Positions 1 through 64,000 of a stretch of 64,000 nt of DNA are shown here, one piece after another (the first letter of the stretch is position 1; each line of letters begins with the position of its first letter). The stretch is taken from contig NZ_JAVBIJ010000001.1 of NCBI RefSeq assembly GCF_032193765.1, positions 1,860,001 to 1,924,000 of the forward strand, given 5' to 3'. The notes beneath the pieces were generated by a model. The model was not told the origin of the DNA. It ran no database searches and worked only from the letters and a program-made list of their open reading frames with translations. The translations under genes and the position numbers were made by a program. This DNA comes from Rhodoferax potami. GTDB taxonomy: Bacteria; Pseudomonadota; Gammaproteobacteria; Burkholderiales; Burkholderiaceae_C.

Positions 1-24
1 TCGTTACCATGGGGCGCACAGGGT

Positions 25-34
25 CCCCCCCCCC
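25..34. repeat. homopolymeric C tract (10 C)
   Basis: Ten consecutive C residues lie between GGGT and GATAAGG, about 140 bp before the arfB-like start. A G-rich run a few bases further could pair with it, and a T run follows. It could be a slippage-prone tract or part of a terminator for a gene left of the window; neither is demonstrated. Confidence 0.6.
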
Positions 35-174
35 GATAAGGGCTTGGGGGCTGCGTTGTCTTTTTTGGGCTTTTTAGACTCTTTATTTGATTTCTGTTGA
101 CCTTTGGCCATTAGGAGAGTCCTTGTACGAGAGTGTTATGGTTGAAGGCAGTCTAACCTTCACACGCACACATC

Positions 175-579
175 GTGGCATTTCTTTTTGATCGCATTGC
201 CGCAGAAGCACAGTTGATAGCTATCCGCGCGCAAGGTGCCGGCGGACAAAATGTCAATAAGGTATCCAGCGCTATTCATTTGCGGTTTGATATTCATGCA
301 TCATCTCTGCCTGAAGCGATCAAAGAGCGGCTGTTGGCGAGCCCCGACAACCGCATTAGCCGTGACGGCGTATTGGTCCTCAAAGCACAGCAACACCGGA
401 CCCATGAACTCAACCGGCTAGATGCATATACTCGCCTGCGCGGGATCATTGAGGCAGCTGCAATTGAACCGCTTCTACGCAAGGCCACTAAGCCAACTTA
501 CGCCTCGCGCCAACGCCGGTTGGAATCGAAGTCGATACACAGCAGGTTAAAGCAGTTGCGAGGGAATCGACTGGAATAA
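175..579 (+). CDS. arfB: ArfB-type peptidyl-tRNA hydrolase (ribosome rescue)
   Basis: ArfB (YaeJ) is a codon-independent peptidyl-tRNA hydrolase that frees ribosomes stalled on mRNAs lacking a stop codon. The 134-aa product carries the release-factor GGQ loop (GAGGQNVNKVSSA, about residues 22-34), whose Gln is modified and catalytic in the family. It ends in the basic tail (about residues 105-134) that in ArfB enters the empty mRNA channel. Release factors 1/2 are excluded because the protein lacks their codon-recognition domain. The start is a GTG at 175; the N-terminus is a few residues shorter than many homologues, so a slightly different start is possible. No operon partner is visible. 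Confidence 0.88.
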   Translation: MAFLFDRIAAEAQLIAIRAQGAGGQNVNKVSSAIHLRFDIHASSLPEAIKERLLASPDNRISRDGVLVLKAQQHRTHELNRLDAYTRLRGIIEAAAIEPLLRKATKPTYASRQRRLESKSIHSRLKQLRGNRLE

Positions 580-984
580 CAAAAAATCGGTCGGAAGATG
601 CAGTTGTCACTTGAAATTAGAGGCGATGCAGTCCAGTCAGCCTTGATCTTTGTTCGCGAGTGCGGAATCCTGCGCTCTGTGTTCCATAAAGACTCTCAAA
701 TCAATCAGTTTAGTGCAGCGTCAAACTGAGCCAAATTTCCGTCGAATTGGCCTCCTGCCGGTTTCAAAGCCACATAGTCATGACGGCAATGAACCAAGAA
801 ATTGCCAATCGCAACAAGAAGGCAGTTCAGGCGGGGATTCAAGGTTGATGATTCACGGGGGACAACGGAACAGGATGTCGGCGCCAGCCAAGCAGAAAGG
901 GATTTGGATTTGAAAATGCTTCTATGCCGCTGGATGTCAGTGCTACCGTAAGGGCCCCAGCAGGCTTTTCCTAGCAAGGGCGCC

Positions 985-1086
985 ATGAAGACTGAGCAAG
1001 CCAGAATTAGTAGGTTGCACGAAGAAAAACCTACGCTCAAGATAGAGCGCAGCATCTTGAAAAGCGCCACGACCTACATCGCCTAG
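985..1086 (+). pseudogene. IS3-family OrfA remnant
   Basis: A 34-codon stretch ending in TAG reads MKTEQARISRLHEEKPTLKI followed by ERSILKSATTYIA. This matches the end of IS3-family OrfA proteins, where a leucine-zipper segment of the form RLxxExxxLxxERDILKKAT precedes the stop. No upstream helix-turn-helix half and no OrfB follow in an open frame. The rest of 580-1308 holds no supportable gene; other open frames there have no recognisable protein character. I infer an old, decayed insertion. Confidence 0.5.
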
Positions 1087-1308
1087 GAATAAATAACCGA
1101 TGAAGCCATAAGCACTCTGTTGCGTCAAAGCTCCACAGGCAGCGATCGGGGCTATCGTGCACGTCGAATAAGACAAATTTCTGGCCTTATGACACAGCTG
1201 CGGCTTACATAGGATCAGACCCCTAATGTGGGGGTAGTCATTGCGCACATGCCCGAAGCGTCTCGGACAAGCGAAGGACCGATGCCAAAGCAACACGATT
1301 GCTAATAA

Positions 1309-2927
1309 GTTGTCCCTGCAAAACCCCTGCAACCCGCATGAACGCTTGTGATCTGGGGTGATTCCGGATGGTCAGAACTCTCAAATAGATATTCAATGGA
1401 GTCTGTTTTCTGGGAGTTTTTGAAAGCAGCGCCATGACCGATGACTTTTTCCGCAACCGCCTGGATCAGATGATCGATTTGCGCCACCCTCTGGCGGTGC
1501 TTGCTAACCGCATGCCTTGGCAAGAGATCGAAGCCTCCCTCGTCCAGCGCTGGGCACGCCAGGTCAAGTCTGGCAAGAAGATAGAAGACTTGGACTTGTT
1601 TGGTCCGGTCTCGGCCGTTGCCGGTGGCGGCGTCTCCAATGCCGGCCGTCCCCGTCTGCCCACCCGGTTAATGGTTGCCTTGCTGTACCTCAAGCATGCG
1701 TTCAATGAGAGCGACGAGGACGTGATCCAGCGCTGGGGTGAGACCCCCACTTGGCAGTACTTTTCTGGCAACGAATACTTTGAACACCAGTGGCCGTGCG
1801 ACCCGACACAACTGGGGCGCTTTCGTAAAGCTCTGGGCGAAGAAGGCGTGGAAGAACTGCTGGCCCGCACCATGGAAGTGGCGGTCACCCTCAAGCTGAT
1901 TGCCAAGAAAGAATTGACCCGCATGATCGTGGACTCCACGGTGCAAGAAAAAGCTGTGGCACATCCCACCGACAGCAAGCTGCTGGAGACCGCCCGATCC
2001 AAGGTGGTCGAGTTGGCCAAAGCCAATGGCATCGAGCTCAAACAGACCTACGCCAAAGAAGGCCAACTGCTGGGCTACAAGGCTGGGCGCTATGCCCATG
2101 CCCGCCAGTTCAAGCGCATGCGCAAAGCCATCAAACGCCAGCGCACCATCGTTGGACGGCTGCAGCGCGAGGTGGCTCGCAAGATGACCACGCTCAGCCA
2201 AGCCATACAAGAGACCTTGGGCCAGACCTTGGACAAGGCCAAACGCTTGGTCACGCAGACCGGCAGTCGCAAGGCAGTGGACAACCGCGCCAAGCTCTAC
2301 AGCTGGCATGCGCCCGAGGTGGAGTGCATCTCAAAAGGCAAGAGCCGCAATCCGTACGAGTTCGGCGTGAAGGTGGGTCTGGCCATGACGCTCAAGGGCA
2401 ATTTGATCGTGGGAGCCAGGAGCTTTCCCGGTAACCCGTATGACGGGCACACCATGCACGAGCAGATCGAGCAAAGCGCTATCCTGATGCAAGGCTTGGG
2501 GGTCAAGCCCGAGGTGGTGTACGCAGACTTGGGCTACCGGGGTGTGGACAAAGACAACCCGGACATTGAGATCAAACACCGGGGCAAGGACAAGCGGTTG
2601 ACCGATGAAGAGCGCAGACTGCTCAAACGGCGCCAAGCGATCGAGCCGATCATCGGGCACCTCAAAGCGGATCACCGCATGGACCGCTGCCACCTCAAAG
2701 GCTCAGCAGGCGATGCACTGCACGCGGTGCTGTGCGCGGCGGGCTACAACATCCGCTGGCTGCTGCGGATGATCGCCCGGAAAGGCCTGGGCCTTTTGTT
2801 GTGCCTGCTGCAGGTGAGCGGTTTGACGGGCTTGTTTGAGAAATTGGCCAAAATCATCGGCCTCAACCGACTGCAAGGCTCAGATCGGCGCTGGGGGGTG
2901 GCTTGAAGTGAATTTTGCAGGGACGAC
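1309..2927 (+). mobile_element. IS5-like element, copy A (intact, 1,619 bp)
   Basis: The ends are imperfect inverted repeats: GTTGTCCCTGCAAAA at the left and the complement of GTCGTCCCTGCAAAA at the right. The element is flanked by a 6-bp direct duplication, TAATAA (1303-1308 and 2928-2933). It carries one transposase gene. The same 1,619-bp unit recurs at 20152-21770 and, interrupted, at 16124-19884, so the ends are defined by comparing three copies. The identical transposase sequences argue for recent spread in this genome. Confidence 0.95.
1434..2906 (+). CDS. IS5-like DDE transposase (copy A)
   Basis: This 490-aa DDE transposase would cut and join the IS ends. An InsH-type N-terminal domain (DUF772-like) spans about residues 65-150, with PTRLMVALLYLKHAFNESDE and the downstream CDPTQLGRFR signature. 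A charged linker follows, about residues 195-270. The catalytic core includes D in IVDSTVQEK (about 165), D in VYADLGYRG (about 365) and E in RQAIEPIIGHLK (about 400). The start ATG lies 125 bp inside the left inverted repeat and the stop is 21 bp before the right end, a tight IS fit. The reading frame is intact and therefore potentially active. Confidence 0.93.
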   Translation: MTDDFFRNRLDQMIDLRHPLAVLANRMPWQEIEASLVQRWARQVKSGKKIEDLDLFGPVSAVAGGGVSNAGRPRLPTRLMVALLYLKHAFNESDEDVIQRWGETPTWQYFSGNEYFEHQWPCDPTQLGRFRKALGEEGVEELLARTMEVAVTLKLIAKKELTRMIVDSTVQEKAVAHPTDSKLLETARSKVVELAKANGIELKQTYAKEGQLLGYKAGRYAHARQFKRMRKAIKRQRTIVGRLQREVARKMTTLSQAIQETLGQTLDKAKRLVTQTGSRKAVDNRAKLYSWHAPEVECISKGKSRNPYEFGVKVGLAMTLKGNLIVGARSFPGNPYDGHTMHEQIEQSAILMQGLGVKPEVVYADLGYRGVDKDNPDIEIKHRGKDKRLTDEERRLLKRRQAIEPIIGHLKADHRMDRCHLKGSAGDALHAVLCAAGYNIRWLLRMIARKGLGLLLCLLQVSGLTGLFEKLAKIIGLNRLQGSDRRWGVA

Positions 2928-3603
2928 TAATAAGGTTTTTGACCGCCCAGCCGAGGCCGATGGACCCTGCCGTAGCGTGTCTCGTAACTCAGCCAAAACT
3001 AGAAAGCTGGCGGCGGGCGTTATGGCGCGGCTGTATTAGACCTGCACCCGCGTTGAATTGGCGACTGCTCGATGCAAGGCAACACGACCTAGCGACTGGC
3101 GCCAGATGTCTTGAAAATTGCGGTGTGGCTATGAGTAAAACGACAGTGCTGCTGCATCGCACTTACCAAGGTAGCCCGTACACTAACTGGAATATTCAGC
3201 AACGGCTTTAGAAACAATGCATCACATACTGAATGTATCGAGCTGGCGAGTTCTGAGGTGACTCAGGGATAGAATAATTCTTTAGTTTGGTCAAGATCGA
3301 ATGCTCAGCAACAAAAGCTCATCAAATTCCGGAACAGTCACGCGCCTGTGTGTTTGATTAGATTAGGCGATTTCGCAAACCTGTGCCCTGCACTGCGAGC
3401 TATCGAACTCAAGTCCGATACCAATTATGAGAGATTTAAGAGCTTGGGTTAATGTAGCGACCTTTAAATGTACACATTGCTTTGCTGCCAACCCACACAC
3501 CTCCATGTTGGATAATGTTGACGAGTCTATAGACACATTTTTTAGACCAAACTATTAGCATAGATATGCAAAGCCTACGACAATACAAATCGAGAAATAG
3601 AGC
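2928..3603. other. intergenic, degenerate; no supportable gene
   Basis: This stretch lies between IS5-like copy A and the polysaccharide cluster. With the IS removed, one + frame stays open across the junction to 3211, but its product resembles nothing I recognise. Around 3352-3450 a short frame reads CLIRLGDFANLCPALRAIEL, faintly like the N-terminus of GT9 heptosyltransferases, before a stop. The DNA from about 3230 is AT-rich. It most likely contains decayed polysaccharide genes and the promoter region of the cluster, but I cannot place a promoter. Confidence 0.4.
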
Positions 3604-4553
3604 CTCGTGACCGGTGGAGCATATTTTTTGGACTCACATATCATCAAAATACTACTTGAGCGTGGCGATGAAGTAGTTTGCACAGATAACTTTTCTACAG
3701 GCACGAAATATAATATCGAACATTTAACCTCTCACCCTCGATTCGAATTTCTCAGGCACGACGTAACGTTCCCTTTGCATATCGAAGCGGATAAAATATA
3801 CAACTTGACATTCCCGGCGAGCCCTATTCATTACCAGTACGACCCAGCCCAAACTACAAAAACTAGCGTACATGGCGCGATAAATATGCTTGGCTTGGCC
3901 AAACGACTTCGTGCCCGTATATTCCGAGCGAGTACGAGCAAAATATATGGGAATCTCTCTGTTCACCTACAGCCAGAGAGTTACTGGAGCAATGTAAATT
4001 CGATTGGCCCTGAAGCTGTTATCACGAAAGCAAACGATATGCAGAATTTTTATTTTCTGATTATTACCGACAACATAACTTCGACATCCGTTTCGCTCAG
4101 ATCTTCAATACTTATGGTCCTCGCATGCACCCTAACGACGGCCGTGCAGTGAGTAACGTTGTAGTACAAGCACTAAATGACGAAGATATCACTCTATATA
4201 GTGATGGCGGGCAGACACTCAGCTTTTGTTACGTGGACGACCTTATTGAAGGATTTTTGCGATTCATGGATATGTCTGCTGGAGAGAACGGCCACCCCTG
4301 TTTTCCAGGCCCCATGAATCTAGGTAGTTCTTGCGAGTTCACAATACGCCAACTGGGTGAACTCATCATTGAATTAACCGGTTCGAGCTCGAAACTGGTA
4401 TGTTATCTATTGCCTGCAGATGACCCAAAGCAGCGGCAACCCGACATCACGCTAGCCAAAAAGACGCTCGACTGGGAGCCCACAATCACCTTGGATTCAG
4501 GCCTCCAAAATACAATTTGTTACTGTGCGCCAGTATTTAGCAAAGCTTTATGA
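3604..4553 (+). pseudogene. UDP-glucuronate decarboxylase (UXS-like), degraded
   Basis: An intact relative would be an extended SDR enzyme converting UDP-glucuronate to UDP-xylose. Recognisable segments are LVTGGA at the start, [28 protein letters not shown] sequence, [20 protein letters not shown] and, in a second frame, MHPNDGR followed by [17 protein letters not shown]. The frame breaks near 4015: shifting by one base there restores [20 protein letters not shown], including the YxxxK catalytic pair, up to [17 protein letters not shown] codon sits immediately before SLVTGG where upstream residues should be, and the Rossmann glycines are altered (GGAYFLDSH). These lesions mark a decaying gene. 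Confidence 0.85.
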
Positions 4554-5875
4554 TCCGCTTAGGAAACTTGCTGTCTTCAATTGCAAGGCTGCCCACCTTG
4601 TTAGCGTCCCTAACCGCTCGCAATGCGGCTTCTAGTTTTGTCGCCCTAGCTTGGCTGAGCTTGCTTTCCATGCTCATGATTCCCTTCTATATTCGTCTAC
4701 TGGGCGTATCAGAGTGGGGCCTAGTCGCGGCCTGTGCTAGCCTCCAAATCCTTTCGAACTTTATCGATTCTGGCTTCAGCCAAATCCTACCTAGATGGGT
4801 AGCGTTAGTAGCAAATCATCCCGCACGTTTACGCCAATATGTGATAGTTTTTCGGCGCATATACATCTGCCTCGGCCTCACGATGTTTCTGACATTGCAG
4901 GCATCCGCAGGCTACTTGGCCCACCGCTGGTTTAAAGTCCCCGCTGAAAGCATGGATGGGCTTGAGATGGCCATTCGCATTGTTAGCCTTCAATTCTTTT
5001 TCCAATTCTTCAACAATCTGCACATTGGACTCTGGCACGGCCTACAACACCAAGTACTCGCAAACTTTAGGGCTTGCGGCTTCGGGACTCTGAAGCACTT
5101 GACGGCCCTACTGTCCTTGCAGTTCCTGGTACCGGAAGCATGGATGTACACACTAGCCTTCGCTTCTATCGCTTTTTTGGAGGTCACTGTAAACGCCGTC
5201 AGCGTGCGGCGCCTGCTCGGGCGTGGGCCTGACACCGCCTCTCAGGATAAGATCACTTTAGGCCTACTGTTGAAAGAGGTGTCTATTCTCTCAGCAGGCA
5301 TTCTCGTCGGCCTATTAGTGAGCCAACTCGACCGAATAATTCTCAGCAGAACGATAGACGTAGCGGAGTTTGGTATATACACAGTCGTATCAACTTTTGC
5401 CTTTGCCTTTCTGCAATTGCAGGCACCGGTAACGCGAGCTTACTTCCCGGTGATTGTCAAGAATATTCAAACTAACGGGCAAGTGTCAGCCGCCCACATG
5501 AAGCGCCTGGTGGGCGGCACTCTGGTTATTTGTATTTTGCCCGCGTTAATGACTTGCTGGTTTGCGCCACAAATTCTTGAACTATGGTTACAAGACCTAA
5601 CAGTTGTAAGCTTGGGCACTGCCCCATTTCGGCTTCTGCTTTTTGCGGTTGTATTGAACAGCCTCTATGGCTGCATTTATCAAGTCATCGTCGCCAAGGG
5701 ACAGTCGCACAAGATTTTGCAATTCAATCTTATTTCACTAGCTTCAGCTTTATTGGTGGTATATCTCTACGGAACTGACGGAGGAGTCATGCTTGGAGCT
5801 TTCATATGGATCACCACCTCGCTAGCGCAACTTATGCTAGGCATTCTTTGGTGGTTTAAGACCAGCCAACAATAA
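4550..5875 (+). CDS. Wzx-type oligosaccharide flippase
   Basis: This 441-aa, very hydrophobic protein has roughly 12-14 predicted membrane segments and belongs to the polysaccharide-transport (MOP) superfamily. Such proteins flip undecaprenyl-linked repeat units across the inner membrane. The opening [20 protein letters not shown] followed by [14 protein letters not shown] is typical of O-antigen Wzx and related PST exporters. The ATG overlaps the last codons of the UXS pseudogene, so it was once translationally coupled. Substrate specificity cannot be read from sequence; the placement among glycosyltransferases supports an O-antigen or capsule role. Confidence 0.82.
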
Positions 5876-5885
5876 GCGTAAAAGG

Positions 5886-6668
5886 ATGCTAGAGATAACA
5901 TTATCTATGTACAAATTTATTAAACATTTTTCGCACAAAGCGCGCCGTGCATTTGTCCTTTTTCAACAGTTTTTTACCGCTTTGATGCAATTTCGTAAGC
6001 TTCAAGCCAACGAAAGACCTAGATTTTCGTTGGCTTGGAAATACCGATGGTTGCATTTGCGAGACGCTACAGCTACAACCGGATTTGATAGACACTATGT
6101 TTTCCATACCGCTTGGGCTATTAGAGTAGTTGCCGATTTGCGCCCCGCCCAGCATATTGATATTGCAAGTTCACTCTATTTCGTCAGTTCGGTGTCCGCC
6201 TTTGTGCTAACAAAGTTTATCGACTTCCGCCCGGCAAATTTAGGCCTTTCTGGCTTGGTCAGCGACGCTGGTACGTTGATGCAGCTGCCTTTCACCAACA
6301 ATAGCGTGGAATCTTTGTCCTGCATGCATGTAGTCGAGCATATCGGTCTAGGCCGCTATGGTGATCCCTTGGACTACGACGGAGACCTCAAGGCGGCGCG
6401 CGAGTTGGTCCGAGTGGTGGCACCCGGGGGCACGTTATTGTTTGTGGTGCCAGTCAGTGGTCAAGCGCGAATTGAGTTCAACGCACATCGTATCTACACC
6501 TATGAGCAGGTGCTGGAGATGTTTCCCGAACTCGAACTAGTCGAGTTTGCCCTTATTCCGGACGATGGCGCCACGGAGGGATTGATTCGTCAAGCAGACC
6601 CCCGATTAGCTGGAAAGCAACGTTACGGTTGTGGATGCTTCCACTTTATAAAGCGATTGCCGACTTAA
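5886..6668 (+). CDS. DUF268-like, methyltransferase-fold protein
   Basis: This 260-aa protein resembles DUF268, which is found in polysaccharide clusters and has a SAM-methyltransferase-like fold. Visible landmarks are HIDIASSLYFVSSVSAF (about residue 95), a central SCMHVVEHIGLGRYGDPLDY (about 145-165) and a LVRVVAPGGTLLFVVPV segment (about 180-196), the last two being like the post-motif region of class I methyltransferases. The function is unproven. A second start at 5907 (MYKFIKHF) is plausible because AGGATG leaves almost no spacing at 5886. It lies 10 bp after wzx, in the same operon. Confidence 0.65.
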   Translation: MLEITLSMYKFIKHFSHKARRAFVLFQQFFTALMQFRKLQANERPRFSLAWKYRWLHLRDATATTGFDRHYVFHTAWAIRVVADLRPAQHIDIASSLYFVSSVSAFVLTKFIDFRPANLGLSGLVSDAGTLMQLPFTNNSVESLSCMHVVEHIGLGRYGDPLDYDGDLKAARELVRVVAPGGTLLFVVPVSGQARIEFNAHRIYTYEQVLEMFPELELVEFALIPDDGATEGLIRQADPRLAGKQRYGCGCFHFIKRLPT

Positions 6669-6696
6669 AACTTCATCTGAGAAAGAAAATACCTAA

Positions 6697-7566
6697 ATGA
6701 TTGCTTTTAAGGCACAAGGGGGGTTGGGTAATCAGCTGTTTCAATACGCTGCCGCTCGACGTCTTGCTATGCAGCATAAGTGTGCGTTAGTTGTTGACCA
6801 TCACTGGTTTGATCATCCCGGGCCAGGTGAAACGCCGCGCCCATTGGAGCTTACGCGATACCCATTGGGAATGCGTTTGGCTACACGATCAGAATTATTT
6901 CGCTGGGCACCGATCCGCTCGCGCTGGGGGCGGTACCTTAAGCCATTGCAATCGATGAAAGTGATACACGAGGAGGGCTTCGGTATCAACAGCAATGTAT
7001 TTACGGCACCGCCCAAGAGCTACTTGGTAGGATTCTGGCAGAGCGAGGCATATTTCGCCGGGATTCGTGAGCAACTATTGACCGAACTAACACCGCTGGA
7101 TCCTCCTGGGCCGGCAGATCTAACTCTGATGGAGCAAATGGAGCAAAGCGAATCTGTTTGTGTGCATGTCCGCCGTGGTGACTATGTAAGTTTGGCATCA
7201 GCATCGCAATATCATGGTCTGTGCTCACTGGCATACTACCGGAAGGCGATTGAGCGAATGGCTGAGCGACTTCACTCTCCTACTTTATTCGTCTTCTCAG
7301 ACGATCCCGAATGGACCAAAGCCAACCTGCGATCACCGTATCCCACTCATTTCGTCGATCACAACCGCCCCGAACAAGCATTTCAAGATTTGCGAATGAT
7401 GTCTAAATGTAAGCACCATATCTTAGCCAACAGCAGCTTTAGCTGGTGGGGTGCATGGCTGTCGCGTAGTGCAAATCAGATCGTGATTGCTCCCGAGCAA
7501 TGGTATGCAGTGGATAGACCCACTCCCGATCTTATTCCTGCGCGATGGATTCGGATGGCAGGATAA
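6697..7566 (+). CDS. GT11 alpha-1,2-fucosyltransferase-like glycosyltransferase
   Basis: This 289-aa GT11 enzyme probably transfers a fucose-type sugar from a GDP donor to a galactose-like acceptor of the repeat unit. The family start GGLGNQLFQYAAARRLA (about residues 8-24), the donor-binding VCVHVRRGDYV (about 150-160, the HxRRxD motif), FVFSDDPEW and the C-terminal ILANSSFSWWGAWLS (about 248-262) are all present. The fold is cytoplasmic GT-B. No gmd/fcl pair for GDP-fucose is in the window, so the donor must come from elsewhere or differ. Confidence 0.88.
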   Translation: MIAFKAQGGLGNQLFQYAAARRLAMQHKCALVVDHHWFDHPGPGETPRPLELTRYPLGMRLATRSELFRWAPIRSRWGRYLKPLQSMKVIHEEGFGINSNVFTAPPKSYLVGFWQSEAYFAGIREQLLTELTPLDPPGPADLTLMEQMEQSESVCVHVRRGDYVSLASASQYHGLCSLAYYRKAIERMAERLHSPTLFVFSDDPEWTKANLRSPYPTHFVDHNRPEQAFQDLRMMSKCKHHILANSSFSWWGAWLSRSANQIVIAPEQWYAVDRPTPDLIPARWIRMAG

Positions 7567-7570
7567 AAAC

Positions 7571-8482
7571 ATGAAGAACGACAACCCTCAAGATTTGACT
7601 GTGGTTATCCCTACATTCAATCGGAGTGAGGAACTTGTTCGAGCCTTGAGTAGCTTGGCGACTCAAACGGACAATATGTTTGATGTTGTCGTTTGTGATG
7701 ATGGCTCCACAGAGGATATAGCCGCCGCAATCGGCGGCTTCTACAGCCAACTTCGCCTGCGCTTGCTACGGATTGATAACTCGGGGGGACCTGCACGACC
7801 GCGCAACGTGGCAACCAAAGCTGCCACGACACGTTGGATCAGTTACCTGGACTCAGACGACTGGTGGTACAAATCGCGGATAGCTGATCTAAAAGCGCAG
7901 CTCACTGAAGACCGAGATATCGTCTACCACTCTTTGCGGGTTGAACGGGCAGACCTCGACACAGCAGCTAAGCCGCCCCATACCGGCAAGATTGGCGAAC
8001 AACTGCGCTCCAACGATCCCATCATGCACATGATCCGGTTTGGCAACCCCTTGCCCACCTCAGGCACAACGGTTAAACGCGAGCTCATGATGGCGATCGG
8101 TGGATTCGACGAAAGCCCGGGGCTAGTGGAAGACTTTGACGCTTGGCTGCGCCTCGCAGCAAGAGGTGCGCGATTTCACTATGTGCCAGCAATACTAGGC
8201 ACTTATTGTGTTGGCTCAGATCAGATCAGCATATTTAACGCGCGGCAATTTGATCATCAGCGGAATCTTTTTAGACGTCAAATAACTCTACTGCCGCCGA
8301 GGTACCGCGATCGTGCCCGAAGTAATTTTGGGTATCTGCTAGGCAGTTATGCATTAGCCCTTAATTTGCCCAACGCCAATCACTATTTTCGCGACTTAAA
8401 ATTTAGACATGAGCCCGCGCGCTGGTTGAAGGCAAAAATCAAGCTGTGGACGGCTTCATGGAAGACGGGACCTTTGAGATGA
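7571..8482 (+). CDS. GT2 family glycosyltransferase
   Basis: The product is 303 aa when started at ATG 7571, 4 bp after the previous stop; a longer frame to 7487 would overlap that gene by 80 bp and is unlikely. The N-terminal GT-A domain shows LTVVIPTFNRSEELVRALSS, VVVCDDGSTED (nucleotide-binding DDG), DNSGGPARPRNVA and the metal-binding YLDSDDWW. A PTSGTTVKRELMMAIGGFDE segment and VEDFDAWLR give the usual acceptor-side ED motif. It would add one sugar of the repeat unit at the cytoplasmic membrane face; donor and linkage are unknown. Confidence 0.85.
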   Translation: MKNDNPQDLTVVIPTFNRSEELVRALSSLATQTDNMFDVVVCDDGSTEDIAAAIGGFYSQLRLRLLRIDNSGGPARPRNVATKAATTRWISYLDSDDWWYKSRIADLKAQLTEDRDIVYHSLRVERADLDTAAKPPHTGKIGEQLRSNDPIMHMIRFGNPLPTSGTTVKRELMMAIGGFDESPGLVEDFDAWLRLAARGARFHYVPAILGTYCVGSDQISIFNARQFDHQRNLFRRQITLLPPRYRDRARSNFGYLLGSYALALNLPNANHYFRDLKFRHEPARWLKAKIKLWTASWKTGPLR

Positions 8483-9684
8483 GCGATAGACTTCGCGTAC
8501 TCCTTTGTTGTGAGCACTACCCTCCCAGCGTCGGCGGCGTTCAGGAAGTTATCCGCCAGATCGCAGAGCGTCTAGCGACTGCAGGGATAGATGTGACTGT
8601 CGCCACGAGCCCACATCCCGACCGAACCTCAGACACAATAAGAAACGAGGTGCGAGTAGTATCCTTTGAGATTACTGGCAATTGGGCCACAGGGATGCAT
8701 GGTCAGGTCGAGGAATACAAACGCTTTTTGCTACAAGATAACTTCGACACAGTGATGATCAAGGCTGCTCAGCAGTGGACCTTCGATGCAACAATAGATA
8801 TCCTCCCCATTTTAAAATGCCGTAAACTTTTCATCCCCTGTGGCTTCTCAGGCTTACATAATTCTCTTTATTGGGATTATTTTACAAAAATGCCGCAATG
8901 GCTTAGATGGTTTGATGGACTGATATTTTATACTCACGAATACCAAGACATCGCTTTTGCTAAGGCTCATGGCCTTTCCAACCTCTATTTCGTGCCCAAT
9001 GGTGTCGACGAGCGTGAGTTCCAAGACCTCAACCCTGGGAATATCCGTCAGCAACTAGGAATTGATCCCGAGCATGATCTTCTACTGAGCGTCGGGAGCC
9101 GCATTAAAAATAAAGGACACTGGGAAGTTGTTCAAGCTTTCAACAAAGCAAAACTGTGTCGCCCAGCAGTATTGGTTATTAATGCGAACGAGCCAGGGAA
9201 AATTTTCACTGAAAAAATAAAACGCACTATCAAGCACCTCATTCAGGGACGCTTGCCCCTGCCCTGTCTGGCTTGGTGGTGTAATCTCACCCAAACACGT
9301 AAACGTTTGTTGATCGTGGACTTATCGCGTGCTGATGTGGTGAATCTCTACAAGGCAGCCAACCTTTTTATCTCAGCTTCGCATGTGGAGTATTCCCCTT
9401 TGGTTCTCTTTGAATCTGCGGCTTCGGGGACGCCGTTCATTTCAAGTGACGCGGGCAACAGCCAAGAGATTGCCGACTGGACAGGAGGTGGGGTTGTGCT
9501 ACCCAAAGCCCGAAAAAACTCATCCGAGATATCTATCGACAGATTAATGCACGAGCTGGAAAATATGTTAGCCGACAGAGAAAAACTCCGAAAAATGGGT
9601 GAGTCCGCAAGAACATCCATTTGGAACAAGGGTTTTACTTGGAGCCAGATCGTTCAACGCTACCAACAATTGCTAAGGCCTTAG
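8479..9684 (+). CDS. GT4 family glycosyltransferase
   Basis: This 401-aa GT-B enzyme starts at ATG 8479, overlapping the previous stop as ATGA. The N-terminal domain has LRVLLCCEHYPPSVGGVQEV, the acceptor-side glycine-rich loop of GT4. The C-terminal domain has LLSVGSRIKNKGHW (about 207-220) and the donor-binding FISASHVEYSPLVLFESAAS with GTPFISSDAGNSQEI (about 302-337). The middle carries an aromatic segment (residues about 135-160) that may touch the membrane. It is the last gene before a 454-bp gap, so the first transcription unit probably ends here. Confidence 0.85.
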   Translation: MSDRLRVLLCCEHYPPSVGGVQEVIRQIAERLATAGIDVTVATSPHPDRTSDTIRNEVRVVSFEITGNWATGMHGQVEEYKRFLLQDNFDTVMIKAAQQWTFDATIDILPILKCRKLFIPCGFSGLHNSLYWDYFTKMPQWLRWFDGLIFYTHEYQDIAFAKAHGLSNLYFVPNGVDEREFQDLNPGNIRQQLGIDPEHDLLLSVGSRIKNKGHWEVVQAFNKAKLCRPAVLVINANEPGKIFTEKIKRTIKHLIQGRLPLPCLAWWCNLTQTRKRLLIVDLSRADVVNLYKAANLFISASHVEYSPLVLFESAASGTPFISSDAGNSQEIADWTGGGVVLPKARKNSSEISIDRLMHELENMLADREKLRKMGESARTSIWNKGFTWSQIVQRYQQLLRP

Positions 9685-10138
9685 TAACGATAAAGAAATA
9701 CCAGTTACTTTCAAACTAAAACGCTCATGCATTTTTTCGCCGTCGCGTCATTTTTTTAATAAAGCAGACTAACTAGAAATTAGCATCCTCCTCAAAACCA
9801 AGCAATTGAATTGATTTCGAAAATATACGAATACTTAGTTTTCTTTTAGCTTAGGGAACGAAGAAATAACTATTTTTAGATCCGCCAACTTGACCCAATC
9901 ATCCCTTTGCATCGAATTTTTCGTGACGCCAATGCTGGCAGCATGTCGTGCTAATTCACCAGTTTGTGTTTTCCCGGTGCAGCGCTGCTACCTACTCAAC
10001 TGAGAAGCTTTTCGAAAGAGCTCGGATCCTGCCAAACCTTTATATGCCTGAAGGTGGTTTGTCATTCTTTGCGAATCTAGGAAGTGCGATGCAGTCTGTC
10101 CATTCGTTAACAATACTAGACTAGGAGAAATATTGAAT
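9685..10138. other. AT-rich intergenic gap with a possible gene remnant
   Basis: No intact gene is visible. On the minus strand 9835-9987 a 40-odd-codon frame reads GELARHAASIGVTKNSMQRD, then DWVKLADLKIVISSFPKLKE and a stop. It has the look of a protein C-terminus but is closed upstream by TAG and is not assigned. The last 20 bp hold an AGGAG ribosome site for the next gene. The gap, and lower GC than its surroundings, suggest loss of a gene inside the cluster. Confidence 0.35.
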
Positions 10139-10927
10139 ATGGGTACTATGAGTGATCGAGCTCCTCGTGCTGCATGGCTCATTTGCACCCATCGTGAAGA
10201 TGAACTCTTGTATCGAGCAATACAGTCGTGTCTGACTCAGACCATGACTGACTTCGATTTACATTTGATCGTGAACGGACCAAATGCAGATGAAATCGTG
10301 CCAAAACTAACCAAAGCCTTCGCCCACGACAAACGTGTCAAGGTTGACGGAACTCCAATTCACTTACTGAATTTCAGCCTTAGCTTAGGCCTCCACTTAG
10401 CACGCTCACCATTTATAGCTCGCATGGATGCAGATGATGTCGCAGATCCCAAGCGGCTGGAAATGCAACTTGCCTACATGGAAGCTAACGACGATGTCGC
10501 GGTCCTCGGCTCTTCATATTTTTTAATTGATAATGACAATTATGTCCATGGAAAAGTAGATCTACCTGAAACCAATCAAGAGATTCGCAAAGCTTTACGG
10601 TTTGGTAACCCCATATGCCACCCCTCGGTGATGCTGCGCCGCGATGCCGTGCTAGCTGAGGGAGCTTACTTGGGCGGCAAAAACGCAGAAGACTACGACC
10701 TGTGGCTCAGACTTGCTATGGGGCATAGATGGAGATTCGCCAACCTACCCTTACCTTTGTTGTCGTATAACATTTCCCCTAACGGCCAGGCTCGAAGGTC
10801 AAGAGCGGCTTACGCTAACGTAGCAGGAGCTCAGTTACGACAGCTTTTGCTTACAAAAGATGTCCGCTGGCTTGTCGGAGTTGCGGTCAGTGTTGGAAAG
10901 TGCATCTTTTTGGCGAATCGCCCTTGA
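10139..10927 (+). CDS. GT2 family glycosyltransferase
   Basis: This GT-A enzyme of about 262 aa is preceded by AGGAG at 10123-10127. ATG 10139 gives better spacing than TTG 10133, and ATG 10148 is also possible. Motifs are AWLICTHREDELLYRAIQSC at the nucleotide-binding start, FIARMDADDVADPKRLE (metal-binding DAD), NPICHPSVMLRRDAVL and the acceptor-side AEDYDLWLRLA. The fold and the HPSVM segment are common in O-antigen GT2 enzymes. It restarts the operon after the gap. Sugar specificity is unknown. Confidence 0.85.
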   Translation: MGTMSDRAPRAAWLICTHREDELLYRAIQSCLTQTMTDFDLHLIVNGPNADEIVPKLTKAFAHDKRVKVDGTPIHLLNFSLSLGLHLARSPFIARMDADDVADPKRLEMQLAYMEANDDVAVLGSSYFLIDNDNYVHGKVDLPETNQEIRKALRFGNPICHPSVMLRRDAVLAEGAYLGGKNAEDYDLWLRLAMGHRWRFANLPLPLLSYNISPNGQARRSRAAYANVAGAQLRQLLLTKDVRWLVGVAVSVGKCIFLANRP

Positions 10928-10989
10928 ATTGTACTTTGTTAAAATCTCACCGACTTATGGGCATCGCCCATTGAATAATTGAACTATTT

Positions 10990-12126
10990 ATGCGATGCAA
11001 CTCTAGGAAGTTGATTTTCTTTGTAGCCGTGGACTGGTTTTTTTGCTCCCACTTTTTGGAGCGGGCCAAAGCAGCACAAAATGTTGGCTATGAAGTAGTT
11101 GTAGTCACGTCGATTGAGAGGCATCGTTCGAATATTGCAGATGCAGGATTACGTGTTATCGACTTAGGCATTGATCGCCGAAGCTTAGGTCTTATATCTG
11201 CTTTTAGAACAGTAAAGCAATTAGTTACTATCTTCAAAGAAGAAAATCCCGATATCCTTCACCAAGTGGCTATCAAACCCATTTTGCTGGGGGGGATTGC
11301 GGCGCGTATTGCTGGTGTACAGCGAGTAGTTAATGCTGTTGTTGGAGGCGGCTACACCTATACATCTACGTCGCCCTTTATGCCATTTCTTCGTTCAGTT
11401 ATTGGAGTAGCTATGCGCTTACTCCTGAATCCACCAAGGAGCTGTGTTGTCTTCGAAAACAGGGACGATATGGCCCTGTCCATCAAATCACGACAGGTAC
11501 ACCCGAACGCTGCGGTACTTATTAGGGGTGCAGGAGTCAATCTCAATCTTTACCCAAACCGATCGACTACAAACTCAACTCCATTGGTCGTGGTACCTGC
11601 AAGGTTATTGTGGGATAAGGGTCTCGGCGAATTTGTCGCGGCAGCGCGCTTGCTACGCAATCGTAAAGTCAACGCCCGTTTTGTGATCGCTGGGGGCGAG
11701 GACACTGACAACCGGGCCAGTATCCCCCCTGCTGTATTGGCGCAATGGAAGACTGAAGCAGATGTTGAACTTTGGGGTTTCTGCTCAAATATGCCTCAAG
11801 TACTGGAACAAGCAGATATCGTCTGCTTGCCGTCTTACAGAGAAGGCTTGCCAAAGGCTCTGTTAGAAGGTATGGCCGCTGGGTTACCATGCGTGACGAC
11901 CAATGTGCCGGGATGTCGTGAGGCTGTAATTGACGGGAAAAATGGTTTGTTGGTTCCCCCCAGGGATTATCAAGCCTTGGCTGACGCCTTGCATCGGTTG
12001 ATCTTGAATCCTCAACTACGCCTCCAAATGGGTAATCGAGGTAGATCCATGGCAGCGACCGAATTCGCTTCGTCGATCGTCTGCCTGCAGACACTACAGG
12101 TTTATGAAAGACTCCTTCAATCATGA
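10990..12126 (+). CDS. GT4 family glycosyltransferase
   Basis: This 378-aa GT-B protein resembles GT4 enzymes that act just after the initiating step. The N-terminal half has FFVAVDWFFCSHFLERAKAA, ILHQVAIKPILLGGIAAR and VVNAVVGGGYTYTS (about 113-126). The donor domain has VPARLLWDKGLGEFVAAARL, an ADIVCLPSYREGLPKALLEG motif (about 276-295) with the conserved EGLPK glutamate, and AAGLPCVTTNVPGCREAV. It overlaps the epimerase gene by 4 bp (ATGA). This order, GT4, epimerase, sugar-phosphate transferase, CapD, is a common O-antigen module. Confidence 0.88.
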   Translation: MRCNSRKLIFFVAVDWFFCSHFLERAKAAQNVGYEVVVVTSIERHRSNIADAGLRVIDLGIDRRSLGLISAFRTVKQLVTIFKEENPDILHQVAIKPILLGGIAARIAGVQRVVNAVVGGGYTYTSTSPFMPFLRSVIGVAMRLLLNPPRSCVVFENRDDMALSIKSRQVHPNAAVLIRGAGVNLNLYPNRSTTNSTPLVVVPARLLWDKGLGEFVAAARLLRNRKVNARFVIAGGEDTDNRASIPPAVLAQWKTEADVELWGFCSNMPQVLEQADIVCLPSYREGLPKALLEGMAAGLPCVTTNVPGCREAVIDGKNGLLVPPRDYQALADALHRLILNPQLRLQMGNRGRSMAATEFASSIVCLQTLQVYERLLQS

Positions 12127-13055
12127 GGGTACTGATCACAGGAGCATCCGGATTTGTAGGTCAGGCAGTCGCAAAAGCATTGAGCCATAAAGGCCATGAA
12201 ATAGTCCGCGCAGTTCGTAAGGAACAGGCAGATGCAGTGGTGGTTGGAAACATTGGACCAGAAACGAATTGGGAAGAACCCTTAAAAAAGTGCGGAGTGG
12301 TGATCCATCTGGCAGCTCGCGTGCACGTGATGAACGAGAAGAGCTCAGACCCGATGACTGAGTTTCGCCGTGTAAATGTCGAAGGGACCGCCGTACTTGC
12401 ACGACAGGCTGCTGCTGCTGGGGTGAAGCGCTTCATCTTTTTGAGTTCTATCAAAGTAAACGGCGAATATTCAGAATCGGGACAACCCTTCACAGCCAAC
12501 GATGCGCCCCGGCCGGAGGACCCATATGGAATTTCCAAATACGAGGCAGAAAAAATACTCCAGGCGATTGCTTCTGAAACGGGCATGGAAGTTGTGATTA
12601 TTCGTCCGCCGTTGGTGTACGGACCTGGGGTGAAAGCCAACTTTGAATCTATGATGCACTGGTTGTCTATGGGTCTTCCGATCCCACTAGCTGCGATAAC
12701 TAAAAATCGCCGAAGCTTGGTGGCTCTAGACAACCTCGTGCACTTGATAATGACTTGTTTGAACAGTCCTAACGCCGCAAATCAAACGTTTCTGGTATCT
12801 GACGGTGAAGACCTTTCAACAGCTCAATTACTTGAGCGCATGGGGGCCGAAATGGGAAAACCTGCACGCCTGTTTTATCTGCCATCTGCGCTGTTAAAGC
12901 TGGGCACAATACTTTTGAACCGACCAAGCACCTATCAGCGTCTATGCGGCTCATTGCAGCTCGACATTACAAAAACCCGACAATTATTGGGCTGGACCCC
13001 GCCAGTGTCGGTGCAAGAGGGTCTGCGTCGCGCAGCTGAGGGCTACCGCCTATGA
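12123..13055 (+). CDS. NAD-dependent sugar epimerase (WbpV/GnE-like SDR)
   Basis: This 310-aa extended SDR protein has the Rossmann motif VLITGASGFVGQAVA (GxxGxxG, residues 3-17), a FIFLSSIKVNGE segment carrying the catalytic Ser, the YGISKYEAEK catalytic YxxxK pair (about 137-146) and the RPPLVYGPG substrate loop. Relatives next to a PglC/WbpL-type transferase epimerise UDP-HexNAc or reduce UDP-4-keto-6-deoxy-HexNAc at C4; which applies here is not decidable. It would act downstream of the CapD-like dehydratase at 13652 to make the first sugar nucleotide. It is coupled to both neighbours by 4-bp overlaps. Confidence 0.82.
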   Translation: MRVLITGASGFVGQAVAKALSHKGHEIVRAVRKEQADAVVVGNIGPETNWEEPLKKCGVVIHLAARVHVMNEKSSDPMTEFRRVNVEGTAVLARQAAAAGVKRFIFLSSIKVNGEYSESGQPFTANDAPRPEDPYGISKYEAEKILQAIASETGMEVVIIRPPLVYGPGVKANFESMMHWLSMGLPIPLAAITKNRRSLVALDNLVHLIMTCLNSPNAANQTFLVSDGEDLSTAQLLERMGAEMGKPARLFYLPSALLKLGTILLNRPSTYQRLCGSLQLDITKTRQLLGWTPPVSVQEGLRRAAEGYRL

Positions 13056-13612
13056 AACGTTTGACTGACCTGACACTAGCGCTCATCGCGGCTATGTTAC
13101 TGGCTCTGCCTATAGCGCTGCTGGCGCTAAGCATCCGACTCACTTCCCCCGGACCCGCACTCTATTGGAGCGACCGAATGGGTCGACACAATAAGATTTT
13201 CAAAATGCCCAAATTCCGCAGCATGCGCATCGACACCCCAGTGGTAGCCACACACCTGCTGCATCAACCAGAACTGTATCTCACACCCATAGGCTCTTTT
13301 TTGCGCAAATCGAGTATGGACGAACTGCCTCAGCTATGGAGCATTCTGAAGGGAGATATGAGTTTCGTTGGCCCGCGCCCAGCGCTCTTCAACCAAGAGG
13401 ATCTGATAGGCCTCCGCACGGAAAAGGGTGTGCATGAACTAATGCCCGGTTTGACTGGGTGGGCTCAAGTCAATGGCCGGGATGAAATCCCAATCTCACA
13501 AAAAGTGCAATTTGACTTGGAATATTTAAAGCATCAGTCTCTATCTTTCGACATGAAGATACTTTGGATGACGCTGTTGAAGGTTGTAGCAAGGGATGGA
13601 GTGTCACATTGA
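13052..13612 (+). CDS. PglC-like initiating phosphoglycosyltransferase
   Basis: This 186-aa monotopic sugar-phosphate transferase moves a sugar-1-phosphate to undecaprenyl phosphate, starting the repeat unit. It has one N-terminal hydrophobic re-entrant helix (about residues 7-30), then TSPGPALYWSDRMGRHNKIF and KMPKFRSM, the catalytic-region sequence SSMDELPQLWSILKGDMSFV followed by GPRP (about 89-112, including the DE pair of this superfamily), and the PGLTGWAQVNGRDE segment. The short form matches PglC/WbpL-partner enzymes rather than the long WbaP type. Overlap with the epimerase indicates coupled synthesis. Confidence 0.9.
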   Translation: MKRLTDLTLALIAAMLLALPIALLALSIRLTSPGPALYWSDRMGRHNKIFKMPKFRSMRIDTPVVATHLLHQPELYLTPIGSFLRKSSMDELPQLWSILKGDMSFVGPRPALFNQEDLIGLRTEKGVHELMPGLTGWAQVNGRDEIPISQKVQFDLEYLKHQSLSFDMKILWMTLLKVVARDGVSH

Positions 13613-13651
13613 GAGAAATTAAAGAAGCGCCGAAGTACGAAGCTCTTGTAA

Positions 13652-15628
13652 ATGCCATGCTTTATGAAACAGTCTAGGTCTAGCCTAAAAGTCCCGATTT
13701 TGGCTCTGCCGCGACCGGCGAAACGACTTGTAGCTCTTTCAGTTGATATGGGGCTGTGCGTCCTAACAGTATGGCTGGCTTACTATTTGCGACTGGGTGA
13801 GCTTGTCACTCTTGATGGCACGGCGTTATTGGCAGTGGCTACCTCTGTGGGTATGGCTCTCCCCATTTTTGCTATGTCAGGCCTATATCGAGCCATTTTT
13901 CGCTACAGCGGCTGGCCTGCCTTGCTGGCTGTTGCCCGTGCAGTAAGCATCTACGGCCTGCTTTATGCATCTATCTTTACAGCTATTGGTGTAGTCGGGG
14001 TGCCCCGCACGGTGGGCATTATCCAACCCATGCTTCTGCTCCTGTTCGTCGGTGCTTCACGAGCGCTAGCTCGGGTCTGGCTTGGCGAGGATTACCAAAA
14101 TATTTTAAAGCACGCTTCACGCCCAAAGGTGCTCATCTACGGCGCAGGCACAACCGGTCGCCAGCTAGCCGCTGCTATGAACAACAGCCACGAAATGCAA
14201 GTGGCAGGCTTCCTAGATGACGATAAGCGCCTGCACGGACAAGTGCTCAACGGTCAGCGGGTTTATAACCTGAGCGAATTGAATAACTTGGTCTCAACGC
14301 TGAACATCAGCAACGTGCTGCTGGCCATGCCGAAGCTGTCTCGCAGGCGCCGCAATGAAATATTGAGTCAGATCCGCGTAGCTCACGTGGCCGTGCGAAC
14401 GCTGCCCAGCGTTACCGACCTAGCACAAGGTAAGGTCAAAATCTCAGACCTAAGGGAACTGGACATAGACGATCTGCTGGGGCGCGAACCAGTATCCCCC
14501 GACCAATTATTGCTGGCGAAGAATATCGCAAACAAAGTGGTGTTGGTGACCGGCGCGGGAGGGTCTATAGGAAGTGAGTTATGCCGACAAATTTTGGTGG
14601 TCCACCCGACGAAGCTATTGCTGATAGAGCAAAATGAATATGCCCTCTACGCAATACATCAAGAGCTGGAAGAAAAGCTCGCGGGGCTGAATTGCGACAT
14701 AATGCCTGTCCTAGTCCCACTTCTGGCGTCCGTACATGACTATGACCGGATGCTCGAAATTATGTCTACTTGGCATCCGGAAACGGTTTACCACGCTGCA
14801 GCATATAAGCATGTCCCACTGGTAGAGCACAATCCAGCAGCGGGTATCAAGAACAACGTAATCGGCACTCTGCGGACAGCCCAAGCTGCCTCCCAAAATG
14901 GTGTGTCTGATTTTGTGCTGATCAGTACTGACAAGGCCGTAAGGCCTACCAACATAATGGGCGCCAGCAAACGTCTCGCCGAAATGGCACTTCAAGCACT
15001 TGCTGCCAACCAGCCCGATTCAGACCGCGATACCAAGTTCAGCATGGTGCGCTTTGGCAACGTACTTGGGTCTTCGGGTTCGGTAGTTCCTAAATTTCGA
15101 CAACAAATTCGAAATGGAGGGCCAATAACTCTCACGCACCCTGAGGTTGTGCGCTATTTCATGACCATCCCAGAGGCGGCCCAACTGGTTATTCAGGCCG
15201 GTGCCATGGCTAAAGGAGGAGATGTATTTGTGTTAGACATGGGTCAGCCCGTAAAGATCATGGACTTGGCACGGCGAATGGTCGAACTCTCGGGCTTGAC
15301 AATTAGAGATGAAGAGCATCCTGAAGGCGATGTCGAAATCGCTATCACAGGCCTACGCCCGGGTGAAAAGCTCTATGAAGAGCTGCTAATCGGCGACAAC
15401 CCCGAGCCCACAACGCATGTACGCATTATAAAGGCCCATGAGGAATTCATTCCATGGTCCGAATTCGAGGGCGCGCTCAGCGCCTTAGAAGTGGCGCTGC
15501 GTAACAATGAAGTAAAAATGATCCGCTCGATAATGCAGAAGCTTGTCTCTGGATACATCCCAAGCGACAACATCGTAGACTGGGTTTACTTGGAGCAAGA
15601 GGCGGGAGCAATCGCTGTATGTGAGTAA
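13652..15628 (+). CDS. WbpM/CapD-type nucleotide-sugar 4,6-dehydratase
   Basis: This 658-aa membrane enzyme is predicted to convert UDP-GlcNAc to the 4-keto-6-deoxy intermediate that feeds QuiNAc, FucNAc or bacillosamine synthesis. Four or five membrane segments lie in residues about 25-140. A first Rossmann-like domain follows (VLIYGAGTTGRQLAAAM, about 160), then the catalytic SDR domain with VLVTGAGGSIGSELC (about 298-312), YHAAAYKHVPLVEHNP, FVLISTDKAVRPTN and MGASKRLAEM. The catalytic tyrosine is replaced by Met in MGASK, as is usual for WbpM/FlaA1-type enzymes. It is the last gene of the cluster. ATG 13664 is an alternative start. Confidence 0.9.
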   Translation: MPCFMKQSRSSLKVPILALPRPAKRLVALSVDMGLCVLTVWLAYYLRLGELVTLDGTALLAVATSVGMALPIFAMSGLYRAIFRYSGWPALLAVARAVSIYGLLYASIFTAIGVVGVPRTVGIIQPMLLLLFVGASRALARVWLGEDYQNILKHASRPKVLIYGAGTTGRQLAAAMNNSHEMQVAGFLDDDKRLHGQVLNGQRVYNLSELNNLVSTLNISNVLLAMPKLSRRRRNEILSQIRVAHVAVRTLPSVTDLAQGKVKISDLRELDIDDLLGREPVSPDQLLLAKNIANKVVLVTGAGGSIGSELCRQILVVHPTKLLLIEQNEYALYAIHQELEEKLAGLNCDIMPVLVPLLASVHDYDRMLEIMSTWHPETVYHAAAYKHVPLVEHNPAAGIKNNVIGTLRTAQAASQNGVSDFVLISTDKAVRPTNIMGASKRLAEMALQALAANQPDSDRDTKFSMVRFGNVLGSSGSVVPKFRQQIRNGGPITLTHPEVVRYFMTIPEAAQLVIQAGAMAKGGDVFVLDMGQPVKIMDLARRMVELSGLTIRDEEHPEGDVEIAITGLRPGEKLYEELLIGDNPEPTTHVRIIKAHEEFIPWSEFEGALSALEVALRNNEVKMIRSIMQKLVSGYIPSDNIVDWVYLEQEAGAIAVCE

Positions 15629-16560
15629 TTGATATAAATTGCATCTGTAACGGTTGACCTATTCTGCTTAACTCTGAGTCAGAACCGAGTCAATTAACTA
15701 ATCTGCGTTAGTCAAATTCTCATAGAAAGAAATTTAAAGATTTCTGCCGATCCTGCAACTTGGAACTATCCAAATGCACCGTCCGGGCTGCTGTCCTCTG
15801 CACGTTTCCGCGCCCCCTCTAGTCTGTGAAGCGTCCTCAAAAGCTCCATAGAACTAATATCAGCGATCTGGCGCTAACTAAGCAACGGGAAGAGATCGTG
15901 CTCCAATTGGCGCAGCGTTCGATAGGCGCGGCATGCGCTACATTTTGGTGCCTGCCTTGGGTACCACTCAAGTGCAATAGCCTTAAACGTGTCACCAGTG
16001 GAGCGGGTATTTTTCAGCTTGTCCAGCTTGCGCGCCTGCACGGAATCGACGCCCTCTGACTTTTTAAGCTTTGCAGCGTCACGCGCCTTTCGTGCCTCAG
16101 AAAGACTGACTGCCGGGTAGCTAGTTGTCCCTGCAAAACCCCTGCAACCCGCATGAACGCTTGTGATCTGGGGTGATTCCGGATGGTCAGAACTCTCAAA
16201 TAGATATTCAATGGAGTCTGTTTTCTGGGAGTTTTTGAAAGCAGCGCCATGACCGATGACTTTTTCCGCAACCGCCTGGATCAGATGATCGATTTGCGCC
16301 ACCCTCTGGCGGTGCTTGCTAACCGCATGCCTTGGCAAGAGATCGAAGCCTCCCTCGTCCAGCGCTGGGCACGCCAGGTCAAGTCTGGCAAGAAGATAGA
16401 AGACTTGGACTTGTTTGTGTCAAACGCAGTTTCGATTTGATACAGCTGTCGAACGCAAACGCGGCGTGGATTTGATACACCGTTGTGTGGGGCGATTGTC
16501 TGTTTTGTCTTTGCTTGTCTTTCAAGCAGTCAGTGGCTCGCCACTGACTGCTTGGCGCCC

Positions 16561-18470
<1,910 letters not shown>

Positions 18471-20054
18471 CCATGGTTCGGATGGCTTGGCACGTTAGTC
18501 GAGGTGTATCAATTCCTCACCGCGTTTGCGTGTCATTTTCATACTGCGCGTGACATTTGGTCCGGTCTCGGCCGTTGCCGGTGGCGGCGTCTCCAATGCC
18601 GGCCGTCCCCGTCTGCCCACCCGGTTAATGGTTGCCTTGCTGTACCTCAAGCATGCGTTCAATGAGAGCGACGAGGACGTGATCCAGCGCTGGGGTGAGA
18701 CCCCCACTTGGCAGTACTTTTCTGGCAACGAATACTTTGAACACCAGTGGCCGTGCGACCCGACACAACTGGGGCGCTTTCGTAAAGCTCTGGGCGAAGA
18801 AGGCGTGGAAGAACTGCTGGCCCGCACCATGGAAGTGGCGGTCACCCTCAAGCTGATTGCCAAGAAAGAATTGACCCGCATGATCGTGGACTCCACGGTG
18901 CAAGAAAAAGCTGTGGCACATCCCACCGACAGCAAGCTGCTGGAGACCGCCCGATCCAAGGTGGTCGAGTTGGCCAAAGCCAATGGCATCGAGCTCAAAC
19001 AGACCTACGCCAAAGAAGGCCAACTGCTGGGCTACAAGGCTGGGCGCTATGCCCATGCCCGCCAGTTCAAGCGCATGCGCAAAGCCATCAAACGCCAGCG
19101 CACCATCGTTGGACGGCTGCAGCGCGAGGTGGCTCGCAAGATGACCACGCTCAGCCAAGCCATACAAGAGACCTTGGGCCAGACCTTGGACAAGGCCAAA
19201 CGCTTGGTCACGCAGACCGGCAGTCGCAAGGCAGTGGACAACCGCGCCAAGCTCTACAGCTGGCATGCGCCCGAGGTGGAGTGCATCTCAAAAGGCAAGA
19301 GCCGCAATCCGTACGAGTTCGGCGTGAAGGTGGGTCTGGCCATGACGCTCAAGGGCAATTTGATCGTGGGAGCCAGGAGCTTTCCCGGTAACCCGTATGA
19401 CGGGCACACCATGCACGAGCAGATCGAGCAAAGCGCTATCCTGATGCAAGGCTTGGGGGTCAAGCCCGAGGTGGTGTACGCAGACTTGGGCTACCGGGGT
19501 GTGGACAAAGACAACCCGGACATTGAGATCAAACACCGGGGCAAGGACAAGCGGTTGACCGATGAAGAGCGCAGACTGCTCAAACGGCGCCAAGCGATCG
19601 AGCCGATCATCGGGCACCTCAAAGCGGATCACCGCATGGACCGCTGCCACCTCAAAGGCTCAGCAGGCGATGCACTGCACGCGGTGCTGTGCGCGGCGGG
19701 CTACAACATCCGCTGGCTGCTGCGGATGATCGCCCGGAAAGGCCTGGGCCTTTTGTTGTGCCTGCTGCAGGTGAGCGGTTTGACGGGCTTGTTTGAGAAA
19801 TTGGCCAAAATCATCGGCCTCAACCGACTGCAAGGCTCAGATCGGCGCTGGGGGGTGGCTTGAAGTGAATTTTGCAGGGACGACTAGCTACCTAATGCGA
19901 GCTGCTTTTCTTTCCCGTCAATCCGGTACTTCAAAAACCAGCGCTTAGACCCCATGGGGCTGACCTGTAGGTACATACCACCCAAATCTGCAAACCTAGC
20001 TTGCTTTTTGTCTGCCGGGCACACGGCGTTTTTGCACTGCACATCAGTCAGCAT

Positions 20055-20095
20055 GGGGGTACGGCTCCCAATGGGGGTACGGTTTTTGGGGGTAC
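20055..20095. repeat. GGGGGTAC direct repeats upstream of the integrase start
   Basis: GGGGGTAC occurs at 20055-20062, 20073-20080 and 20088-20095, immediately before the start codon of the split integrase. C-runs of opposite sense follow to 20145. Short spaced repeats beside an integrase gene are often arm-type binding sites for that integrase; that role here is an inference. Confidence 0.45.
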
Positions 20096-20151
20096 AGGGT
20101 CAAAATCCCCCCGTTTTTCCGGAATCTCCCCCCATTTGCACCCCCGCTTTA

Positions 20152-21770
20152 GTTGTCCCTGCAAAACCCCTGCAACCCGCATGAACGCTTGTGATCTGGG
20201 GTGATTCCGGATGGTCAGAACTCTCAAATAGATATTCAATGGAGTCTGTTTTCTGGGAGTTTTTGAAAGCAGCGCCATGACCGATGACTTTTTCCGCAAC
20301 CGCCTGGATCAGATGATCGATTTGCGCCACCCTCTGGCGGTGCTTGCTAACCGCATGCCTTGGCAAGAGATCGAAGCCTCCCTCGTCCAGCGCTGGGCAC
20401 GCCAGGTCAAGTCTGGCAAGAAGATAGAAGACTTGGACTTGTTTGGTCCGGTCTCGGCCGTTGCCGGTGGCGGCGTCTCCAATGCCGGCCGTCCCCGTCT
20501 GCCCACCCGGTTAATGGTTGCCTTGCTGTACCTCAAGCATGCGTTCAATGAGAGCGACGAGGACGTGATCCAGCGCTGGGGTGAGACCCCCACTTGGCAG
20601 TACTTTTCTGGCAACGAATACTTTGAACACCAGTGGCCGTGCGACCCGACACAACTGGGGCGCTTTCGTAAAGCTCTGGGCGAAGAAGGCGTGGAAGAAC
20701 TGCTGGCCCGCACCATGGAAGTGGCGGTCACCCTCAAGCTGATTGCCAAGAAAGAATTGACCCGCATGATCGTGGACTCCACGGTGCAAGAAAAAGCTGT
20801 GGCACATCCCACCGACAGCAAGCTGCTGGAGACCGCCCGATCCAAGGTGGTCGAGTTGGCCAAAGCCAATGGCATCGAGCTCAAACAGACCTACGCCAAA
20901 GAAGGCCAACTGCTGGGCTACAAGGCTGGGCGCTATGCCCATGCCCGCCAGTTCAAGCGCATGCGCAAAGCCATCAAACGCCAGCGCACCATCGTTGGAC
21001 GGCTGCAGCGCGAGGTGGCTCGCAAGATGACCACGCTCAGCCAAGCCATACAAGAGACCTTGGGCCAGACCTTGGACAAGGCCAAACGCTTGGTCACGCA
21101 GACCGGCAGTCGCAAGGCAGTGGACAACCGCGCCAAGCTCTACAGCTGGCATGCGCCCGAGGTGGAGTGCATCTCAAAAGGCAAGAGCCGCAATCCGTAC
21201 GAGTTCGGCGTGAAGGTGGGTCTGGCCATGACGCTCAAGGGCAATTTGATCGTGGGAGCCAGGAGCTTTCCCGGTAACCCGTATGACGGGCACACCATGC
21301 ACGAGCAGATCGAGCAAAGCGCTATCCTGATGCAAGGCTTGGGGGTCAAGCCCGAGGTGGTGTACGCAGACTTGGGCTACCGGGGTGTGGACAAAGACAA
21401 CCCGGACATTGAGATCAAACACCGGGGCAAGGACAAGCGGTTGACCGATGAAGAGCGCAGACTGCTCAAACGGCGCCAAGCGATCGAGCCGATCATCGGG
21501 CACCTCAAAGCGGATCACCGCATGGACCGCTGCCACCTCAAAGGCTCAGCAGGCGATGCACTGCACGCGGTGCTGTGCGCGGCGGGCTACAACATCCGCT
21601 GGCTGCTGCGGATGATCGCCCGGAAAGGCCTGGGCCTTTTGTTGTGCCTGCTGCAGGTGAGCGGTTTGACGGGCTTGTTTGAGAAATTGGCCAAAATCAT
21701 CGGCCTCAACCGACTGCAAGGCTCAGATCGGCGCTGGGGGGTGGCTTGAAGTGAATTTTGCAGGGACGAC
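20152..21770 (+). mobile_element. IS5-like element, copy C (intact, 1,619 bp)
   Basis: The terminal repeats and length match copy A, and a 6-bp duplication GCTTTA flanks it (20146-20151 and 21771-21776). It inserted in the region upstream of the P4-type integrase gene, about 100 bp from its start codon. Copies B and C now bracket only the integrase N-terminus, about 270 bp. Confidence 0.95.
20277..21749 (+). CDS. IS5-like DDE transposase (copy C)
   Basis: This 490-aa protein is identical in amino-acid sequence to copy A at 1434-2906, with the InsH-type N-terminal domain and all three catalytic positions (IVDSTVQEK, VYADLGYRG, RQAIEPIIGHLK). The frame is intact and the position within the element is the same, so it is the second potentially active source of transposase for the family in this window. 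Confidence 0.93.
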   Translation: MTDDFFRNRLDQMIDLRHPLAVLANRMPWQEIEASLVQRWARQVKSGKKIEDLDLFGPVSAVAGGGVSNAGRPRLPTRLMVALLYLKHAFNESDEDVIQRWGETPTWQYFSGNEYFEHQWPCDPTQLGRFRKALGEEGVEELLARTMEVAVTLKLIAKKELTRMIVDSTVQEKAVAHPTDSKLLETARSKVVELAKANGIELKQTYAKEGQLLGYKAGRYAHARQFKRMRKAIKRQRTIVGRLQREVARKMTTLSQAIQETLGQTLDKAKRLVTQTGSRKAVDNRAKLYSWHAPEVECISKGKSRNPYEFGVKVGLAMTLKGNLIVGARSFPGNPYDGHTMHEQIEQSAILMQGLGVKPEVVYADLGYRGVDKDNPDIEIKHRGKDKRLTDEERRLLKRRQAIEPIIGHLKADHRMDRCHLKGSAGDALHAVLCAAGYNIRWLLRMIARKGLGLLLCLLQVSGLTGLFEKLAKIIGLNRLQGSDRRWGVA

Positions 21771-22140
21771 GCTTTAGAGTAGCAGTCAATAGAGCGCTTT
21801 GTACTACGCTGCACTGTAAGTGCTTGATTTCCCAAAGAAAAAGGCCACTAACTATCTCTAGCTAGCGGCCTTTGTCAGAGGTAATGGTGGTGGGTGGTTG
21901 ACCACTCGGGAACTTTCTATTCGCACTCAATCATGCTAGCGGCTACTAGAGCGTGAATGCGAGGTAGAGACTTAGACCCAACCGATGTGGAAATCTTACA
22001 TCGACACACGTCACCGACACAAGTTCAAATCCGGTCGAGGGAATTGAACTCCAATCCACCGCTTGACTGCTCCCGGTAATGTAGACAAGCCTGCCCTCTC
22101 CAGTCTAAGCTTTGTCGGGTCAACTGCTGCCCCCTGCCTA
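21771..22140. other. non-coding stretch between IS copies
   Basis: There is no supportable protein gene. It contains the terminator-like hairpin listed separately and scattered tRNA-like phrases (for example GTTCAAATCC on + and GTTCCCGAGTGG on -) that do not fold into a cloverleaf. Because P4-type integrases usually sit beside a tRNA or tmRNA target, this may be the decayed attachment region of the older element; that is inference. Confidence 0.4.
21833..21873 (-). terminator. rho-independent terminator-like hairpin (minus strand)
   Basis: On the minus strand AAAGGCC pairs with GGCCTTT, and an inner CTAGCT pairs with AGTTAG (one wobble) around a 6-base loop, followed by the T-rich run TTCTTT. 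The + strand version has a poorer T tract. It would end leftward transcription entering from beyond 21.9 kb, where no gene is now recognisable. Confidence 0.6.
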
Positions 22141-22283
22141 TGTCAAACGCAGTTTCGATTTGATACAGCTGTCGAACGCAAACGCGGCATGGATTTGATA
22201 CACCGTTGTGTGGGGCGATTGTCTGTTTTGTCTTTGCTTGTCTTTCAAGCAGTCAGTGGCTCGCCACTGACTGCTTGGCGCCC

Positions 22284-24193
<1,910 letters not shown>

Positions 24194-24217
24194 CCATGGT
24201 TCGGATGGCTTGGCACG

Positions 24218-24307
24218 TTAGTCGAGGTGTATCAATTCCTCACCGCGTTTGCGTGTCATTTTCATACTGCGCGTGACATTGCCATTGAGAGTGAGTTTGA
24301 ATTTCAT
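24218..24307 (-). pseudogene. phage gene truncated by IS21 after nine codons
   Basis: An ATG at 24307 overlaps the preceding gene's stop as ATGA, the pattern used throughout this operon. It begins MKFKLTLNG before entering the IS21 right end at 24278. The frame then runs through IS sequence to a TAA at 24218. Only the first nine codons are phage DNA, so the original product is unknown. It shows that the phage operon once continued leftward. Confidence 0.7.
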
Positions 24308-24513
24308 GCCAGGAGCTCCTCGAATGCGATTGGATATGCCTCGCGAAATACCTGCGCAGGATCTGCGCCAGCCATCGTCTTGAGGTTAAAAACATGACGA
24401 CCGGAGACCTTTCCATCGGGATTAGTCACCAGCACCGTCATGCGCAGATTGCTGTCATCGAGCTGGACGACATCGACGTCATAGCCAGGCCGGGTTTGCA
24501 GATTCAGATTCAT
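24304..24513 (-). CDS. small phage protein of unknown function
   Basis: This 69-aa protein is coupled to the oxygenase-like gene upstream by an ATGA overlap. It shows a hydrophilic start (MNLNLQTRPGYDVDVVQLDD) and a beta-rich middle (LRMTVLVTNPDGKVSGRHVF), ending in a short helix. No cysteine is present and I recognise no family. Its position at the end of the fibre-oxygenase operon suggests a function linked to that module. Confidence 0.6.
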   Translation of the reverse strand: MNLNLQTRPGYDVDVVQLDDSNLRMTVLVTNPDGKVSGRHVFNLKTMAGADPAQVFREAYPIAFEELLA

Positions 24514-25187
24514 GAGATCTCTCCTTTAAGCTCGGTGTAGAGGTCAACATAGTTGTGCGAGGCCACCCGCAGGGTGACCACCAGAAGGGTTCGCTCCCCC
24601 TTAGCGTTGAAGGGATTGGTTTCGTGCCAGAGGCGCGAGGGATGCAGGACAACCAGGCCTGGTTCGGTTTCGATGTAGTGAACCTTTTCCCAAAATGGAA
24701 ACCCCGCCATCGGGCGGGGGTCCTGCAAGATGAGTTCACCGTCACCGACGGTCCAGTCGCGTGCGCTGGGAGGACTTCGCCCCTGACCGCAGTCCAGGTA
24801 CAGGCACAGCACATGGTCACAGGTATGGTGGTAATGGGGCTGCGCGCGCATGCCAGGCTGGTAGTGCACGGGGATGCAGCGCGCCTCGATCCTGAGATCC
24901 CTGGCATTGCGCACCCCATGTGCTCCCAGCAGGTAGTCGCGGTAGGTGTCTTCCACCCAACGCCGAAACCGATGCCAGACCGGGGGCGCATGCGATTCAT
25001 GCTCGGCATGAAACAGGTTCAGCTGCACGCGCAGCCGCACATCCACATCCGGCAACCCGTGCTCGGGCGGGTTAGCCTTATGGTTATGAAACCGCTCGAC
25101 AGTGAAGCGCCGAAGCGCATCCATCTCGTCAGGCGTCCAGGGCGCGGTGTCTTTCAGGACCGGGGTGGGCCACAGGTAGTCAATCAA
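24510..25187 (-). CDS. Fe(II)/2-oxoglutarate-oxygenase-like protein, third of three
   Basis: This 225-aa protein resembles the 2OG-FeII_Oxy_5 group (PF13759-like). The candidate iron and co-substrate residues are His in AQPHYHHTCDH (about 140), His in HPSRLWHETNPF (about 203) and Arg in GERTLLVVTLR (about 211), on a cupin-like strand pattern with GDGELILQDPRP between. The acidic member of the HxD/E motif is not clear. The start is a TTG at 25187 overlapping the previous stop (TTGA); a longer frame upstream lies in the previous gene and reads as nonsense. Substrate unknown; free metabolite, protein or glycan are all possible. Confidence 0.6.
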   Translation of the reverse strand: MIDYLWPTPVLKDTAPWTPDEMDALRRFTVERFHNHKANPPEHGLPDVDVRLRVQLNLFHAEHESHAPPVWHRFRRWVEDTYRDYLLGAHGVRNARDLRIEARCIPVHYQPGMRAQPHYHHTCDHVLCLYLDCGQGRSPPSARDWTVGDGELILQDPRPMAGFPFWEKVHYIETEPGLVVLHPSRLWHETNPFNAKGERTLLVVTLRVASHNYVDLYTELKGEIS

Positions 25188-25786
25188 GTTGCACCTCCCG
25201 ATCCCGACCCGACACCCACCTCCGAACCAAAAGCCACCGCGATGCGCAGAGCGTTGCAGTAACGGGACATGGGACGCGCGGCATGCGCCATGCAGCCATT
25301 GAGCTCCACCATCCGATTTGGTTTGACCAGCACGGCTGACTCGATCTCGCCCTGTGCATCGAGCACGACCAGGTCCCCGCCCCAGCCCGGATCCCACTCG
25401 GCCACGGGGTACCAGATCACGGATCTGGCCGTTTGCAGGAATTCGGCCGGGAAGTCCCTGTGCAGCGATGCCTCGTCGCCGAAGGCCTGCACATTGACCC
25501 ATAGCCGTGTTATCGAGCTGTCAGGAAAAAAGCGCTCCTTGACCTGCTGCGCTGCCATCGCCATGGGACCACCTCGGGCCACAAACGCATCGAACGTCAG
25601 CTCCGGACGCCAGGCCCCCGGGTCGTAGTGGTGCTTGCGGGTGCCAGGCAGCACGAAGTTGCGATGCCAGAACACACCAGGGGCTTCAGTATGGGCCTTC
25701 CAGCCGAACACCAGGGTCTGGCTCAGCAACCACTGCCGACACTCGGAGGCCAGCTCCGGTGAAATCAGGTCGTCAACTATGCGCAT
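25184..25786 (-). CDS. Fe(II)/2-oxoglutarate-oxygenase-like protein, second of three
   Basis: This 200-aa protein has the clearest dioxygenase signature of the three. An HxD motif is in EASLHRDFPAEF (about residue 109), the distal His in LNGCMAHAARPMSR (about 167) and the 2OG-binding Arg in CNALRIAVAFGS (about 180). Between them lies VIWYPVAEWDPGWGGDLVVL, the double-stranded beta-helix pattern of prolyl-4-hydroxylase-like enzymes. The start ATG 25786 has GGAG six bases upstream; a start at 25813 lacks this. It differs in subfamily from its two neighbours, so the trio is not a simple tandem duplication. Confidence 0.75.
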   Translation of the reverse strand: MRIVDDLISPELASECRQWLLSQTLVFGWKAHTEAPGVFWHRNFVLPGTRKHHYDPGAWRPELTFDAFVARGGPMAMAAQQVKERFFPDSSITRLWVNVQAFGDEASLHRDFPAEFLQTARSVIWYPVAEWDPGWGGDLVVLDAQGEIESAVLVKPNRMVELNGCMAHAARPMSRYCNALRIAVAFGSEVGVGSGSGGAT

Positions 25787-26372
25787 GGTGTTCTCCGGGA
25801 ATAGCTTCAACACGGAACTCGAAATGGATTTCCACGCTTGCTCGCGTGCCGTTGTAGGGGTAAGAGTGGTGGGCCAGATAGCTTGGGAACACCAGCAGCA
25901 TCCCGGGCTTGGGATGTATGATTTCCGATCGCCAGCCTTCCCATGGCAACCTGCGGCTGCCGTAGGCGCCGCTGGGGTTGATCAACACAAAAGCCCCGGA
26001 ATAGTCCTGCCGCGCCGGATCAGGTTTGGCATCGCCATCTACCCAGTAAATGGCCGACAGGTCCGTGTCTTCGGCATGCAGCGGGATGAATTGCCCAGGC
26101 TGGGTGATCACCTCACGGGCTGTTTGCCAGACAGGAACGCAGCTAAAGGTTTGCTCGATGGCCGCATGAACCCGAACCATGAGTGGGTCCAAGGCATCAG
26201 GCCAAGTGGTGTTTCCGATGAGCGACTCTCGGCTCTTTCGCGCCCAGGGTTGTCCATCCCGATTGAGCCTTTCATGAAATCCCATGGCAACTTCGATCAT
26301 TTGATCGCGCTGTACATCACCGAGGTGCAGGTATCCCTGGAAGATCCTTGCAGAAAACAGTTCGCGGATCAT
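25773..26372 (-). CDS. Fe(II)/2-oxoglutarate-oxygenase-like protein, first of three
   Basis: This 199-aa protein starts at ATG 26372, overlapping the previous stop as ATGA. It resembles PF13759-type oxygenases: the metal motif candidate is HAE in QFIPLHAEDTDLSAIYWVDG (about 105-124), with SGAFVLINPSG following, then PKPGMLLVFPSYLAHHSYPY with the distal His, and Arg in NGTRASVEIHFEF (about 181). Such genes occur in tailed phages but their substrates are mostly unknown. It lies directly after a virion protein gene and two genes after a Cys/Asn-rich fibre gene. Confidence 0.7.
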   Translation of the reverse strand: MIRELFSARIFQGYLHLGDVQRDQMIEVAMGFHERLNRDGQPWARKSRESLIGNTTWPDALDPLMVRVHAAIEQTFSCVPVWQTAREVITQPGQFIPLHAEDTDLSAIYWVDGDAKPDPARQDYSGAFVLINPSGAYGSRRLPWEGWRSEIIHPKPGMLLVFPSYLAHHSYPYNGTRASVEIHFEFRVEAIPGEHHAHS

Positions 26373-27175
26373 GAAAGCGTCACCTGCGCGTCGGCGCATC
26401 CGGGGTAGAACTTAAAGCCAGCCTTGAGGCGCACTGTGTCGCCTGCTGCAAGTCCCGTGGTCAGGACCGTTGCGGTTGTGGTGCCACTCTGTGTCTGGCG
26501 ACGGCTGATGGGCAGGTAGCCATTGATGCTTTCGAGGAACACTTCCGCATCGCGGGTGCTCACGTCACCAATGCCATCGAGCATGTGGACCGTAAACACG
26601 GCCGGATCTCCTGCTTTCACAGATGTTGGGGCCGTGACCCGCAGGTCCGGGAACTGCATTTCACGCACCTGAGCCGAGGACTGGTAGTCGGTCTGCTCCA
26701 CATCCGAAGAATCAACCCCTTCGACCAGGCAGCCACCGAGCGTCGGATGCAGATTCACTGTGACAAAGCACTCGTCAAACGGGCTGTCAGCAAAAGGCAC
26801 ATTGAAACCGGTCAGAAAGTTGCCGTTCCAGACATGCCCGGCAGCCTCAGGCGCGGTGAACCGCGTGGACAGTGTGTAGACGTACAGCGGCAAGGGGTCG
26901 ATGAGGCGTTTTTCTGCCCAGCGGTAACCCGTCATGAAGGACTGGCGATCGGACCAGCCTCGGTTGTTGCGCAGTTCGCGATAAGTGAAAACCTGCTCTG
27001 CCACCACCTGGTAGGAGTTGCCATTGACTTCAAAGTCTGGGGTCAGTCCCGAATCAGGCCTGTGACGCAAACCAAAACGCATGCGTACCTGCTCGGCGGT
27101 CTTGTCGATCAGGAGATGGATGGCGTAGTCCAGTGTGGTCGAGAGCTTGCCAGCGCGCACAAGAAAGACTTTCAT
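26369..27175 (-). CDS. probable virion protein with C-terminal Ig-like domain
   Basis: The product is 268 aa when started at ATG 27175, which has AAGGAG six bases upstream; the longer frame would read through the Cys-rich end of the preceding gene and is rejected. The N-terminal two thirds (MKVFLVRAGKLSTTLDYAIH onward) are unfamiliar. The last 75 residues (RVTAPTSVKAGDPAVFTVHM, later EVFLESINGYLPISRR and DTVRLKAGFKF) have the look of a bacterial Ig-like or Big fold common on phage tails. Placement between the Cys/Asn fibre and the oxygenases suggests a tail-surface component. Confidence 0.55.
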   Translation of the reverse strand: MKVFLVRAGKLSTTLDYAIHLLIDKTAEQVRMRFGLRHRPDSGLTPDFEVNGNSYQVVAEQVFTYRELRNNRGWSDRQSFMTGYRWAEKRLIDPLPLYVYTLSTRFTAPEAAGHVWNGNFLTGFNVPFADSPFDECFVTVNLHPTLGGCLVEGVDSSDVEQTDYQSSAQVREMQFPDLRVTAPTSVKAGDPAVFTVHMLDGIGDVSTRDAEVFLESINGYLPISRRQTQSGTTTATVLTTGLAAGDTVRLKAGFKFYPGCADAQVTLS

Positions 27176-27186
27176 GTGCATCTCCT

Positions 27187-28197
27187 TCAGCAGCAACCAC
27201 AACAGGCACAGTTGCAATTGCAATTTGTGCGGCAGTTGAAGGCCGTGTTGCCGCAGTTGCAGTTGGTGTAGCTGCCACAGTTGCAGTTGCAATTGCAGGC
27301 TCGGTACCAGCGGTGATACTCGCCCCCGCCAATTTCGTCTTGGGCCAGGTAGTAGGCGTCGTAGTTGTAGCCGGTGCTGGGCACAGCGTTGTAGGCGTAA
27401 GTCGTTCCTCCAGCGCCGTCGTATTGGGCCGAGTTGGCACAGTAGTTAAACCCCAAACCCCAGGTCCACCAGTTGGTATTGGAGGGTTTCCAATACGTAT
27501 TGCTTGCGCAGTTTCCTGTCGGCAAGATGCCGTTGCAGTTGCCTGCCAGATCGTCGTAGTACTGGTTGCTGCGTCCCATCTCGCCAATGTCCTGACCATC
27601 GTTCATGCGATAGCCGGTGTTGCGAGCGTTGTCCGCCGCCCCAGACTGTGACGAATAAATCACTGCACCAGTGCCCATGTACAGATGACCTGTCATCGTG
27701 TCACCGGCTTTGGCCAATCGACTCGACAAATCGATTGGTACGGTGGCGTTGCCAGTGGCATCCGGTGCGTTGCCATTGACTGAGCGCACAAAGGCTGTGG
27801 AGTCATAACCATCGAGCTTGTCAGCGTCGGCGGCTTTGGCCGTGATACCCAGGTATGTCGTGTTGTGGTTGTGCCCCAGCGCCGCATATGCGGCATCGTG
27901 GTTGTGTCCACTCAGTGCAAATCCGGTGGAGTCAATGCCGTCCAGCAGATCTGCATTGGCCACCTTGCCCACCGTGGCCGACAGGTCAATGACCATCTTC
28001 CACGTGACGGGACTGACCACGGTGAGGATGTAGAGCTTTTGCTCATCGGTCCTGAAACACGGCATACCCAGCTGCAGATTCACAGTTGGGAATGCCGTTC
28101 CACTGGAGAGTGACAACGCCGTCTTGTCATTGTTCAGGATCTGCGACAGCGAGTCCGAGAGCGTCGTCGTGGAAGGAATTTCGGTGTAGTTTTGCAT
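27187..28197 (-). CDS. tail fibre with Cys/Asn-repeat C-terminus
   Basis: This 336-aa fibre protein has an N-terminal attachment part, then repeated trimeric-fibre motifs: ALSGHNHDAAYAALGHNHNT (HxH motifs that bind metal in other fibres) and ADADKLDGYDSTAFVRS. Residues about 195-300 are Asn/Tyr/Trp/Gly-rich. The final 36 residues hold 14 Cys, mostly as Cys-Asn steps, in three blocks: RACNCNCNCGSYTNCNCG, NTAFNCRTNCNCNC and ACCGCC. Three more Cys lie between about 217 and 253. Such density could mean metal binding, an extensive disulfide or isopeptide-like lattice, or post-translational modification. The latter is worth testing given the oxygenase genes downstream. Confidence 0.75.
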   Translation of the reverse strand: MQNYTEIPSTTTLSDSLSQILNNDKTALSLSSGTAFPTVNLQLGMPCFRTDEQKLYILTVVSPVTWKMVIDLSATVGKVANADLLDGIDSTGFALSGHNHDAAYAALGHNHNTTYLGITAKAADADKLDGYDSTAFVRSVNGNAPDATGNATVPIDLSSRLAKAGDTMTGHLYMGTGAVIYSSQSGAADNARNTGYRMNDGQDIGEMGRSNQYYDDLAGNCNGILPTGNCASNTYWKPSNTNWWTWGLGFNYCANSAQYDGAGGTTYAYNAVPSTGYNYDAYYLAQDEIGGGEYHRWYRACNCNCNCGSYTNCNCGNTAFNCRTNCNCNCACCGCC

Positions 28198-28208
28198 TTA
28201 GTACCCTA

Positions 28209-29399
28209 TCAATACCCTTGGGCAACCCAAGAAATGGCTCCCGTTATGCGGGTTCCAGAGGTGTTTTCAAGAATGGCGGTGAAGCCGGTGGAAGAGACTG
28301 AACCGAGGATTCGGGGAATGGCGATGGTGGTGCCGCCTTTGAAGGTCAACGTGACTTCCGGTGCCACACGAAACTGCCTGGTGAAGACTACGGTCACGCC
28401 ATTGGCGGCTGTGACCACCTGCGCAGTGCCCCGGTCAAAGACATCGGGCACGTCCACCGTCACCCTCAGGCCATCGATGTAGCCACGGTCGGCATTGCTG
28501 GAAGTCAGAATCGCCCTGAAAAGCGCGCGCTGGTAGGTGTAGTCGCCCTGGATGAAATCCCGGAAGTTGGTGTACCCGGGGGGATGACCTGACTCCAGAA
28601 TGTCCATAAAGTCTTGCTCGGTGATCTCGGTGCTGGCAACGATCATGTCGCTGATGACACCATTGGCCCGGCGCCGGTACTGCTCGGCCAAGCTCAGGGC
28701 TTCACTGAGCTTCAGGGTCTGGGCCCGGCGAAACGCCTCGGCGATGGCAAAGCCTTCGCTGATGGCCAACCGATAAGCAACCGTTCGGCCCAGGCTTTCA
28801 GCAAACGAGAAGGCTTCGGCCACCCGTTTGACATTTGAGCGGGCCAGCGCATCACTCATCCCAAAGCTCTCGCTTTGAGGCTTGGTCATGGCCTTGGAAG
28901 GCTTTTCTGCAAAGCTCAGGTTTTCCGCGACGCGCAGGACGTAGGCAATGAGGTCCGTGTAGGTCTCAGCCAGCGCCAGCGTTTCGTACTTGCGCAGGGC
29001 CAGTTGCCTGGCCAGACCTTCGGCCACCTGAAACACCTCGAATACTGCCTTGGTACCGGAGCGGGCGTACTTCTCCGAGAAGGTCAGCGACTCCACAAAG
29101 CGCAGCACAAAGGCGATCAGGTCGGTGTAGGTCTCCACGAAGCTCAGGGTCTCGAACTTGCTGAGAGTGAGCGCCCGGCTGGGCTTTTCAGCCAAGGCCA
29201 GGGTCTCGGAACTTCGCTTGATACCCAGCTTCTGGGCGAGCTCTGCAAAGCTCAGGTCCGTAGCCACGCTCAGCGCGTAGACGGCCGGGTAAGCCGTTGA
29301 CCAGTTCTTGCCTGCCGTGGCACTGCCCCAGGTGAACGTGCCAGAGGTCCAGCTGTAGTTGGCCCCTGGGGAGCTGGAGACGTTGACGGTCTCGGCCAT
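28209..29399 (-). CDS. repeat-containing tail fibre protein
   Basis: This 396-aa protein has about ten imperfect repeats (residues about 62-250) built on E-x-L-x-F-A-E spaced 18 or 20 residues apart, for example ETLALAE, ETLSFVE, ESLTFSE, ENLSFAE and EALSLAE. A longer phrase, ETYTDLIAFVLR / ETYTDLIAYVLR, occurs twice. The C-terminal 60 residues (VTVVFTRQFRVAPEVTLTFK, ending ISWVAQGY) match the terminal receptor-facing domain of many phage tail fibres. The repeats probably form an extended shaft; repeat number may vary between relatives. Confidence 0.7.
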   Translation of the reverse strand: MAETVNVSSSPGANYSWTSGTFTWGSATAGKNWSTAYPAVYALSVATDLSFAELAQKLGIKRSSETLALAEKPSRALTLSKFETLSFVETYTDLIAFVLRFVESLTFSEKYARSGTKAVFEVFQVAEGLARQLALRKYETLALAETYTDLIAYVLRVAENLSFAEKPSKAMTKPQSESFGMSDALARSNVKRVAEAFSFAESLGRTVAYRLAISEGFAIAEAFRRAQTLKLSEALSLAEQYRRRANGVISDMIVASTEITEQDFMDILESGHPPGYTNFRDFIQGDYTYQRALFRAILTSSNADRGYIDGLRVTVDVPDVFDRGTAQVVTAANGVTVVFTRQFRVAPEVTLTFKGGTTIAIPRILGSVSSTGFTAILENTSGTRITGAISWVAQGY

Positions 29400-29412
29400 C
29401 TCAGGCGCCCGA

Positions 29413-29859
29413 TCAGCTCATGGTGAAGGTGAAGACGGCCGTGAGGCTGTCGTCCACACCCTTGTTCACCACCGGGAACACAACCCGGTCAAACATGATG
29501 CCCACCGAAGCGGCATTGAAAACACCTGCTTCCGTGAGCGCTCCAGTAGCGTCACCGGCCGGGTAGCTGGCTGTGAAGGTGAACACCTTGGTCCCAGCCG
29601 TGTGTGCATAGGTGGCCGCATTGCGCTTGATCTCGGTGACCAGCGCAGTCTGCGTGGCAGCGGCAGCAGTGGTGCCAGTACCCATTGCGATCCAACCCAT
29701 CACTCCAGGACGACTGGCCGAGTTGCCAATGGCATCGGCCACGAAGTCAAAGCCGCCGTTGACGATGATGTTGTCCTTGTGCACCACCTCGACATCGCCC
29801 GTGGGCTTGGCCAGCAGCAACGTGATCGAGCCCTTGATGCTCATGCCTTCTTCAATCAT
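29413..29859 (-). CDS. phage tail-tip-associated protein of unknown function
   Basis: The product is 148 aa from ATG 29859 (MIEEGMSIKG); the long upstream extension of the frame overlaps the J gene and lacks protein character. It is beta-rich and glycine/alanine-rich, with NIIVNGGFDFVADAIGNSAS, GWIAMGTGTTAAA and a C-terminal VDDSLTAVFTFTMS. Similar small proteins follow gpJ in siphophages and are called tail fibre or structural proteins. No catalytic motif is seen. Confidence 0.55.
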   Translation of the reverse strand: MIEEGMSIKGSITLLLAKPTGDVEVVHKDNIIVNGGFDFVADAIGNSASRPGVMGWIAMGTGTTAAAATQTALVTEIKRNAATYAHTAGTKVFTFTASYPAGDATGALTEAGVFNAASVGIMFDRVVFPVVNKGVDDSLTAVFTFTMS

Positions 29860-29945
29860 GGAGTTTTCCGTTTCTTTAAACAAAACGGGCGCTGCACCTT
29901 TCGATACAACGCCCGGGATAGTGGGAATGAGAACTAAGTTTTGGT

Positions 29946-32900
29946 TCAGTACAGCTTGAGCGCCGTGTACCCAGTTGCGGGGAGCAGAGGACTGCTTGCG
30001 CTTTGAACTTCTGCGCCCATCTTTCCGACAAAGAGCCTGCGCTCGGTGGCTGTCTGGCACACGCCAATGCAAACTCGATCGCTCACGTTCACAGGGTATT
30101 GCACTACGATCCGGTTGAACAAGTGGTCTTCCAAAAAGAAGCTACCTGTCACCGCATCAAACCCGACAAGCAAGCTCACTGCGGCTCCAGTAGCTGACCA
30201 GATCACCGAAGTGGTGATCTGGTTCGGGATGAACCAGAAGCTCACATGGAACACCCCCGGAATGCTCACACCCCAGGAGATCCGGGTTGTGTCCTTGATG
30301 AGTACCCCACTGCCGTAGCGACCGTCGCCATAGCTCACACCGACGGCCTCACCGCTGGCGGGACTTCCATAGCCTGCCAGCGCCCCATTGAGACGCCAGC
30401 CATATAGCTCACCCGCCTGCAGCGTGTCTTCGCGCGCCATCTGAAAGCGGGCTTCGATGCTCTTGAGCGCACCGTCGTAGGTCCACTGCCGCTTGGCCGC
30501 ATTGCTGCTCCAGACATAGTTCGTCGTTGACCAGGTCTCTCGATCGTCCAAAGTGGCCCCGATGCTGGCCAGCAGCGTGTTCTGCGCCCGGTAGCTGGTC
30601 GGTAGATTCACCTCGAAGAGGTACTCCGACTGCGTCACCCCGCTGTCCATGCGCAGCACATCCTCACTGTTGACCGACTCGACCGATGCAAAGTGCTTCA
30701 CCCCGGGGAACCGGGTGGCCTGGGCATCGATGGTGACCAGCAGGTTGGCGTTTTGCGGCTGTGCCACCACGGTAGAGACAAAGGTGGCCTCATCGGAATA
30801 GATGCCGGGCGATGCGATCGCCTTGATCCAGAAACTGCGCTCTCCGTCAAAACCGGAGGGCAGTGTGAAGCTGCTGGACTTGACCTCCGCGATGAAGATC
30901 GAGGTGTCCCAGGCCGTGCCTTCGCGCAGCTCATAGGCCACCACCTCGGGCTCGGCATTGGGCAGCCACCGAAACTCCAACCGGTTGGCAGACTGCACCA
31001 CATCGAACTGTCGAACCGCAGCAGGTGCCAGCAGAGTCAACAAAAAAGTGGTGACATGCTGGCTGTACTTGCCCGAGGTGTCGAAGGCCCGGATGAAGTA
31101 GTTGTACTGGCCAGATTCGCTTTGGTCATGCACGAGCTGGGTGCCAGCGGTCTGCCCAACCAGCGTGCCCGCATCCCAGCCCGTGCCCACGCGAACCTCG
31201 TACCCTGCCAGATCGGCATCGGTATTGGCGCTCCAACGAAGTAGCAGATCGGTCGTGCGACGCAGCACCACAAAGTCCTGCACATCGTCGGGCGGCTGCA
31301 ACTTGCCCAAGATGGTTTGACTCAGCGTGGCCGATGCCCCAAGCTTGCCGGACACCCCTATGGCCCGCACGGTGAACACATAGTCCCCAGCGTCGGCGTT
31401 GCGGATCTCCAGATAGGTTGCCGAGACTCGGGGCAGCGTGACGGTGTTGCCACCATTGACCCGGTAGCTCACCTGGTACTCCAGGGCCCCGAAGACTTGC
31501 TCCCAGCCCACCTGAATGAGCACCAGCGCCTGATCCTTGACCCGGTAAAGACTCTCAGTGAGTGTGAGACCCGTAGGGGCCACCGGCGTAGTTGAAAGCA
31601 CCGTGATGTCGCGCGGCTGCAGTGCCAGCCCACGCTCGATTGCGTCGTACTTGCTCGGGTTATGGGCCAGTGCCGTGACCTCATGGACGCCTGGCTCGCT
31701 CTCCGCGATCTGCACCACCCTAAACAGTTGCGTCTCCACTTGGGTGGAGGCCAGCACCCAGATGGCACCCACCTGAGGTGCCAAAGAGAATGCGGTGGTC
31801 ACACCAACCGTTCGGCCAGACAGGGATCCGACTTGGCGTTCCTCCACCGCGCCCGTGGACAGCAGCACTGAGATGCGCCACGAACCGGCGGGAAGGTCCT
31901 GGTCCAGCGTGACGCTTACCGTGGTTGCCGCAGCGATGCGTCCACCCAAGCGTAGGCCACCCCGGCTGCTGTCTGCAACCTTGATAACATCGCCGGGACG
32001 AACAACAGCGCCTTCCAGCCCCGTGCGGAAAGTGATGATTTCCGATTCGGACTGCTCCGAATACAGCAGCCACTTGCCGACCCGGTTGGCCTGGCCCCGT
32101 GACGTGCAGCCCATGGCCACCACATCGGCCTGCACCACGCCATAACGTGCAATGCCTACCATGTCTTCGACGTATTCCACCTTCTGGCGGTAGAAATCAT
32201 CAGGGTCCACCCAGCTGACCAGAGCCACGGTGTGCCTAGCCTTGGCGGACGATCCTTGGTAGGCGAACTCGCCACCCAGAACATTTGCAGCCGTGAATTG
32301 GTAGACAGGATCCTGGGGCGCATCCTGCGTGACAGTGATTGCTCCGCCAGACCAATAAGCCATGCCCCGAAAGATCGAGGCCATGTCTTGCACCACCTTG
32401 TAGGCCTGCTCTCGGCTTTGCAGGTACAGGTTGCAGGTAAAGCGCGGCTCATAGCCGCCCAGCCCATTGGGGACAAGCTCGTCACAGTAGCGGGCCACCC
32501 GGTACAGCGCCCACTTGTCCACCTGCGACTCGGGAATGAAACTGCCCAGCCCGTAGCGTGTGTTTGTCACCAGGTCATAGAAACACCAGGCAGGGTTGTC
32601 CGTCCAGGCCACCTTGAAGGTTCCGTCCCAAACCCCGGCATACGAGCGGGTCTCGGGAAAGTAGTTCGAGGGAATCCGAACGCGCAGGAGTTTGAGGTCA
32701 TAGCTGCGCCGAGGAATTGAGGTGAACTGAGAGGCATCCACCCGCAGGGCCATCAGGGCGCTGTTGGGGTAGCGCAGCTTGCTCTCGATGACCTCGGTGT
32801 AGGACTCCAGAAACGTCTTGTTCTGCAGGCTGGTCTGGGTCGAGTCGGCAGTGATGCGGCGCAGACGCACATCCCAGGGGCCAGTGCCAGTCAAAGGGAT

Positions 32901-33455
32901 GTAGTAACTGCGCTGGTAGCGTGAGGTGGTCTTGCCGGACACCGTGTCCGCCAGAACCTGCACATACCCGGCTCCGCGCGCCTGCACGTCGATCGCGTAG
33001 CTGACCGAGGTTCCGTTGAGGTCTCCGTTGGTGGTGTCTTGCAGCGTCAGGGTCGGGATGCTGACCTTGATGCGCACGGCATCCACATCAGGGTCGTTGA
33101 TGGATCGCACCACCGGCTGGTTGGCCTTGCATTCAACCCCCACGGCTACCTCGTTTTCAACTGAGGAAAAGCCGGGGATGTAGCTTTGCTGCTGGGTGCC
33201 GGGTCGGGTTTCGAGCGTGACGCCAGTGAAGTTGTAGCTGCCGTCAGGGTTCTTGATGGGGGTGTCATCCAGGTACACCGACTGCAGGCCAGCGGCCAGC
33301 CCTTCAATTTCCCCCTCGCAGACCAGGTCCACCACCCGGGCATAAGCCTTGGAGCGCAGACTGTCCGGCGCTTCCTGCGCCACACGGGCGCTGCCGCCTC
33401 CACCCTTGCCGCCACCGCCTGCGCCAATGATCAATCCAGACTCAGGGGTGTTCAT
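29946..33455 (-). CDS. host-specificity/tail tip protein (lambda gpJ-like)
   Basis: This 1,169-aa protein is the central tail-tip fibre that in lambda contacts the receptor and closes the tail tube. It begins with a glycine-rich stretch (IGAGGGGKGGGGSARVAQEA), then the gpJ core with SKAYARVVDLVCEGEIEGLA and KTFLESYTEVIESKLRYPNS. The fibronectin-type III-like modules follow (about residues 615-900), then a C-terminal receptor-binding region, the variable part in this family. It overlaps gpI by 4 bp. Length and position match lambda J. Confidence 0.9.
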   Translation of the reverse strand: MNTPESGLIIGAGGGGKGGGGSARVAQEAPDSLRSKAYARVVDLVCEGEIEGLAAGLQSVYLDDTPIKNPDGSYNFTGVTLETRPGTQQQSYIPGFSSVENEVAVGVECKANQPVVRSINDPDVDAVRIKVSIPTLTLQDTTNGDLNGTSVSYAIDVQARGAGYVQVLADTVSGKTTSRYQRSYYIPLTGTGPWDVRLRRITADSTQTSLQNKTFLESYTEVIESKLRYPNSALMALRVDASQFTSIPRRSYDLKLLRVRIPSNYFPETRSYAGVWDGTFKVAWTDNPAWCFYDLVTNTRYGLGSFIPESQVDKWALYRVARYCDELVPNGLGGYEPRFTCNLYLQSREQAYKVVQDMASIFRGMAYWSGGAITVTQDAPQDPVYQFTAANVLGGEFAYQGSSAKARHTVALVSWVDPDDFYRQKVEYVEDMVGIARYGVVQADVVAMGCTSRGQANRVGKWLLYSEQSESEIITFRTGLEGAVVRPGDVIKVADSSRGGLRLGGRIAAATTVSVTLDQDLPAGSWRISVLLSTGAVEERQVGSLSGRTVGVTTAFSLAPQVGAIWVLASTQVETQLFRVVQIAESEPGVHEVTALAHNPSKYDAIERGLALQPRDITVLSTTPVAPTGLTLTESLYRVKDQALVLIQVGWEQVFGALEYQVSYRVNGGNTVTLPRVSATYLEIRNADAGDYVFTVRAIGVSGKLGASATLSQTILGKLQPPDDVQDFVVLRRTTDLLLRWSANTDADLAGYEVRVGTGWDAGTLVGQTAGTQLVHDQSESGQYNYFIRAFDTSGKYSQHVTTFLLTLLAPAAVRQFDVVQSANRLEFRWLPNAEPEVVAYELREGTAWDTSIFIAEVKSSSFTLPSGFDGERSFWIKAIASPGIYSDEATFVSTVVAQPQNANLLVTIDAQATRFPGVKHFASVESVNSEDVLRMDSGVTQSEYLFEVNLPTSYRAQNTLLASIGATLDDRETWSTTNYVWSSNAAKRQWTYDGALKSIEARFQMAREDTLQAGELYGWRLNGALAGYGSPASGEAVGVSYGDGRYGSGVLIKDTTRISWGVSIPGVFHVSFWFIPNQITTSVIWSATGAAVSLLVGFDAVTGSFFLEDHLFNRIVVQYPVNVSDRVCIGVCQTATERRLFVGKMGAEVQSASSPLLPATGYTALKLY

Positions 33456-34045
33456 ACTGCGATCTCGTCCACATCAATTCCCGCGCTGATCACGGCAGAA
33501 CCGACGATGAGACGGCCATAGCCCACTGGCACAGGATGACCCTGCGCCGTGGTGTTGACCGCCCCGTTGAAGACATAACTGGGCTGGTTCTCTGGTCGCT
33601 CGGACGGATCCTGCGCCTTGGCCGTTGGAGCAATCATCTGGGCCACACCACCCAAAATCATCGAAGTGCCCACCGAATACAGAGTGGCCTGAGACAGGAA
33701 CGAGCCCGCTGCGGCCCAGCCCATTGGGTTCCACCAAGACACTGCGATCAGGGCAGCACCCAAAAGAATCTGGCCCAAGCCATTGCCACCGGCACCGGAT
33801 ACGACCGGGGCGATGGTGATGCGTTGCTGGCCACTGGGCTCGTGCAACTGGTCCAGGCTCAAGGCGTCACGCCCGGCCAACACCCGGTAGCCCACCCCAC
33901 GTTCGCCCGAGGCAACCAGTTCTCGCTCGAAGCCGGGGAAGTTGGCGCACAGGGCGCGCACGGCTTCAGCCGCTGAGGCCACTGCCATCCTGTGGCGTCG
34001 CCCGAAGCGCTTGCCCAATTCACCGAGTAGAAGAATCGTGACCAT
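33452..34045 (-). CDS. tail assembly protein (lambda gpI-like)
   Basis: This 197-aa protein has an N-terminal ubiquitin-like beta-grasp segment (MVTILLLGELGKRFGRRHRM and PGFERELVASGERGVGYRVL) and a hydrophobic glycine-rich centre (GAGGNGLGQILLGAALIAVS) that may cross or touch the membrane. It ends VPVGYGRLIVGSAVISAGID. This is the gpI architecture; gpI acts with gpK and gpL in tail-tip assembly. It overlaps the gpK gene by 26 bp and the J gene by 4 bp. Confidence 0.85.
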   Translation of the reverse strand: MVTILLLGELGKRFGRRHRMAVASAAEAVRALCANFPGFERELVASGERGVGYRVLAGRDALSLDQLHEPSGQQRITIAPVVSGAGGNGLGQILLGAALIAVSWWNPMGWAAAGSFLSQATLYSVGTSMILGGVAQMIAPTAKAQDPSERPENQPSYVFNGAVNTTAQGHPVPVGYGRLIVGSAVISAGIDVDEIAV

Positions 34046-34748
34046 TCAGAAGTTGATGTCTCAGGGTGTGGGTGGTGATCTTTTGCCAGTAGCCGCCATA
34101 GACATCGCGACTGGAAAGCCTGCCCTGCAGGTGGTGCAAGATGAGTCCGTCGCCCAGGTAAATGGCAGCGTGATTAGGTACAGGCGATGCGACCTGCATC
34201 AGCAGGACATCTCCCGGATTCATGTCGGAGGGCTCCACTGCATGAAAACCTGCGCCAGCGAAGTTGTTCATGTACAGATTCCCGCCGCGCTTCCACCACT
34301 CGTCAAAGCGGGGGAAATCGGGCAGATCGATGCCGCGCTCCTGGGCATACCAGTCCCGGATCAGCGAGTAGCAGTCGAGCACACCATGGGACCATTCGCG
34401 GCCGACCAGCGGTGCGGCATAGCCTTGCGGCTGCAGTTCGGTCCATTTCCCGGAGGGGAAACTCACGATGAACCAGGGCAGCGCCGTGGCTACGCAGGCC
34501 ACCCTGTCCGCCTGACTGGGTTCGGCGGGCAGGTTCGGGTGAGAGTGAAACACCCCCACGATCTCGCCGAGTTGGTCGGCGCGCACATAGTCCTCGGGGT
34601 GGATCACGAACTGATCGGTCCCCACGCCAATGTTGCGGCACGGGACATAGATCTCCCTGCCCTTGTGAATGACAAGCAGGCCACAGGCTTCGCGGGGAAA
34701 CTCCCGAGCAGCATGGGCCAGCGCCAGCGTCTGGTTGGTTTCGAGCAT
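34020..34748 (-). CDS. tail tip peptidase, JAB plus NlpC/P60 (lambda gpK-like)
   Basis: This 242-aa two-domain protein has a JAMM/MPN+ metalloprotease signature in VGVFHSHPNLPAEPSQAD (HxH...S..D, about 65-82) with the partner Glu in REACGLLVIH. The second domain has the NlpC/P60 Cys in HGVLDCYSLIRDWY (about 125) and His in PNHAAIYLGDG (about 195). It would process tail proteins or cut peptidoglycan during DNA entry. ATG 34748 overlaps the gpL stop (TGATG). Confidence 0.9.
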   Translation of the reverse strand: MLETNQTLALAHAAREFPREACGLLVIHKGREIYVPCRNIGVGTDQFVIHPEDYVRADQLGEIVGVFHSHPNLPAEPSQADRVACVATALPWFIVSFPSGKWTELQPQGYAAPLVGREWSHGVLDCYSLIRDWYAQERGIDLPDFPRFDEWWKRGGNLYMNNFAGAGFHAVEPSDMNPGDVLLMQVASPVPNHAAIYLGDGLILHHLQGRLSSRDVYGGYWQKITTHTLRHQLLNGHDSSTR

Positions 34749-35452
34749 CACCGGATCAACCCCGCTGCAGGAAACCCGCCAAAGGGCAGCTCGGCGTTCA
34801 CGCCAAAGCGCTTCTGGCAGGACACCAAGCGCTTACCGCAGGCGTCCTGCGCTCGGGATCTCACGGTTTCGTCATTAGCATTGAAGTACGCGGTGCCGGT
34901 GTAACCACATTCAGAGCCACGGTAGAGCCAAGGGCAGACGTTTTGCACGATCTGCCGCCGGGGCAGAGACACCCCTTCCAGATCAAAAGCGGCGGCCAGC
35001 TCAAACTCGACCACATCCCGGGTTTCACGCGACTTGCGGTCAATGAAATACACATCGTCGGCAAACTCGGCTGAAGGATCGGCCGTGGAGTTGGCGCCTG
35101 AGGCGAAGTTCACCGCGTCCAGGTACTTCAATAGCGTTCGCTTGCGGGTGACCTTGGCCCCGACCAGGTCTTGGTAGGACAGGATGAGCGCGGTGATGCT
35201 GCCTGTGACGTTGGCCACCTTGAGCTTGGGGCGCGGCACCTGACCGTTGCCGTTGAACTCGAAGCCTTCGGCTTGAATGGGAAACGGCTCGAAGGTGTTG
35301 CCCTGCCAGACCACCTGACGGCGCAGTTCATTGGTGCCTGCGTGAAACCGCACCACCCCCTCGCTGAAGAGAGACAGGTCCAGAACAAAGAGCTCGATGA
35401 CCGCACTCGGGGCCAGCTTCTGAATTTCCGAGGTAATCGCTTGGCTGGTCAT
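34748..35452 (-). CDS. minor tail protein, Fe-S (lambda gpL-like)
   Basis: This 234-aa protein resembles lambda gpL, a tail-tip protein reported to carry an iron-sulfur cluster. Four cysteines sit in the C-terminal domain: CPWLYRGSECGYTG, then DACGKRLVSCQKRFG (about residues 173-215), matching the cluster region. The N-terminal domain has the beta-rich VIELFVLDLSLFSEGVVRFH and PFPIQAEGFEFNGNGQVPRP. It overlaps gpM and gpK genes by ATGA/TGATG. Confidence 0.88.
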   Translation of the reverse strand: MTSQAITSEIQKLAPSAVIELFVLDLSLFSEGVVRFHAGTNELRRQVVWQGNTFEPFPIQAEGFEFNGNGQVPRPKLKVANVTGSITALILSYQDLVGAKVTRKRTLLKYLDAVNFASGANSTADPSAEFADDVYFIDRKSRETRDVVEFELAAAFDLEGVSLPRRQIVQNVCPWLYRGSECGYTGTAYFNANDETVRSRAQDACGKRLVSCQKRFGVNAELPFGGFPAAGLIR

Positions 35453-35787
35453 GACAGATCAAACACCTGCCGAAAGGTGGCGTGGATGTTTTCCAGATTA
35501 GGTTCATCGATGCTGCGGCTCCACTCCTCACAGAGGAACTTGCCAGCAATGCCGCTCGGGGTGATCCAGTCAAAGGACTGCACCGCGCCCCGTGCGCGCA
35601 GAAAGTTGTCGATCGCAGCAGCCTCTACCGTGGACTTGCCCCGGAACTCGAGCGACCAGACCTCGGGCTGCGTGTTGATGCCATAGGCCACGCGCTGCTC
35701 ATAACCATCCCCAAAGGAGACCTTGCGGACATTGGGTTTGACGGTGAGGGATGCCCCGATTGAGGCGATCCACGTAAATGTCGCCAT
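35449..35787 (-). CDS. minor tail protein (lambda gpM-like)
   Basis: This 112-aa protein starts MATFTWIASIGASLTVKPNV and has VSFGDGYEQRVAYGINTQPE, the conserved FGDGYEQR motif of gpM/DUF2460-like tail proteins. In lambda gpM joins the tail-tip complex between the tape measure and gpL. Length and position between the tape measure and L genes fit exactly. Confidence 0.88.
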   Translation of the reverse strand: MATFTWIASIGASLTVKPNVRKVSFGDGYEQRVAYGINTQPEVWSLEFRGKSTVEAAAIDNFLRARGAVQSFDWITPSGIAGKFLCEEWSRSIDEPNLENIHATFRQVFDLS

Positions 35788-35805
35788 GAAAAATCCTTCA
35801 ACACA

Positions 35806-38250
35806 TCACTGCCGACGCGGATCCAGCAGACCACCCGCACGCTTTTGGTTGAGCAACTCTTGGCGCACCGCGCTGGAAATCGCCCGGCCCAGGTCTTTAC
35901 CCTGACCGGCACTGCTGGTCACTCCCCCTTCGGCCACATTGACCGAGATGTTGAATACGTCCCCGCCCCCGGATGAGGACTGGTTCATGGTCACGGGGAT
36001 GGAGCGGCCATCGGGCAGCGGCACATAGGCCTCGGCCATGGAGCCCTCGCCAAAGACCGCCAACTGCGGCGTGGTGGCCACACCGCCACTGGCATACGCG
36101 CGCAGCGGCAAAGGGCCCGAAGAAGTCATGACCCCGCCATCGGCAAATCCAAACAGACTGCCCAGCGCCTTGGCCATGGGCAGCGTGACCGCGCGCTGGA
36201 TCTGGATGCGGATCAGGTCCGAGATGATGGAGGTGGCCAACGACTTGAAATCCAGCTTGCCCGTCATCACAAAATTGGTGAGCGCATCGGTCATGCCGTT
36301 GAAGGCCTTGGTGGTCACCGCCTCCATCTGCTTGCCCACCTGCTCAGTTTCTTCACCGAGGGTGCGCAGCGCCTTGGCAAATCCAGCGCCTGGGTCTGAC
36401 AACTCCAGCGCCCGTTGACCCAGTAGCTTCGCGCCATCGGCCGCCTGACGGGCAGCTTCTTCGATGCGTCGGAAGGATTCGGCCAACTTGTCATTGCCCG
36501 GGGTGGCCTCCACCAATTCCCGGGCCTTTGCCGCGAAATCGGCCAGTTCATCCGCACTGGATTTGCGCGCAGCGGATAGTCGTCGCAGGGCATCGATCTC
36601 GCTGATCGAGCCGGTCTCGCGCAGGACCTTGATCTGCTCTTCGGTCGAGCGCAACTGGCCCTGGCTTCTGGCCACCTGCTCCTGCAGGTCCTTGAGCGTT
36701 TCGCCGGGCAGCTTGATCTCGCGCTCGAGGTTCGACTGCTGCGCCTCGCGCTCGAGCTTTTCCCGGCGCAGGGTGATCTCCGAGAGCTTGTCCTGGAGCT
36801 TCAATTTGTCCTGGGTGGTCTTGGCCACAGTGGCCAAGCCCCGTTTCAAGATCGACTCTTCCTGGGCATACAACTCGCCCAGACGGTCCGTGAATTCCTG
36901 CTGAACGTTCAGGCGAGCTTCACTGGCTTCCTTGTAGCTGATGTAACCCTGGCCCTCGTACAGGTCGATGATCTTTTGCCGGTCCTTCAGGAGGCCCGTC
37001 TCGACATCCGTCAGCCCTTGCAGCTGCTTGATGTCGCTCTCGATCTTGGCCATGGCCGCAGCTGTGAGCGCGCCAGTGGCCGAGTTGTAGTTCAGTTTGG
37101 GCTTGGCCGCCTCACCGGCTGCTTCGGTCTCCCCCCGGTTGATGGCATCGAACCGTTCCTTGACCGCGTCGGCCAGGAGCGGCATCCTCCACAAGTCAAC
37201 GTAGGTCTGGTTGGCCTTCTCGACGATCGCATTGCGTTTTTCCAGTGCGGTCTTGAGGGTGGCCTGGTTCTCCTCGGAGAACGGGTTCAAGCCCTTGCCA
37301 CCGGCCAAAAAGGTGCCGAGCAACTCGATATCGGCCCAGACCGCCTCGAAGCTACCCATGACCGCCTTGGCCATCTGGATCACACCGCGCAGCGCATCGA
37401 TCACGATCGCAATGCCGTAGGCCGTGTCCTGCGCCCAGGTCTTGAGCGTGCCATCGTCGCGCAGCTTGACCATGGCATCAGCGGTGTTGTGCGTACCCAG
37501 CATCACGGCCTTGAGCTCACCCACCAGTTCTTCGAGCGCAGGCAGCGCCGCCGTCACGATGGTCTGGGCCACGAAGTTGTGCTCGGCGCGCATCCGGCCC
37601 ATGGCCTTGGAGGCTTTCTCGGCCGACTCGATTTCAGCCTCGGTCAGCCGGATGTTCAGATCCTGGTTGGCGGCCAGGTCCTTGAGGAAAGGCAGCAACC
37701 CTGCCCCAGACTTGCCGAACAGTTCAAGCGCAATGGCCGTCTTGCCCGCCCCGTCCTCGAAGTTCGAGAGCTTGAGGGCAATGTCATTCATGACCTCGGC
37801 AGGATCGCGCAGGTTGCCACCCGCATCCTTGGCCTTGATGCCCAGAAACTGCAGGGCCTGTGAGGCCCCTTTGGTCTCATCGTCCACCCCGGCCAGCCCC
37901 TTGGAGAGCTTGGTCAGGCCCACCCCGATCTGCTCCATGGCAACACCTGAAATGGTGGCCACCGGCGCAAAGCCGGACAGGGCTGTGGCGCTCGCCCCGG
38001 TCTGCTCGGCCAGATCCTGCAGGGCGGCCACCGTTTCCAGCGTGTGGGCCACCAACTCCTTGAGTGCCCCCACCGATTCCACGCCAATGGCGATGGCAAA
38101 GGTGGTTTTGGCGACTTCGGCCACCTTCTCAAGGGAGCCACGCATGGATTCGGCGTGGCGCTCCAAAAGCAGCGCACTCTTGCCCAAATCCTCCCGGAAA
38201 TCGGCCGTTTCCGCTGCGAGTTTGATCACCAGGGAGCCGATATCAGCCAT
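35806..38250 (-). CDS. tail tape measure protein (lambda gpH-like)
   Basis: This 814-aa protein sets tail length and is released during DNA injection. The N-terminal region (IGSLVIKLAAETADFREDLG) is followed by hydrophobic alanine-rich stretches (about 45-110), long coiled coils rich in Glu/Lys/Gln (about 440-640) and a lambda-type tape-measure C-terminus with FKSLATSIISDLIRIQIQRA (about 670-690). It ends with a glycine-rich tail. At 814 residues it predicts a tail roughly of lambda length. It directly follows the gpG/GT genes. Confidence 0.9.
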   Translation of the reverse strand: MADIGSLVIKLAAETADFREDLGKSALLLERHAESMRGSLEKVAEVAKTTFAIAIGVESVGALKELVAHTLETVAALQDLAEQTGASATALSGFAPVATISGVAMEQIGVGLTKLSKGLAGVDDETKGASQALQFLGIKAKDAGGNLRDPAEVMNDIALKLSNFEDGAGKTAIALELFGKSGAGLLPFLKDLAANQDLNIRLTEAEIESAEKASKAMGRMRAEHNFVAQTIVTAALPALEELVGELKAVMLGTHNTADAMVKLRDDGTLKTWAQDTAYGIAIVIDALRGVIQMAKAVMGSFEAVWADIELLGTFLAGGKGLNPFSEENQATLKTALEKRNAIVEKANQTYVDLWRMPLLADAVKERFDAINRGETEAAGEAAKPKLNYNSATGALTAAAMAKIESDIKQLQGLTDVETGLLKDRQKIIDLYEGQGYISYKEASEARLNVQQEFTDRLGELYAQEESILKRGLATVAKTTQDKLKLQDKLSEITLRREKLEREAQQSNLEREIKLPGETLKDLQEQVARSQGQLRSTEEQIKVLRETGSISEIDALRRLSAARKSSADELADFAAKARELVEATPGNDKLAESFRRIEEAARQAADGAKLLGQRALELSDPGAGFAKALRTLGEETEQVGKQMEAVTTKAFNGMTDALTNFVMTGKLDFKSLATSIISDLIRIQIQRAVTLPMAKALGSLFGFADGGVMTSSGPLPLRAYASGGVATTPQLAVFGEGSMAEAYVPLPDGRSIPVTMNQSSSGGGDVFNISVNVAEGGVTSSAGQGKDLGRAISSAVRQELLNQKRAGGLLDPRRQ

Positions 38251-38261
38251 GTTTCATCACC

Positions 38262-38932
38262 TTATGCACGCACTTTGTGCGCGAACATGGCCTTGAATCG
38301 GGCCACATTGAGCTGGGTTTCATCTTGGGGTTGGGTCGCCTTGGGCTTGTCCAGGAAAGGCATGAAGTCCTCAGGCCTGAATGGCCCGGCATCCTTGGCC
38401 CGGTGGGCATTGGCAAACGTGGAGGCCACCACACCGCTCCTGTAATCGGCCCGGTAGTCCCCAAAGGGCTCGAGCTGGTAGTACGCCATCCACTCGGTCA
38501 GCTCATCCGAGCCCATCGATGCGAGCATCTCGCGCACCGGCAGGCCCAAAGCCAGCGCCAGCCGGAACACAAAGCGCCGCGAGGGATGGGCGATCAGGCG
38601 TTTTTTGCGGCATCCACCTGATCGGCGCCAATGCCGTTCAGACGCTGTGACACGGCAAACACCCGGTCCAGCGCCTTGGCACTCTTGCCTCCCAGGGCTG
38701 TGATGTCTCCATCGCTGAAGAGGCGGCTGCCCGTCTCGTCGCACAGGGTCAGGGACACCAGGCGGGCACGGACGTTCTCAAGGCGGCCCTCTTTGCCAAT
38801 CAAGCTGGCCTCAAAGGCGTCGCGGTCGGTACCGGTCATGGTGCGAACCTGCACCTCACCGCCCAGCTCAGGGACTTGGACAGTTTCACGGGGCAGATCG
38901 TCACTCTGCAGGATTTGTTCACGGGTCAACAT
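38262..38932 (-). CDS. tail assembly chaperone gpGT-like, -1 frameshift product
   Basis: Reading -1 at 38600-38606 joins about 110 residues of the G-like protein to the T-like frame (KKRLIAHPSRRFVFRLALAL onward, ending ARFKAMFAHKVRA), giving about 223 aa. The T part has no good start of its own near the junction. In lambda gpGT recruits the tape measure and tail tube subunits and is absent from the virion. The T part resembles DUF4035 (PVREMLASMGSDELTEWMAY). Confidence 0.82.
38594..38932 (-). CDS. tail assembly chaperone gpG-like
   Basis: This 112-aa product is made when no frameshift occurs. It starts MLTREQILQSDDLPRETVQV and contains VQVRTMTGTDRDAFEASLIG, a typical siphophage G-like protein. 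It stops five bases after the slippery heptamer. The G to GT ratio is critical for tail assembly in lambda. It lies between the tail tube and tape measure genes. Confidence 0.85.
   Translation of the reverse strand: MLTREQILQSDDLPRETVQVPELGGEVQVRTMTGTDRDAFEASLIGKEGRLENVRARLVSLTLCDETGSRLFSDGDITALGGKSAKALDRVFAVSQRLNGIGADQVDAAKNA
38600..38606 (-). promoter_or_regulatory. programmed -1 frameshift slippery heptamer
   Basis: On the minus strand the sequence GC-A-AAA-AAC-GCC-TGA reads gca aaa aac in the G frame. The heptamer is A AAA AAC, the canonical X XXY YYZ form. Slippage changes the product from AAKNA-stop to AAKKRLIAHPSRRF and into the T frame. Confidence 0.85.
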
Positions 38933-38946
38933 GGGGATATCTCTCT

Positions 38947-39357
38947 TTAAGCTTCGGTGATGTCGCCATCGATTTCGATGGTCACAGAGGCCTGCACAAC
39001 CGCATCCACACCGCCTTGCACGCTGAAGTGCGTGACATAGCCGTAGAAGGTCCAGGTGGCAGGGTTGGTGTCGGTGAAAGTGATCTTGAACTGACGTCGT
39101 ACCCGGTTGGCACGATCGGTTCTCAGGCCTTGGTGCACCAGATCGTCGGGGTTGTAGTGCAGGGTCAGAGACAACTGACCCTCGTCACGCAGGCCCACGC
39201 GTTTTTCCTTGGCGGTGGAGGCCAGATTGGTGACATCGATCACGGCGGCCTGCCCGCCAGGGCCTTGGAACGAGACCACGTTGGGGATGGTTTCAAAGGC
39301 GGTGGTGCCAAACCGGGCAATGGCAATGCCCTGCGCGGTGATTGCGGTGCTGCTCAT
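38947..39357 (-). CDS. major tail tube protein
   Basis: This 136-aa protein is beta-rich (IPNVVSFQGPGGQAAVIDVT, LRDEGQLSLTLHYNPDDLVH, WTFYGYVTHFSVQGGVDAVV) as expected for a hexameric siphophage tube protein of the HK97/lambda gpV kind. It lies immediately before the gpG/GT genes in transcription order, the standard place for the tail tube gene. No C-terminal Ig domain is present, unlike lambda gpV. Confidence 0.82.
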   Translation of the reverse strand: MSSTAITAQGIAIARFGTTAFETIPNVVSFQGPGGQAAVIDVTNLASTAKEKRVGLRDEGQLSLTLHYNPDDLVHQGLRTDRANRVRRQFKITFTDTNPATWTFYGYVTHFSVQGGVDAVVQASVTIEIDGDITEA

Positions 39358-39373
39358 GCACGTGCTCCTTGTT

Positions 39374-39724
39374 TCATGGTGAACCCACCGGCCGGTGGTA
39401 GGTGTAGTCCACGCTCACCCGGTACAGCCGGGCCTGATCTTCAAATTCGGACAGCCCCATACGCACATCGGCGACGGTGCTCTTGTCGGCCAGAAGCGCA
39501 GTCAGGACTTGGTCTTGCAGGTGCAAGGCCTCCTGGTACGTTCTGGCATAGGTGTCGACCTGCACGCGCACGCGCTGCAAGCCATGCGGCCCATCAATGC
39601 CAAAGATGTGCTCTTGCACGATGGGCGTGTAGACGATGGCCGGGTACTGAGTGTTTTCTGCAGCGACAAGCGCGTAGACCTCACCACCGGCCAGATCCTT
39701 GATGACATCAAAGAAGTCCTGCAT
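39374..39724 (-). CDS. tail terminator-like protein (DUF3168-type)
   Basis: This 116-aa protein is preceded by the tail completion gene and followed by the tube gene, the usual place for the terminator that caps the tail. It contains AENTQYPAIVYTPIVQEHIF and RVRVQVDTYARTYQEALHLQ, the central DUF3168 pattern. Confidence 0.75.
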   Translation of the reverse strand: MQDFFDVIKDLAGGEVYALVAAENTQYPAIVYTPIVQEHIFGIDGPHGLQRVRVQVDTYARTYQEALHLQDQVLTALLADKSTVADVRMGLSEFEDQARLYRVSVDYTYHRPVGSP

Positions 39725-39726
39725 GG

Positions 39727-40215
39727 CTATTTCCTGTAGAGATTCTTGGCTTCCTGCTCAACGCGCTCACTCAGCCTGTCCTTCATGGCCTGCACCGCTT
39801 CGCGCCGTTTGGCTTCCAGGGCTGGCCGCAGGAATGGCCGCGCGCGCATCTTGCGAGTGCCAAACTCCACGAAGCGCCAGTACCAGGCGTCCTGGGACAG
39901 GTTGCCCTTCTTGCCCTGCTTGCGGTACTTCTTGCCGTGACGCACCGTCACAAAGAAGGTCTGGCGCGTGAGACTGGAGAGTTCGGGGATCTGTTTCATG
40001 ATCACCGAGCGCCTGAGCGTTCCGGGAGGCGGCTGATTGGGTCCCAAGACCTCGGCTGCTTTGGGCGCGCGCATACGGGCTTCATCGCGGATGACCTTGG
40101 CTCCGGCATAGACCGAGACACGCAGGCCGTTCTTGGCCACTTTGTCCGGCAACTCCCGCAGGGCTTTGGCCAATTCAGCCAGGCCCTCGACCTTGAAGCG
40201 TTCGTGTTTAGCCAT
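39727..40215 (-). CDS. HK97 gp10-like tail completion protein
   Basis: The product is 162 aa from ATG 40215, which overlaps the preceding stop by 8 bp. It starts MAKHERFKVEGLAELAKALR and includes RVSVYAGAKVIRDEARMRAP and ARPFLRPALEAKRREAVQAM, the signature of HK97 gp10 family proteins that join tail to head. The basic C-terminus fits the family. Confidence 0.83.
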   Translation of the reverse strand: MAKHERFKVEGLAELAKALRELPDKVAKNGLRVSVYAGAKVIRDEARMRAPKAAEVLGPNQPPPGTLRRSVIMKQIPELSSLTRQTFFVTVRHGKKYRKQGKKGNLSQDAWYWRFVEFGTRKMRARPFLRPALEAKRREAVQAMKDRLSERVEQEAKNLYRK

Positions 40216-40558
40216 CGTCCAGACCCTCGCTGGCAAGCAGAACTACCAGGACGCGTTTCTCGTCCTCGTTCAGGGCCGAATGGATGTTGAAGATCCGCGA
40301 CCGGTAGAGCACCCGGTACTGGGCGACTTGCTGGGGGTTGTCAAAGATGCTCTGGTAGCGCACCGTGATCTGGTGCGTGAGTTCGGCCGAGATGCGGCTG
40401 GCGATCACGGCTTCGCGGCCGGACAGGGGCTGGATGTCAGCCCACACGGTGGCCACATCAATCCATGTACGGCTGGGGGCGCCCAAGCTGTCTTTGACCG
40501 TACTGGGCCGCTGGATCTTGATGCGGCGAGCTAGCGTTCCAGCTCCGATGGGGTTCAT
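40208..40558 (-). CDS. head-tail adaptor/stopper protein (SPP1 gp16-like)
   Basis: This 116-aa protein begins MNPIGAGTLARRIKIQRPST and contains RTWIDVATVWADIQPLSGRE and HQITVRYQSIFDNPQQVAQY, the beta-barrel head-closure family (PF05521). It would plug the connector once DNA is packaged. Overlaps of 4 to 8 bp with both neighbours support one operon. Confidence 0.83.
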   Translation of the reverse strand: MNPIGAGTLARRIKIQRPSTVKDSLGAPSRTWIDVATVWADIQPLSGREAVIASRISAELTHQITVRYQSIFDNPQQVAQYRVLYRSRIFNIHSALNEDEKRVLVVLLASEGLDDG

Positions 40559-41178
40559 ATCAGGGGTACCTTGTAGGGATCGAGCAGGCCATCGATGAAA
40601 GGCAAGGGGTCAATACGCCCTCGTGTCATCGATGCCACCTCCTCGCGGTGTACGTACAGAGAGCCCACGCGTAGCTTGATCCAGGTCTTGATGCCTTCGG
40701 GCACTGCTGAAGCATTGCCATACCCTGCATCAAAGATCACGCTCACAGCCCCGATCTGAGGCAGGGCAATTGGCCAGATCTGTCCGAACACGGGCGTGAT
40801 GCGGGCAGGCTCGCAGGCGTTGTCGACGGTGTAGTTCGCTGCTGGCATGACCTGCCAGGCACCCGCCATGTCCAGATAGCGGATTTCCACCACCGAGGCC
40901 ACGGGCGACTTGGGCAGCAGAACAGCATGCCCGGGCAGCGTGAAGGTCTGCCCTGCGGGCACCCCCATCAGGCTGGGTCCGGGAAAGCTGTCGAGCACCA
41001 TCCGCCAGCGCGCGGTGACGAATTGCCGGTTGGTCAGGGTCTCGGCCGCCTGGCGGGCCGCCGAGATCAGGACCTGGATCAGGCTGTCGTCGTCATCAAA
41101 ATCTACCCTCAAGTGGAGCTTGGCCTCGGCAAGCGAGATGGGCTCCCCTGCGGGTGGAGTGATCAACTGCATGGGCAT
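40555..41178 (-). CDS. head-tail connector (HK97 gp6-like)
   Basis: This 207-aa protein starts MPMQLITPPAGEPISLAEAK and then LHLRVDFDDDDSLIQVLISA, with AARQAAETLTNRQFVTARWR, the alpha-helical gp6-like connector motif. A central beta-rich insertion and a C-terminal helix follow. It is expected to form a ring beneath the portal. The position between capsid and adaptor genes fits HK97-like gene order. Confidence 0.83.
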   Translation of the reverse strand: MPMQLITPPAGEPISLAEAKLHLRVDFDDDDSLIQVLISAARQAAETLTNRQFVTARWRMVLDSFPGPSLMGVPAGQTFTLPGHAVLLPKSPVASVVEIRYLDMAGAWQVMPAANYTVDNACEPARITPVFGQIWPIALPQIGAVSVIFDAGYGNASAVPEGIKTWIKLRVGSLYVHREEVASMTRGRIDPLPFIDGLLDPYKVPLI

Positions 41179-41199
41179 GTGATGGCTCCACCCTCAGGC

Positions 41200-41646
41200 T
41201 CAGACCACCTGCGCGACCGCAGCCTGGTTGCTGGCATCCCCCGGAGCGAAGCGGGGGTTGAAACCCAGCAACTGCGCCGCAGTCAGGCTGGCGGCCACAG
41301 CCACCGTCAGCGACAGGCGCACATAGGCAAAGCCGTTGGTGACGTCCAGGTCGTCCGGGCGCAGGTTGATCAGGGCCTGCTTGTTGTCACCTGTGGCCTT
41401 GACGATCTGGGTGATAGCTTTACCCGTCACATCCTTGGCACCCGTGCCAGAGGCGTCAGTGGCCTGCTGCAGCTTTGCATCCAACGTGGCACCGGTGCCA
41501 AGGACGCCGCTTTGCACGAGCGCCAGCAGGGTGTGGTGGTTGCCCGCCGAAATCCAGCCGGTGGTGACAGTGCCCACAGCCTGGCTGGCGGGATCGATGG
41601 TGGCCAGAACCGAGAACAGTTCGCTGCCTTTTGCATTGGGAAACAT
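41200..41646 (-). CDS. probable head decoration or minor capsid protein
   Basis: This 148-aa protein lies directly after the capsid gene, where head decoration proteins are usual. It is Ala/Thr/Val-rich, with MFPNAKGSELFSVLATIDPA and GYVTV-like beta segments, and no catalytic motif. I do not recognise a specific family, so the assignment rests on position and composition. Confidence 0.5.
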   Translation of the reverse strand: MFPNAKGSELFSVLATIDPASQAVGTVTTGWISAGNHHTLLALVQSGVLGTGATLDAKLQQATDASGTGAKDVTGKAITQIVKATGDNKQALINLRPDDLDVTNGFAYVRLSLTVAVAASLTAAQLLGFNPRFAPGDASNQAAVAQVV

Positions 41647-41675
41647 CAGAGTTCTCCTTCAGATTGCGGGGACGA

Positions 41676-43016
41676 TCAACGTGCGCCCAGTTGGACAAAG
41701 GGCGACATGGTCGTGCTGCCCTTGGCGGGGGAGATCGGCGCAGCGATCTTGGATTGGCCGTCCATGCGGAACGTGGTGCGGAAAGCCGTCAGGTCCGCAT
41801 CGAAGTACAAGTGCATGGAGGTGGCCGTTTGCATGCCACCGGCTTTGGTGATGGTCTGGTAGTACGACAGATCGGCCAGCAGCACGTCACCCGCAGACGA
41901 GAAGGTGTTGGCGTGTTGCGAGACGAAGACTGGGCGGCCAAGCAGCATGCCGTAGGGCGAGACCTGAATGCCACCCGGGTTCATGCCCGTGGGCAGGTAG
42001 ATCGGGTAGTTGCCCAGCGTCAGGGTGAAGAGCGCGGGCAGCACATCGTTGTTGACGATCCACACGGCCTTGCCAAACGAGCCCGGCGGCAGGCGCGAGA
42101 TCATCTTGGCCAAGTTCTGCGCCAGCAAGGTCTGCGTGGTCTGGCCCGATTCCTTGGCCACCGTCACCGTGGTGGCGTTGGTCATGCAGCCCACAGGCAG
42201 GCCCGTGCCCGAGCCGAACAAGATCGACTCGTTGGTCTTCCAGCGAATGGAGGTGGCGATCTTGTCGGGCAGGTAGGTGGAGAGCGCATTGGTGTCATCT
42301 AGCAGCTCGTCCGTCACCGGCACCAGCGCCATGAGCTTTTTGAGGCGCAGAGTCGACAGACCCAGGACAGGCTTGGTACCCACGGCCGATGCGGCTTCAC
42401 CTTGCCAGTAGGCTCGGATGCCGTTGGTGCCCCAGGGCGTGGTTTCGTCCTTGGGGAAGGCCATCGTGTTGCCCGTGATCTCGACGTTGTCGGTCATGGG
42501 CAGCAGGGAGTCCTCGCCCAGCGAGAGCTGGAAGATTTCCTGCGCGAACTGCGGGGGCACAAGAAAGCCGCCATCCTGCGCCGAGCCTTCACTGCCAAAC
42601 GAGGCAGGAGCCACAGCACTTCGGCCGGAGCCAATCAGCAAACGATCATCGATCGCGGCACCGGGGTTTTGCGCCTGACGCACGGTCTTGAGGAAGTCAC
42701 CCACGCTCTTGAAGCCATGCTTGGGATCGGCCTCGAGGTTGTCGGTCACGGAAATCACCGTGGCCATCTGGCCATGGGAGATAGTCGAATGAGCCGAGTG
42801 GGCGACATTGGCTATGTGCGCCTCTTCGGCGATCAGGGCAGCCTCGCGGTCAATGGCAGCCGATGCCGCCTCGATCTTGGCCTTGAGGGCGTTGAAGGCG
42901 GCCAGCTCTTCATCGGTCATGTCGCGCTCTTGTGCAGCGGCGATATCGGTCAGGGCACGGGCGTCCTTGACCAGGGTGGCTTTGCGAGCTTGAAGCTCGC
43001 GCAATTGCTTACTCAT
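41676..43016 (-). CDS. major capsid protein (HK97 fold)
   Basis: This 446-aa protein has an N-terminal coiled-coil delta/scaffold domain (about residues 1-85; KQLRELQARKATLVKDARAL and EELAAFNALKAKIEAASAAI), normally removed by the head protease. The HK97 capsid core follows, with DGGFLVPPQFAQEIFQLSLG, TMAFPKDETTPWGTNGIRAY and VNNDVLPALFTLTLGNYPIY. The S49 protease gene just upstream supports maturation cleavage. Several hundred copies per head are expected. Confidence 0.92.
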   Translation of the reverse strand: MSKQLRELQARKATLVKDARALTDIAAAQERDMTDEELAAFNALKAKIEAASAAIDREAALIAEEAHIANVAHSAHSTISHGQMATVISVTDNLEADPKHGFKSVGDFLKTVRQAQNPGAAIDDRLLIGSGRSAVAPASFGSEGSAQDGGFLVPPQFAQEIFQLSLGEDSLLPMTDNVEITGNTMAFPKDETTPWGTNGIRAYWQGEAASAVGTKPVLGLSTLRLKKLMALVPVTDELLDDTNALSTYLPDKIATSIRWKTNESILFGSGTGLPVGCMTNATTVTVAKESGQTTQTLLAQNLAKMISRLPPGSFGKAVWIVNNDVLPALFTLTLGNYPIYLPTGMNPGGIQVSPYGMLLGRPVFVSQHANTFSSAGDVLLADLSYYQTITKAGGMQTATSMHLYFDADLTAFRTTFRMDGQSKIAAPISPAKGSTTMSPFVQLGAR

Positions 43017-43038
43017 TGGTGTTGCTCCAGAAATGAAA

Positions 43039-43073
43039 AAACCGCCCAGGCAGCAAGCACAGGGCGGCGGTTT
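43039..43073 (-). terminator. hairpin with U-run between protease and capsid genes
   Basis: On the minus strand AAACCGCC pairs with GGCGGTTT across a loop of about 19 bases and is followed by a T run (TTTTTT). Both arms and the T run fit a rho-independent terminator. It sits 23 bp before the capsid ATG and could partly end head-operon transcription or lower read-through, with capsid driven from its own promoter. Confidence 0.6.
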
Positions 43074-43143
43074 GAGGCGCGACCAACGGGTCGCAGGTGA
43101 TCGGCAGCCCTCAACGGAGGACTGCTGAATTTGGGAAAAAGAA

Positions 43144-44082
43144 TCAGATCAGTGCAAGAGCTGCACGTGCCTGGCCAAGCCGGGAAGCGCCCGGTGGCTT
43201 TTGAGAGACGGCGGTCTTTTGCATCTTGGCCAGGACATCGTCGAAGGTGGCAATGCCGTCCACCATCTTGGCAGCAAGCGCCGCATCGGCACCCAGCACC
43301 CGCCCCTCGCCCATGCCGTCACGCACATCGGCGACAGAGACGCCTCGGCCCTTGGCCACGGCTTTGATGAAGGCGTTGTAGTAGTCGTCCACGCGGGACT
43401 GCATGAAGGCCTGCGCCTCAGGATCCAGCGGCACATACGGGTTGCCCTCGACCTTGAACTTGCCTGCCGAAATCAGGGTGGGTTTGACCCCCTCCTCTTC
43501 CAGCGCCTTCGAGTAATCAAAGTGGGCCTGCCAGACACCGATTGAGCCCACCTCGCCACCCGGGGTGACATAGAACTCACCGGCCGAGCAACCGATCCAA
43601 TAGGCGGCCGAGGCGGCCAGGCTGTTGGCCACGGCCACCACGGGCTTTTGGGCACGGGCCTTGACGATCTCGGTGGCCAGCTCGGCCACGCCGTAGACGC
43701 TACCGCCGGGGCTGTCGATGTCGATCAGGATCTGGCCCACAGTGTCATCCGCCAGGACTTGGCGCAATGCGCTTGTGAATTTCTGGGTGCTCGTGCTGCC
43801 CGGCCCCGAGATGTCATCGACCATGTTGCCGCGCTGCGTGACCACCCCATACAGGGGCAAGACCACGATGCCCAAACCAGCACTGGAGGCCGCGCGATCT
43901 GAGGCGAACTGTTTGCGCGTGTCACGCAAGACCCGGTCCGCATTGATCTGAAACAGGGCCTCTTCGCTTGGCGGTTCATCCGAGGACCAGCGAGTGAGTA
44001 CGGCAGTCAAGGCCTGCAGACGCTCGGGCATGAGCGCCCACGGCGTGGTCAGGAATTCAGAGACAAGAAGGTGTTTGTTCAT
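43144..44082 (-). CDS. S49-family head maturation protease
   Basis: This 312-aa SppA/S49 serine protease would process the capsid delta domain. The core has LGIVVLPLYGVVTQRG, ILIDIDSPGGSVYGVAELAT (oxyanion-hole SPGG), the catalytic Ser region AVANSLAASAAYWIG (about 154-168) and the base Lys in LISAGKFKVEGNPY (about 208). It is coupled to the portal gene by a 4-bp overlap and lies before the capsid gene, the usual HK97-like order. Confidence 0.9.
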   Translation of the reverse strand: MNKHLLVSEFLTTPWALMPERLQALTAVLTRWSSDEPPSEEALFQINADRVLRDTRKQFASDRAASSAGLGIVVLPLYGVVTQRGNMVDDISGPGSTSTQKFTSALRQVLADDTVGQILIDIDSPGGSVYGVAELATEIVKARAQKPVVAVANSLAASAAYWIGCSAGEFYVTPGGEVGSIGVWQAHFDYSKALEEEGVKPTLISAGKFKVEGNPYVPLDPEAQAFMQSRVDDYYNAFIKAVAKGRGVSVADVRDGMGEGRVLGADAALAAKMVDGIATFDDVLAKMQKTAVSQKPPGASRLGQARAALALI

Positions 44083-45566
44083 TTGGAGTTTCCAAGTTGG
44101 ATCAGCGCCTTGAGCAGCACTGGTTCATCGGTAGAGGGTTGAGATAGCGCCCAGGCGCGCACCTCGGGCTCTTGCAAGCCCAGGGCTTGGGCGATCAGGG
44201 CGATTTCCTGAGCGTCCAGGCGACCCTTCTTGCTGATGCGCCGGGCCAGGCGCTGGGCGTTGGCTTCAATGAGCTTGCGCAACCGCTGGCTCATCTCTTG
44301 ATCTGGCTCGACCTGCATGTCTGCGTCGGCTGCGTCTGCCGGGTCTTCCCCTTCATCTTGCGGCTCCTGCTCCTCGGCGTCCTCTTCTTCAACCATGTTC
44401 AGCGGCCTGAGCGGTTGATCGAGCCCTTTGATCGGGTTGAGGTTCTCGGCGATGCGGGCCTCGTTGCGGGTGAGCCAGCCGTTTTGGATGCCGCTTTGGT
44501 AGTAGGCCGAGCGACTGGCCGCGTCACCGCGCATCAGGTTGGCGAAGTCGAATTCGATTTCGAGCTCATCACCGTCCAGCATCAGGTCCGCTTCGATCGA
44601 AGCCTCCCAGCGTTCGGCCCAAGGTGTCATGGTGTGCATGACGAACTCCAGGCTCTGCTGCTCGATGTTCGAGAATGTCGCCCGATCTAAATCGGCAATC
44701 ATGTGCGGTGGCACACGGAACAATCGGGCAATATCTGTTATTTGGAACTTGCGCAGCTCCAGAAACTGGGCATCCTTGTTCGTGACACCCACCTCATGGA
44801 ACTTCATGCCGTTTTCCAGCACCAGCACCTTGCCCCGGTTCGCTCCGGATTGGGCGGCCTGGTAGGACTCCCTGAACACTCGCTTGGCCTCGGCATCCTT
44901 GAAGTTGCCCGGGAACTCGATCCAGCCCCCTGTGGGTTTGGCATCGTTGTTGAAGAACCGGGCGCCATAGTCCTGCGCGGCCAATGCCATGCCCAGGCTC
45001 TCGCGGGAAAGCTCGATGGGACTCAGGCCCAACAGACCGTCCGAGGACAAGCCCCGCAGGTGCCAGGCCTCGCCCCGGGGCAGGACCAGCTCATGGCCTG
45101 CTTGGTTCTGAATCCGATATCGGTAGTCACCTTCAGTGAGCAGTTCCATTCGCACCCGGTCCGGATGGATGGGAATCAGCTCGGTGATCTCGCCCCGGCC
45201 GTTGGCCAGGATTTGGCAGAAGGCATTGCCACGCAGGGCCAGGTGCCCCTGCAGCATCTCGCGCCACTCGAACGGGTTCTGGTACCGATTGGGCTTCTTG
45301 CCCAGCAACCGGTAGAGCCAGTGGTCCGTCACCCTGTCCTTGCCGCCATCTGCTCGAGCGCGGTAGACCACCAGTGGCAGCGAGGCCATGGTCTCAGACA
45401 GGATGCGCACGCAGGCATAGACGGCTGCCAGGCGCATGGCCGAATCGGCCGAGACGCGCATGCCCGAGACACTGCGCACCGATACAGGCTCAAAAAAGAA
45501 ATCGCCCCATGGGGAGCGATCACTTGTGGAAGCTTTGAATCGGTCAAAGAGGTTGAAGATTCCCAT
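44079..45566 (-). CDS. portal protein (HK97 family)
   Basis: This 495-aa protein forms the dodecameric DNA channel at one capsid vertex. PF04860-type landmarks are AMRLAAVYACVRILSETMAS, GNAFCQILANGRGEITELIP, WHLRGLSSDGLLGLSPIELS and IADLDRATFSNIEQQSLEFV. A very acidic stretch (about 388-415) precedes a helical C-terminus (EPDQEMSQRLRKLIEANAQR). The gene follows terminase and precedes the protease. Confidence 0.92.
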   Translation of the reverse strand: MGIFNLFDRFKASTSDRSPWGDFFFEPVSVRSVSGMRVSADSAMRLAAVYACVRILSETMASLPLVVYRARADGGKDRVTDHWLYRLLGKKPNRYQNPFEWREMLQGHLALRGNAFCQILANGRGEITELIPIHPDRVRMELLTEGDYRYRIQNQAGHELVLPRGEAWHLRGLSSDGLLGLSPIELSRESLGMALAAQDYGARFFNNDAKPTGGWIEFPGNFKDAEAKRVFRESYQAAQSGANRGKVLVLENGMKFHEVGVTNKDAQFLELRKFQITDIARLFRVPPHMIADLDRATFSNIEQQSLEFVMHTMTPWAERWEASIEADLMLDGDELEIEFDFANLMRGDAASRSAYYQSGIQNGWLTRNEARIAENLNPIKGLDQPLRPLNMVEEEDAEEQEPQDEGEDPADAADADMQVEPDQEMSQRLRKLIEANAQRLARRISKKGRLDAQEIALIAQALGLQEPEVRAWALSQPSTDEPVLLKALIQLGNSK

Positions 45567-45598
45567 CGGTAGTGTCAGAAAACGCGCCTGCCGTCTCG

Positions 45599-47305
45599 TT
45601 AGAGCAGCATCAGCTCGTAGTCGGATCCCAGCACCACCGAGTCCCCCGGTTTTATCGCCCGTGAAAGGGCCATGATCAGTGCCACGATGCCGTCGATCTT
45701 GTTTTCTGCTCGCTCCTTGCGCGGGTAAATGTTGTCTTTGACGTCCGTGTGGGCCACCACGTTGCTGGCCATCCAGGCCAATACCGGGTCGCCGTCATGG
45801 ACGAGCTTCTTTTGCAGGACCAGGGCTTCAAGCGTCTTCATCGGTTCGCTGAAATTCAGCACCGTGGGACGCACTTCGATCATGGGCAGGCCCTCGGAGA
45901 GCATCCGGGTGGACAGCTGTGTGGCCTGAAACGGATCGAAAGCCACGGCCTCCACCGAAAACCGGGACGCGATGTCCAGCAGATCGGCCTCGATCCAGCT
46001 GAAGTCGATCACGTTGCCCGGCGTCACAGACAGGCGTCCGGTATGGGACCAGCCCTCGTACTGGCTGTTGCCCGCAGCCTGGACCGTGTCCTCGGGCAGG
46101 TAGTACTTGCCAAACACCGCATATGCGTCTGGTGTGTCAGGGTGCCGGAACACCATGACCAGTGCCGCAATGTCCGTCTTGCTGGCCAGATCCAGGCCCA
46201 CCCAACAGGGTTGCCCGAGAAACTGGTCCAACTCCAGATCGGGGTTGGTGCCCGCGTCCCAGGCCCGCATGTCCATCCAGGCCTTGTCCGCGCTCACCCA
46301 TTCATTGAGGTGCTTGGTCTTGAAGTTGTTGACCGCGCTGGGCAACTGCATGGCTTTTGCCTGCAGGGGCACCAGGATCTCCTCGCGCACCGAGATGCCC
46401 CAGTTGGGGTTGGCCTTGATAAGGGAGTCCTTGATCGTCCAGTCGTCCCCTTCATCGAGGCCGTAAATGATCCCGAACTGAGAGTCGTCTTCGAACACTC
46501 GGTTGAGCAGCTTGGTGACAAAGCTCCTGACCTCGTAACAAATCCCTGAGCGGTTGCTGCCAGCCGTGGTGATCACCCACAGCAGGGAGTTGTCCCTCTT
46601 GCCGGTGCCGGTTTCCACAACGTCATAGACCGTTCGGGTCTTGTGGGCGTGCAGCTCGTCAATACAACCGAAGTGGATGTTCAGGCCGTCCAGCGTCGAG
46701 CCCTCAGCTGAGAGCGCTTCGAATTTGGAGCCGGTTTGCAAGACATGCATGTTGTGCGCACCGACGTTCACCGCGAACCGGTTCCTAAATCCCGGACTCA
46801 GGCGCGCCATGGTCTGGGCATCGCCAAAGACGATGCGAGCCTGATCGCGGGTGGTGGCCAGCGAGTAAACCTCAGCGCCGCCCTCTCGGTCGGCCGCGAG
46901 CATGTACAGACCCACCGCCGATGACAGCGTGGACTTGGCATTGCCCCGTGGCACCTCGATGTAGGACCGCCTGAAACGGCGCTTGCCGTCCGATTTGACC
47001 CATCCGAATACCGTGGACAGGATGAACACCTGCCAGGGCTCCAGAACGATCATCTGACTGGCCAGTGGCCCTTTGACGTGAGGCAGGCGCTCAATGAAAG
47101 CGCACAAGTTGTCGGCTGGTCTGTAAGGCCTGCCGTACCGGTCAAGCAGCTCCGGGTTGAACTGGTAGATGCTGCTCTTGCGTTTGAAGCGGATCAGGTC
47201 ATCAAGTTGACGCTTGCAGGCCTTCTGAACCCACTCACAGGTCAGGATCTCTCCCGATACGACGCGCTGTGCATATTGTTTGGCGCTCGCAGCGTATGTG
47301 CTCAT
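45599..47305 (-). CDS. terminase large subunit
   Basis: The product is 568 aa from ATG 47305 (MSTYAASAKQ); the longer open frame upstream lies in the small subunit gene and reads as noise. The ATPase domain has the adenine/Walker A region EVPRGNAKSTLSSAVGLYML (about 125-145) and Walker B IHFGCIDELHAHKTRT (about 230). The nuclease domain has the metal-binding VGLDLASKTDIAALV (about 365). This is the PF03354 group. With the P27-like small subunit it packages concatemeric DNA. Confidence 0.92.
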   Translation of the reverse strand: MSTYAASAKQYAQRVVSGEILTCEWVQKACKRQLDDLIRFKRKSSIYQFNPELLDRYGRPYRPADNLCAFIERLPHVKGPLASQMIVLEPWQVFILSTVFGWVKSDGKRRFRRSYIEVPRGNAKSTLSSAVGLYMLAADREGGAEVYSLATTRDQARIVFGDAQTMARLSPGFRNRFAVNVGAHNMHVLQTGSKFEALSAEGSTLDGLNIHFGCIDELHAHKTRTVYDVVETGTGKRDNSLLWVITTAGSNRSGICYEVRSFVTKLLNRVFEDDSQFGIIYGLDEGDDWTIKDSLIKANPNWGISVREEILVPLQAKAMQLPSAVNNFKTKHLNEWVSADKAWMDMRAWDAGTNPDLELDQFLGQPCWVGLDLASKTDIAALVMVFRHPDTPDAYAVFGKYYLPEDTVQAAGNSQYEGWSHTGRLSVTPGNVIDFSWIEADLLDIASRFSVEAVAFDPFQATQLSTRMLSEGLPMIEVRPTVLNFSEPMKTLEALVLQKKLVHDGDPVLAWMASNVVAHTDVKDNIYPRKERAENKIDGIVALIMALSRAIKPGDSVVLGSDYELMLL

Positions 47306-47310
47306 CGGTT

Positions 47311-47772
47311 CTACCCAACAATGTCCTCCCAGAGATCGAGCTCTTTGCCCGGTCGCTCGTTTGGAATGGAGATGCGCGAACGCGATGCAGGCGTGAACCC
47401 CATCTCGATCGCAGCCTTGGTCATGATCTGTGCCTGCTTGTTGGCAATGGCCAGGTACGGCGACTGCATGGGCACACCGCTGTGGGGCGCCTTCACCAAG
47501 AGCCCCGTTTTGCCGATACCCGCCTGGGCCTGTCGGTACAGGTCTGCCGCGCAGGCCCAGATTTCCAGCACGGACATGTCCAGCTTGCGAATCAGGGTGG
47601 GCGGCGCACATTCAAGCGCGTAGCGCCAGGCAGCCTTGGCACCCTCAGGCATGTAGTCCGGGGGCTCGACCAGCAAGCCCTCTGGGACGGGCTCGTGGTA
47701 ATTGGTCCGGCATGGCTGCAAGGTCCCCTTGATCTGCTTGACTTGAGTCGGCAGTGGCTTGCGTCCGCCCAT
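47311..47772 (-). CDS. terminase small subunit (P27-like)
   Basis: This 153-aa protein starts MGGRKPLPTQVKQIKGTLQP, the GRKP...K.l.GT.rp start of the P27 family. It continues AAWRYALECAPPTLIRKLDM and LAIANKQAQIMTKAAIEMGF, the C-terminal helix motif. It recognises phage DNA for packaging. It sits 5 bp upstream of the large subunit and downstream of the HNH gene, as in HK97-type packaging modules. Confidence 0.88.
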   Translation of the reverse strand: MGGRKPLPTQVKQIKGTLQPCRTNYHEPVPEGLLVEPPDYMPEGAKAAWRYALECAPPTLIRKLDMSVLEIWACAADLYRQAQAGIGKTGLLVKAPHSGVPMQSPYLAIANKQAQIMTKAAIEMGFTPASRSRISIPNERPGKELDLWEDIVG

Positions 47773-47926
47773 AAATCACCCGCTTGGTTTGATGTTCATC
47801 TGATGCACGGCCTTTGCTGCGCAGGTTTGGGAGATACCCCCCCTTGTTCAATTTGCACGCACAAAAATTCGCGCAAGCCCACGCATCTTGGGCGCCAGTC
47901 TGTAGAGATTCAGACCCCCTACCCCC

Positions 47927-48307
47927 TCAGGACGGGGCCTGGTTGCGCAGGGATGCCGTCTCTGAGGCGGTCTTGGCGTTGTGACAGGGCACGCACAGGC
48001 TCTGAAGGTTCACTCGTTCAAAGCGCTCACCGCCAAGCTTCACCGGAACGATGTGATCGACCACCTTGGCTGGTTGCAACAAGCCCTTGGCCTGGCACCT
48101 GCAGCAAAGCGGGTTATCCCGAAGCACCGCTGCACGTGTGTTGCGCCACCTGGCCGATTGATAGAAGCCCAGCTCGGTGTCGAACCCACGCCGTGCACGC
48201 CCGTACTCACGGTGCACTTGGGGCTGGTGATTGGTGCAGTAGCCGGGCACGTTAAGCACCTGCGCACAACCCGGATATCTGCATGGAGTAGGCGCACTTC
48301 GCGGCAT
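47927..48307 (-). CDS. HNH endonuclease
   Basis: This 126-aa protein resembles HK97 gp74-type HNH enzymes that support packaging. A zinc-ribbon-like start CRYPGCAQVLNVPGYCTNH is followed by the HNH core: DNPLCCRCQAKG (Cys pair), VVDHIVPVKLGG (the HI/DH motif), RVNLQSLCVPCHNAKT (Asn and second Cys pair with His). Position next to terminase fits. It starts the leftward late operon; 154 bp separate it from the small subunit. Confidence 0.88.
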   Translation of the reverse strand: MPRSAPTPCRYPGCAQVLNVPGYCTNHQPQVHREYGRARRGFDTELGFYQSARWRNTRAAVLRDNPLCCRCQAKGLLQPAKVVDHIVPVKLGGERFERVNLQSLCVPCHNAKTASETASLRNQAPS

Positions 48308-48413
48308 CTCAATCGGCTTTCAAGGAATAAGCGACAGCTCGAAAAATTGACTTGGCTTCATCTTGATTCAGAGCGTCAATGCATCACATTGGATCAACGA
48401 AAGGAGTCAACCG

Positions 48414-48632
48414 ATGAAACAAAACAAGGACCTCAACAAGCTCTTTGAGCAGATCGCTCTGAAGCATTTCTTTATCGAAACGCTGGAGACACAACACAGC
48501 GACCGACTGGACTTCCACGACGTCTCAGTCTGGGCTGTCAAGAGCGCACTGGAGGCTGCTTACGCCGCAGGCCACGCTGCCGCCACTGCAGCAACACAAA
48601 ACAAATCAACAACATCGAAAGGCAAACAATGA
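48414..48632 (+). CDS. small phage protein (DUF6900-like)
   Basis: The product is 72 aa from ATG 48414 with AAGGAG eight bases upstream. The sequence NKLFEQIALKHFFIETLETQ and HSDRLDFHDVSVWAVKSALE followed by AAYAAG resembles small phage proteins grouped as DUF6900; function unknown. It opens a short rightward cluster divergent from the late operon and overlaps the next gene by 4 bp. Ser/Thr/Lys-rich C-terminus. Confidence 0.7.
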   Translation: MKQNKDLNKLFEQIALKHFFIETLETQHSDRLDFHDVSVWAVKSALEAAYAAGHAAATAATQNKSTTSKGKQ

Positions 48633-49072
48633 AAATCGCGGACACACAACGCGCGCTGCTCGAAGCCGCTGCCAAGCATCCACAAAAGAAACTGACCAAC
48701 TTCCCCGACACCCTAAAGGGTGGCGCACGCATCAAGGTGCTCACGGCCATGCGCAACGCACAGTTGATTGAGGCCAGCGCGTCAGAGCCCGAGGTGTACG
48801 TGGCCACAGCCACAGGGTTGCAAGAGATCGGCTTCACCACGCAGCCACCATACACAACACGTGAAGGCACCAAGCAGGCCGTGCTGATCGAGTTGCTCAA
48901 GCGCGCCGAGGGCGCCACGTTGCCTCAGATGACCGAGGCCACAGGATGGCAGGTCCACACGGTGCGCGGCGCGATGGCAGGCGCGCTCAAAAAGAAGCTG
49001 GGGCTGGAGATCACCTCAGAGAAGCAGACCGGCACAGACCGCGTTTACCGCATCACCACCACAACCGTTTGA
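48629..49072 (+). CDS. DUF3489-like winged-helix protein
   Basis: This 147-aa protein has a C-terminal DUF3489-type segment: REGTKQAVLIELLKRAEGAT, LPQMTEATGWQVHTVRGAMA and GALKKKLGLEITSEKQTGTD. The fold is a winged helix, so a DNA-binding role is probable but unproven. The N-terminal half is a second helical repeat with a similar helix-turn-helix look. It is coupled by ATGA to the gene before it. Confidence 0.75.
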   Translation: MKIADTQRALLEAAAKHPQKKLTNFPDTLKGGARIKVLTAMRNAQLIEASASEPEVYVATATGLQEIGFTTQPPYTTREGTKQAVLIELLKRAEGATLPQMTEATGWQVHTVRGAMAGALKKKLGLEITSEKQTGTDRVYRITTTTV

Positions 49073-49079
49073 GGACCTC

Positions 49080-49439
49080 ATGAACCCCATCACCATCACC
49101 ATCGAATCCAAGCCCACGACCATCAACTTCGATGGCCGCGAGTTGCAGGTTCAAAAGCTCAGCATCCCGCTGCCCTTTGGCCGCAAGCCTACAGACATCT
49201 CCGACATTGCCGCTTGCGGCGTCGAGGCGGTCTACGTGACCGAGATCCGGGAGATGGACCCCGAAGAATTTGATGGCTTCAAGTTGAACCTGGGCAAGTC
49301 TCGCGACTGGCTCAAGGGCAAGGGAGGCGATTACTGGGATGGCCGGTTGTGCGTGATGGTGCACGCACCTGGTCGCCCCTACTTGTTCATCGATCCATCC
49401 GGAGGAGACAGCGTTCGCTACCTCGCGCGTCTGGGCTGA
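49080..49439 (+). CDS. hypothetical phage protein
   Basis: This 119-aa soluble protein is preceded by GAGG nine bases before the ATG and lies 7 bp after the DUF3489 gene. It has TINFDGRELQVQKLSIPLPF, a C-terminal CVMVHAPGRPYLFIDPSGGD and a mixed alpha/beta pattern. I recognise no family. The ribosome site and protein-like composition support a real gene. Confidence 0.65.
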   Translation: MNPITITIESKPTTINFDGRELQVQKLSIPLPFGRKPTDISDIAACGVEAVYVTEIREMDPEEFDGFKLNLGKSRDWLKGKGGDYWDGRLCVMVHAPGRPYLFIDPSGGDSVRYLARLG

Positions 49440-49539
49440 TCAGTCACAAATAAGCAACTGATCAGAAAAGATTGGATGAATCGCTTTACTTTTCACGCAG
49501 GTAGAGCGTTCATACAGTCATCGCAACAAGGAGAACCAA

Positions 49540-49746
49540 ATGGCAGCCATCAACACCACAACGCAAGTCGAAAACAACTACGACCGCTTCATCGCCGAAC
49601 TGACCGCCCTCACCCGCAAATACGGGGTGGCCATTCAATCGGTCGGTGGCGTGTACCTGGCCGACGAGCGCGGCGAGTATGACAAGCTCACCTACAACGC
49701 CGACATAACGAGTGGCGACCTGTACCCGAATTTCTCGGGCAACTGA
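49540..49746 (+). CDS. small hypothetical phage protein
   Basis: This 68-aa protein has a strong ribosome site (AAGGAG, seven bases before ATG). It reads MAAINTTTQVENNYDRFIAE, then LTALTRKYGVAIQSVGGVYL and ends DLYPNFSGN. The composition is protein-like; a helix followed by two short strands is likely. It ends 3 bp before the convergent methyltransferase stop. Confidence 0.65.
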   Translation: MAAINTTTQVENNYDRFIAELTALTRKYGVAIQSVGGVYLADERGEYDKLTYNADITSGDLYPNFSGN

Positions 49747-49748
49747 GA

Positions 49749-51029
49749 TCAGGCACTAGCCACCGCAGGGGCATCCTGCCCCTGTGCAATAGCTGCACTG
49801 ATGGCCAGCTCACCGAATTTCACACCATCGTCCTCGCGCATGGCCTGCTGACCGGTATATTCCTCCCAGCGCTTGATGATCACATCCACAAACTTGGGAT
49901 CGAGCTCAATGAGTCGAGCCTGACGCCCAGTCTTCTCACTGGCGATCAGGGTGGTGCCGGAACCTCCAAACAGGTCCAGAACAATGTCCCGGCTCTTCGA
50001 GGAATTCTTGATGGCTCGCTCGACCAGCTCGACCGGCTTCATGGTCGGGTGCAGGTCATTGACTCGGGGTTTGTTGTAGTTCCAGATATCCGACTGGTCC
50101 CGGTCGCCGCACCAGAAATGGTCCGATCCCTGCTTCCATCCGTAAAGGATCGGCTCGTACTGGCGCTGGTAATCCGCGCGTCCGAGCGTGAAGGTGTTCT
50201 TGGACCAGATGATGAAGGTGGACCATTTACCGCCCGCTTTGATCCAGGCCTTTTGCAGGGTGTGTAGCTCCGAGGAGCTCATGCACACGTAGCAGGCGCC
50301 TTTGGTGACCAGGAGCAGGTTCAGGCAGGCGTCGTAGAGGAACTGGAAGAACCCCTCACCCAAATCGTCGTTCATGATGCGCCGGTCTTTGCCGCGCATC
50401 TTGTCCTTGGCGCTGTTGCCGTAGTCCACGTTGTAGGGTGGATCGGTGAAGGCCATGTCGGCCAGTTGACCGCCCATGAGGCGCTCCACATCCGAGAGGA
50501 CCGTTGAGTCGCCACAAAGGAGGCGGTGGTTGCCGAGAATCCACAAGTCCCCAGGTCTGGAAACAGGATCTACTGGTGCTTCTGGGATTGCATCATCTTC
50601 AGTCAAACCACCGCCTGATTCGTCACCGTTGAGCAGCTCTTCGAGCTCCTTGTCGGTGAAACCCATCAGATCCAGATCGAAGTCGGCCGCTTTGAGCTCG
50701 GCCAACTCGAGTTTCAAGAGCTCGTCATCCCAGCCAGCGTTCTCGGCCAACCGGTTGTCGGCCAGGATGTAGGCTTTCTTCTGCTCGGGCGTCAGGTGCC
50801 CCAGCTCAATGACCGGCACCTCCTTGAGGCCGAGCTTGCGCGCAGCCATCAAGCGACCATGGCCAGCAATCAGGCCCTTGGCACCGTCCGTGAGGATCGG
50901 GTTGGTCCAGCCGAACTCGGTGATCGAGGCCGCGATCTGTGCCACTTGGGCATCGCTGTGGGTTCGGGCATTGCGTGCGTAGGGGACGAGCGCGTCCACT
51001 GGGACCATTCGGATCTCAGGATGATTCAT
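49749..51029 (-). CDS. ParB-domain/beta-class DNA methyltransferase fusion
   Basis: This 426-aa protein from ATG 51029 starts with a ParB/Srx-like domain (VDALVPYARNARTHSDAQVA, GLIAGHGRLMAARKLG with the conserved GHGR, about 7-110). The N6-adenine or N4-cytosine methyltransferase follows, with motif IV FTDPPYNVDYG (about 207) and motif I VLDLFGGSGTTLIASEKTGR (about 345). The order IV before I marks the beta class. It probably modifies phage DNA to evade host restriction; no cognate nuclease is adjacent. Confidence 0.9.
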   Translation of the reverse strand: MNHPEIRMVPVDALVPYARNARTHSDAQVAQIAASITEFGWTNPILTDGAKGLIAGHGRLMAARKLGLKEVPVIELGHLTPEQKKAYILADNRLAENAGWDDELLKLELAELKAADFDLDLMGFTDKELEELLNGDESGGGLTEDDAIPEAPVDPVSRPGDLWILGNHRLLCGDSTVLSDVERLMGGQLADMAFTDPPYNVDYGNSAKDKMRGKDRRIMNDDLGEGFFQFLYDACLNLLLVTKGACYVCMSSSELHTLQKAWIKAGGKWSTFIIWSKNTFTLGRADYQRQYEPILYGWKQGSDHFWCGDRDQSDIWNYNKPRVNDLHPTMKPVELVERAIKNSSKSRDIVLDLFGGSGTTLIASEKTGRQARLIELDPKFVDVIIKRWEEYTGQQAMREDDGVKFGELAISAAIAQGQDAPAVASA

Positions 51030-51073
51030 AGGGGTGACCGGTAAAATCGACCGCAAAACGAGAATGTTCTGCA

Positions 51074-51295
51074 GTGCAAATCAAAGTAGTTCGCGGGGTT
51101 CTGGCCCGCAAAAGCCCGACTGAGGCCACAGCATCCGGAGCAGGCTTTACGCCGCTGATTGCTGGGACCTACGAAGTGGGATCAGAAATTCATAGCCGTC
51201 TGGAAATTCTCCGCGAGGGAAAACCGACTGTGTACCTGCCACTGGAAAAGCTGGCGGAGTACGAGGCAGCAGGAGAAATCGAAGTTCATCGATAG
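51074..51295 (+). CDS. small hypothetical protein
   Basis: This 73-aa protein starts with GTG at 51074, divergent from the methyltransferase. It reads MQIKVVRGVLARKSPTEATA, then YEVGSEIHSRLEILREGKPT and ends AGEIEVHR. It has a beta-barrel-like pattern and no known motif. No strong ribosome site is visible, so the start is uncertain. Confidence 0.5.
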   Translation: MQIKVVRGVLARKSPTEATASGAGFTPLIAGTYEVGSEIHSRLEILREGKPTVYLPLEKLAEYEAAGEIEVHR

Positions 51296-51566
51296 GAGTC
51301 GGACAACAGTCAGTAGACGTCGATGTCATCGACTGTCTTTGACTATTCCTCGACTGTTTCGGGGAAGTTTCGGGGGTGTCATCGACTGTGTGTGACTGTC
51401 ATCACTGTCTCTGCACTCGTTTGTCCACCGTAGATGAAAATGTAGCTGCAAATCGCCGAAATGTTGCAGCGTGTTTTGGCCTCAAAAACCGCGCATTCAC
51501 TTTTCAGATTGAATTGCGCCGCGCATGCACGCCAAAACACGCTAATTTCCTCTCTGGTTCGAATCC
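51296..51566. other. intergenic control region
   Basis: There is no supportable gene. The region contains the spaced TGTCATCGACTGT repeats listed separately; further right is a TTGAATTGCGCCGCGCATGC stretch. It separates the rightward 51074 gene from the leftward early operon. Confidence 0.45.
51322..51398. repeat. direct repeats TGTCATCGACTGT
   Basis: TGTCATCGACTGT occurs at about 51324-51336 and 51378-51390 (54 bp apart), each followed by a TGACT at similar distance. Partial copies CTCGACTGT (about 51349) and TGTCATCACTGT (about 51397) are also present. Repeats in an intergenic gap of a prophage may be operators or replication-origin iterons. Either is inference. Confidence 0.6.
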
Positions 51567-51962
51567 TCACTGCTTGGGTTGCGCTGCCTGCCTGTTGAGC
51601 AGATCAGCCACCACCTGCATGTCCCGCTTCCAGCGTCTCCACGCCGTCGTACGGTCACAGGCAAAGCGCTTGCTGATCTCCACCCAGTCAAAGCGCTTGG
51701 CCCGCATCCACACCAGGTGCCGCTCATCGAGCTCGAGCATCTGCACCCAGCGCATCACTTCGAGCATGCGTTCCACATCCTGAGGGGACGGGGGCGGCAA
51801 TCGGTACACCTTGTGCGGATCCGGGTAGGCATCACTTGGCAGGATCACGATGGGCCAGGTGCTGGCGTAGCCCTGCACCATCACGCGTGGCAGGCGCCTG
51901 GCCGTTCTGGCCGCATCGACAAATCGGTCTGCCACCGTCTCGACTGTCCAGGCTTCAACCAT
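51567..51962 (-). CDS. phage regulator-like protein (DUF6362-type)
   Basis: This 131-aa protein starts at ATG 51962 with GAGGAGGT immediately upstream; longer starts are rejected. It has EAWTVETVADRFVDAARTAR, PRVMVQGYASTWPIVIL and a C-terminal helix-turn-helix-like RFDWVEISKRFACDRTTAWR followed by RWKRDM. The helix pair suggests DNA binding, as in phage late regulators or packaging helpers. It ends the leftward replication/early operon. Confidence 0.65.
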   Translation of the reverse strand: MVEAWTVETVADRFVDAARTARRLPRVMVQGYASTWPIVILPSDAYPDPHKVYRLPPPSPQDVERMLEVMRWVQMLELDERHLVWMRAKRFDWVEISKRFACDRTTAWRRWKRDMQVVADLLNRQAAQPKQ

Positions 51963-52194
51963 GGCCACCTCCTCTGGTCTGCACAGGCTGCTGGCCAGAA
52001 AGCCGATCGCCATATAGTCGCTCGCCAATGGAACGGATGAGCTGGCGCTCCAGGAAGTCAAGCCGCTCGTCTTCTTCCGAGACGACCAGGATGTGCTGCT
52101 CGCGCCACCCCTGGCGCTTGGCCGCCTCGACGTCCATGGGAGTGGCCTGCATGCGCCCAAGGGGCGATGGATAACGTGCTGGAGGGATCTTCAT
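51955..52194 (-). CDS. small hypothetical phage protein
   Basis: This 79-aa protein has GGAGG with six-base spacing before ATG 52194 and overlaps both neighbours (4 and 8 bp), a strong operon sign. It reads MKIPPARYPSPLGRMQATPM, then EAAKRQGWREQHILVVSEED, with a helical C-terminal part. No family is recognised. Confidence 0.65.
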   Translation of the reverse strand: MKIPPARYPSPLGRMQATPMDVEAAKRQGWREQHILVVSEEDERLDFLERQLIRSIGERLYGDRLSGQQPVQTRGGGHG

Positions 52195-52391
52195 ACCTGC
52201 CCTCCAAACGAAATATTCCGATGCGCCGCTGGGAAGTCAAAAACGGACTTGTCCGGTTTTGACAATGGGTCTGACGCTTTTGACGGTACAAAACACTCCT
52301 TCTCTTTATGCGCGTCTACGCGCCCGCGTAAAGAACCAATGTAATGACTCGTCAGTTGCGTCAAAGAGCCAATATCTGAAATCTTTTTCAT
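52191..52391 (-). CDS. small hypothetical phage protein
   Basis: This 66-aa protein has GAGAGG before ATG 52391 and overlaps the next gene by ATGA. It reads MKKISDIGSLTQLTSHYIGS, RGRVDAHKEKECFVPSKASD and ends FPAAHRNISFGGQV. No motif is recognised. Start context and coupling support it; function unknown. Confidence 0.55.
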   Translation of the reverse strand: MKKISDIGSLTQLTSHYIGSLRGRVDAHKEKECFVPSKASDPLSKPDKSVFDFPAAHRNISFGGQV

Positions 52392-52403
52392 TGAAATTTC
52401 CTC

Positions 52404-54722
52404 TCAATCATCGTTGTACGGATAGGACCGGGCAGGCAAAGAGGTGGGCTGTTTGAGGTCGATCCCCTGATAGCCACGCACACCCATGGAGTTGCGCCAC
52501 TTGTCAAAGCGTCTGGCCAACAAGGCGTCTGAGAACCGGCGCTGCGTGCCTATGTACTCACCACTGAGTTCGGCCCACTGCTTCCAGTCGTTGAAGAGCG
52601 TGGCCGTCAATGCCTTGTGATTGACGCCCAGATTGCAGCGCTCAGTCATCCACCGCCCCATAGCGTCCTCAGCCTCGAAGTACTCCTCGGTCGCGCTCAC
52701 CACAGACTTGGGCTGGCTCAGACCTTGGCTTTGCCAAAGCAGGCAGCCCTGGACGGCCCAGGCCATGATTCCGTCGCGCTCAGCCAGCAGCTTTTCGGTC
52801 AGGAGCGGATCGCGCTTTTCTGGAGGGACCGTGATCGTGAAAGGGATCAGGTGCATGCGGCGGCGCATGGCCTCATCGATGTTTCGGATCGCAGGCTTGT
52901 GGTTACCGGCAATCAAGAGCTTGAACTGCGGTCTGTAGGTGAAGAAATCTTGGTGCATCAGGCGCGCCGTGATGTCGTCCCCACCCGTGATCGCCTTGAT
53001 CTTGGATTCGTTCCAGCGCCTGCCTTGCTCTGTCTCAGTTGCCGATACAAAGCGTGCACCACGCAGACCTGCCAGATCGGTGGGGTGCCGGTCCGAGCGC
53101 GACTCCATGAAGGTGTCCATAGGAGCGTTGGCGGCATAGTCGCCCAGCACCGTGGAGATCACGTTCACGAAGACCGACTTGCCGTTTGCACCAGTGCCGT
53201 ACAAGAAAAACAGTGCGTGGGTGCTGATGTCGCCTGTCAGGCAGTAACCCACCACTCGCTGCAGATAGTCCTGCAACTCGTCATCACCCCCTGTGACGTT
53301 GACCAGGAAATTTCGCCAAACCGGGCAATCCCCTTGAGGGGTGGCCGTGGTCACCTTGGTCATCCGGCGCTCGCGGTCATGCGGACCACGCGCACCAGTG
53401 CGAAGATCCACGATGCCACCAGGCGTGTTGAGAAGCCAAACGCTTGAGTCCCACTCATCGACCGAGGCGCTGTGGCGCGGCTCGGAGCGCACAATGCGCT
53501 CGATCGCCGAGATGGTTCCAGAGCTGGCCAAGCGACCTTTGAGCTTGGTGCCATCGGCATGCACTGAAGCTGCCCGGCAAATCAGGCGACATAGGTGCAT
53601 GACATACAAGGCCTTGTCGATGTTCCAGCGCACGCCGTTCCACACAAGCCATTTGCTCCATGGTGCGCAGTAGCGCCATTCCTCGGCGAACTGGTGAGAA
53701 AAGGCCATGGCCAGGCCATCCTCGTTCGTGTAGTCGATCCCATCGACCAGCTGCATGGGCGTGTGCGCGTCAATCTGATGCACGACCGGCACGCGCTCGC
53801 CCACGGCAAGAAAGCCAGCTATGTCAAAGCCGTCTTGCACCGCATCGGCCACATCCCAGCCCTCGGGCTTTTCTGCTGGGGGCTGCAAGATGACGCAGGA
53901 CTTGGCACCAGCCTGCATGATGGCCTGCGACGCATGGTCGGCATATTGCCAGCCAGGTTTGTCACGATCTGGCCAGATCAGGACGTGCTTGCCAGACAGG
54001 GGGGACCAGTCAGTTTTCTCAACCGGTGCGTTGGCGCCGTGCATGGCCGTGGTGGCGCACACACCCAGATCAATCAATGCTTGAGCGCACTTTTCGCCCT
54101 CCACCATCACGACCTGCTCAGCCTTGAGCATGCCGGGCTGGTTGTACAGCGGACGCGGCTCAGGTGGAGCCATCTTGCGGCGGCGCACATCCCATGGCCT
54201 GAACTCCTTGCGGCCCGGCTCTGGGTCGTAGCGGTACACCACGGCGATGAGTTTTCCGCTGGCATCCTGGTAATCCCACTTGGCTGTTGCAGGCCCCAGC
54301 TCATCCACGGCAGGGGCTTTGGCTTTGCTCGCGGCCACCGCGCTGGCGGGCATAGCCGAGACGCGTCCGAGCCAGCCTTTAGCCCGTTCGAGCACCTGGG
54401 GAAACTGGGCCTGCACATCGAGGTTGTAGTAGCGGGCGATGAGGTCGAGGATGTCTCCGCCCTCACCCGTGGCGCGGTCGGTCCACAGCCCCACCTTAGG
54501 ACCAGAGAGCAAAAGCTCCAGGCTGTCGCCCGGCCCTCCCATCACATCGCCCACCAGGTATTTGTTCTGGCGGCGCTTTCCTGAGGGCCAGATATCCAGA
54601 GCCAGCAAGGGCAGCTGGTCATTCAAGGCTGCGCGGATTTCATCCTTCTCTCGGGCAGCGTCAGCACCGTCCCCTGCCACCTTGCGGGCGTGACCACCGG
54701 GGGCATCATTGAAGTCAAGCAT
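52404..54722 (-). CDS. P4-type primase-helicase
   Basis: This 772-aa replication protein starts at ATG 54722 with GGGAGG upstream. The N-terminal half has a Toprim-like primase region (VVMVEGEKCAQALIDLGVCA, about 205, and HVLIWPDRDKPGWQYADHAS, about 250). The C-terminal helicase (SF3/D5-like) has Walker A FFLYGTGANGKSVFVNVIST (about 505) and FKLLIAGNHKPAIRNIDEAM (about 615). It would prime and unwind phage DNA. This fusion replaces a separate primase and DnaB-type helicase. Confidence 0.88.
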   Translation of the reverse strand: MLDFNDAPGGHARKVAGDGADAAREKDEIRAALNDQLPLLALDIWPSGKRRQNKYLVGDVMGGPGDSLELLLSGPKVGLWTDRATGEGGDILDLIARYYNLDVQAQFPQVLERAKGWLGRVSAMPASAVAASKAKAPAVDELGPATAKWDYQDASGKLIAVVYRYDPEPGRKEFRPWDVRRRKMAPPEPRPLYNQPGMLKAEQVVMVEGEKCAQALIDLGVCATTAMHGANAPVEKTDWSPLSGKHVLIWPDRDKPGWQYADHASQAIMQAGAKSCVILQPPAEKPEGWDVADAVQDGFDIAGFLAVGERVPVVHQIDAHTPMQLVDGIDYTNEDGLAMAFSHQFAEEWRYCAPWSKWLVWNGVRWNIDKALYVMHLCRLICRAASVHADGTKLKGRLASSGTISAIERIVRSEPRHSASVDEWDSSVWLLNTPGGIVDLRTGARGPHDRERRMTKVTTATPQGDCPVWRNFLVNVTGGDDELQDYLQRVVGYCLTGDISTHALFFLYGTGANGKSVFVNVISTVLGDYAANAPMDTFMESRSDRHPTDLAGLRGARFVSATETEQGRRWNESKIKAITGGDDITARLMHQDFFTYRPQFKLLIAGNHKPAIRNIDEAMRRRMHLIPFTITVPPEKRDPLLTEKLLAERDGIMAWAVQGCLLWQSQGLSQPKSVVSATEEYFEAEDAMGRWMTERCNLGVNHKALTATLFNDWKQWAELSGEYIGTQRRFSDALLARRFDKWRNSMGVRGYQGIDLKQPTSLPARSYPYNDD

Positions 54723-55002
54723 GTGCACCTCCCTTCTGGGTTGTGCTCGTATGCCCGGCTTGTCTTGCTGCGTACCCAACTTGCCACTTGTGCAGTTCGC
54801 GGATGCGATAGCGCACCATGCGACTGATCAGGTAGAACGGGATCCCCATCTCAGCTCGTTTGCGAGCATCGATGAAGTAGTACAGGGGAAGATTCAGTGC
54901 TGTCGAGGCCTGCTCGGCCGTCACGAATGGCTCATCTGTGAAATCGCCGACCGATTGAACTGGCTGCGGCGTTGAAGAAATCGTTGGATTGGTGTTGTTC
55001 AT
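54715..55002 (-). CDS. small HTH-like protein
   Basis: This 95-aa protein has FVTAEQASTALNLPLYYFID (about 26-45), which resembles the AlpA/excisionase winged-helix start, then KRAEMGIPFYLISRMVRYRI. It lies immediately before the primase gene (8-bp overlap). A regulatory or replication-accessory role is inferred. Confidence 0.6.
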   Translation of the reverse strand: MNNTNPTISSTPQPVQSVGDFTDEPFVTAEQASTALNLPLYYFIDARKRAEMGIPFYLISRMVRYRIRELHKWQVGYAARQAGHTSTTQKGGAHA

Positions 55003-55081
55003 GAAAACAGTCCTCCCTGCAGGCGGCTTTCGCCGCCCGCATCGGTTGGTTTTTGAAGATTAAGAAAACGCTCCGCCGAAC

Positions 55082-55510
55082 TCAGTTCATTGGCGGCGCA
55101 TCCAGTTGCATGCGAACGGGCGGATACTTGCTGCGTTCGTGTTCCTGCACCATGGCCTCGACATAAGTCGTGACCACGGCATTGATCAATGCAAGGGCCT
55201 CTTGCTGGGTGTAGCTCGACAGCGCTCGGTCCATACCGATCTCGCTGGCCGCCTCGCCCAGCGGCTTGAGACACTGCTGCATGGCGGTCAGTTCTGCGTC
55301 GGATGGATCAATCACGTCTGCTCCCGTTGGCAGCTGTCCCTCGCGCTCGAGGTAGCGCACACCAACCGCGTACAGCCGGTGGAAACAGGCCTGGCAGCGC
55401 AGCGAGCAGAAGATCCAGTCGATGGGATACCGCTTGGGGTGCCCCACCTTGAAGCGCAGATCCACATGACCGAAGCCTTTGGCTTGACGAAAACACACCC
55501 AGCATTTCAT
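55082..55510 (-). CDS. DUF6511-like zinc-binding phage protein
   Basis: This 142-aa protein starts MKCWVCFRQAKGFGHVDLRF with a CxxC pair and continues IDWIFCSLRCQACFHRLYAV with a second Cys pair, consistent with a zinc ribbon at the N-terminus. The C-terminal part is helical. Similar sequences occur in phage early operons as DUF6511; function unknown. Confidence 0.7.
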   Translation of the reverse strand: MKCWVCFRQAKGFGHVDLRFKVGHPKRYPIDWIFCSLRCQACFHRLYAVGVRYLEREGQLPTGADVIDPSDAELTAMQQCLKPLGEAASEIGMDRALSSYTQQEALALINAVVTTYVEAMVQEHERSKYPPVRMQLDAPPMN

Positions 55511-55522
55511 GCAACCTCGCCA

Positions 55523-56206
55523 TCACTGCGCCCATGCAGGTCGACCCTGCGCATTACTGGGGCGCGGGGTGTAGCTGGTCCCCGACTGGGGGGCTGGCGC
55601 CGCTGCTGCGGGAACCGCAGTTGCAGGAGCACCACCGGAGCCGTGGCCCCCACCTATGCCACCATCGCGTTGCAGCTTGGCCTGCATCAGTTCTGCGTAC
55701 TCTTTGTGGTCAGGCTCCATCACCAGACGGATGATGTTGCGGTACTCGCCCTGGCCATCCTTCTCAATGCCGATCCGGGCTGCGAACTCGGCGCCATCCA
55801 GGTCACCGAAGCTGCGAATTTGACGAGCACGCTGTGCTTCAGGTGAGTTGTCATCCGGGTGGATATTGCGCGAGCTGTTGAGTACCGCCTTGATGAAACT
55901 GCGCCCCATCTGCGCCCAAGTCGGCCCCTTGTTGGAATGCAGACCGACATTGCTCCAGATCTTGCGTTTGGCAAACGGGCCTGTGAGCAACACGAACTCG
56001 CAGGACAAAAACACTGCGCCTGTTTCGTCCGACGCCGTGGCATAGCCGCCTGTCCAGCCCTTGCTGGCGTCGTCATAGCCGCCGGGTTTTATGGTCATTC
56101 GCACCAGGGCCTGGGTACCTTTGGGGATCAGGTTGAACTCGCCTTGCTGGGCATCGGCGTCATTGAAATCAGACCAAGCGGCCTGGTAGTAGTTGTCGAG
56201 GTTCAT
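55523..56206 (-). CDS. phage protein with ssDNA-binding-like features (DUF669-like)
   Basis: This 227-aa protein has a central beta-rich domain (GEFNLIPKGTQALVRMTIKP, GYATASDETGAVFLSCEFVL, WAQMGRSFIKAVLNSSRNIH) and a low-complexity Gly/Ala/Pro tail (about 180-227), typical of ssDNA-binding-type proteins near replication genes. DUF669 is the nearest fit I recognise. The C-terminal tail could recruit partners. Confidence 0.6.
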   Translation of the reverse strand: MNLDNYYQAAWSDFNDADAQQGEFNLIPKGTQALVRMTIKPGGYDDASKGWTGGYATASDETGAVFLSCEFVLLTGPFAKRKIWSNVGLHSNKGPTWAQMGRSFIKAVLNSSRNIHPDDNSPEAQRARQIRSFGDLDGAEFAARIGIEKDGQGEYRNIIRLVMEPDHKEYAELMQAKLQRDGGIGGGHGSGGAPATAVPAAAAPAPQSGTSYTPRPSNAQGRPAWAQ

Positions 56207-56260
56207 TGAGAAATCTCCTTTGATTGGTGGTGTTTGAGTGAAGATGAAGGCTTTGGGCGC

Positions 56261-56746
56261 TCAGAGCTGAACATCGCCTACCCAGCGGATCTGGAAGGTG
56301 GGCTCGGTGATGAGTTCCTTGCGGGCGGGCTGAAATGCCGCACGCAACAGTGGATGCCAGCGGGCGTAGTCCTGCTCGGCCACCGAGAACTGGACCTGCA
56401 TGAAGTCCTGTACGCGGTCACCGGCAACGACCATTCGTTCTGCGATTTCAGACAGGTGCTTCTGGTCCCAGACGATTTCTTTAGGCTGCGAGACATCGAT
56501 CTGCAGGTCACCGTCGTCGATGCGGAATCTGGCAGCTTCTTCCTGACCAAGCGTTGTGGCATGACGGACCTGGTCGGCGTAGCGGATTTCCATGCCCCGA
56601 TTGATTCGGCCGCGCATCTGCAACGTCCAGTCATGGAGCTGCTGCACCGCGTTGCTGAAGTGAGCCAGCTGGTCTTTGGGCAGACGGCTGATCTGGTTCT
56701 CGGAGAGGTCGGGCAACGCCGCCTGTTGCAATTGAAGGTGGTTCAT
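56261..56746 (-). CDS. hypothetical phage protein
   Basis: The product is 161 aa from ATG 56746 (MNHLQLQQAALPDLSENQIS) with GAGGAG upstream. It is a helical, charged protein with RLPKDQLAHFSNAVQQLHDW and a beta-containing C-terminal half (RKELITEPTFQIRWVGDVQL). It belongs to the same leftward operon as its neighbours; function unknown. Confidence 0.6.
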   Translation of the reverse strand: MNHLQLQQAALPDLSENQISRLPKDQLAHFSNAVQQLHDWTLQMRGRINRGMEIRYADQVRHATTLGQEEAARFRIDDGDLQIDVSQPKEIVWDQKHLSEIAERMVVAGDRVQDFMQVQFSVAEQDYARWHPLLRAAFQPARKELITEPTFQIRWVGDVQL

Positions 56747-56756
56747 GGAGGACTCC

Positions 56757-57026
56757 TCAGGTGGTGGAACGTTGCGAGGTGGAGACGTGCTGGACGCAGT
56801 TCTCAAAGGCGATCACGGCATTGAGTGGGTAGTTCACCCGCTTGCCGAGCTTCAAGTAGTGAGGTCCGCGCCCCTCCATTCGCCAGCGTTGAAGGGTCTT
56901 GGGGCTCATACCCCAACGCGAGGCCAGATCGGCCTCGCTCAGGACTTGCCGTGGGGGCATATGTGGCTCTGGGGCCATGGCGCTCAAAGGGTTAAGCGTT
57001 GAACGTGCTGGTGTTGCTAGCAGCAT
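56757..57026 (-). CDS. AlpA/MerR-type DNA-binding protein (excisionase-like)
   Basis: This 89-aa protein starts at ATG 57026, with AAAGGAG seven bases upstream. Residues about 27-60 (RQVLSEADLASRWGMSPKTL and RWRMEGRGPHYLKLGKRVNY) are a winged HTH_17 domain typical of AlpA/excisionase regulators. It is the first gene of the leftward early operon and faces the hipBA operon across a 250-bp control region. A role in regulation or excision is inferred. Confidence 0.75.
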   Translation of the reverse strand: MLLATPARSTLNPLSAMAPEPHMPPRQVLSEADLASRWGMSPKTLQRWRMEGRGPHYLKLGKRVNYPLNAVIAFENCVQHVSTSQRSTT

Positions 57027-57220
57027 GGGTCACTCCTTTCAGAGAGTTGAGGGACAACGCTGCTATTTCAGAAAATCAATGGGGAACTGATAAGGAACTG
57101 ATCAAGGAACTTTGGCGATATCTCCAGTTCCTTAATCCCGACCTGGTGCTCGATGAGCTGGACGCGTTGGATCGAGCACCTGCCAATAGCAGAGTAAATT
57201 TCATAGCCATGGGAAAATAA
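56999..57220 (+). CDS. possible small protein in the divergent control region
   Basis: A frame ending at 57220 contains WGTDKELIKELWRYLQFLNP, DLVLDELDALDRAPANSRVN and FIAMGK, which looks protein-like, but no good start codon or ribosome site is clear (candidates TTG 56999 and TTG 57047). The KELIKEL phrase comes from the DNA repeats GGAACTGAT. It may simply be operator DNA read as codons. Confidence 0.25.
   Translation: MNVLVLLAAWVTPFRELRDNAAISENQWGTDKELIKELWRYLQFLNPDLVLDELDALDRAPANSRVNFIAMGK
57083..57133. promoter_or_regulatory. operator-like GGAACTGA repeats
   Basis: GGAACTGA lies at 57083-57090 and 57094-57101, and GGAACT at 57106-57111, about one helical turn apart. An exact inverted partner AAGGAACT (57104-57111)/AGTTCCTT (57126-57133) follows. 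This pattern suits a repressor-bound operator between the HTH gene at 57026 and hipBA at 57274. Confidence 0.55.
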
Positions 57221-57235
57221 GCACTCATATATGCG

Positions 57236-57264
57236 TTGCTAAAATTTTTAGAACGCCATAAAAT
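57236..57264 (+). promoter_or_regulatory. candidate sigma-70 promoter for hipBA
   Basis: TTGCTA (57236-57241) and TAAAAT (57259-57264) are separated by 17 bp, close to TTGACA/TATAAT. The start codon at 57274 lies about 10 bp downstream, so the transcript would have almost no leader. Confidence 0.4.
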
Positions 57265-57273
57265 GCGCTTTAA

Positions 57274-57609
57274 ATGAAATCCCTATCCCCGCCACCACTG
57301 CCAGTTGCACGCAGCCTGACCCGACTCGGTCAGGCAATTTCGCTTGCGCGTCGGCGCAGACACCTGACACAAGAAGATCTTGCGCAGCGGATTGGTGCAT
57401 CTGCTCACACCGTGCGACGGATGGAAGCGGGCCACCCGGGCACCGCCATGGTTCATCTCGCCAGGGCCTTGCAGGTGTTCGGGGAGTTGGACAAGCTCAA
57501 TCAGTTGCTCGACACGCCTCAAGACACCATCGGCCTGACCCTGATGGATGAAAAATTGCCCCAACGCGTGCGCAAGTCCCGCAAATCACCAGAGTCCGGA
57601 GCGTTTTGA
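57274..57609 (+). CDS. hipB: HipB-like antitoxin (XRE helix-turn-helix)
   Basis: This 111-aa protein has the XRE helix-turn-helix QAISLARRRRHLTQEDLAQR then IGASAHTVRRMEAGHPGTAM (about residues 20-58), followed by a short helical region and a basic C-terminal tail (PQRVRKSRKSPESGAF). HipB-type proteins repress the operon and neutralise HipA. It overlaps the hipA start by ATGA. It is longer than E. coli HipB (88 aa). Confidence 0.85.
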   Translation: MKSLSPPPLPVARSLTRLGQAISLARRRRHLTQEDLAQRIGASAHTVRRMEAGHPGTAMVHLARALQVFGELDKLNQLLDTPQDTIGLTLMDEKLPQRVRKSRKSPESGAF

Positions 57610-58901
57610 TGGCCACAAAACCTGCTGTCAAACCCGCCGCCAGGCCAGCCCCCACCCGCACCCAGATGGATGTCTTTCTGGGCAAAGCGGAGAAGCCTCT
57701 GGGACGGCTCATCTTCGTCAAGGACGGCCAGCGGGAGTTTTCTCAATTCGCCTACAGCGAAGATTGGCTGGCAGATGCCCAGTTCTTCGATGTCTCTCCC
57801 GACCTCAACCGCCAAAGCGGCTACCAACTGCGCAAGCCTCCGACCAAGAACGACACCTGTTTCTTCTTGGCCTTGGCCGATACCGAGCCGGATGCATGGG
57901 GACGGCGAGTGATCGCACGCGCACATGCCAAGGCCCGTGCCAAAGATGCGTCGCTTGGGCCACTGACCGAAGCAGACTACCTCGCTTGCGTGGATGATTT
58001 CAGCCGAGTGGGCGCACTGCGGCTGCGAGATGAGAGCGGGCACTACCTGCGCAGCGTGGCCGATGGTGCGCGGTCAACGCCTGCATTTTTGGAGCTGGAA
58101 AAAATCCTCCTCGCATCCCGCGCAGTGGAAGTGAGCAAAGAAACGGCCGAAGACCTGGCCTACCTTCAGGGCAAAGGAACATCCCTGGGCGGCATGCGCC
58201 CCAAATGCACCATCCTGGATTCAGATGGTGCTTTGTCGCTTGGCAAGTTTCCAAGCGTGAACGATGAGCGCTCTATCACGCGTGGCGAGGTGTTGGCACT
58301 GCGACTGGCCCAGCTGGCAGGCATCGACAGTGCGCAAGCACGGATCGTGATGGTTCAGGACCAGCCGGTTGCCATGATTCGCCGCTTTGACCGCACATCC
58401 GAACAAAATCGCATCCCCTACATCTCAGGCGCCACGCTGCTACAAGCCAACCGCGACGACGAGCATTCGTACACGGAAATCATCGATGTGATGCGCTCCA
58501 AATGCGAGAACTTCATGGATGACGCTAGGCAGTTGTGGCGACGGTTGGTGTTCAATCACATGATCACGAACGTGGATGATCACTTGCAGAACATCGGGTT
58601 CTTGTACAGCGGAAACAACCAGTGGCGACTGGCACCTGCTTTTGATTTGAACCCTTTTCCCGACAAGGAGTCGGAATCTAAAACCTGGCTCAGTGAAGAC
58701 AGTGGACCGATCACCTCGATCCAGCAACTGTTGGGTCAAGCCGCCCGCTTCGAGTTGTCTCAGCCCCAAGCGCAATCCACCCTTGAAGAGGTGGCCGCAG
58801 CAGTCAAGCAATGGAGAGATGTGGCGACCTCAGCAGAGGTTGGACTGCAGGCGCACGAACTCAATGACTTCAAGCCTGCATTCAAAAGCGACATCCAATA
58901 A
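57609..58901 (+). CDS. hipA: HipA-like serine/threonine kinase toxin
   Basis: This 430-aa kinase would phosphorylate a translation target (GltX in E. coli) and stop growth. Motifs are the Gly-rich loop GTSLGGMRPKCTI (about 193-205), ATP-binding Lys in SLGKFPSVND, IRRFDRTSEQNRIPYIS, the catalytic loop NHMITNVDDHLQNIGFLY (about 317-334) and the metal-binding AFDLNPFP (about 345). All the expected active-site residues are present. Start ATG 57609 rather than TTG 57606. hipBA loci are common prophage cargo. Confidence 0.85.
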   Translation: MATKPAVKPAARPAPTRTQMDVFLGKAEKPLGRLIFVKDGQREFSQFAYSEDWLADAQFFDVSPDLNRQSGYQLRKPPTKNDTCFFLALADTEPDAWGRRVIARAHAKARAKDASLGPLTEADYLACVDDFSRVGALRLRDESGHYLRSVADGARSTPAFLELEKILLASRAVEVSKETAEDLAYLQGKGTSLGGMRPKCTILDSDGALSLGKFPSVNDERSITRGEVLALRLAQLAGIDSAQARIVMVQDQPVAMIRRFDRTSEQNRIPYISGATLLQANRDDEHSYTEIIDVMRSKCENFMDDARQLWRRLVFNHMITNVDDHLQNIGFLYSGNNQWRLAPAFDLNPFPDKESESKTWLSEDSGPITSIQQLLGQAARFELSQPQAQSTLEEVAAAVKQWRDVATSAEVGLQAHELNDFKPAFKSDIQ

Positions 58902-59020
58902 GCAGCCGTTCCGCAACCTGTCGCGGCGCGCATGAACCGGAAAATAGCGCGGTCATGGCTTGATACAACATTGCCGATGTTAGAAGTCAGATTTCCTGTT
59001 AGATGAGCACCTCGCAGGAA

Positions 59021-59818
59021 TTACTTCTGATCCCAGGCCAGCTGGTACAAACCCAACCGGCGCTGTCGGCTAACCAGTTGCTCATAAGCTTGGAGCGGCC
59101 CTAGGTACAACGGATCCCCGCGATTTGCGGCCTTGATCTTGAAGACATCCATTGGCTTTTCGCTGGATAGACCAGCTGCCCTCATGAGGAATTCAGCTGG
59201 TTGGGCTTGGTTTCGATGCTTCCAGAGCGCAGCAAACAACCTCGCCTGAGCTTCGGTCAAGCGGATGGGGCCATGCGGCCAGTCATCCAGATACACCCAC
59301 TGGAAATCGTCGCTGAACGGCCCATTAATGGCCACAGGGATGGCGTCTCTCAAAACATCGCCAGCATCTTCATGCACATCGTCGAGCAGACGCAGCGCCA
59401 TACCATGCAAGGCAAATCGATCCTCGAGATGCCACCAGGTGGCCACCCCCGCCAGCGGATCCTGCGGCATCCGCCCCAAAGGCCTGGGCGTGATCACCCA
59501 GCTTTGGGTACGAGGCTCGTGTCCGTGAAATATCTGCAGCCCATGGCGCTCCACCAGATCAATCCGCCGTGCCACCACCACCGGTCGCTTCCTGTAGCGG
59601 CCGATGTCCCACACACCATCGACGATACAGGTGATTGAGACCTGCGACGCAATGCCCAGTGCGCCGCGCAACTTGCGGATCAGCCATTCGTCGTCCAGCT
59701 GCCAACTGCGCTGACTGGCCGGATCCAACCGAAACGGACCGCAGTCAGGGCACTGCACCATGAGGCCGTCATCACTTCGGAATATAGGACCTCGGTACAA
59801 GCCACAGAAAGCGCACAT
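59021..59818 (-). CDS. zinc-ribbon protein of unknown function (third gene of unknown operon)
   Basis: The product is 265 aa from ATG 59818 (TTG 59848 is possible). The N-terminus has a clear zinc ribbon, CAFCG at the start and CPDCG at about residue 27. The middle has GVWDIGRYRKRPVVVARRID and GLQIFHGHEPRTQSWVITPR. The C-terminal half (IRLTEAQARLFAALWKHRNQ, AEFLMRAAGLSSEKPMDVFK) is helical, like a winged helix-turn-helix. Two short genes upstream are in the same direction and nearly overlapping. I do not recognise the family. Confidence 0.6.
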   Translation of the reverse strand: MCAFCGLYRGPIFRSDDGLMVQCPDCGPFRLDPASQRSWQLDDEWLIRKLRGALGIASQVSITCIVDGVWDIGRYRKRPVVVARRIDLVERHGLQIFHGHEPRTQSWVITPRPLGRMPQDPLAGVATWWHLEDRFALHGMALRLLDDVHEDAGDVLRDAIPVAINGPFSDDFQWVYLDDWPHGPIRLTEAQARLFAALWKHRNQAQPAEFLMRAAGLSSEKPMDVFKIKAANRGDPLYLGPLQAYEQLVSRQRRLGLYQLAWDQK

Positions 59819-59822
59819 GGCA

Positions 59823-59984
59823 TCAGCTGGCGTTGACCTGGCCCGCAATCACCGCCTTAACCTGCTTGAGTACATGCAGAGCTGAAATTTCTCCGTCGTG
59901 CAGGCCGCTTTCGAGCGAAAAGCCGCCCCTCACAAACAACAGGGCTGCCAGATTGATGGCTTGCTGGTTCTGCGTGATCTCCAT
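59823..59984 (-). CDS. small protein, middle gene of unknown operon
   Basis: A 53-aa frame starting at ATG 59984, nine bases after the previous stop, has GAGGG upstream with seven-base spacing. It ends 4 bp before the next start. The sequence reads MEITQNQQAINLAALLFVRG, then GFSLESGLHDGEISALHVLK and ends VIAGQVNAS. It looks like a compact helical protein. The neat spacing on both sides makes a real gene likely; the family is unknown. Confidence 0.6.
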   Translation of the reverse strand: MEITQNQQAINLAALLFVRGGFSLESGLHDGEISALHVLKQVKAVIAGQVNAS

Positions 59985-59993
59985 TCACAGCCC

Positions 59994-61235
59994 TCACTCA
60001 AACAAACCACCAGCGAGCACCCCTTGCCCTGCACTTTCTGGATCAGGCAAGAGGACCTGCTGGCCTTGCAGGATGCCCAGCTGCACCAGATAGCCTTCCA
60101 GCTGGGTCCGAAGTTTTTCATCGAACTTGTGCAGGTTCAGCCGCCCCTTGCTCGTAACCTCAACACTGACCACCGGACAGCGGCTTTTGCCCTGCATGGG
60201 TGCGAGGTAGAAATTGAGCACCGCTGCCTGGATCATCCAACCACGAGTGAGTGGATTCTCCGAGTTGAAATAGCTGGCCAGCAAATCGGTCACGCAGCGC
60301 TGATCGCTGGATGCACTGGCGGTGCATTCAAGCTTGAGCCGTCCACAGCCACTGACCACGGTCACGCTTTTGACCTGCAGGCCCACGAAGCCGTCCTCGA
60401 TCGCTTCCGGGATGTTCATGCCCAGGCGCAGGGAGGTAAGGTTCAGGCGAGGCGTCTGAATGCGCTGTGCATCCGCGTCCACACCCAGCAAATGCCTGGC
60501 AAAGGCCTCACAGAGCATGGCGTGGTACTTGGCCCCACCTCGGATGATGGTGCGTGCCACACCGGTTGCCTGGGCATATTCCAGCACCATGTGGATATTG
60601 GGACTGCCCACGCGCCGCTGCAGTTGGCTGCCCTCGAATTCGAGCTTGGCCGTCGCCAGATCCTTGGCGTGAATTGAGATGAGCTGTGTGCCCCGGGCAC
60701 GTTCGAGCACATTGACCACACACACCTCACCGCAGCCTAGCTCGCGCTGGTAGAACCCCTTGATGGCATCGCTGAACGCAGCTATCGAGGCCTCGTCTCG
60801 TTGTATGGCTCTCTTGATGCCAAGGTCATGCTGTTGGGCCTGCTGCCCATGGTGGTCTAGGTATTCGATTTCGGCCGCCGCCTCAAACAGCGCGGGGTGG
60901 TGAACATACAGCCAGAACGCCCGCTGCAGGTCACTCTTGCAGCCAATCAGGCCCATCAACTCGGAGGGTCGATCATGCGCCGCCTGGAACATGGCCTGCT
61001 TGCCCAAAGGGTGAGCCAGCAGCGTGCTGGCGTGCAAACCCGCCACGATGCGGTCACGCATGGCAGCCACAGGGTGGGACTGGATCAAGCCAATCAGGCC
61101 TTTGGACGTTTGAACGGAGTCGTTCCATGACCAGCCCTCGGGCAGTGGCAAGGCATGGCGCTCCATGAATGTTTTGAGGGTGTCGTCGACAGGCAAGTTC
61201 AGCAGGATGTCGGCGTAGGTCTGAGCTCGACTCAT
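59994..61235 (-). CDS. 413-aa protein of unknown function (first gene of unknown operon)
   Basis: It starts at ATG 61235 with AAAGGAG upstream. It is a soluble, mostly helical protein in the N-terminal half (YADILLNLPVDDTLKTFMER, AFWLYVHHPALFEAAAEIEY) with a beta-rich C-terminal half (GCGRLKLECTASASSDQRC, VVSVEVTSKGRLNLHKF). Several Cys are present but no clear zinc site or nucleotide-binding motif. Not homologous to any phage structural gene I know; it leads a three-gene unit between hipBA and the integration operon. Confidence 0.6.
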   Translation of the reverse strand: MSRAQTYADILLNLPVDDTLKTFMERHALPLPEGWSWNDSVQTSKGLIGLIQSHPVAAMRDRIVAGLHASTLLAHPLGKQAMFQAAHDRPSELMGLIGCKSDLQRAFWLYVHHPALFEAAAEIEYLDHHGQQAQQHDLGIKRAIQRDEASIAAFSDAIKGFYQRELGCGEVCVVNVLERARGTQLISIHAKDLATAKLEFEGSQLQRRVGSPNIHMVLEYAQATGVARTIIRGGAKYHAMLCEAFARHLLGVDADAQRIQTPRLNLTSLRLGMNIPEAIEDGFVGLQVKSVTVVSGCGRLKLECTASASSDQRCVTDLLASYFNSENPLTRGWMIQAAVLNFYLAPMQGKSRCPVVSVEVTSKGRLNLHKFDEKLRTQLEGYLVQLGILQGQQVLLPDPESAGQGVLAGGLFE

Positions 61236-61276
61236 TTGGGTCTCCTTTGTTGTTGTTTGTTTCGGCAATGAGGCGT

Positions 61277-61314
61277 CTCAACCCCCAGTCTGTTGACCGG
61301 GGGCTTGGGTTGAG
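61277..61314. other. hairpin in leader of the unknown operon
   Basis: CTCAACCC (61277-61284) pairs with GGGTTGAG (61307-61314), and an inner CCCCC/GGGGG pairing adds further stem around a loop containing CAGTCTGTTGACC. It begins about 42 bp upstream of the 61235 start on the minus strand. A TTTT follows on the + strand, but not a long T run. Attenuator or regulator site is inferred. Confidence 0.4.
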
Positions 61315-61524
61315 GTTTTGCCGGATTGCTGGATAAATATACAGCTTTTGGCAAGTTTGTCAAAGCCACCGCTGCAGGCCGCTTGAATGCTGGCCGGTGT
61401 CTCAGAAACCCAGGATTTATGCGGCTCTCCAACTCAAGGACCTCATTGGCCCGCCAAAACACGTTACTTCTGGAGGGGTTCATTCATACGATTTGTGGAC
61501 GGTTTTCTCAATCAATTCCTCCCC
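61315..61524. other. gap between the unknown operon and the integration operon
   Basis: Divergent genes (minus operon to the left, plus operon to the right) share this stretch. A GGAGGGG lies near 61472 but is too far from the proposed ATG at 61525. A promoter is expected here but cannot be placed. Confidence 0.3.
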
Positions 61525-61764
61525 ATGAAAGTCCACCTGAACCAATCCACAAGCCCCCTGGGCAATCGCTCGGAAAAGAGTGGCTACCTCTGCCTTGAAC
61601 AGATCAGCGCACTGATGGCCAAAGGCGCCCTCAGTCAACACCAGAAGCTCACCGAAATCCACAGCAGTCAGGTTTACGCCACTGAACTGGACGAGTTCGT
61701 GGACTTCAATGCCTGGCAGAGCGTGAATGTGAACCCGTCTACAGAACAAGGAGTTCACCCATGA
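61525..61764 (+). CDS. small protein of the integration operon
   Basis: The product is 79 aa from ATG 61525; the start is uncertain because no ribosome site is seen (GTG 61495 is an option). It has SGYLCLEQISALMAKGALSQ and HQKLTEIHSSQVYATELDEF, a helical pattern. It overlaps the DUF2924 gene by ATGA. Similar small genes sit before DUF2924 in related elements; role unknown. Confidence 0.5.
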   Translation: MKVHLNQSTSPLGNRSEKSGYLCLEQISALMAKGALSQHQKLTEIHSSQVYATELDEFVDFNAWQSVNVNPSTEQGVHP

Positions 61765-62243
61765 AGCCACGATCCATCACCCCGCGCGAGCAGCGCAGTC
61801 TGGAAAAGCTCAATGCCGTCCAACGCGAAGTGGCTGCCCTGCATGAAATGAAGATGCCCGATCTTTGGAAAGTGTGGGATCTGCATTTCGCAAGCCGCCC
61901 GGTACACCCCAACCGCAAATATCTGACCTCACGCTTGAGCTACCGGATTCAGGAATTGGCCTTTGGCACCTTGCCCCAGTCCACACGCGAGCGCTTGGTC
62001 GACTACGGCCAAAACCTCTCCAAAATCAAGACCAAGACCCCGGCCAAAGCGGTGGCCATGCCCGGGGCCACACTGGTGCGTGAGTTCGAAGGCAAAGAGT
62101 TCAGGGTGGAGGTTTTGGCCGACGGCCGCTACGAGTACAACCAGAAGATCTACCGCAGCCTATCGGCGATCGCCAAGAACATCACCGGCACGCATTGGTC
62201 CGGACCCGCATTTTTTGGCGTAAAAAATATGGTGGCCGTATGA
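61761..62243 (+). CDS. DUF2924-like protein
   Basis: This 160-aa protein shows the DUF2924 pattern: a helical N-terminus (LNAVQREVAALHEMKMPDLW), KVWDLHFASRPVHPNRKYLT, LSYRIQELAFG, and a C-terminal REFEGKEFRVEVLADGRYEY then YRSLSAIAKNITGTHWSGPA ending in FFGVKN. DUF2924 genes are often found next to phage serine recombinases; they may act as a directionality or accessory factor, but this is not shown. It is coupled to the recombinase by ATGA. Confidence 0.8.
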   Translation: MKPRSITPREQRSLEKLNAVQREVAALHEMKMPDLWKVWDLHFASRPVHPNRKYLTSRLSYRIQELAFGTLPQSTRERLVDYGQNLSKIKTKTPAKAVAMPGATLVREFEGKEFRVEVLADGRYEYNQKIYRSLSAIAKNITGTHWSGPAFFGVKNMVAV

Positions 62244-63583
62244 CTGAAGTGACCATCAAACGCTGCGCTGTGTACTGCCGCGTGTCCTCTGATGAAGGCC
62301 TGGACCAACAATTCAACTCCATCGATGCCCAGCGCGAAGCAGGCTTGGCCTTTGTGATGAGCCAGCGCACAGAAGGCTGGGTGCCCGTGCAGGACACCTA
62401 CGAAGACCCCGGGTTCTCCGGCGGCAACATGGAACGCCCCGGCTTCAAACGCCTGATGACAGACATCAAGGCCGGAAAGGTTGACATGGTGGTGGTCTAC
62501 AAGATCGACCGCCTCTCGCGCTCGCTGGCCGACTTTGCCCAGATGATGAAGGTCTTTGACCAGCACACGGTCAGCTTCAGCTCCGTCACCCAGCAGATCA
62601 ATTCCTCGACCTCCAACGGTCGCCTGATGCTCAACATGCTGCTGTCTTTTGCTCAGTTCGAACGCGAAGTGACCGGCGAACGCATCCGAGACAAGATTGC
62701 CGCCTCCAAACGCAAGGGGCTGTGGATGGGTGGCGTGGTGCCGCTGGGCTACCGTGTGGAAGATCGCCAGTTACTGATCCACCCGAAAGAATCGGAAACT
62801 GTGAACTGGATCTTCGACACCTACGCCAGCACAGGATCGACCACGCAGATGGTCCAGCAAATGAAGGAGCAAAACCTCCTGACCAAAACGGGGCGGCATT
62901 TTTGCAAGCAGTCGCTGTACAAGGTGCTGCAAAACCGCGTCTACCTGGGCATGCTCTCGCACAAGGGCAATTTCTACCCTGGTGCCCACAAGCCCCTGAT
63001 CGATCAGGACCAGTGGGACAAGGTGCAGAAAATGCTTGCGCGCAAACCCGAAGAGAAGACCCAGGCCACTTGGTCCTTGAAGGCCCGGACCCAGTTTCTG
63101 TTGCGCGGCTTGATCTACACCCCTGCAGGCGATCTGTATCTTCCGATGGCCTGTCAGAAGAAATCTGGCAAGGTCTACCGCTACTACGTGCACAACAAGA
63201 AAATGCACGAGGGCGCCAGCCAGAGCACCGTCGCCAACCAGCCTGCCGAGCCGGTGGAACAGGAGGTCACCCGGCAGGTACTCGATTTCCTGTGCTCGGG
63301 CACGATGCTCAATCAATACTGGCACCAGATCCAGCAGCTCAACCCCGGCATCCCCGAGGCCCAAGCTGTGAATTTGGTGCTTCAGCGCACAGCGGAAATC
63401 TGGGACAGCTACTTCGATGAGCTCAAAAGCCACATCATCCGCAGCTTGGTCGAACGAGTCACGCTGCACGATGACGACACGATCGAGGTCAGCTGGCGCA
63501 CCACTGACTGGCTGGCTCTGCTGGAGGCAATGAAGCCCGGGACAATCGGCGCAGAGATGCTGGAGATGGAGATGCCAGCATGA
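62240..63583 (+). CDS. large serine recombinase (prophage integrase)
   Basis: The product is 447 aa from ATG 62240 (overlap ATGA). The resolvase domain has the catalytic Ser in RCAVYCRVSSDEGLDQQFNS (about residues 8-27) and YKIDRLSRSLADFAQMMKVF and FAQFEREVTGERIRDKIAAS. A recombinase domain (PF07508-like) spans about 160-300 (GLWMGGVVPLGYRVEDRQLL). There is no obvious zinc-ribbon Cys cluster, so it is shorter than phiC31-type enzymes. It would catalyse attP/attB integration. The target is not visible. Confidence 0.9.
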   Translation: MTEVTIKRCAVYCRVSSDEGLDQQFNSIDAQREAGLAFVMSQRTEGWVPVQDTYEDPGFSGGNMERPGFKRLMTDIKAGKVDMVVVYKIDRLSRSLADFAQMMKVFDQHTVSFSSVTQQINSSTSNGRLMLNMLLSFAQFEREVTGERIRDKIAASKRKGLWMGGVVPLGYRVEDRQLLIHPKESETVNWIFDTYASTGSTTQMVQQMKEQNLLTKTGRHFCKQSLYKVLQNRVYLGMLSHKGNFYPGAHKPLIDQDQWDKVQKMLARKPEEKTQATWSLKARTQFLLRGLIYTPAGDLYLPMACQKKSGKVYRYYVHNKKMHEGASQSTVANQPAEPVEQEVTRQVLDFLCSGTMLNQYWHQIQQLNPGIPEAQAVNLVLQRTAEIWDSYFDELKSHIIRSLVERVTLHDDDTIEVSWRTTDWLALLEAMKPGTIGAEMLEMEMPA

Positions 63584-64000
63584 GCGAGATGACAATCAGC
63601 AAGGAAGGCGAAGGTCTTAGGATCTCCACACGCAAGCCCTTCAAGCTCAAACGCCGCCCAGGCATCAAAACCCTGGTACTGGCCCAGGACGCGCCAGAAG
63701 GCCAACAGATGGGTGCGGTGTTAGCCAAGAGCACCCACGTCGCCTTGTTCCACGGGCTGGCCAGGGCCCATTACTGGCAGTGGCTGCTCGACACCGGAGA
63801 GGTCAAGAGCGGCTCTGAAATCGCCCAATTGGAGGGCCTAGATCCGAGCACGGTCAATGAGCTGCTGCGACTGACGCTGCTGGACCCTGCCCTGGTGATG
63901 GACATCCTTGGGGGAAAGCCACCTCATGAAGCCAACATGATGTGGTTCACCAGAAACGCACTACCGAACCTGTGGCATGAGCAATTCATGTCACAGCAAG
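63580..64000 (+). CDS. protein of the integration operon, truncated by the window edge
   Basis: An ATG at 63580 overlaps the recombinase stop, and the frame stays open to the edge (140 codons so far). It reads ISKEGEGLRISTRKPFKLKR, HGLARAHYWQWLLDTGEVKS and GSEIAQLEGLDPSTVNELLR, the last a helix-turn-helix-like segment. Similar genes follow DUF2924-recombinase pairs. The rest of the gene and the attachment site lie beyond 64000. Confidence 0.7.
   Translation, partial: MSEMTISKEGEGLRISTRKPFKLKRRPGIKTLVLAQDAPEGQQMGAVLAKSTHVALFHGLARAHYWQWLLDTGEVKSGSEIAQLEGLDPSTVNELLRLTLLDPALVMDILGGKPPHEANMMWFTRNALPNLWHEQFMSQQ

What the first reader, a model, noticed from the sequence alone, without database searches (positions are those of the whole stretch)
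24218..27175. Three coupled Fe(II)/2-oxoglutarate-oxygenase-like genes after the tail-fibre genes
Sequence shows three consecutive genes (26372-25773, 25786-25184, 25187-24510) joined by overlaps ATGA, 14 bp and TTGA, plus a further coupled small gene and a truncated one. The middle protein has a clear HxD...H...R set and the outer two look like the PF13759-type group, so they are not simple duplicates. Single oxygenases of this kind are known in phages (established); a trio in a siphophage fibre operon beside a Cys/Asn-rich fibre is unusual to me. Inference: they may hydroxylate a virion protein or host surface molecule, or work in series on one substrate.
Basis: partly seen in the sequence, partly recalled or inferred. 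Interest (0 to 1): 0.8.

Follow-up and report, generated by a model that had tools for sequence, protein, structure and literature searches.

The report
Enzyme-modified cysteine tip on phage fibres
This prophage carries a tail fibre ending in a strange cysteine-asparagine repeat, next to genes for enzymes of the kind that chemically remodel small natural-product peptides, suggesting that some phages build the tips of their fibres with the sort of chemistry bacteria use on peptide antibiotics.

Summary
The three oxygenase genes are real, but they are an optional layer of a larger module. The fibre gene upstream ends in a Cys/Asn repeat (CNCNCNCG...CCGCC). The "truncated gene" after the trio is the first nine codons of a radical-SAM/SPASM (rSAM) enzyme gene cut off by an IS21-like element; relatives carry it whole. 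Motif-first: 37 of 39 C-terminal CNCNCNC proteins with 3 kb downstream have the rSAM (controls 0 of 53). Enzyme-first: 53 of 65 have an upstream Cys tail (controls 0 of 65 and 1 of 65). Neutral anchor: 33 of 34 have both, 1 neither. In sets not chosen by oxygenase, 44 of 106 tail+rSAM loci have one to three of the OxyA-C types. Three scanned members of the rSAM family sit beside YcaO proteins typical of RiPP clusters. Best reading: RiPP-type maturation of a phage fibre tip, probably Cys-Asn thioether bridging plus hydroxylation. The enzyme-tail link rests on gene association among partly related loci; chemistry and function are inferred. Ten paper searches in an open-licence library found no report of it.

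The parts
27187..28197 (-). Tail-fibre gene (336 aa); first 174 residues homologous to the fibre of Achromobacter phage JWF
   Evidence: lies downstream of the tail genes 29946-33455 and 28209-29399. Fibre role is inferred from position and homology
27190..27297 (-). Cys/Asn-repeat C-terminal tail of the fibre (last 36 codons, CNCNCNCG...CCGCC): proposed substrate
   Evidence: last 45 codons have 0 non-synonymous and 9, 4, 11 synonymous changes vs L204, L242, L004, and 1 and 14 vs L003
26369..27175 (-). hyp5: conserved partner, not an evident enzyme, with an Ig-like C-terminal domain (residues 175-268)
   Evidence: present in 78 of 125 tail+rSAM loci
25773..26372 (-). OxyA, 2OG-Fe(II) oxygenase (PF13759; H99 and H168 invariant, E/D at 101 in 16 of 17 rows)
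25184..25786 (-). OxyB, 2OG-Fe(II) oxygenase, prolyl-hydroxylase-like fold (H109-x-D111, H168, R181); best named family FlmC
24510..25187 (-). OxyC, 2OG-Fe(II) oxygenase (PF13759; H118, H120, H188 invariant in 14 rows)
24304..24513 (-). Small coupled gene (69 aa), function unknown; found beside the rSAM in close relatives and in the second prophage
24280..24307 (-). Remnant (first nine codons) of the radical-SAM/SPASM gene
22139..24279 (-). IS21-like element (ends approximate; istA 24193-23108, istB 23111-22284) that ends the rSAM gene
   Evidence: named from gene order and recalled IS21 anatomy. The one rSAM match in the genome is elsewhere

Best explanation
The genes form a fibre-tip maturation cassette. 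The fibre is made on ribosomes with a Cys/Asn-repeat C-terminus. A radical-SAM/SPASM enzyme, encoded beside it in relatives and broken in this prophage, modifies that repeat, most likely by linking Cys sulphur to a carbon of nearby Asn/Asp (thioether bridges, as ranthipeptide enzymes and QhpD do). One to three 2OG-Fe(II) oxygenases, here OxyA, B and C, hydroxylate residues of the same tail or of the fibre. hyp5 may hold the fibre for the enzymes or be part of the tip. The result would be a rigid covalent tip for receptor binding or membrane contact. Shown: gene content, enzyme families, active-site residues, OxyB fold, reciprocal co-occurrence, purifying selection, some relatives in RiPP-type clusters. 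Inferred: that the tail is the substrate, the bond type, the order of steps, and the role of the tip.
For: Motif-first: 44 of 59 proteins with CNCNCNC within 40 residues of the C-terminus have the rSAM in the fragment, 37 of the 39 with at least 3 kb downstream; in all 44 it is on the same strand, -22 to +2878 bp from the fibre stop, in 8 within 22 bp; controls 0 of 53, internal motifs 1 of 8. Enzyme-first in named genomes: 53 of 65, controls 0 of 65 and 1 of 65; 26 of 34 after thinning at 70% identity. Neutral anchor (upstream tail genes): 33 of 34 both, 1 neither; the one has a fibre with a 65% identical first 74 residues and an ordinary C-terminus. The rSAM has CxxxCxxC in 34 of 34 representatives plus seven cysteines in 32-34 of 34, and passes the SPASM model in 3 of 3. 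Three members of the family sit beside YcaO+nitroreductase proteins. The same genome has a second prophage with its own Cys/Asn fibre and an intact rSAM. OxyB's best NCBIfam name is FlmC; FlmE/OhkG is named there as an rSAM/SPASM peptide maturase (that the two form one system is my inference from the names). A Cys-Asn thioether made by an rSAM is reported for NxxcA (PMC8326336, passage); QhpD makes Cys-Asp/Glu thioethers inside a protein subunit (PMC5682303, passage).
Against: No mass spectrum or structure of any such fibre was available. 12 of 65 enzyme-first loci lack a tail by my rule: L238 has the repeat in peptides too short for the rule; eight belong to no-tail groups (seven in two places on the tree, L234 an 86% copy of L228); L180, L219 and L236 are unexplained. 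No named maturase family among the best 25 shown per protein reaches its cut-off, so the chemistry cannot be read off. In this prophage the rSAM is broken, so its own tail can be matured only if the second prophage's enzyme acts in trans (untested). Most motif-first loci show no OxyA-C type (35 of 43). The enzyme set does not always follow the tail: SVRYNFNC tails occur with none, with A and with B+C. The whole fibre is conserved (rough dN/dS 0.035-0.073), so the tail is not singled out by selection alone. Many loci are related; counts are not independent events, and the 53 motif controls are not fibre loci.
Confidence: 0.72

Rival explanations
1. The enzymes modify something else made in the same operon (hyp5, another virion protein) or a host surface molecule, and the Cys/Asn tail is a partner or reader rather than the substrate.
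For: hyp5 is present in 78 of 125 loci, and here the first oxygenase is coupled to hyp5 rather than to the fibre.
Against: hyp5 was not detected in 47 of 125 loci (divergent ones may be missed), and in 13 of 131 loci, duplicates included, nothing was called between fibre and rSAM. The tail is what the loci share: 99 distinct tails. The rSAMs score best against peptide maturases.
Confidence: 0.12
2. The tail is modified by the rSAM, but the chemistry is different: for example epimerisation at every second residue giving an alternating D/L helix, or another Cys- or Asn-derived group.
For: The every-second-residue Cys pattern (X in CXC is Asn in 314 of 434) would suit an enzyme acting on alternate residues; rSAM epimerases of that habit (PoyD type) are recalled, not looked up.
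Against: The family has SPASM-type cysteines and its best NCBIfam hits include thioether- and cyclophane-forming maturases. YydG entries, whose epimerase activity is recalled, are weaker profile hits in the PDB (1.3e-7).
Confidence: 0.1
3. The Cys/Asn tail is an unmodified metal-binding or disulfide tip, and the enzymes are unrelated cargo genes that travel with it.
For: Cys-rich repeats can bind metal without enzymes (general knowledge); PHROGs files phrog_81 oxygenases as moron genes; radical-SAM genes in Campylobacter phages were read as boosting host metabolism (PMC2853527, passages).
Against: Reciprocal association in three designs, and the one anchor locus lacking the tail lacks the rSAM too.
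Confidence: 0.06

Closest known systems
Ranthipeptide RiPPs and their radical-SAM/SPASM maturases (PapB/freyrasin, NxxcA, SCIFF)
   Same: Cys-rich peptide stretch beside an rSAM/SPASM enzyme; NxxcA is reported with a Cys-Asn thioether (PMC8326336, passage); the PapB model matches all seven rSAMs scanned, 4e-15 to 4e-23
   Different: 56-82 bits against PapB's cut-off of 340; the substrate here is the end of a large virion fibre, not a small peptide
QhpD and quinohemoprotein amine dehydrogenase
   Same: An rSAM enzyme making thioether bridges in a protein subunit (PMC5682303, passage); TIGR03906 matches all seven rSAMs scanned, 3e-10 to 4e-20
   Different: Below its cut-off (39-72 of 453 bits); viral, with added oxygenases; no dehydrogenase was seen
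FlmC 2OG oxygenase and FlmE/OhkG rSAM peptide maturase (NCBIfam NF052475, NF052473)
   Same: OxyB matches FlmC (5e-12); one rSAM relative (L238) matches FlmE/OhkG (7e-10)
   Different: 46 of 240 and 38 of 500 bits, so not members; a search for FlmC with 'oxygenase' found no paper
Achromobacter phages JWF and 2-1
   Same: Fibre with homologous N-terminus; an rSAM 46% identical to that of L009; same gene order. JWF is an isolated siphovirus listed as temperate (PMC3899368, passages)
   Different: None of OxyA-C found in the JWF stretch or between fibre and rSAM in either; JWF's Cys repeat is followed by a Hint domain; JWF's rSAM is annotated there as a sulfatase-maturating enzyme
Phage 2OG-Fe(II) oxygenases (phrog_81, PF13759)
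   Same: OxyA and OxyC match by profile
   Different: phrog_81 is filed under moron, auxiliary metabolic gene and host takeover; here the genes sit in a fibre operon
Radical-SAM genes of other phages (Campylobacter CP220/CPt10, Salmonella SPFM)
   Same: Phage-encoded radical-SAM proteins, 11 and 12 per genome in the two Campylobacter phages (PMC2853527, passages; PMC6614189, passages)
   Different: Interpreted there as metabolic; no link to a fibre is made in the passages seen

Membership tests
2OG-Fe(II) oxygenase superfamily (OxyA, OxyB, OxyC) | Profile match | tested here: met
   OxyA and OxyC above the PF13759 cut-off; OxyB just below the PF13640 cut-off, FlmC 5e-12
2OG-Fe(II) oxygenase superfamily (OxyA, OxyB, OxyC) | Metal-binding triad, 2OG-binding Arg | tested here: met
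   OxyB HxD, H, R invariant in 14 of 14 rows. OxyA H99, H168 invariant, E/D at 101 in 16 of 17. OxyC H118, H120, H188 invariant, which of them bind metal not settled
2OG-Fe(II) oxygenase superfamily (OxyB) | Double-stranded beta-helix fold | tested here: met
2OG-Fe(II) oxygenase superfamily (OxyA, OxyC) | Double-stranded beta-helix fold | not tested
   No model made; no solved relative found by sequence at E 0.001
Radical-SAM/SPASM enzymes (partner enzyme in relatives) | CxxxCxxC motif and SPASM domain | tested here: met
   C72, C76, C79 in 34 of 34 representatives; TIGR04085 above cut-off in 3 of 3
Radical-SAM/SPASM enzymes (the copy in this window) | Intact gene | tested here: not met
   Nine codons remain before the IS21-like element
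Ranthipeptide maturase PapB family | Score above the curated cut-off | tested here: not met
   56-82 of 340 bits in seven rSAMs
Ranthipeptides | Non-alpha thioether bond in the product | not testable with these tools
   Needs mass spectrometry
RiPPs | Ribosomal precursor with a modified core and a clustered maturase | tested here: inconclusive
   Precursor and maturase co-occur; modification not shown; leader removal not known, though 3 enzyme-first loci have a Hint-like start right after the repeat
FlmC oxygenases | Score above the curated cut-off | tested here: not met
   46.2 of 240 bits

The most novel reading that the evidence does not exclude
A widespread group of tailed phages and prophages, mostly of Pseudomonadota, builds the tip of its tail fibre by RiPP-type chemistry: a ribosomal Cys/Asn repeat is cross-linked by a radical-SAM/SPASM enzyme and in many cases further hydroxylated by one to three 2OG oxygenases, so that fibre tips carry non-standard covalent structures.
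Probability: 0.65. Interest if true: 0.95.

Novelty: categorically new. Interest (0 to 1): 0.9.

Why it matters
Phage fibres are usually treated as plain polypeptides in predictions of host range and structure. If fibre tips are enzymatically remodelled, such predictions miss the part that touches the host. It would also join two fields, since the same enzyme family is found with phage fibres and beside YcaO proteins of RiPP-type clusters. JWF, an isolated phage with a version lacking the oxygenases, makes it directly testable. Enzymes that act on the end of a large folded protein would also interest those who cross-link peptides.
Full report
What is there. The region 28197-24280 on the - strand is a tightly coupled tail operon of a prophage: fibre (28197-27187), hyp5 (27175-26369), OxyA (26372-25773), OxyB (25786-25184), OxyC (25187-24510), a 69-aa gene (24513-24304) and the first nine codons of a further gene (24307-24280). 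OxyA and OxyC pass the PF13759 cut-off; OxyB is just under PF13640's and matches NCBIfam FlmC at 5e-12, below that family's cut-off.

The truncated gene. Alignments of the window with L002, Limnohabitans sp. Jir72 (L203), a Hylemonella MAG (L204) and a Burkholderiales MAG (L242) all end at window position 24279, at identities of 94.5, 95.6, 80.8 and 91.9%. In these four the gene goes on as a radical-SAM enzyme of about 470 residues. In the window an element with istA and istB genes follows (IS21-like by recalled anatomy). A search of the genome with the rSAM of L002 found one match, a full-length copy 84% identical, about 1 Mb away. It lies in a second prophage with its own Cys/Asn fibre, a hyp5-like gene (5e-10), the small gene, one gene that aligns with OxyC relatives (20% identity to OxyC) and one that looks like an oxygenase only by eye; a relative of the former just misses the PF13759 cut-off and a relative of the latter has no Pfam match. 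OxyC has one copy in the genome.

The fibre tail. The fibre ends in 36 residues of Cys/Asn repeat. Compared with L204, L242 and L004 the last 45 codons have 9, 4 and 11 synonymous and no non-synonymous differences, and with L003 14 and 1. Rough dN/dS over the four pairs is 0.035-0.073 for the whole fibre and 0.09-0.36 for the three oxygenases (simple counting, close relatives). Over 99 distinct tails the residue between two Cys is Asn in 314 of 434 cases, then Asp 38, Ala 37, Gly 17.

Three association tests. In 67 an ORF holds the motif; in 59 it lies within 40 residues of the C-terminus, in 8 further in. Of the 59, 44 have the rSAM; of the 39 with at least 3 kb downstream, 37. The two misses are ORFs of 50 residues (at a contig start) and 61 residues. 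Loci with the motif in no ORF: 0 of 53; internal motifs: 1 of 8. The 53 are an easy control, since they are not fibre loci. (2) Enzyme-first: a scan of named genomes with 20 aligned rSAMs gave 167 relatives, 80 kept. Of the 65 with at least 3 kb upstream, 53 have an upstream same-strand ORF with C.C.C in its last 25 residues or the repeat before a Hint-like start; controls 0 of 65 downstream and 1 of 65 on the other strand; 26 of 34 after thinning at 70% identity. (3) Neutral anchor: relatives of two upstream tail genes (106 and at least 600 found, 80 kept of each) gave 128 newly fetched loci; 79 were too short downstream, 15 duplicates; of 34 scored, 33 have tail and rSAM and 1 neither (L039 and L103, held before, were not scored). 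That one, L319, has a fibre whose first 74 residues are 65% identical, with an ordinary C-terminus. These loci are related, so the numbers are not independent events.

What varies. Among tail+rSAM loci not chosen by an oxygenase, the number of OxyA-C types between fibre and rSAM is: motif-first 0 in 35, 1 in 6, 2 in 1, 3 in 1 of 43; enzyme-first genomes 0 in 25, 1 in 27, 2 in 2, 3 in 7 of 61; JWF and phage 2-1 none. Divergent oxygenases are missed: the second prophage counts as 0. hyp5 is seen in 78 of 125. In the anchor set the enzyme set often goes with the tail type (read): OxyA alone with nine TRYNC tails, A+B with four [AT]NCNCNCNCCGC tails, A+B+C with four CRTNC...ACCGCC tails; but SVRYNFNC tails come with none (L296), with A (L310) and with B+C (L308, L334). 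Collagen repeats are found in the fibres L167, L068 and L107, of ten tail proteins scanned. In JWF the Cys repeat runs straight into a Hint domain, a self-processing fold by recall; L191, L213 and L244 have the same repeat followed by CFPAGT, L213 with a Hint match below cut-off.

The enzymes. The rSAM has CxxxCxxC in 34 of 34 representatives and seven further cysteines in 32-34 of 34, in the SPASM spacing as I recall it; the SPASM model passes in 3 of 3. Named maturase families match below cut-off, PapB at 56-82 of 340 bits in seven proteins. Profile search of the PDB gives radical-SAM proteins, best 8vpo, then sulfatase-maturating enzymes. On a tree of 73 rSAMs the seven rows that I labelled no-tail fall in two places, with tail-bearing rows between (midpoint root, so which way the change went is open). 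Of these, L228, L233 and L240 sit beside a YcaO+nitroreductase protein, L212 near a Peptidase_C39 ABC transporter and an HlyD protein, L223 beside an ABC transporter; by recalled knowledge YcaO and C39 transporters are RiPP-cluster genes. L221 and L224 were not scanned, nor L234, an 86% copy of L228. OxyB's model aligns with prolyl hydroxylases. hyp5's model (pLDDT 93.5) has an Ig-like domain at 175-268.

How it most likely works. The rSAM acts on the Cys/Asn tail; the oxygenases hydroxylate the tail or the fibre. A Cys-Asn thioether made by an rSAM is reported for NxxcA (PMC8326336, passage), Cys-Asp/Glu bridging inside a protein for QhpD (PMC5682303, passage), and PapB is reported to accept Cys-Xn-Asp with n = 0-6 (PMC9413430, abstract). 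Bond, order and role of the tip are inference. In this prophage the rSAM is broken; whether the second prophage's enzyme serves it is unknown.

Novelty. Each enzyme belongs to a known family, and phage radical-SAM genes are in print, read there as metabolic (PMC2853527 and PMC6614189, passages). The listings, all in an open-licence library, show no report of such modification of a phage fibre, and two rSAM reviews hold no word beginning 'phage'. The papers seen on JWF and on its relative Lumi hold no 'radical' (PMC3899368 and PMC9959647, term searches); the JWF genome paper itself was not seen. I rate the system categorically new, since a virion tip built by RiPP-type enzymes is not, as far as I could find, a described kind; if the chemistry proves to be plain ranthipeptide-type bridging, 'new variant' would also be fair.

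Noticed in passing
L164 (G000:C1:2886000-2905000), 8924-13490: A second prophage in the same genome has its own Cys/Asn fibre, intact rSAM, one OxyC-like gene and one gene that looks like an oxygenase by eye.
   Followed up: partly
L228:3391-5691, L233:3233-5674, L240:3342-5753: rSAM relatives in Variovorax and Ramlibacter sit beside YcaO+nitroreductase fusion proteins, possibly unstudied RiPP clusters.
   Followed up: partly
L238:3327-3791: Bradyrhizobium hipponense has two peptides of under 80 residues ending in the same kind of repeat (NCACDCNCACGK, CACDCNCNCGK) near this rSAM.
   Followed up: no
L056:3051-11662 and L134: Viral contigs with four and at least three rSAM-family ORFs beside a short protein ending CNCNCNCNC plus a few residues.
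   Followed up: no
L222, L225, L227, L229-L232, L235, L237: Rhodobacterales loci with a shared tail ([FY]NCNC[AN]CRC), an OxyA-like gene and the rSAM across several genera; not settled whether prophage.
   Followed up: no
L319:12543-14390: In the one anchor phage lacking tail and rSAM, two proteins of about 180 residues with an H...R ending and a desaturase-like protein (both by eye) lie in the same region.
   Followed up: no
window 19740-21763: A transposase gene (20277-21749) and, by eye, an integrase N-terminal fragment (20054-19884); a second copy of the element's end starts at about 19883, so this prophage end is eroded.
   Followed up: no
window 28209-29399: Tail protein with internal repeats (SFAEK/LSEAL type, by eye) and a weak C-terminal H-type lectin match (E 0.0054).
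   Followed up: no
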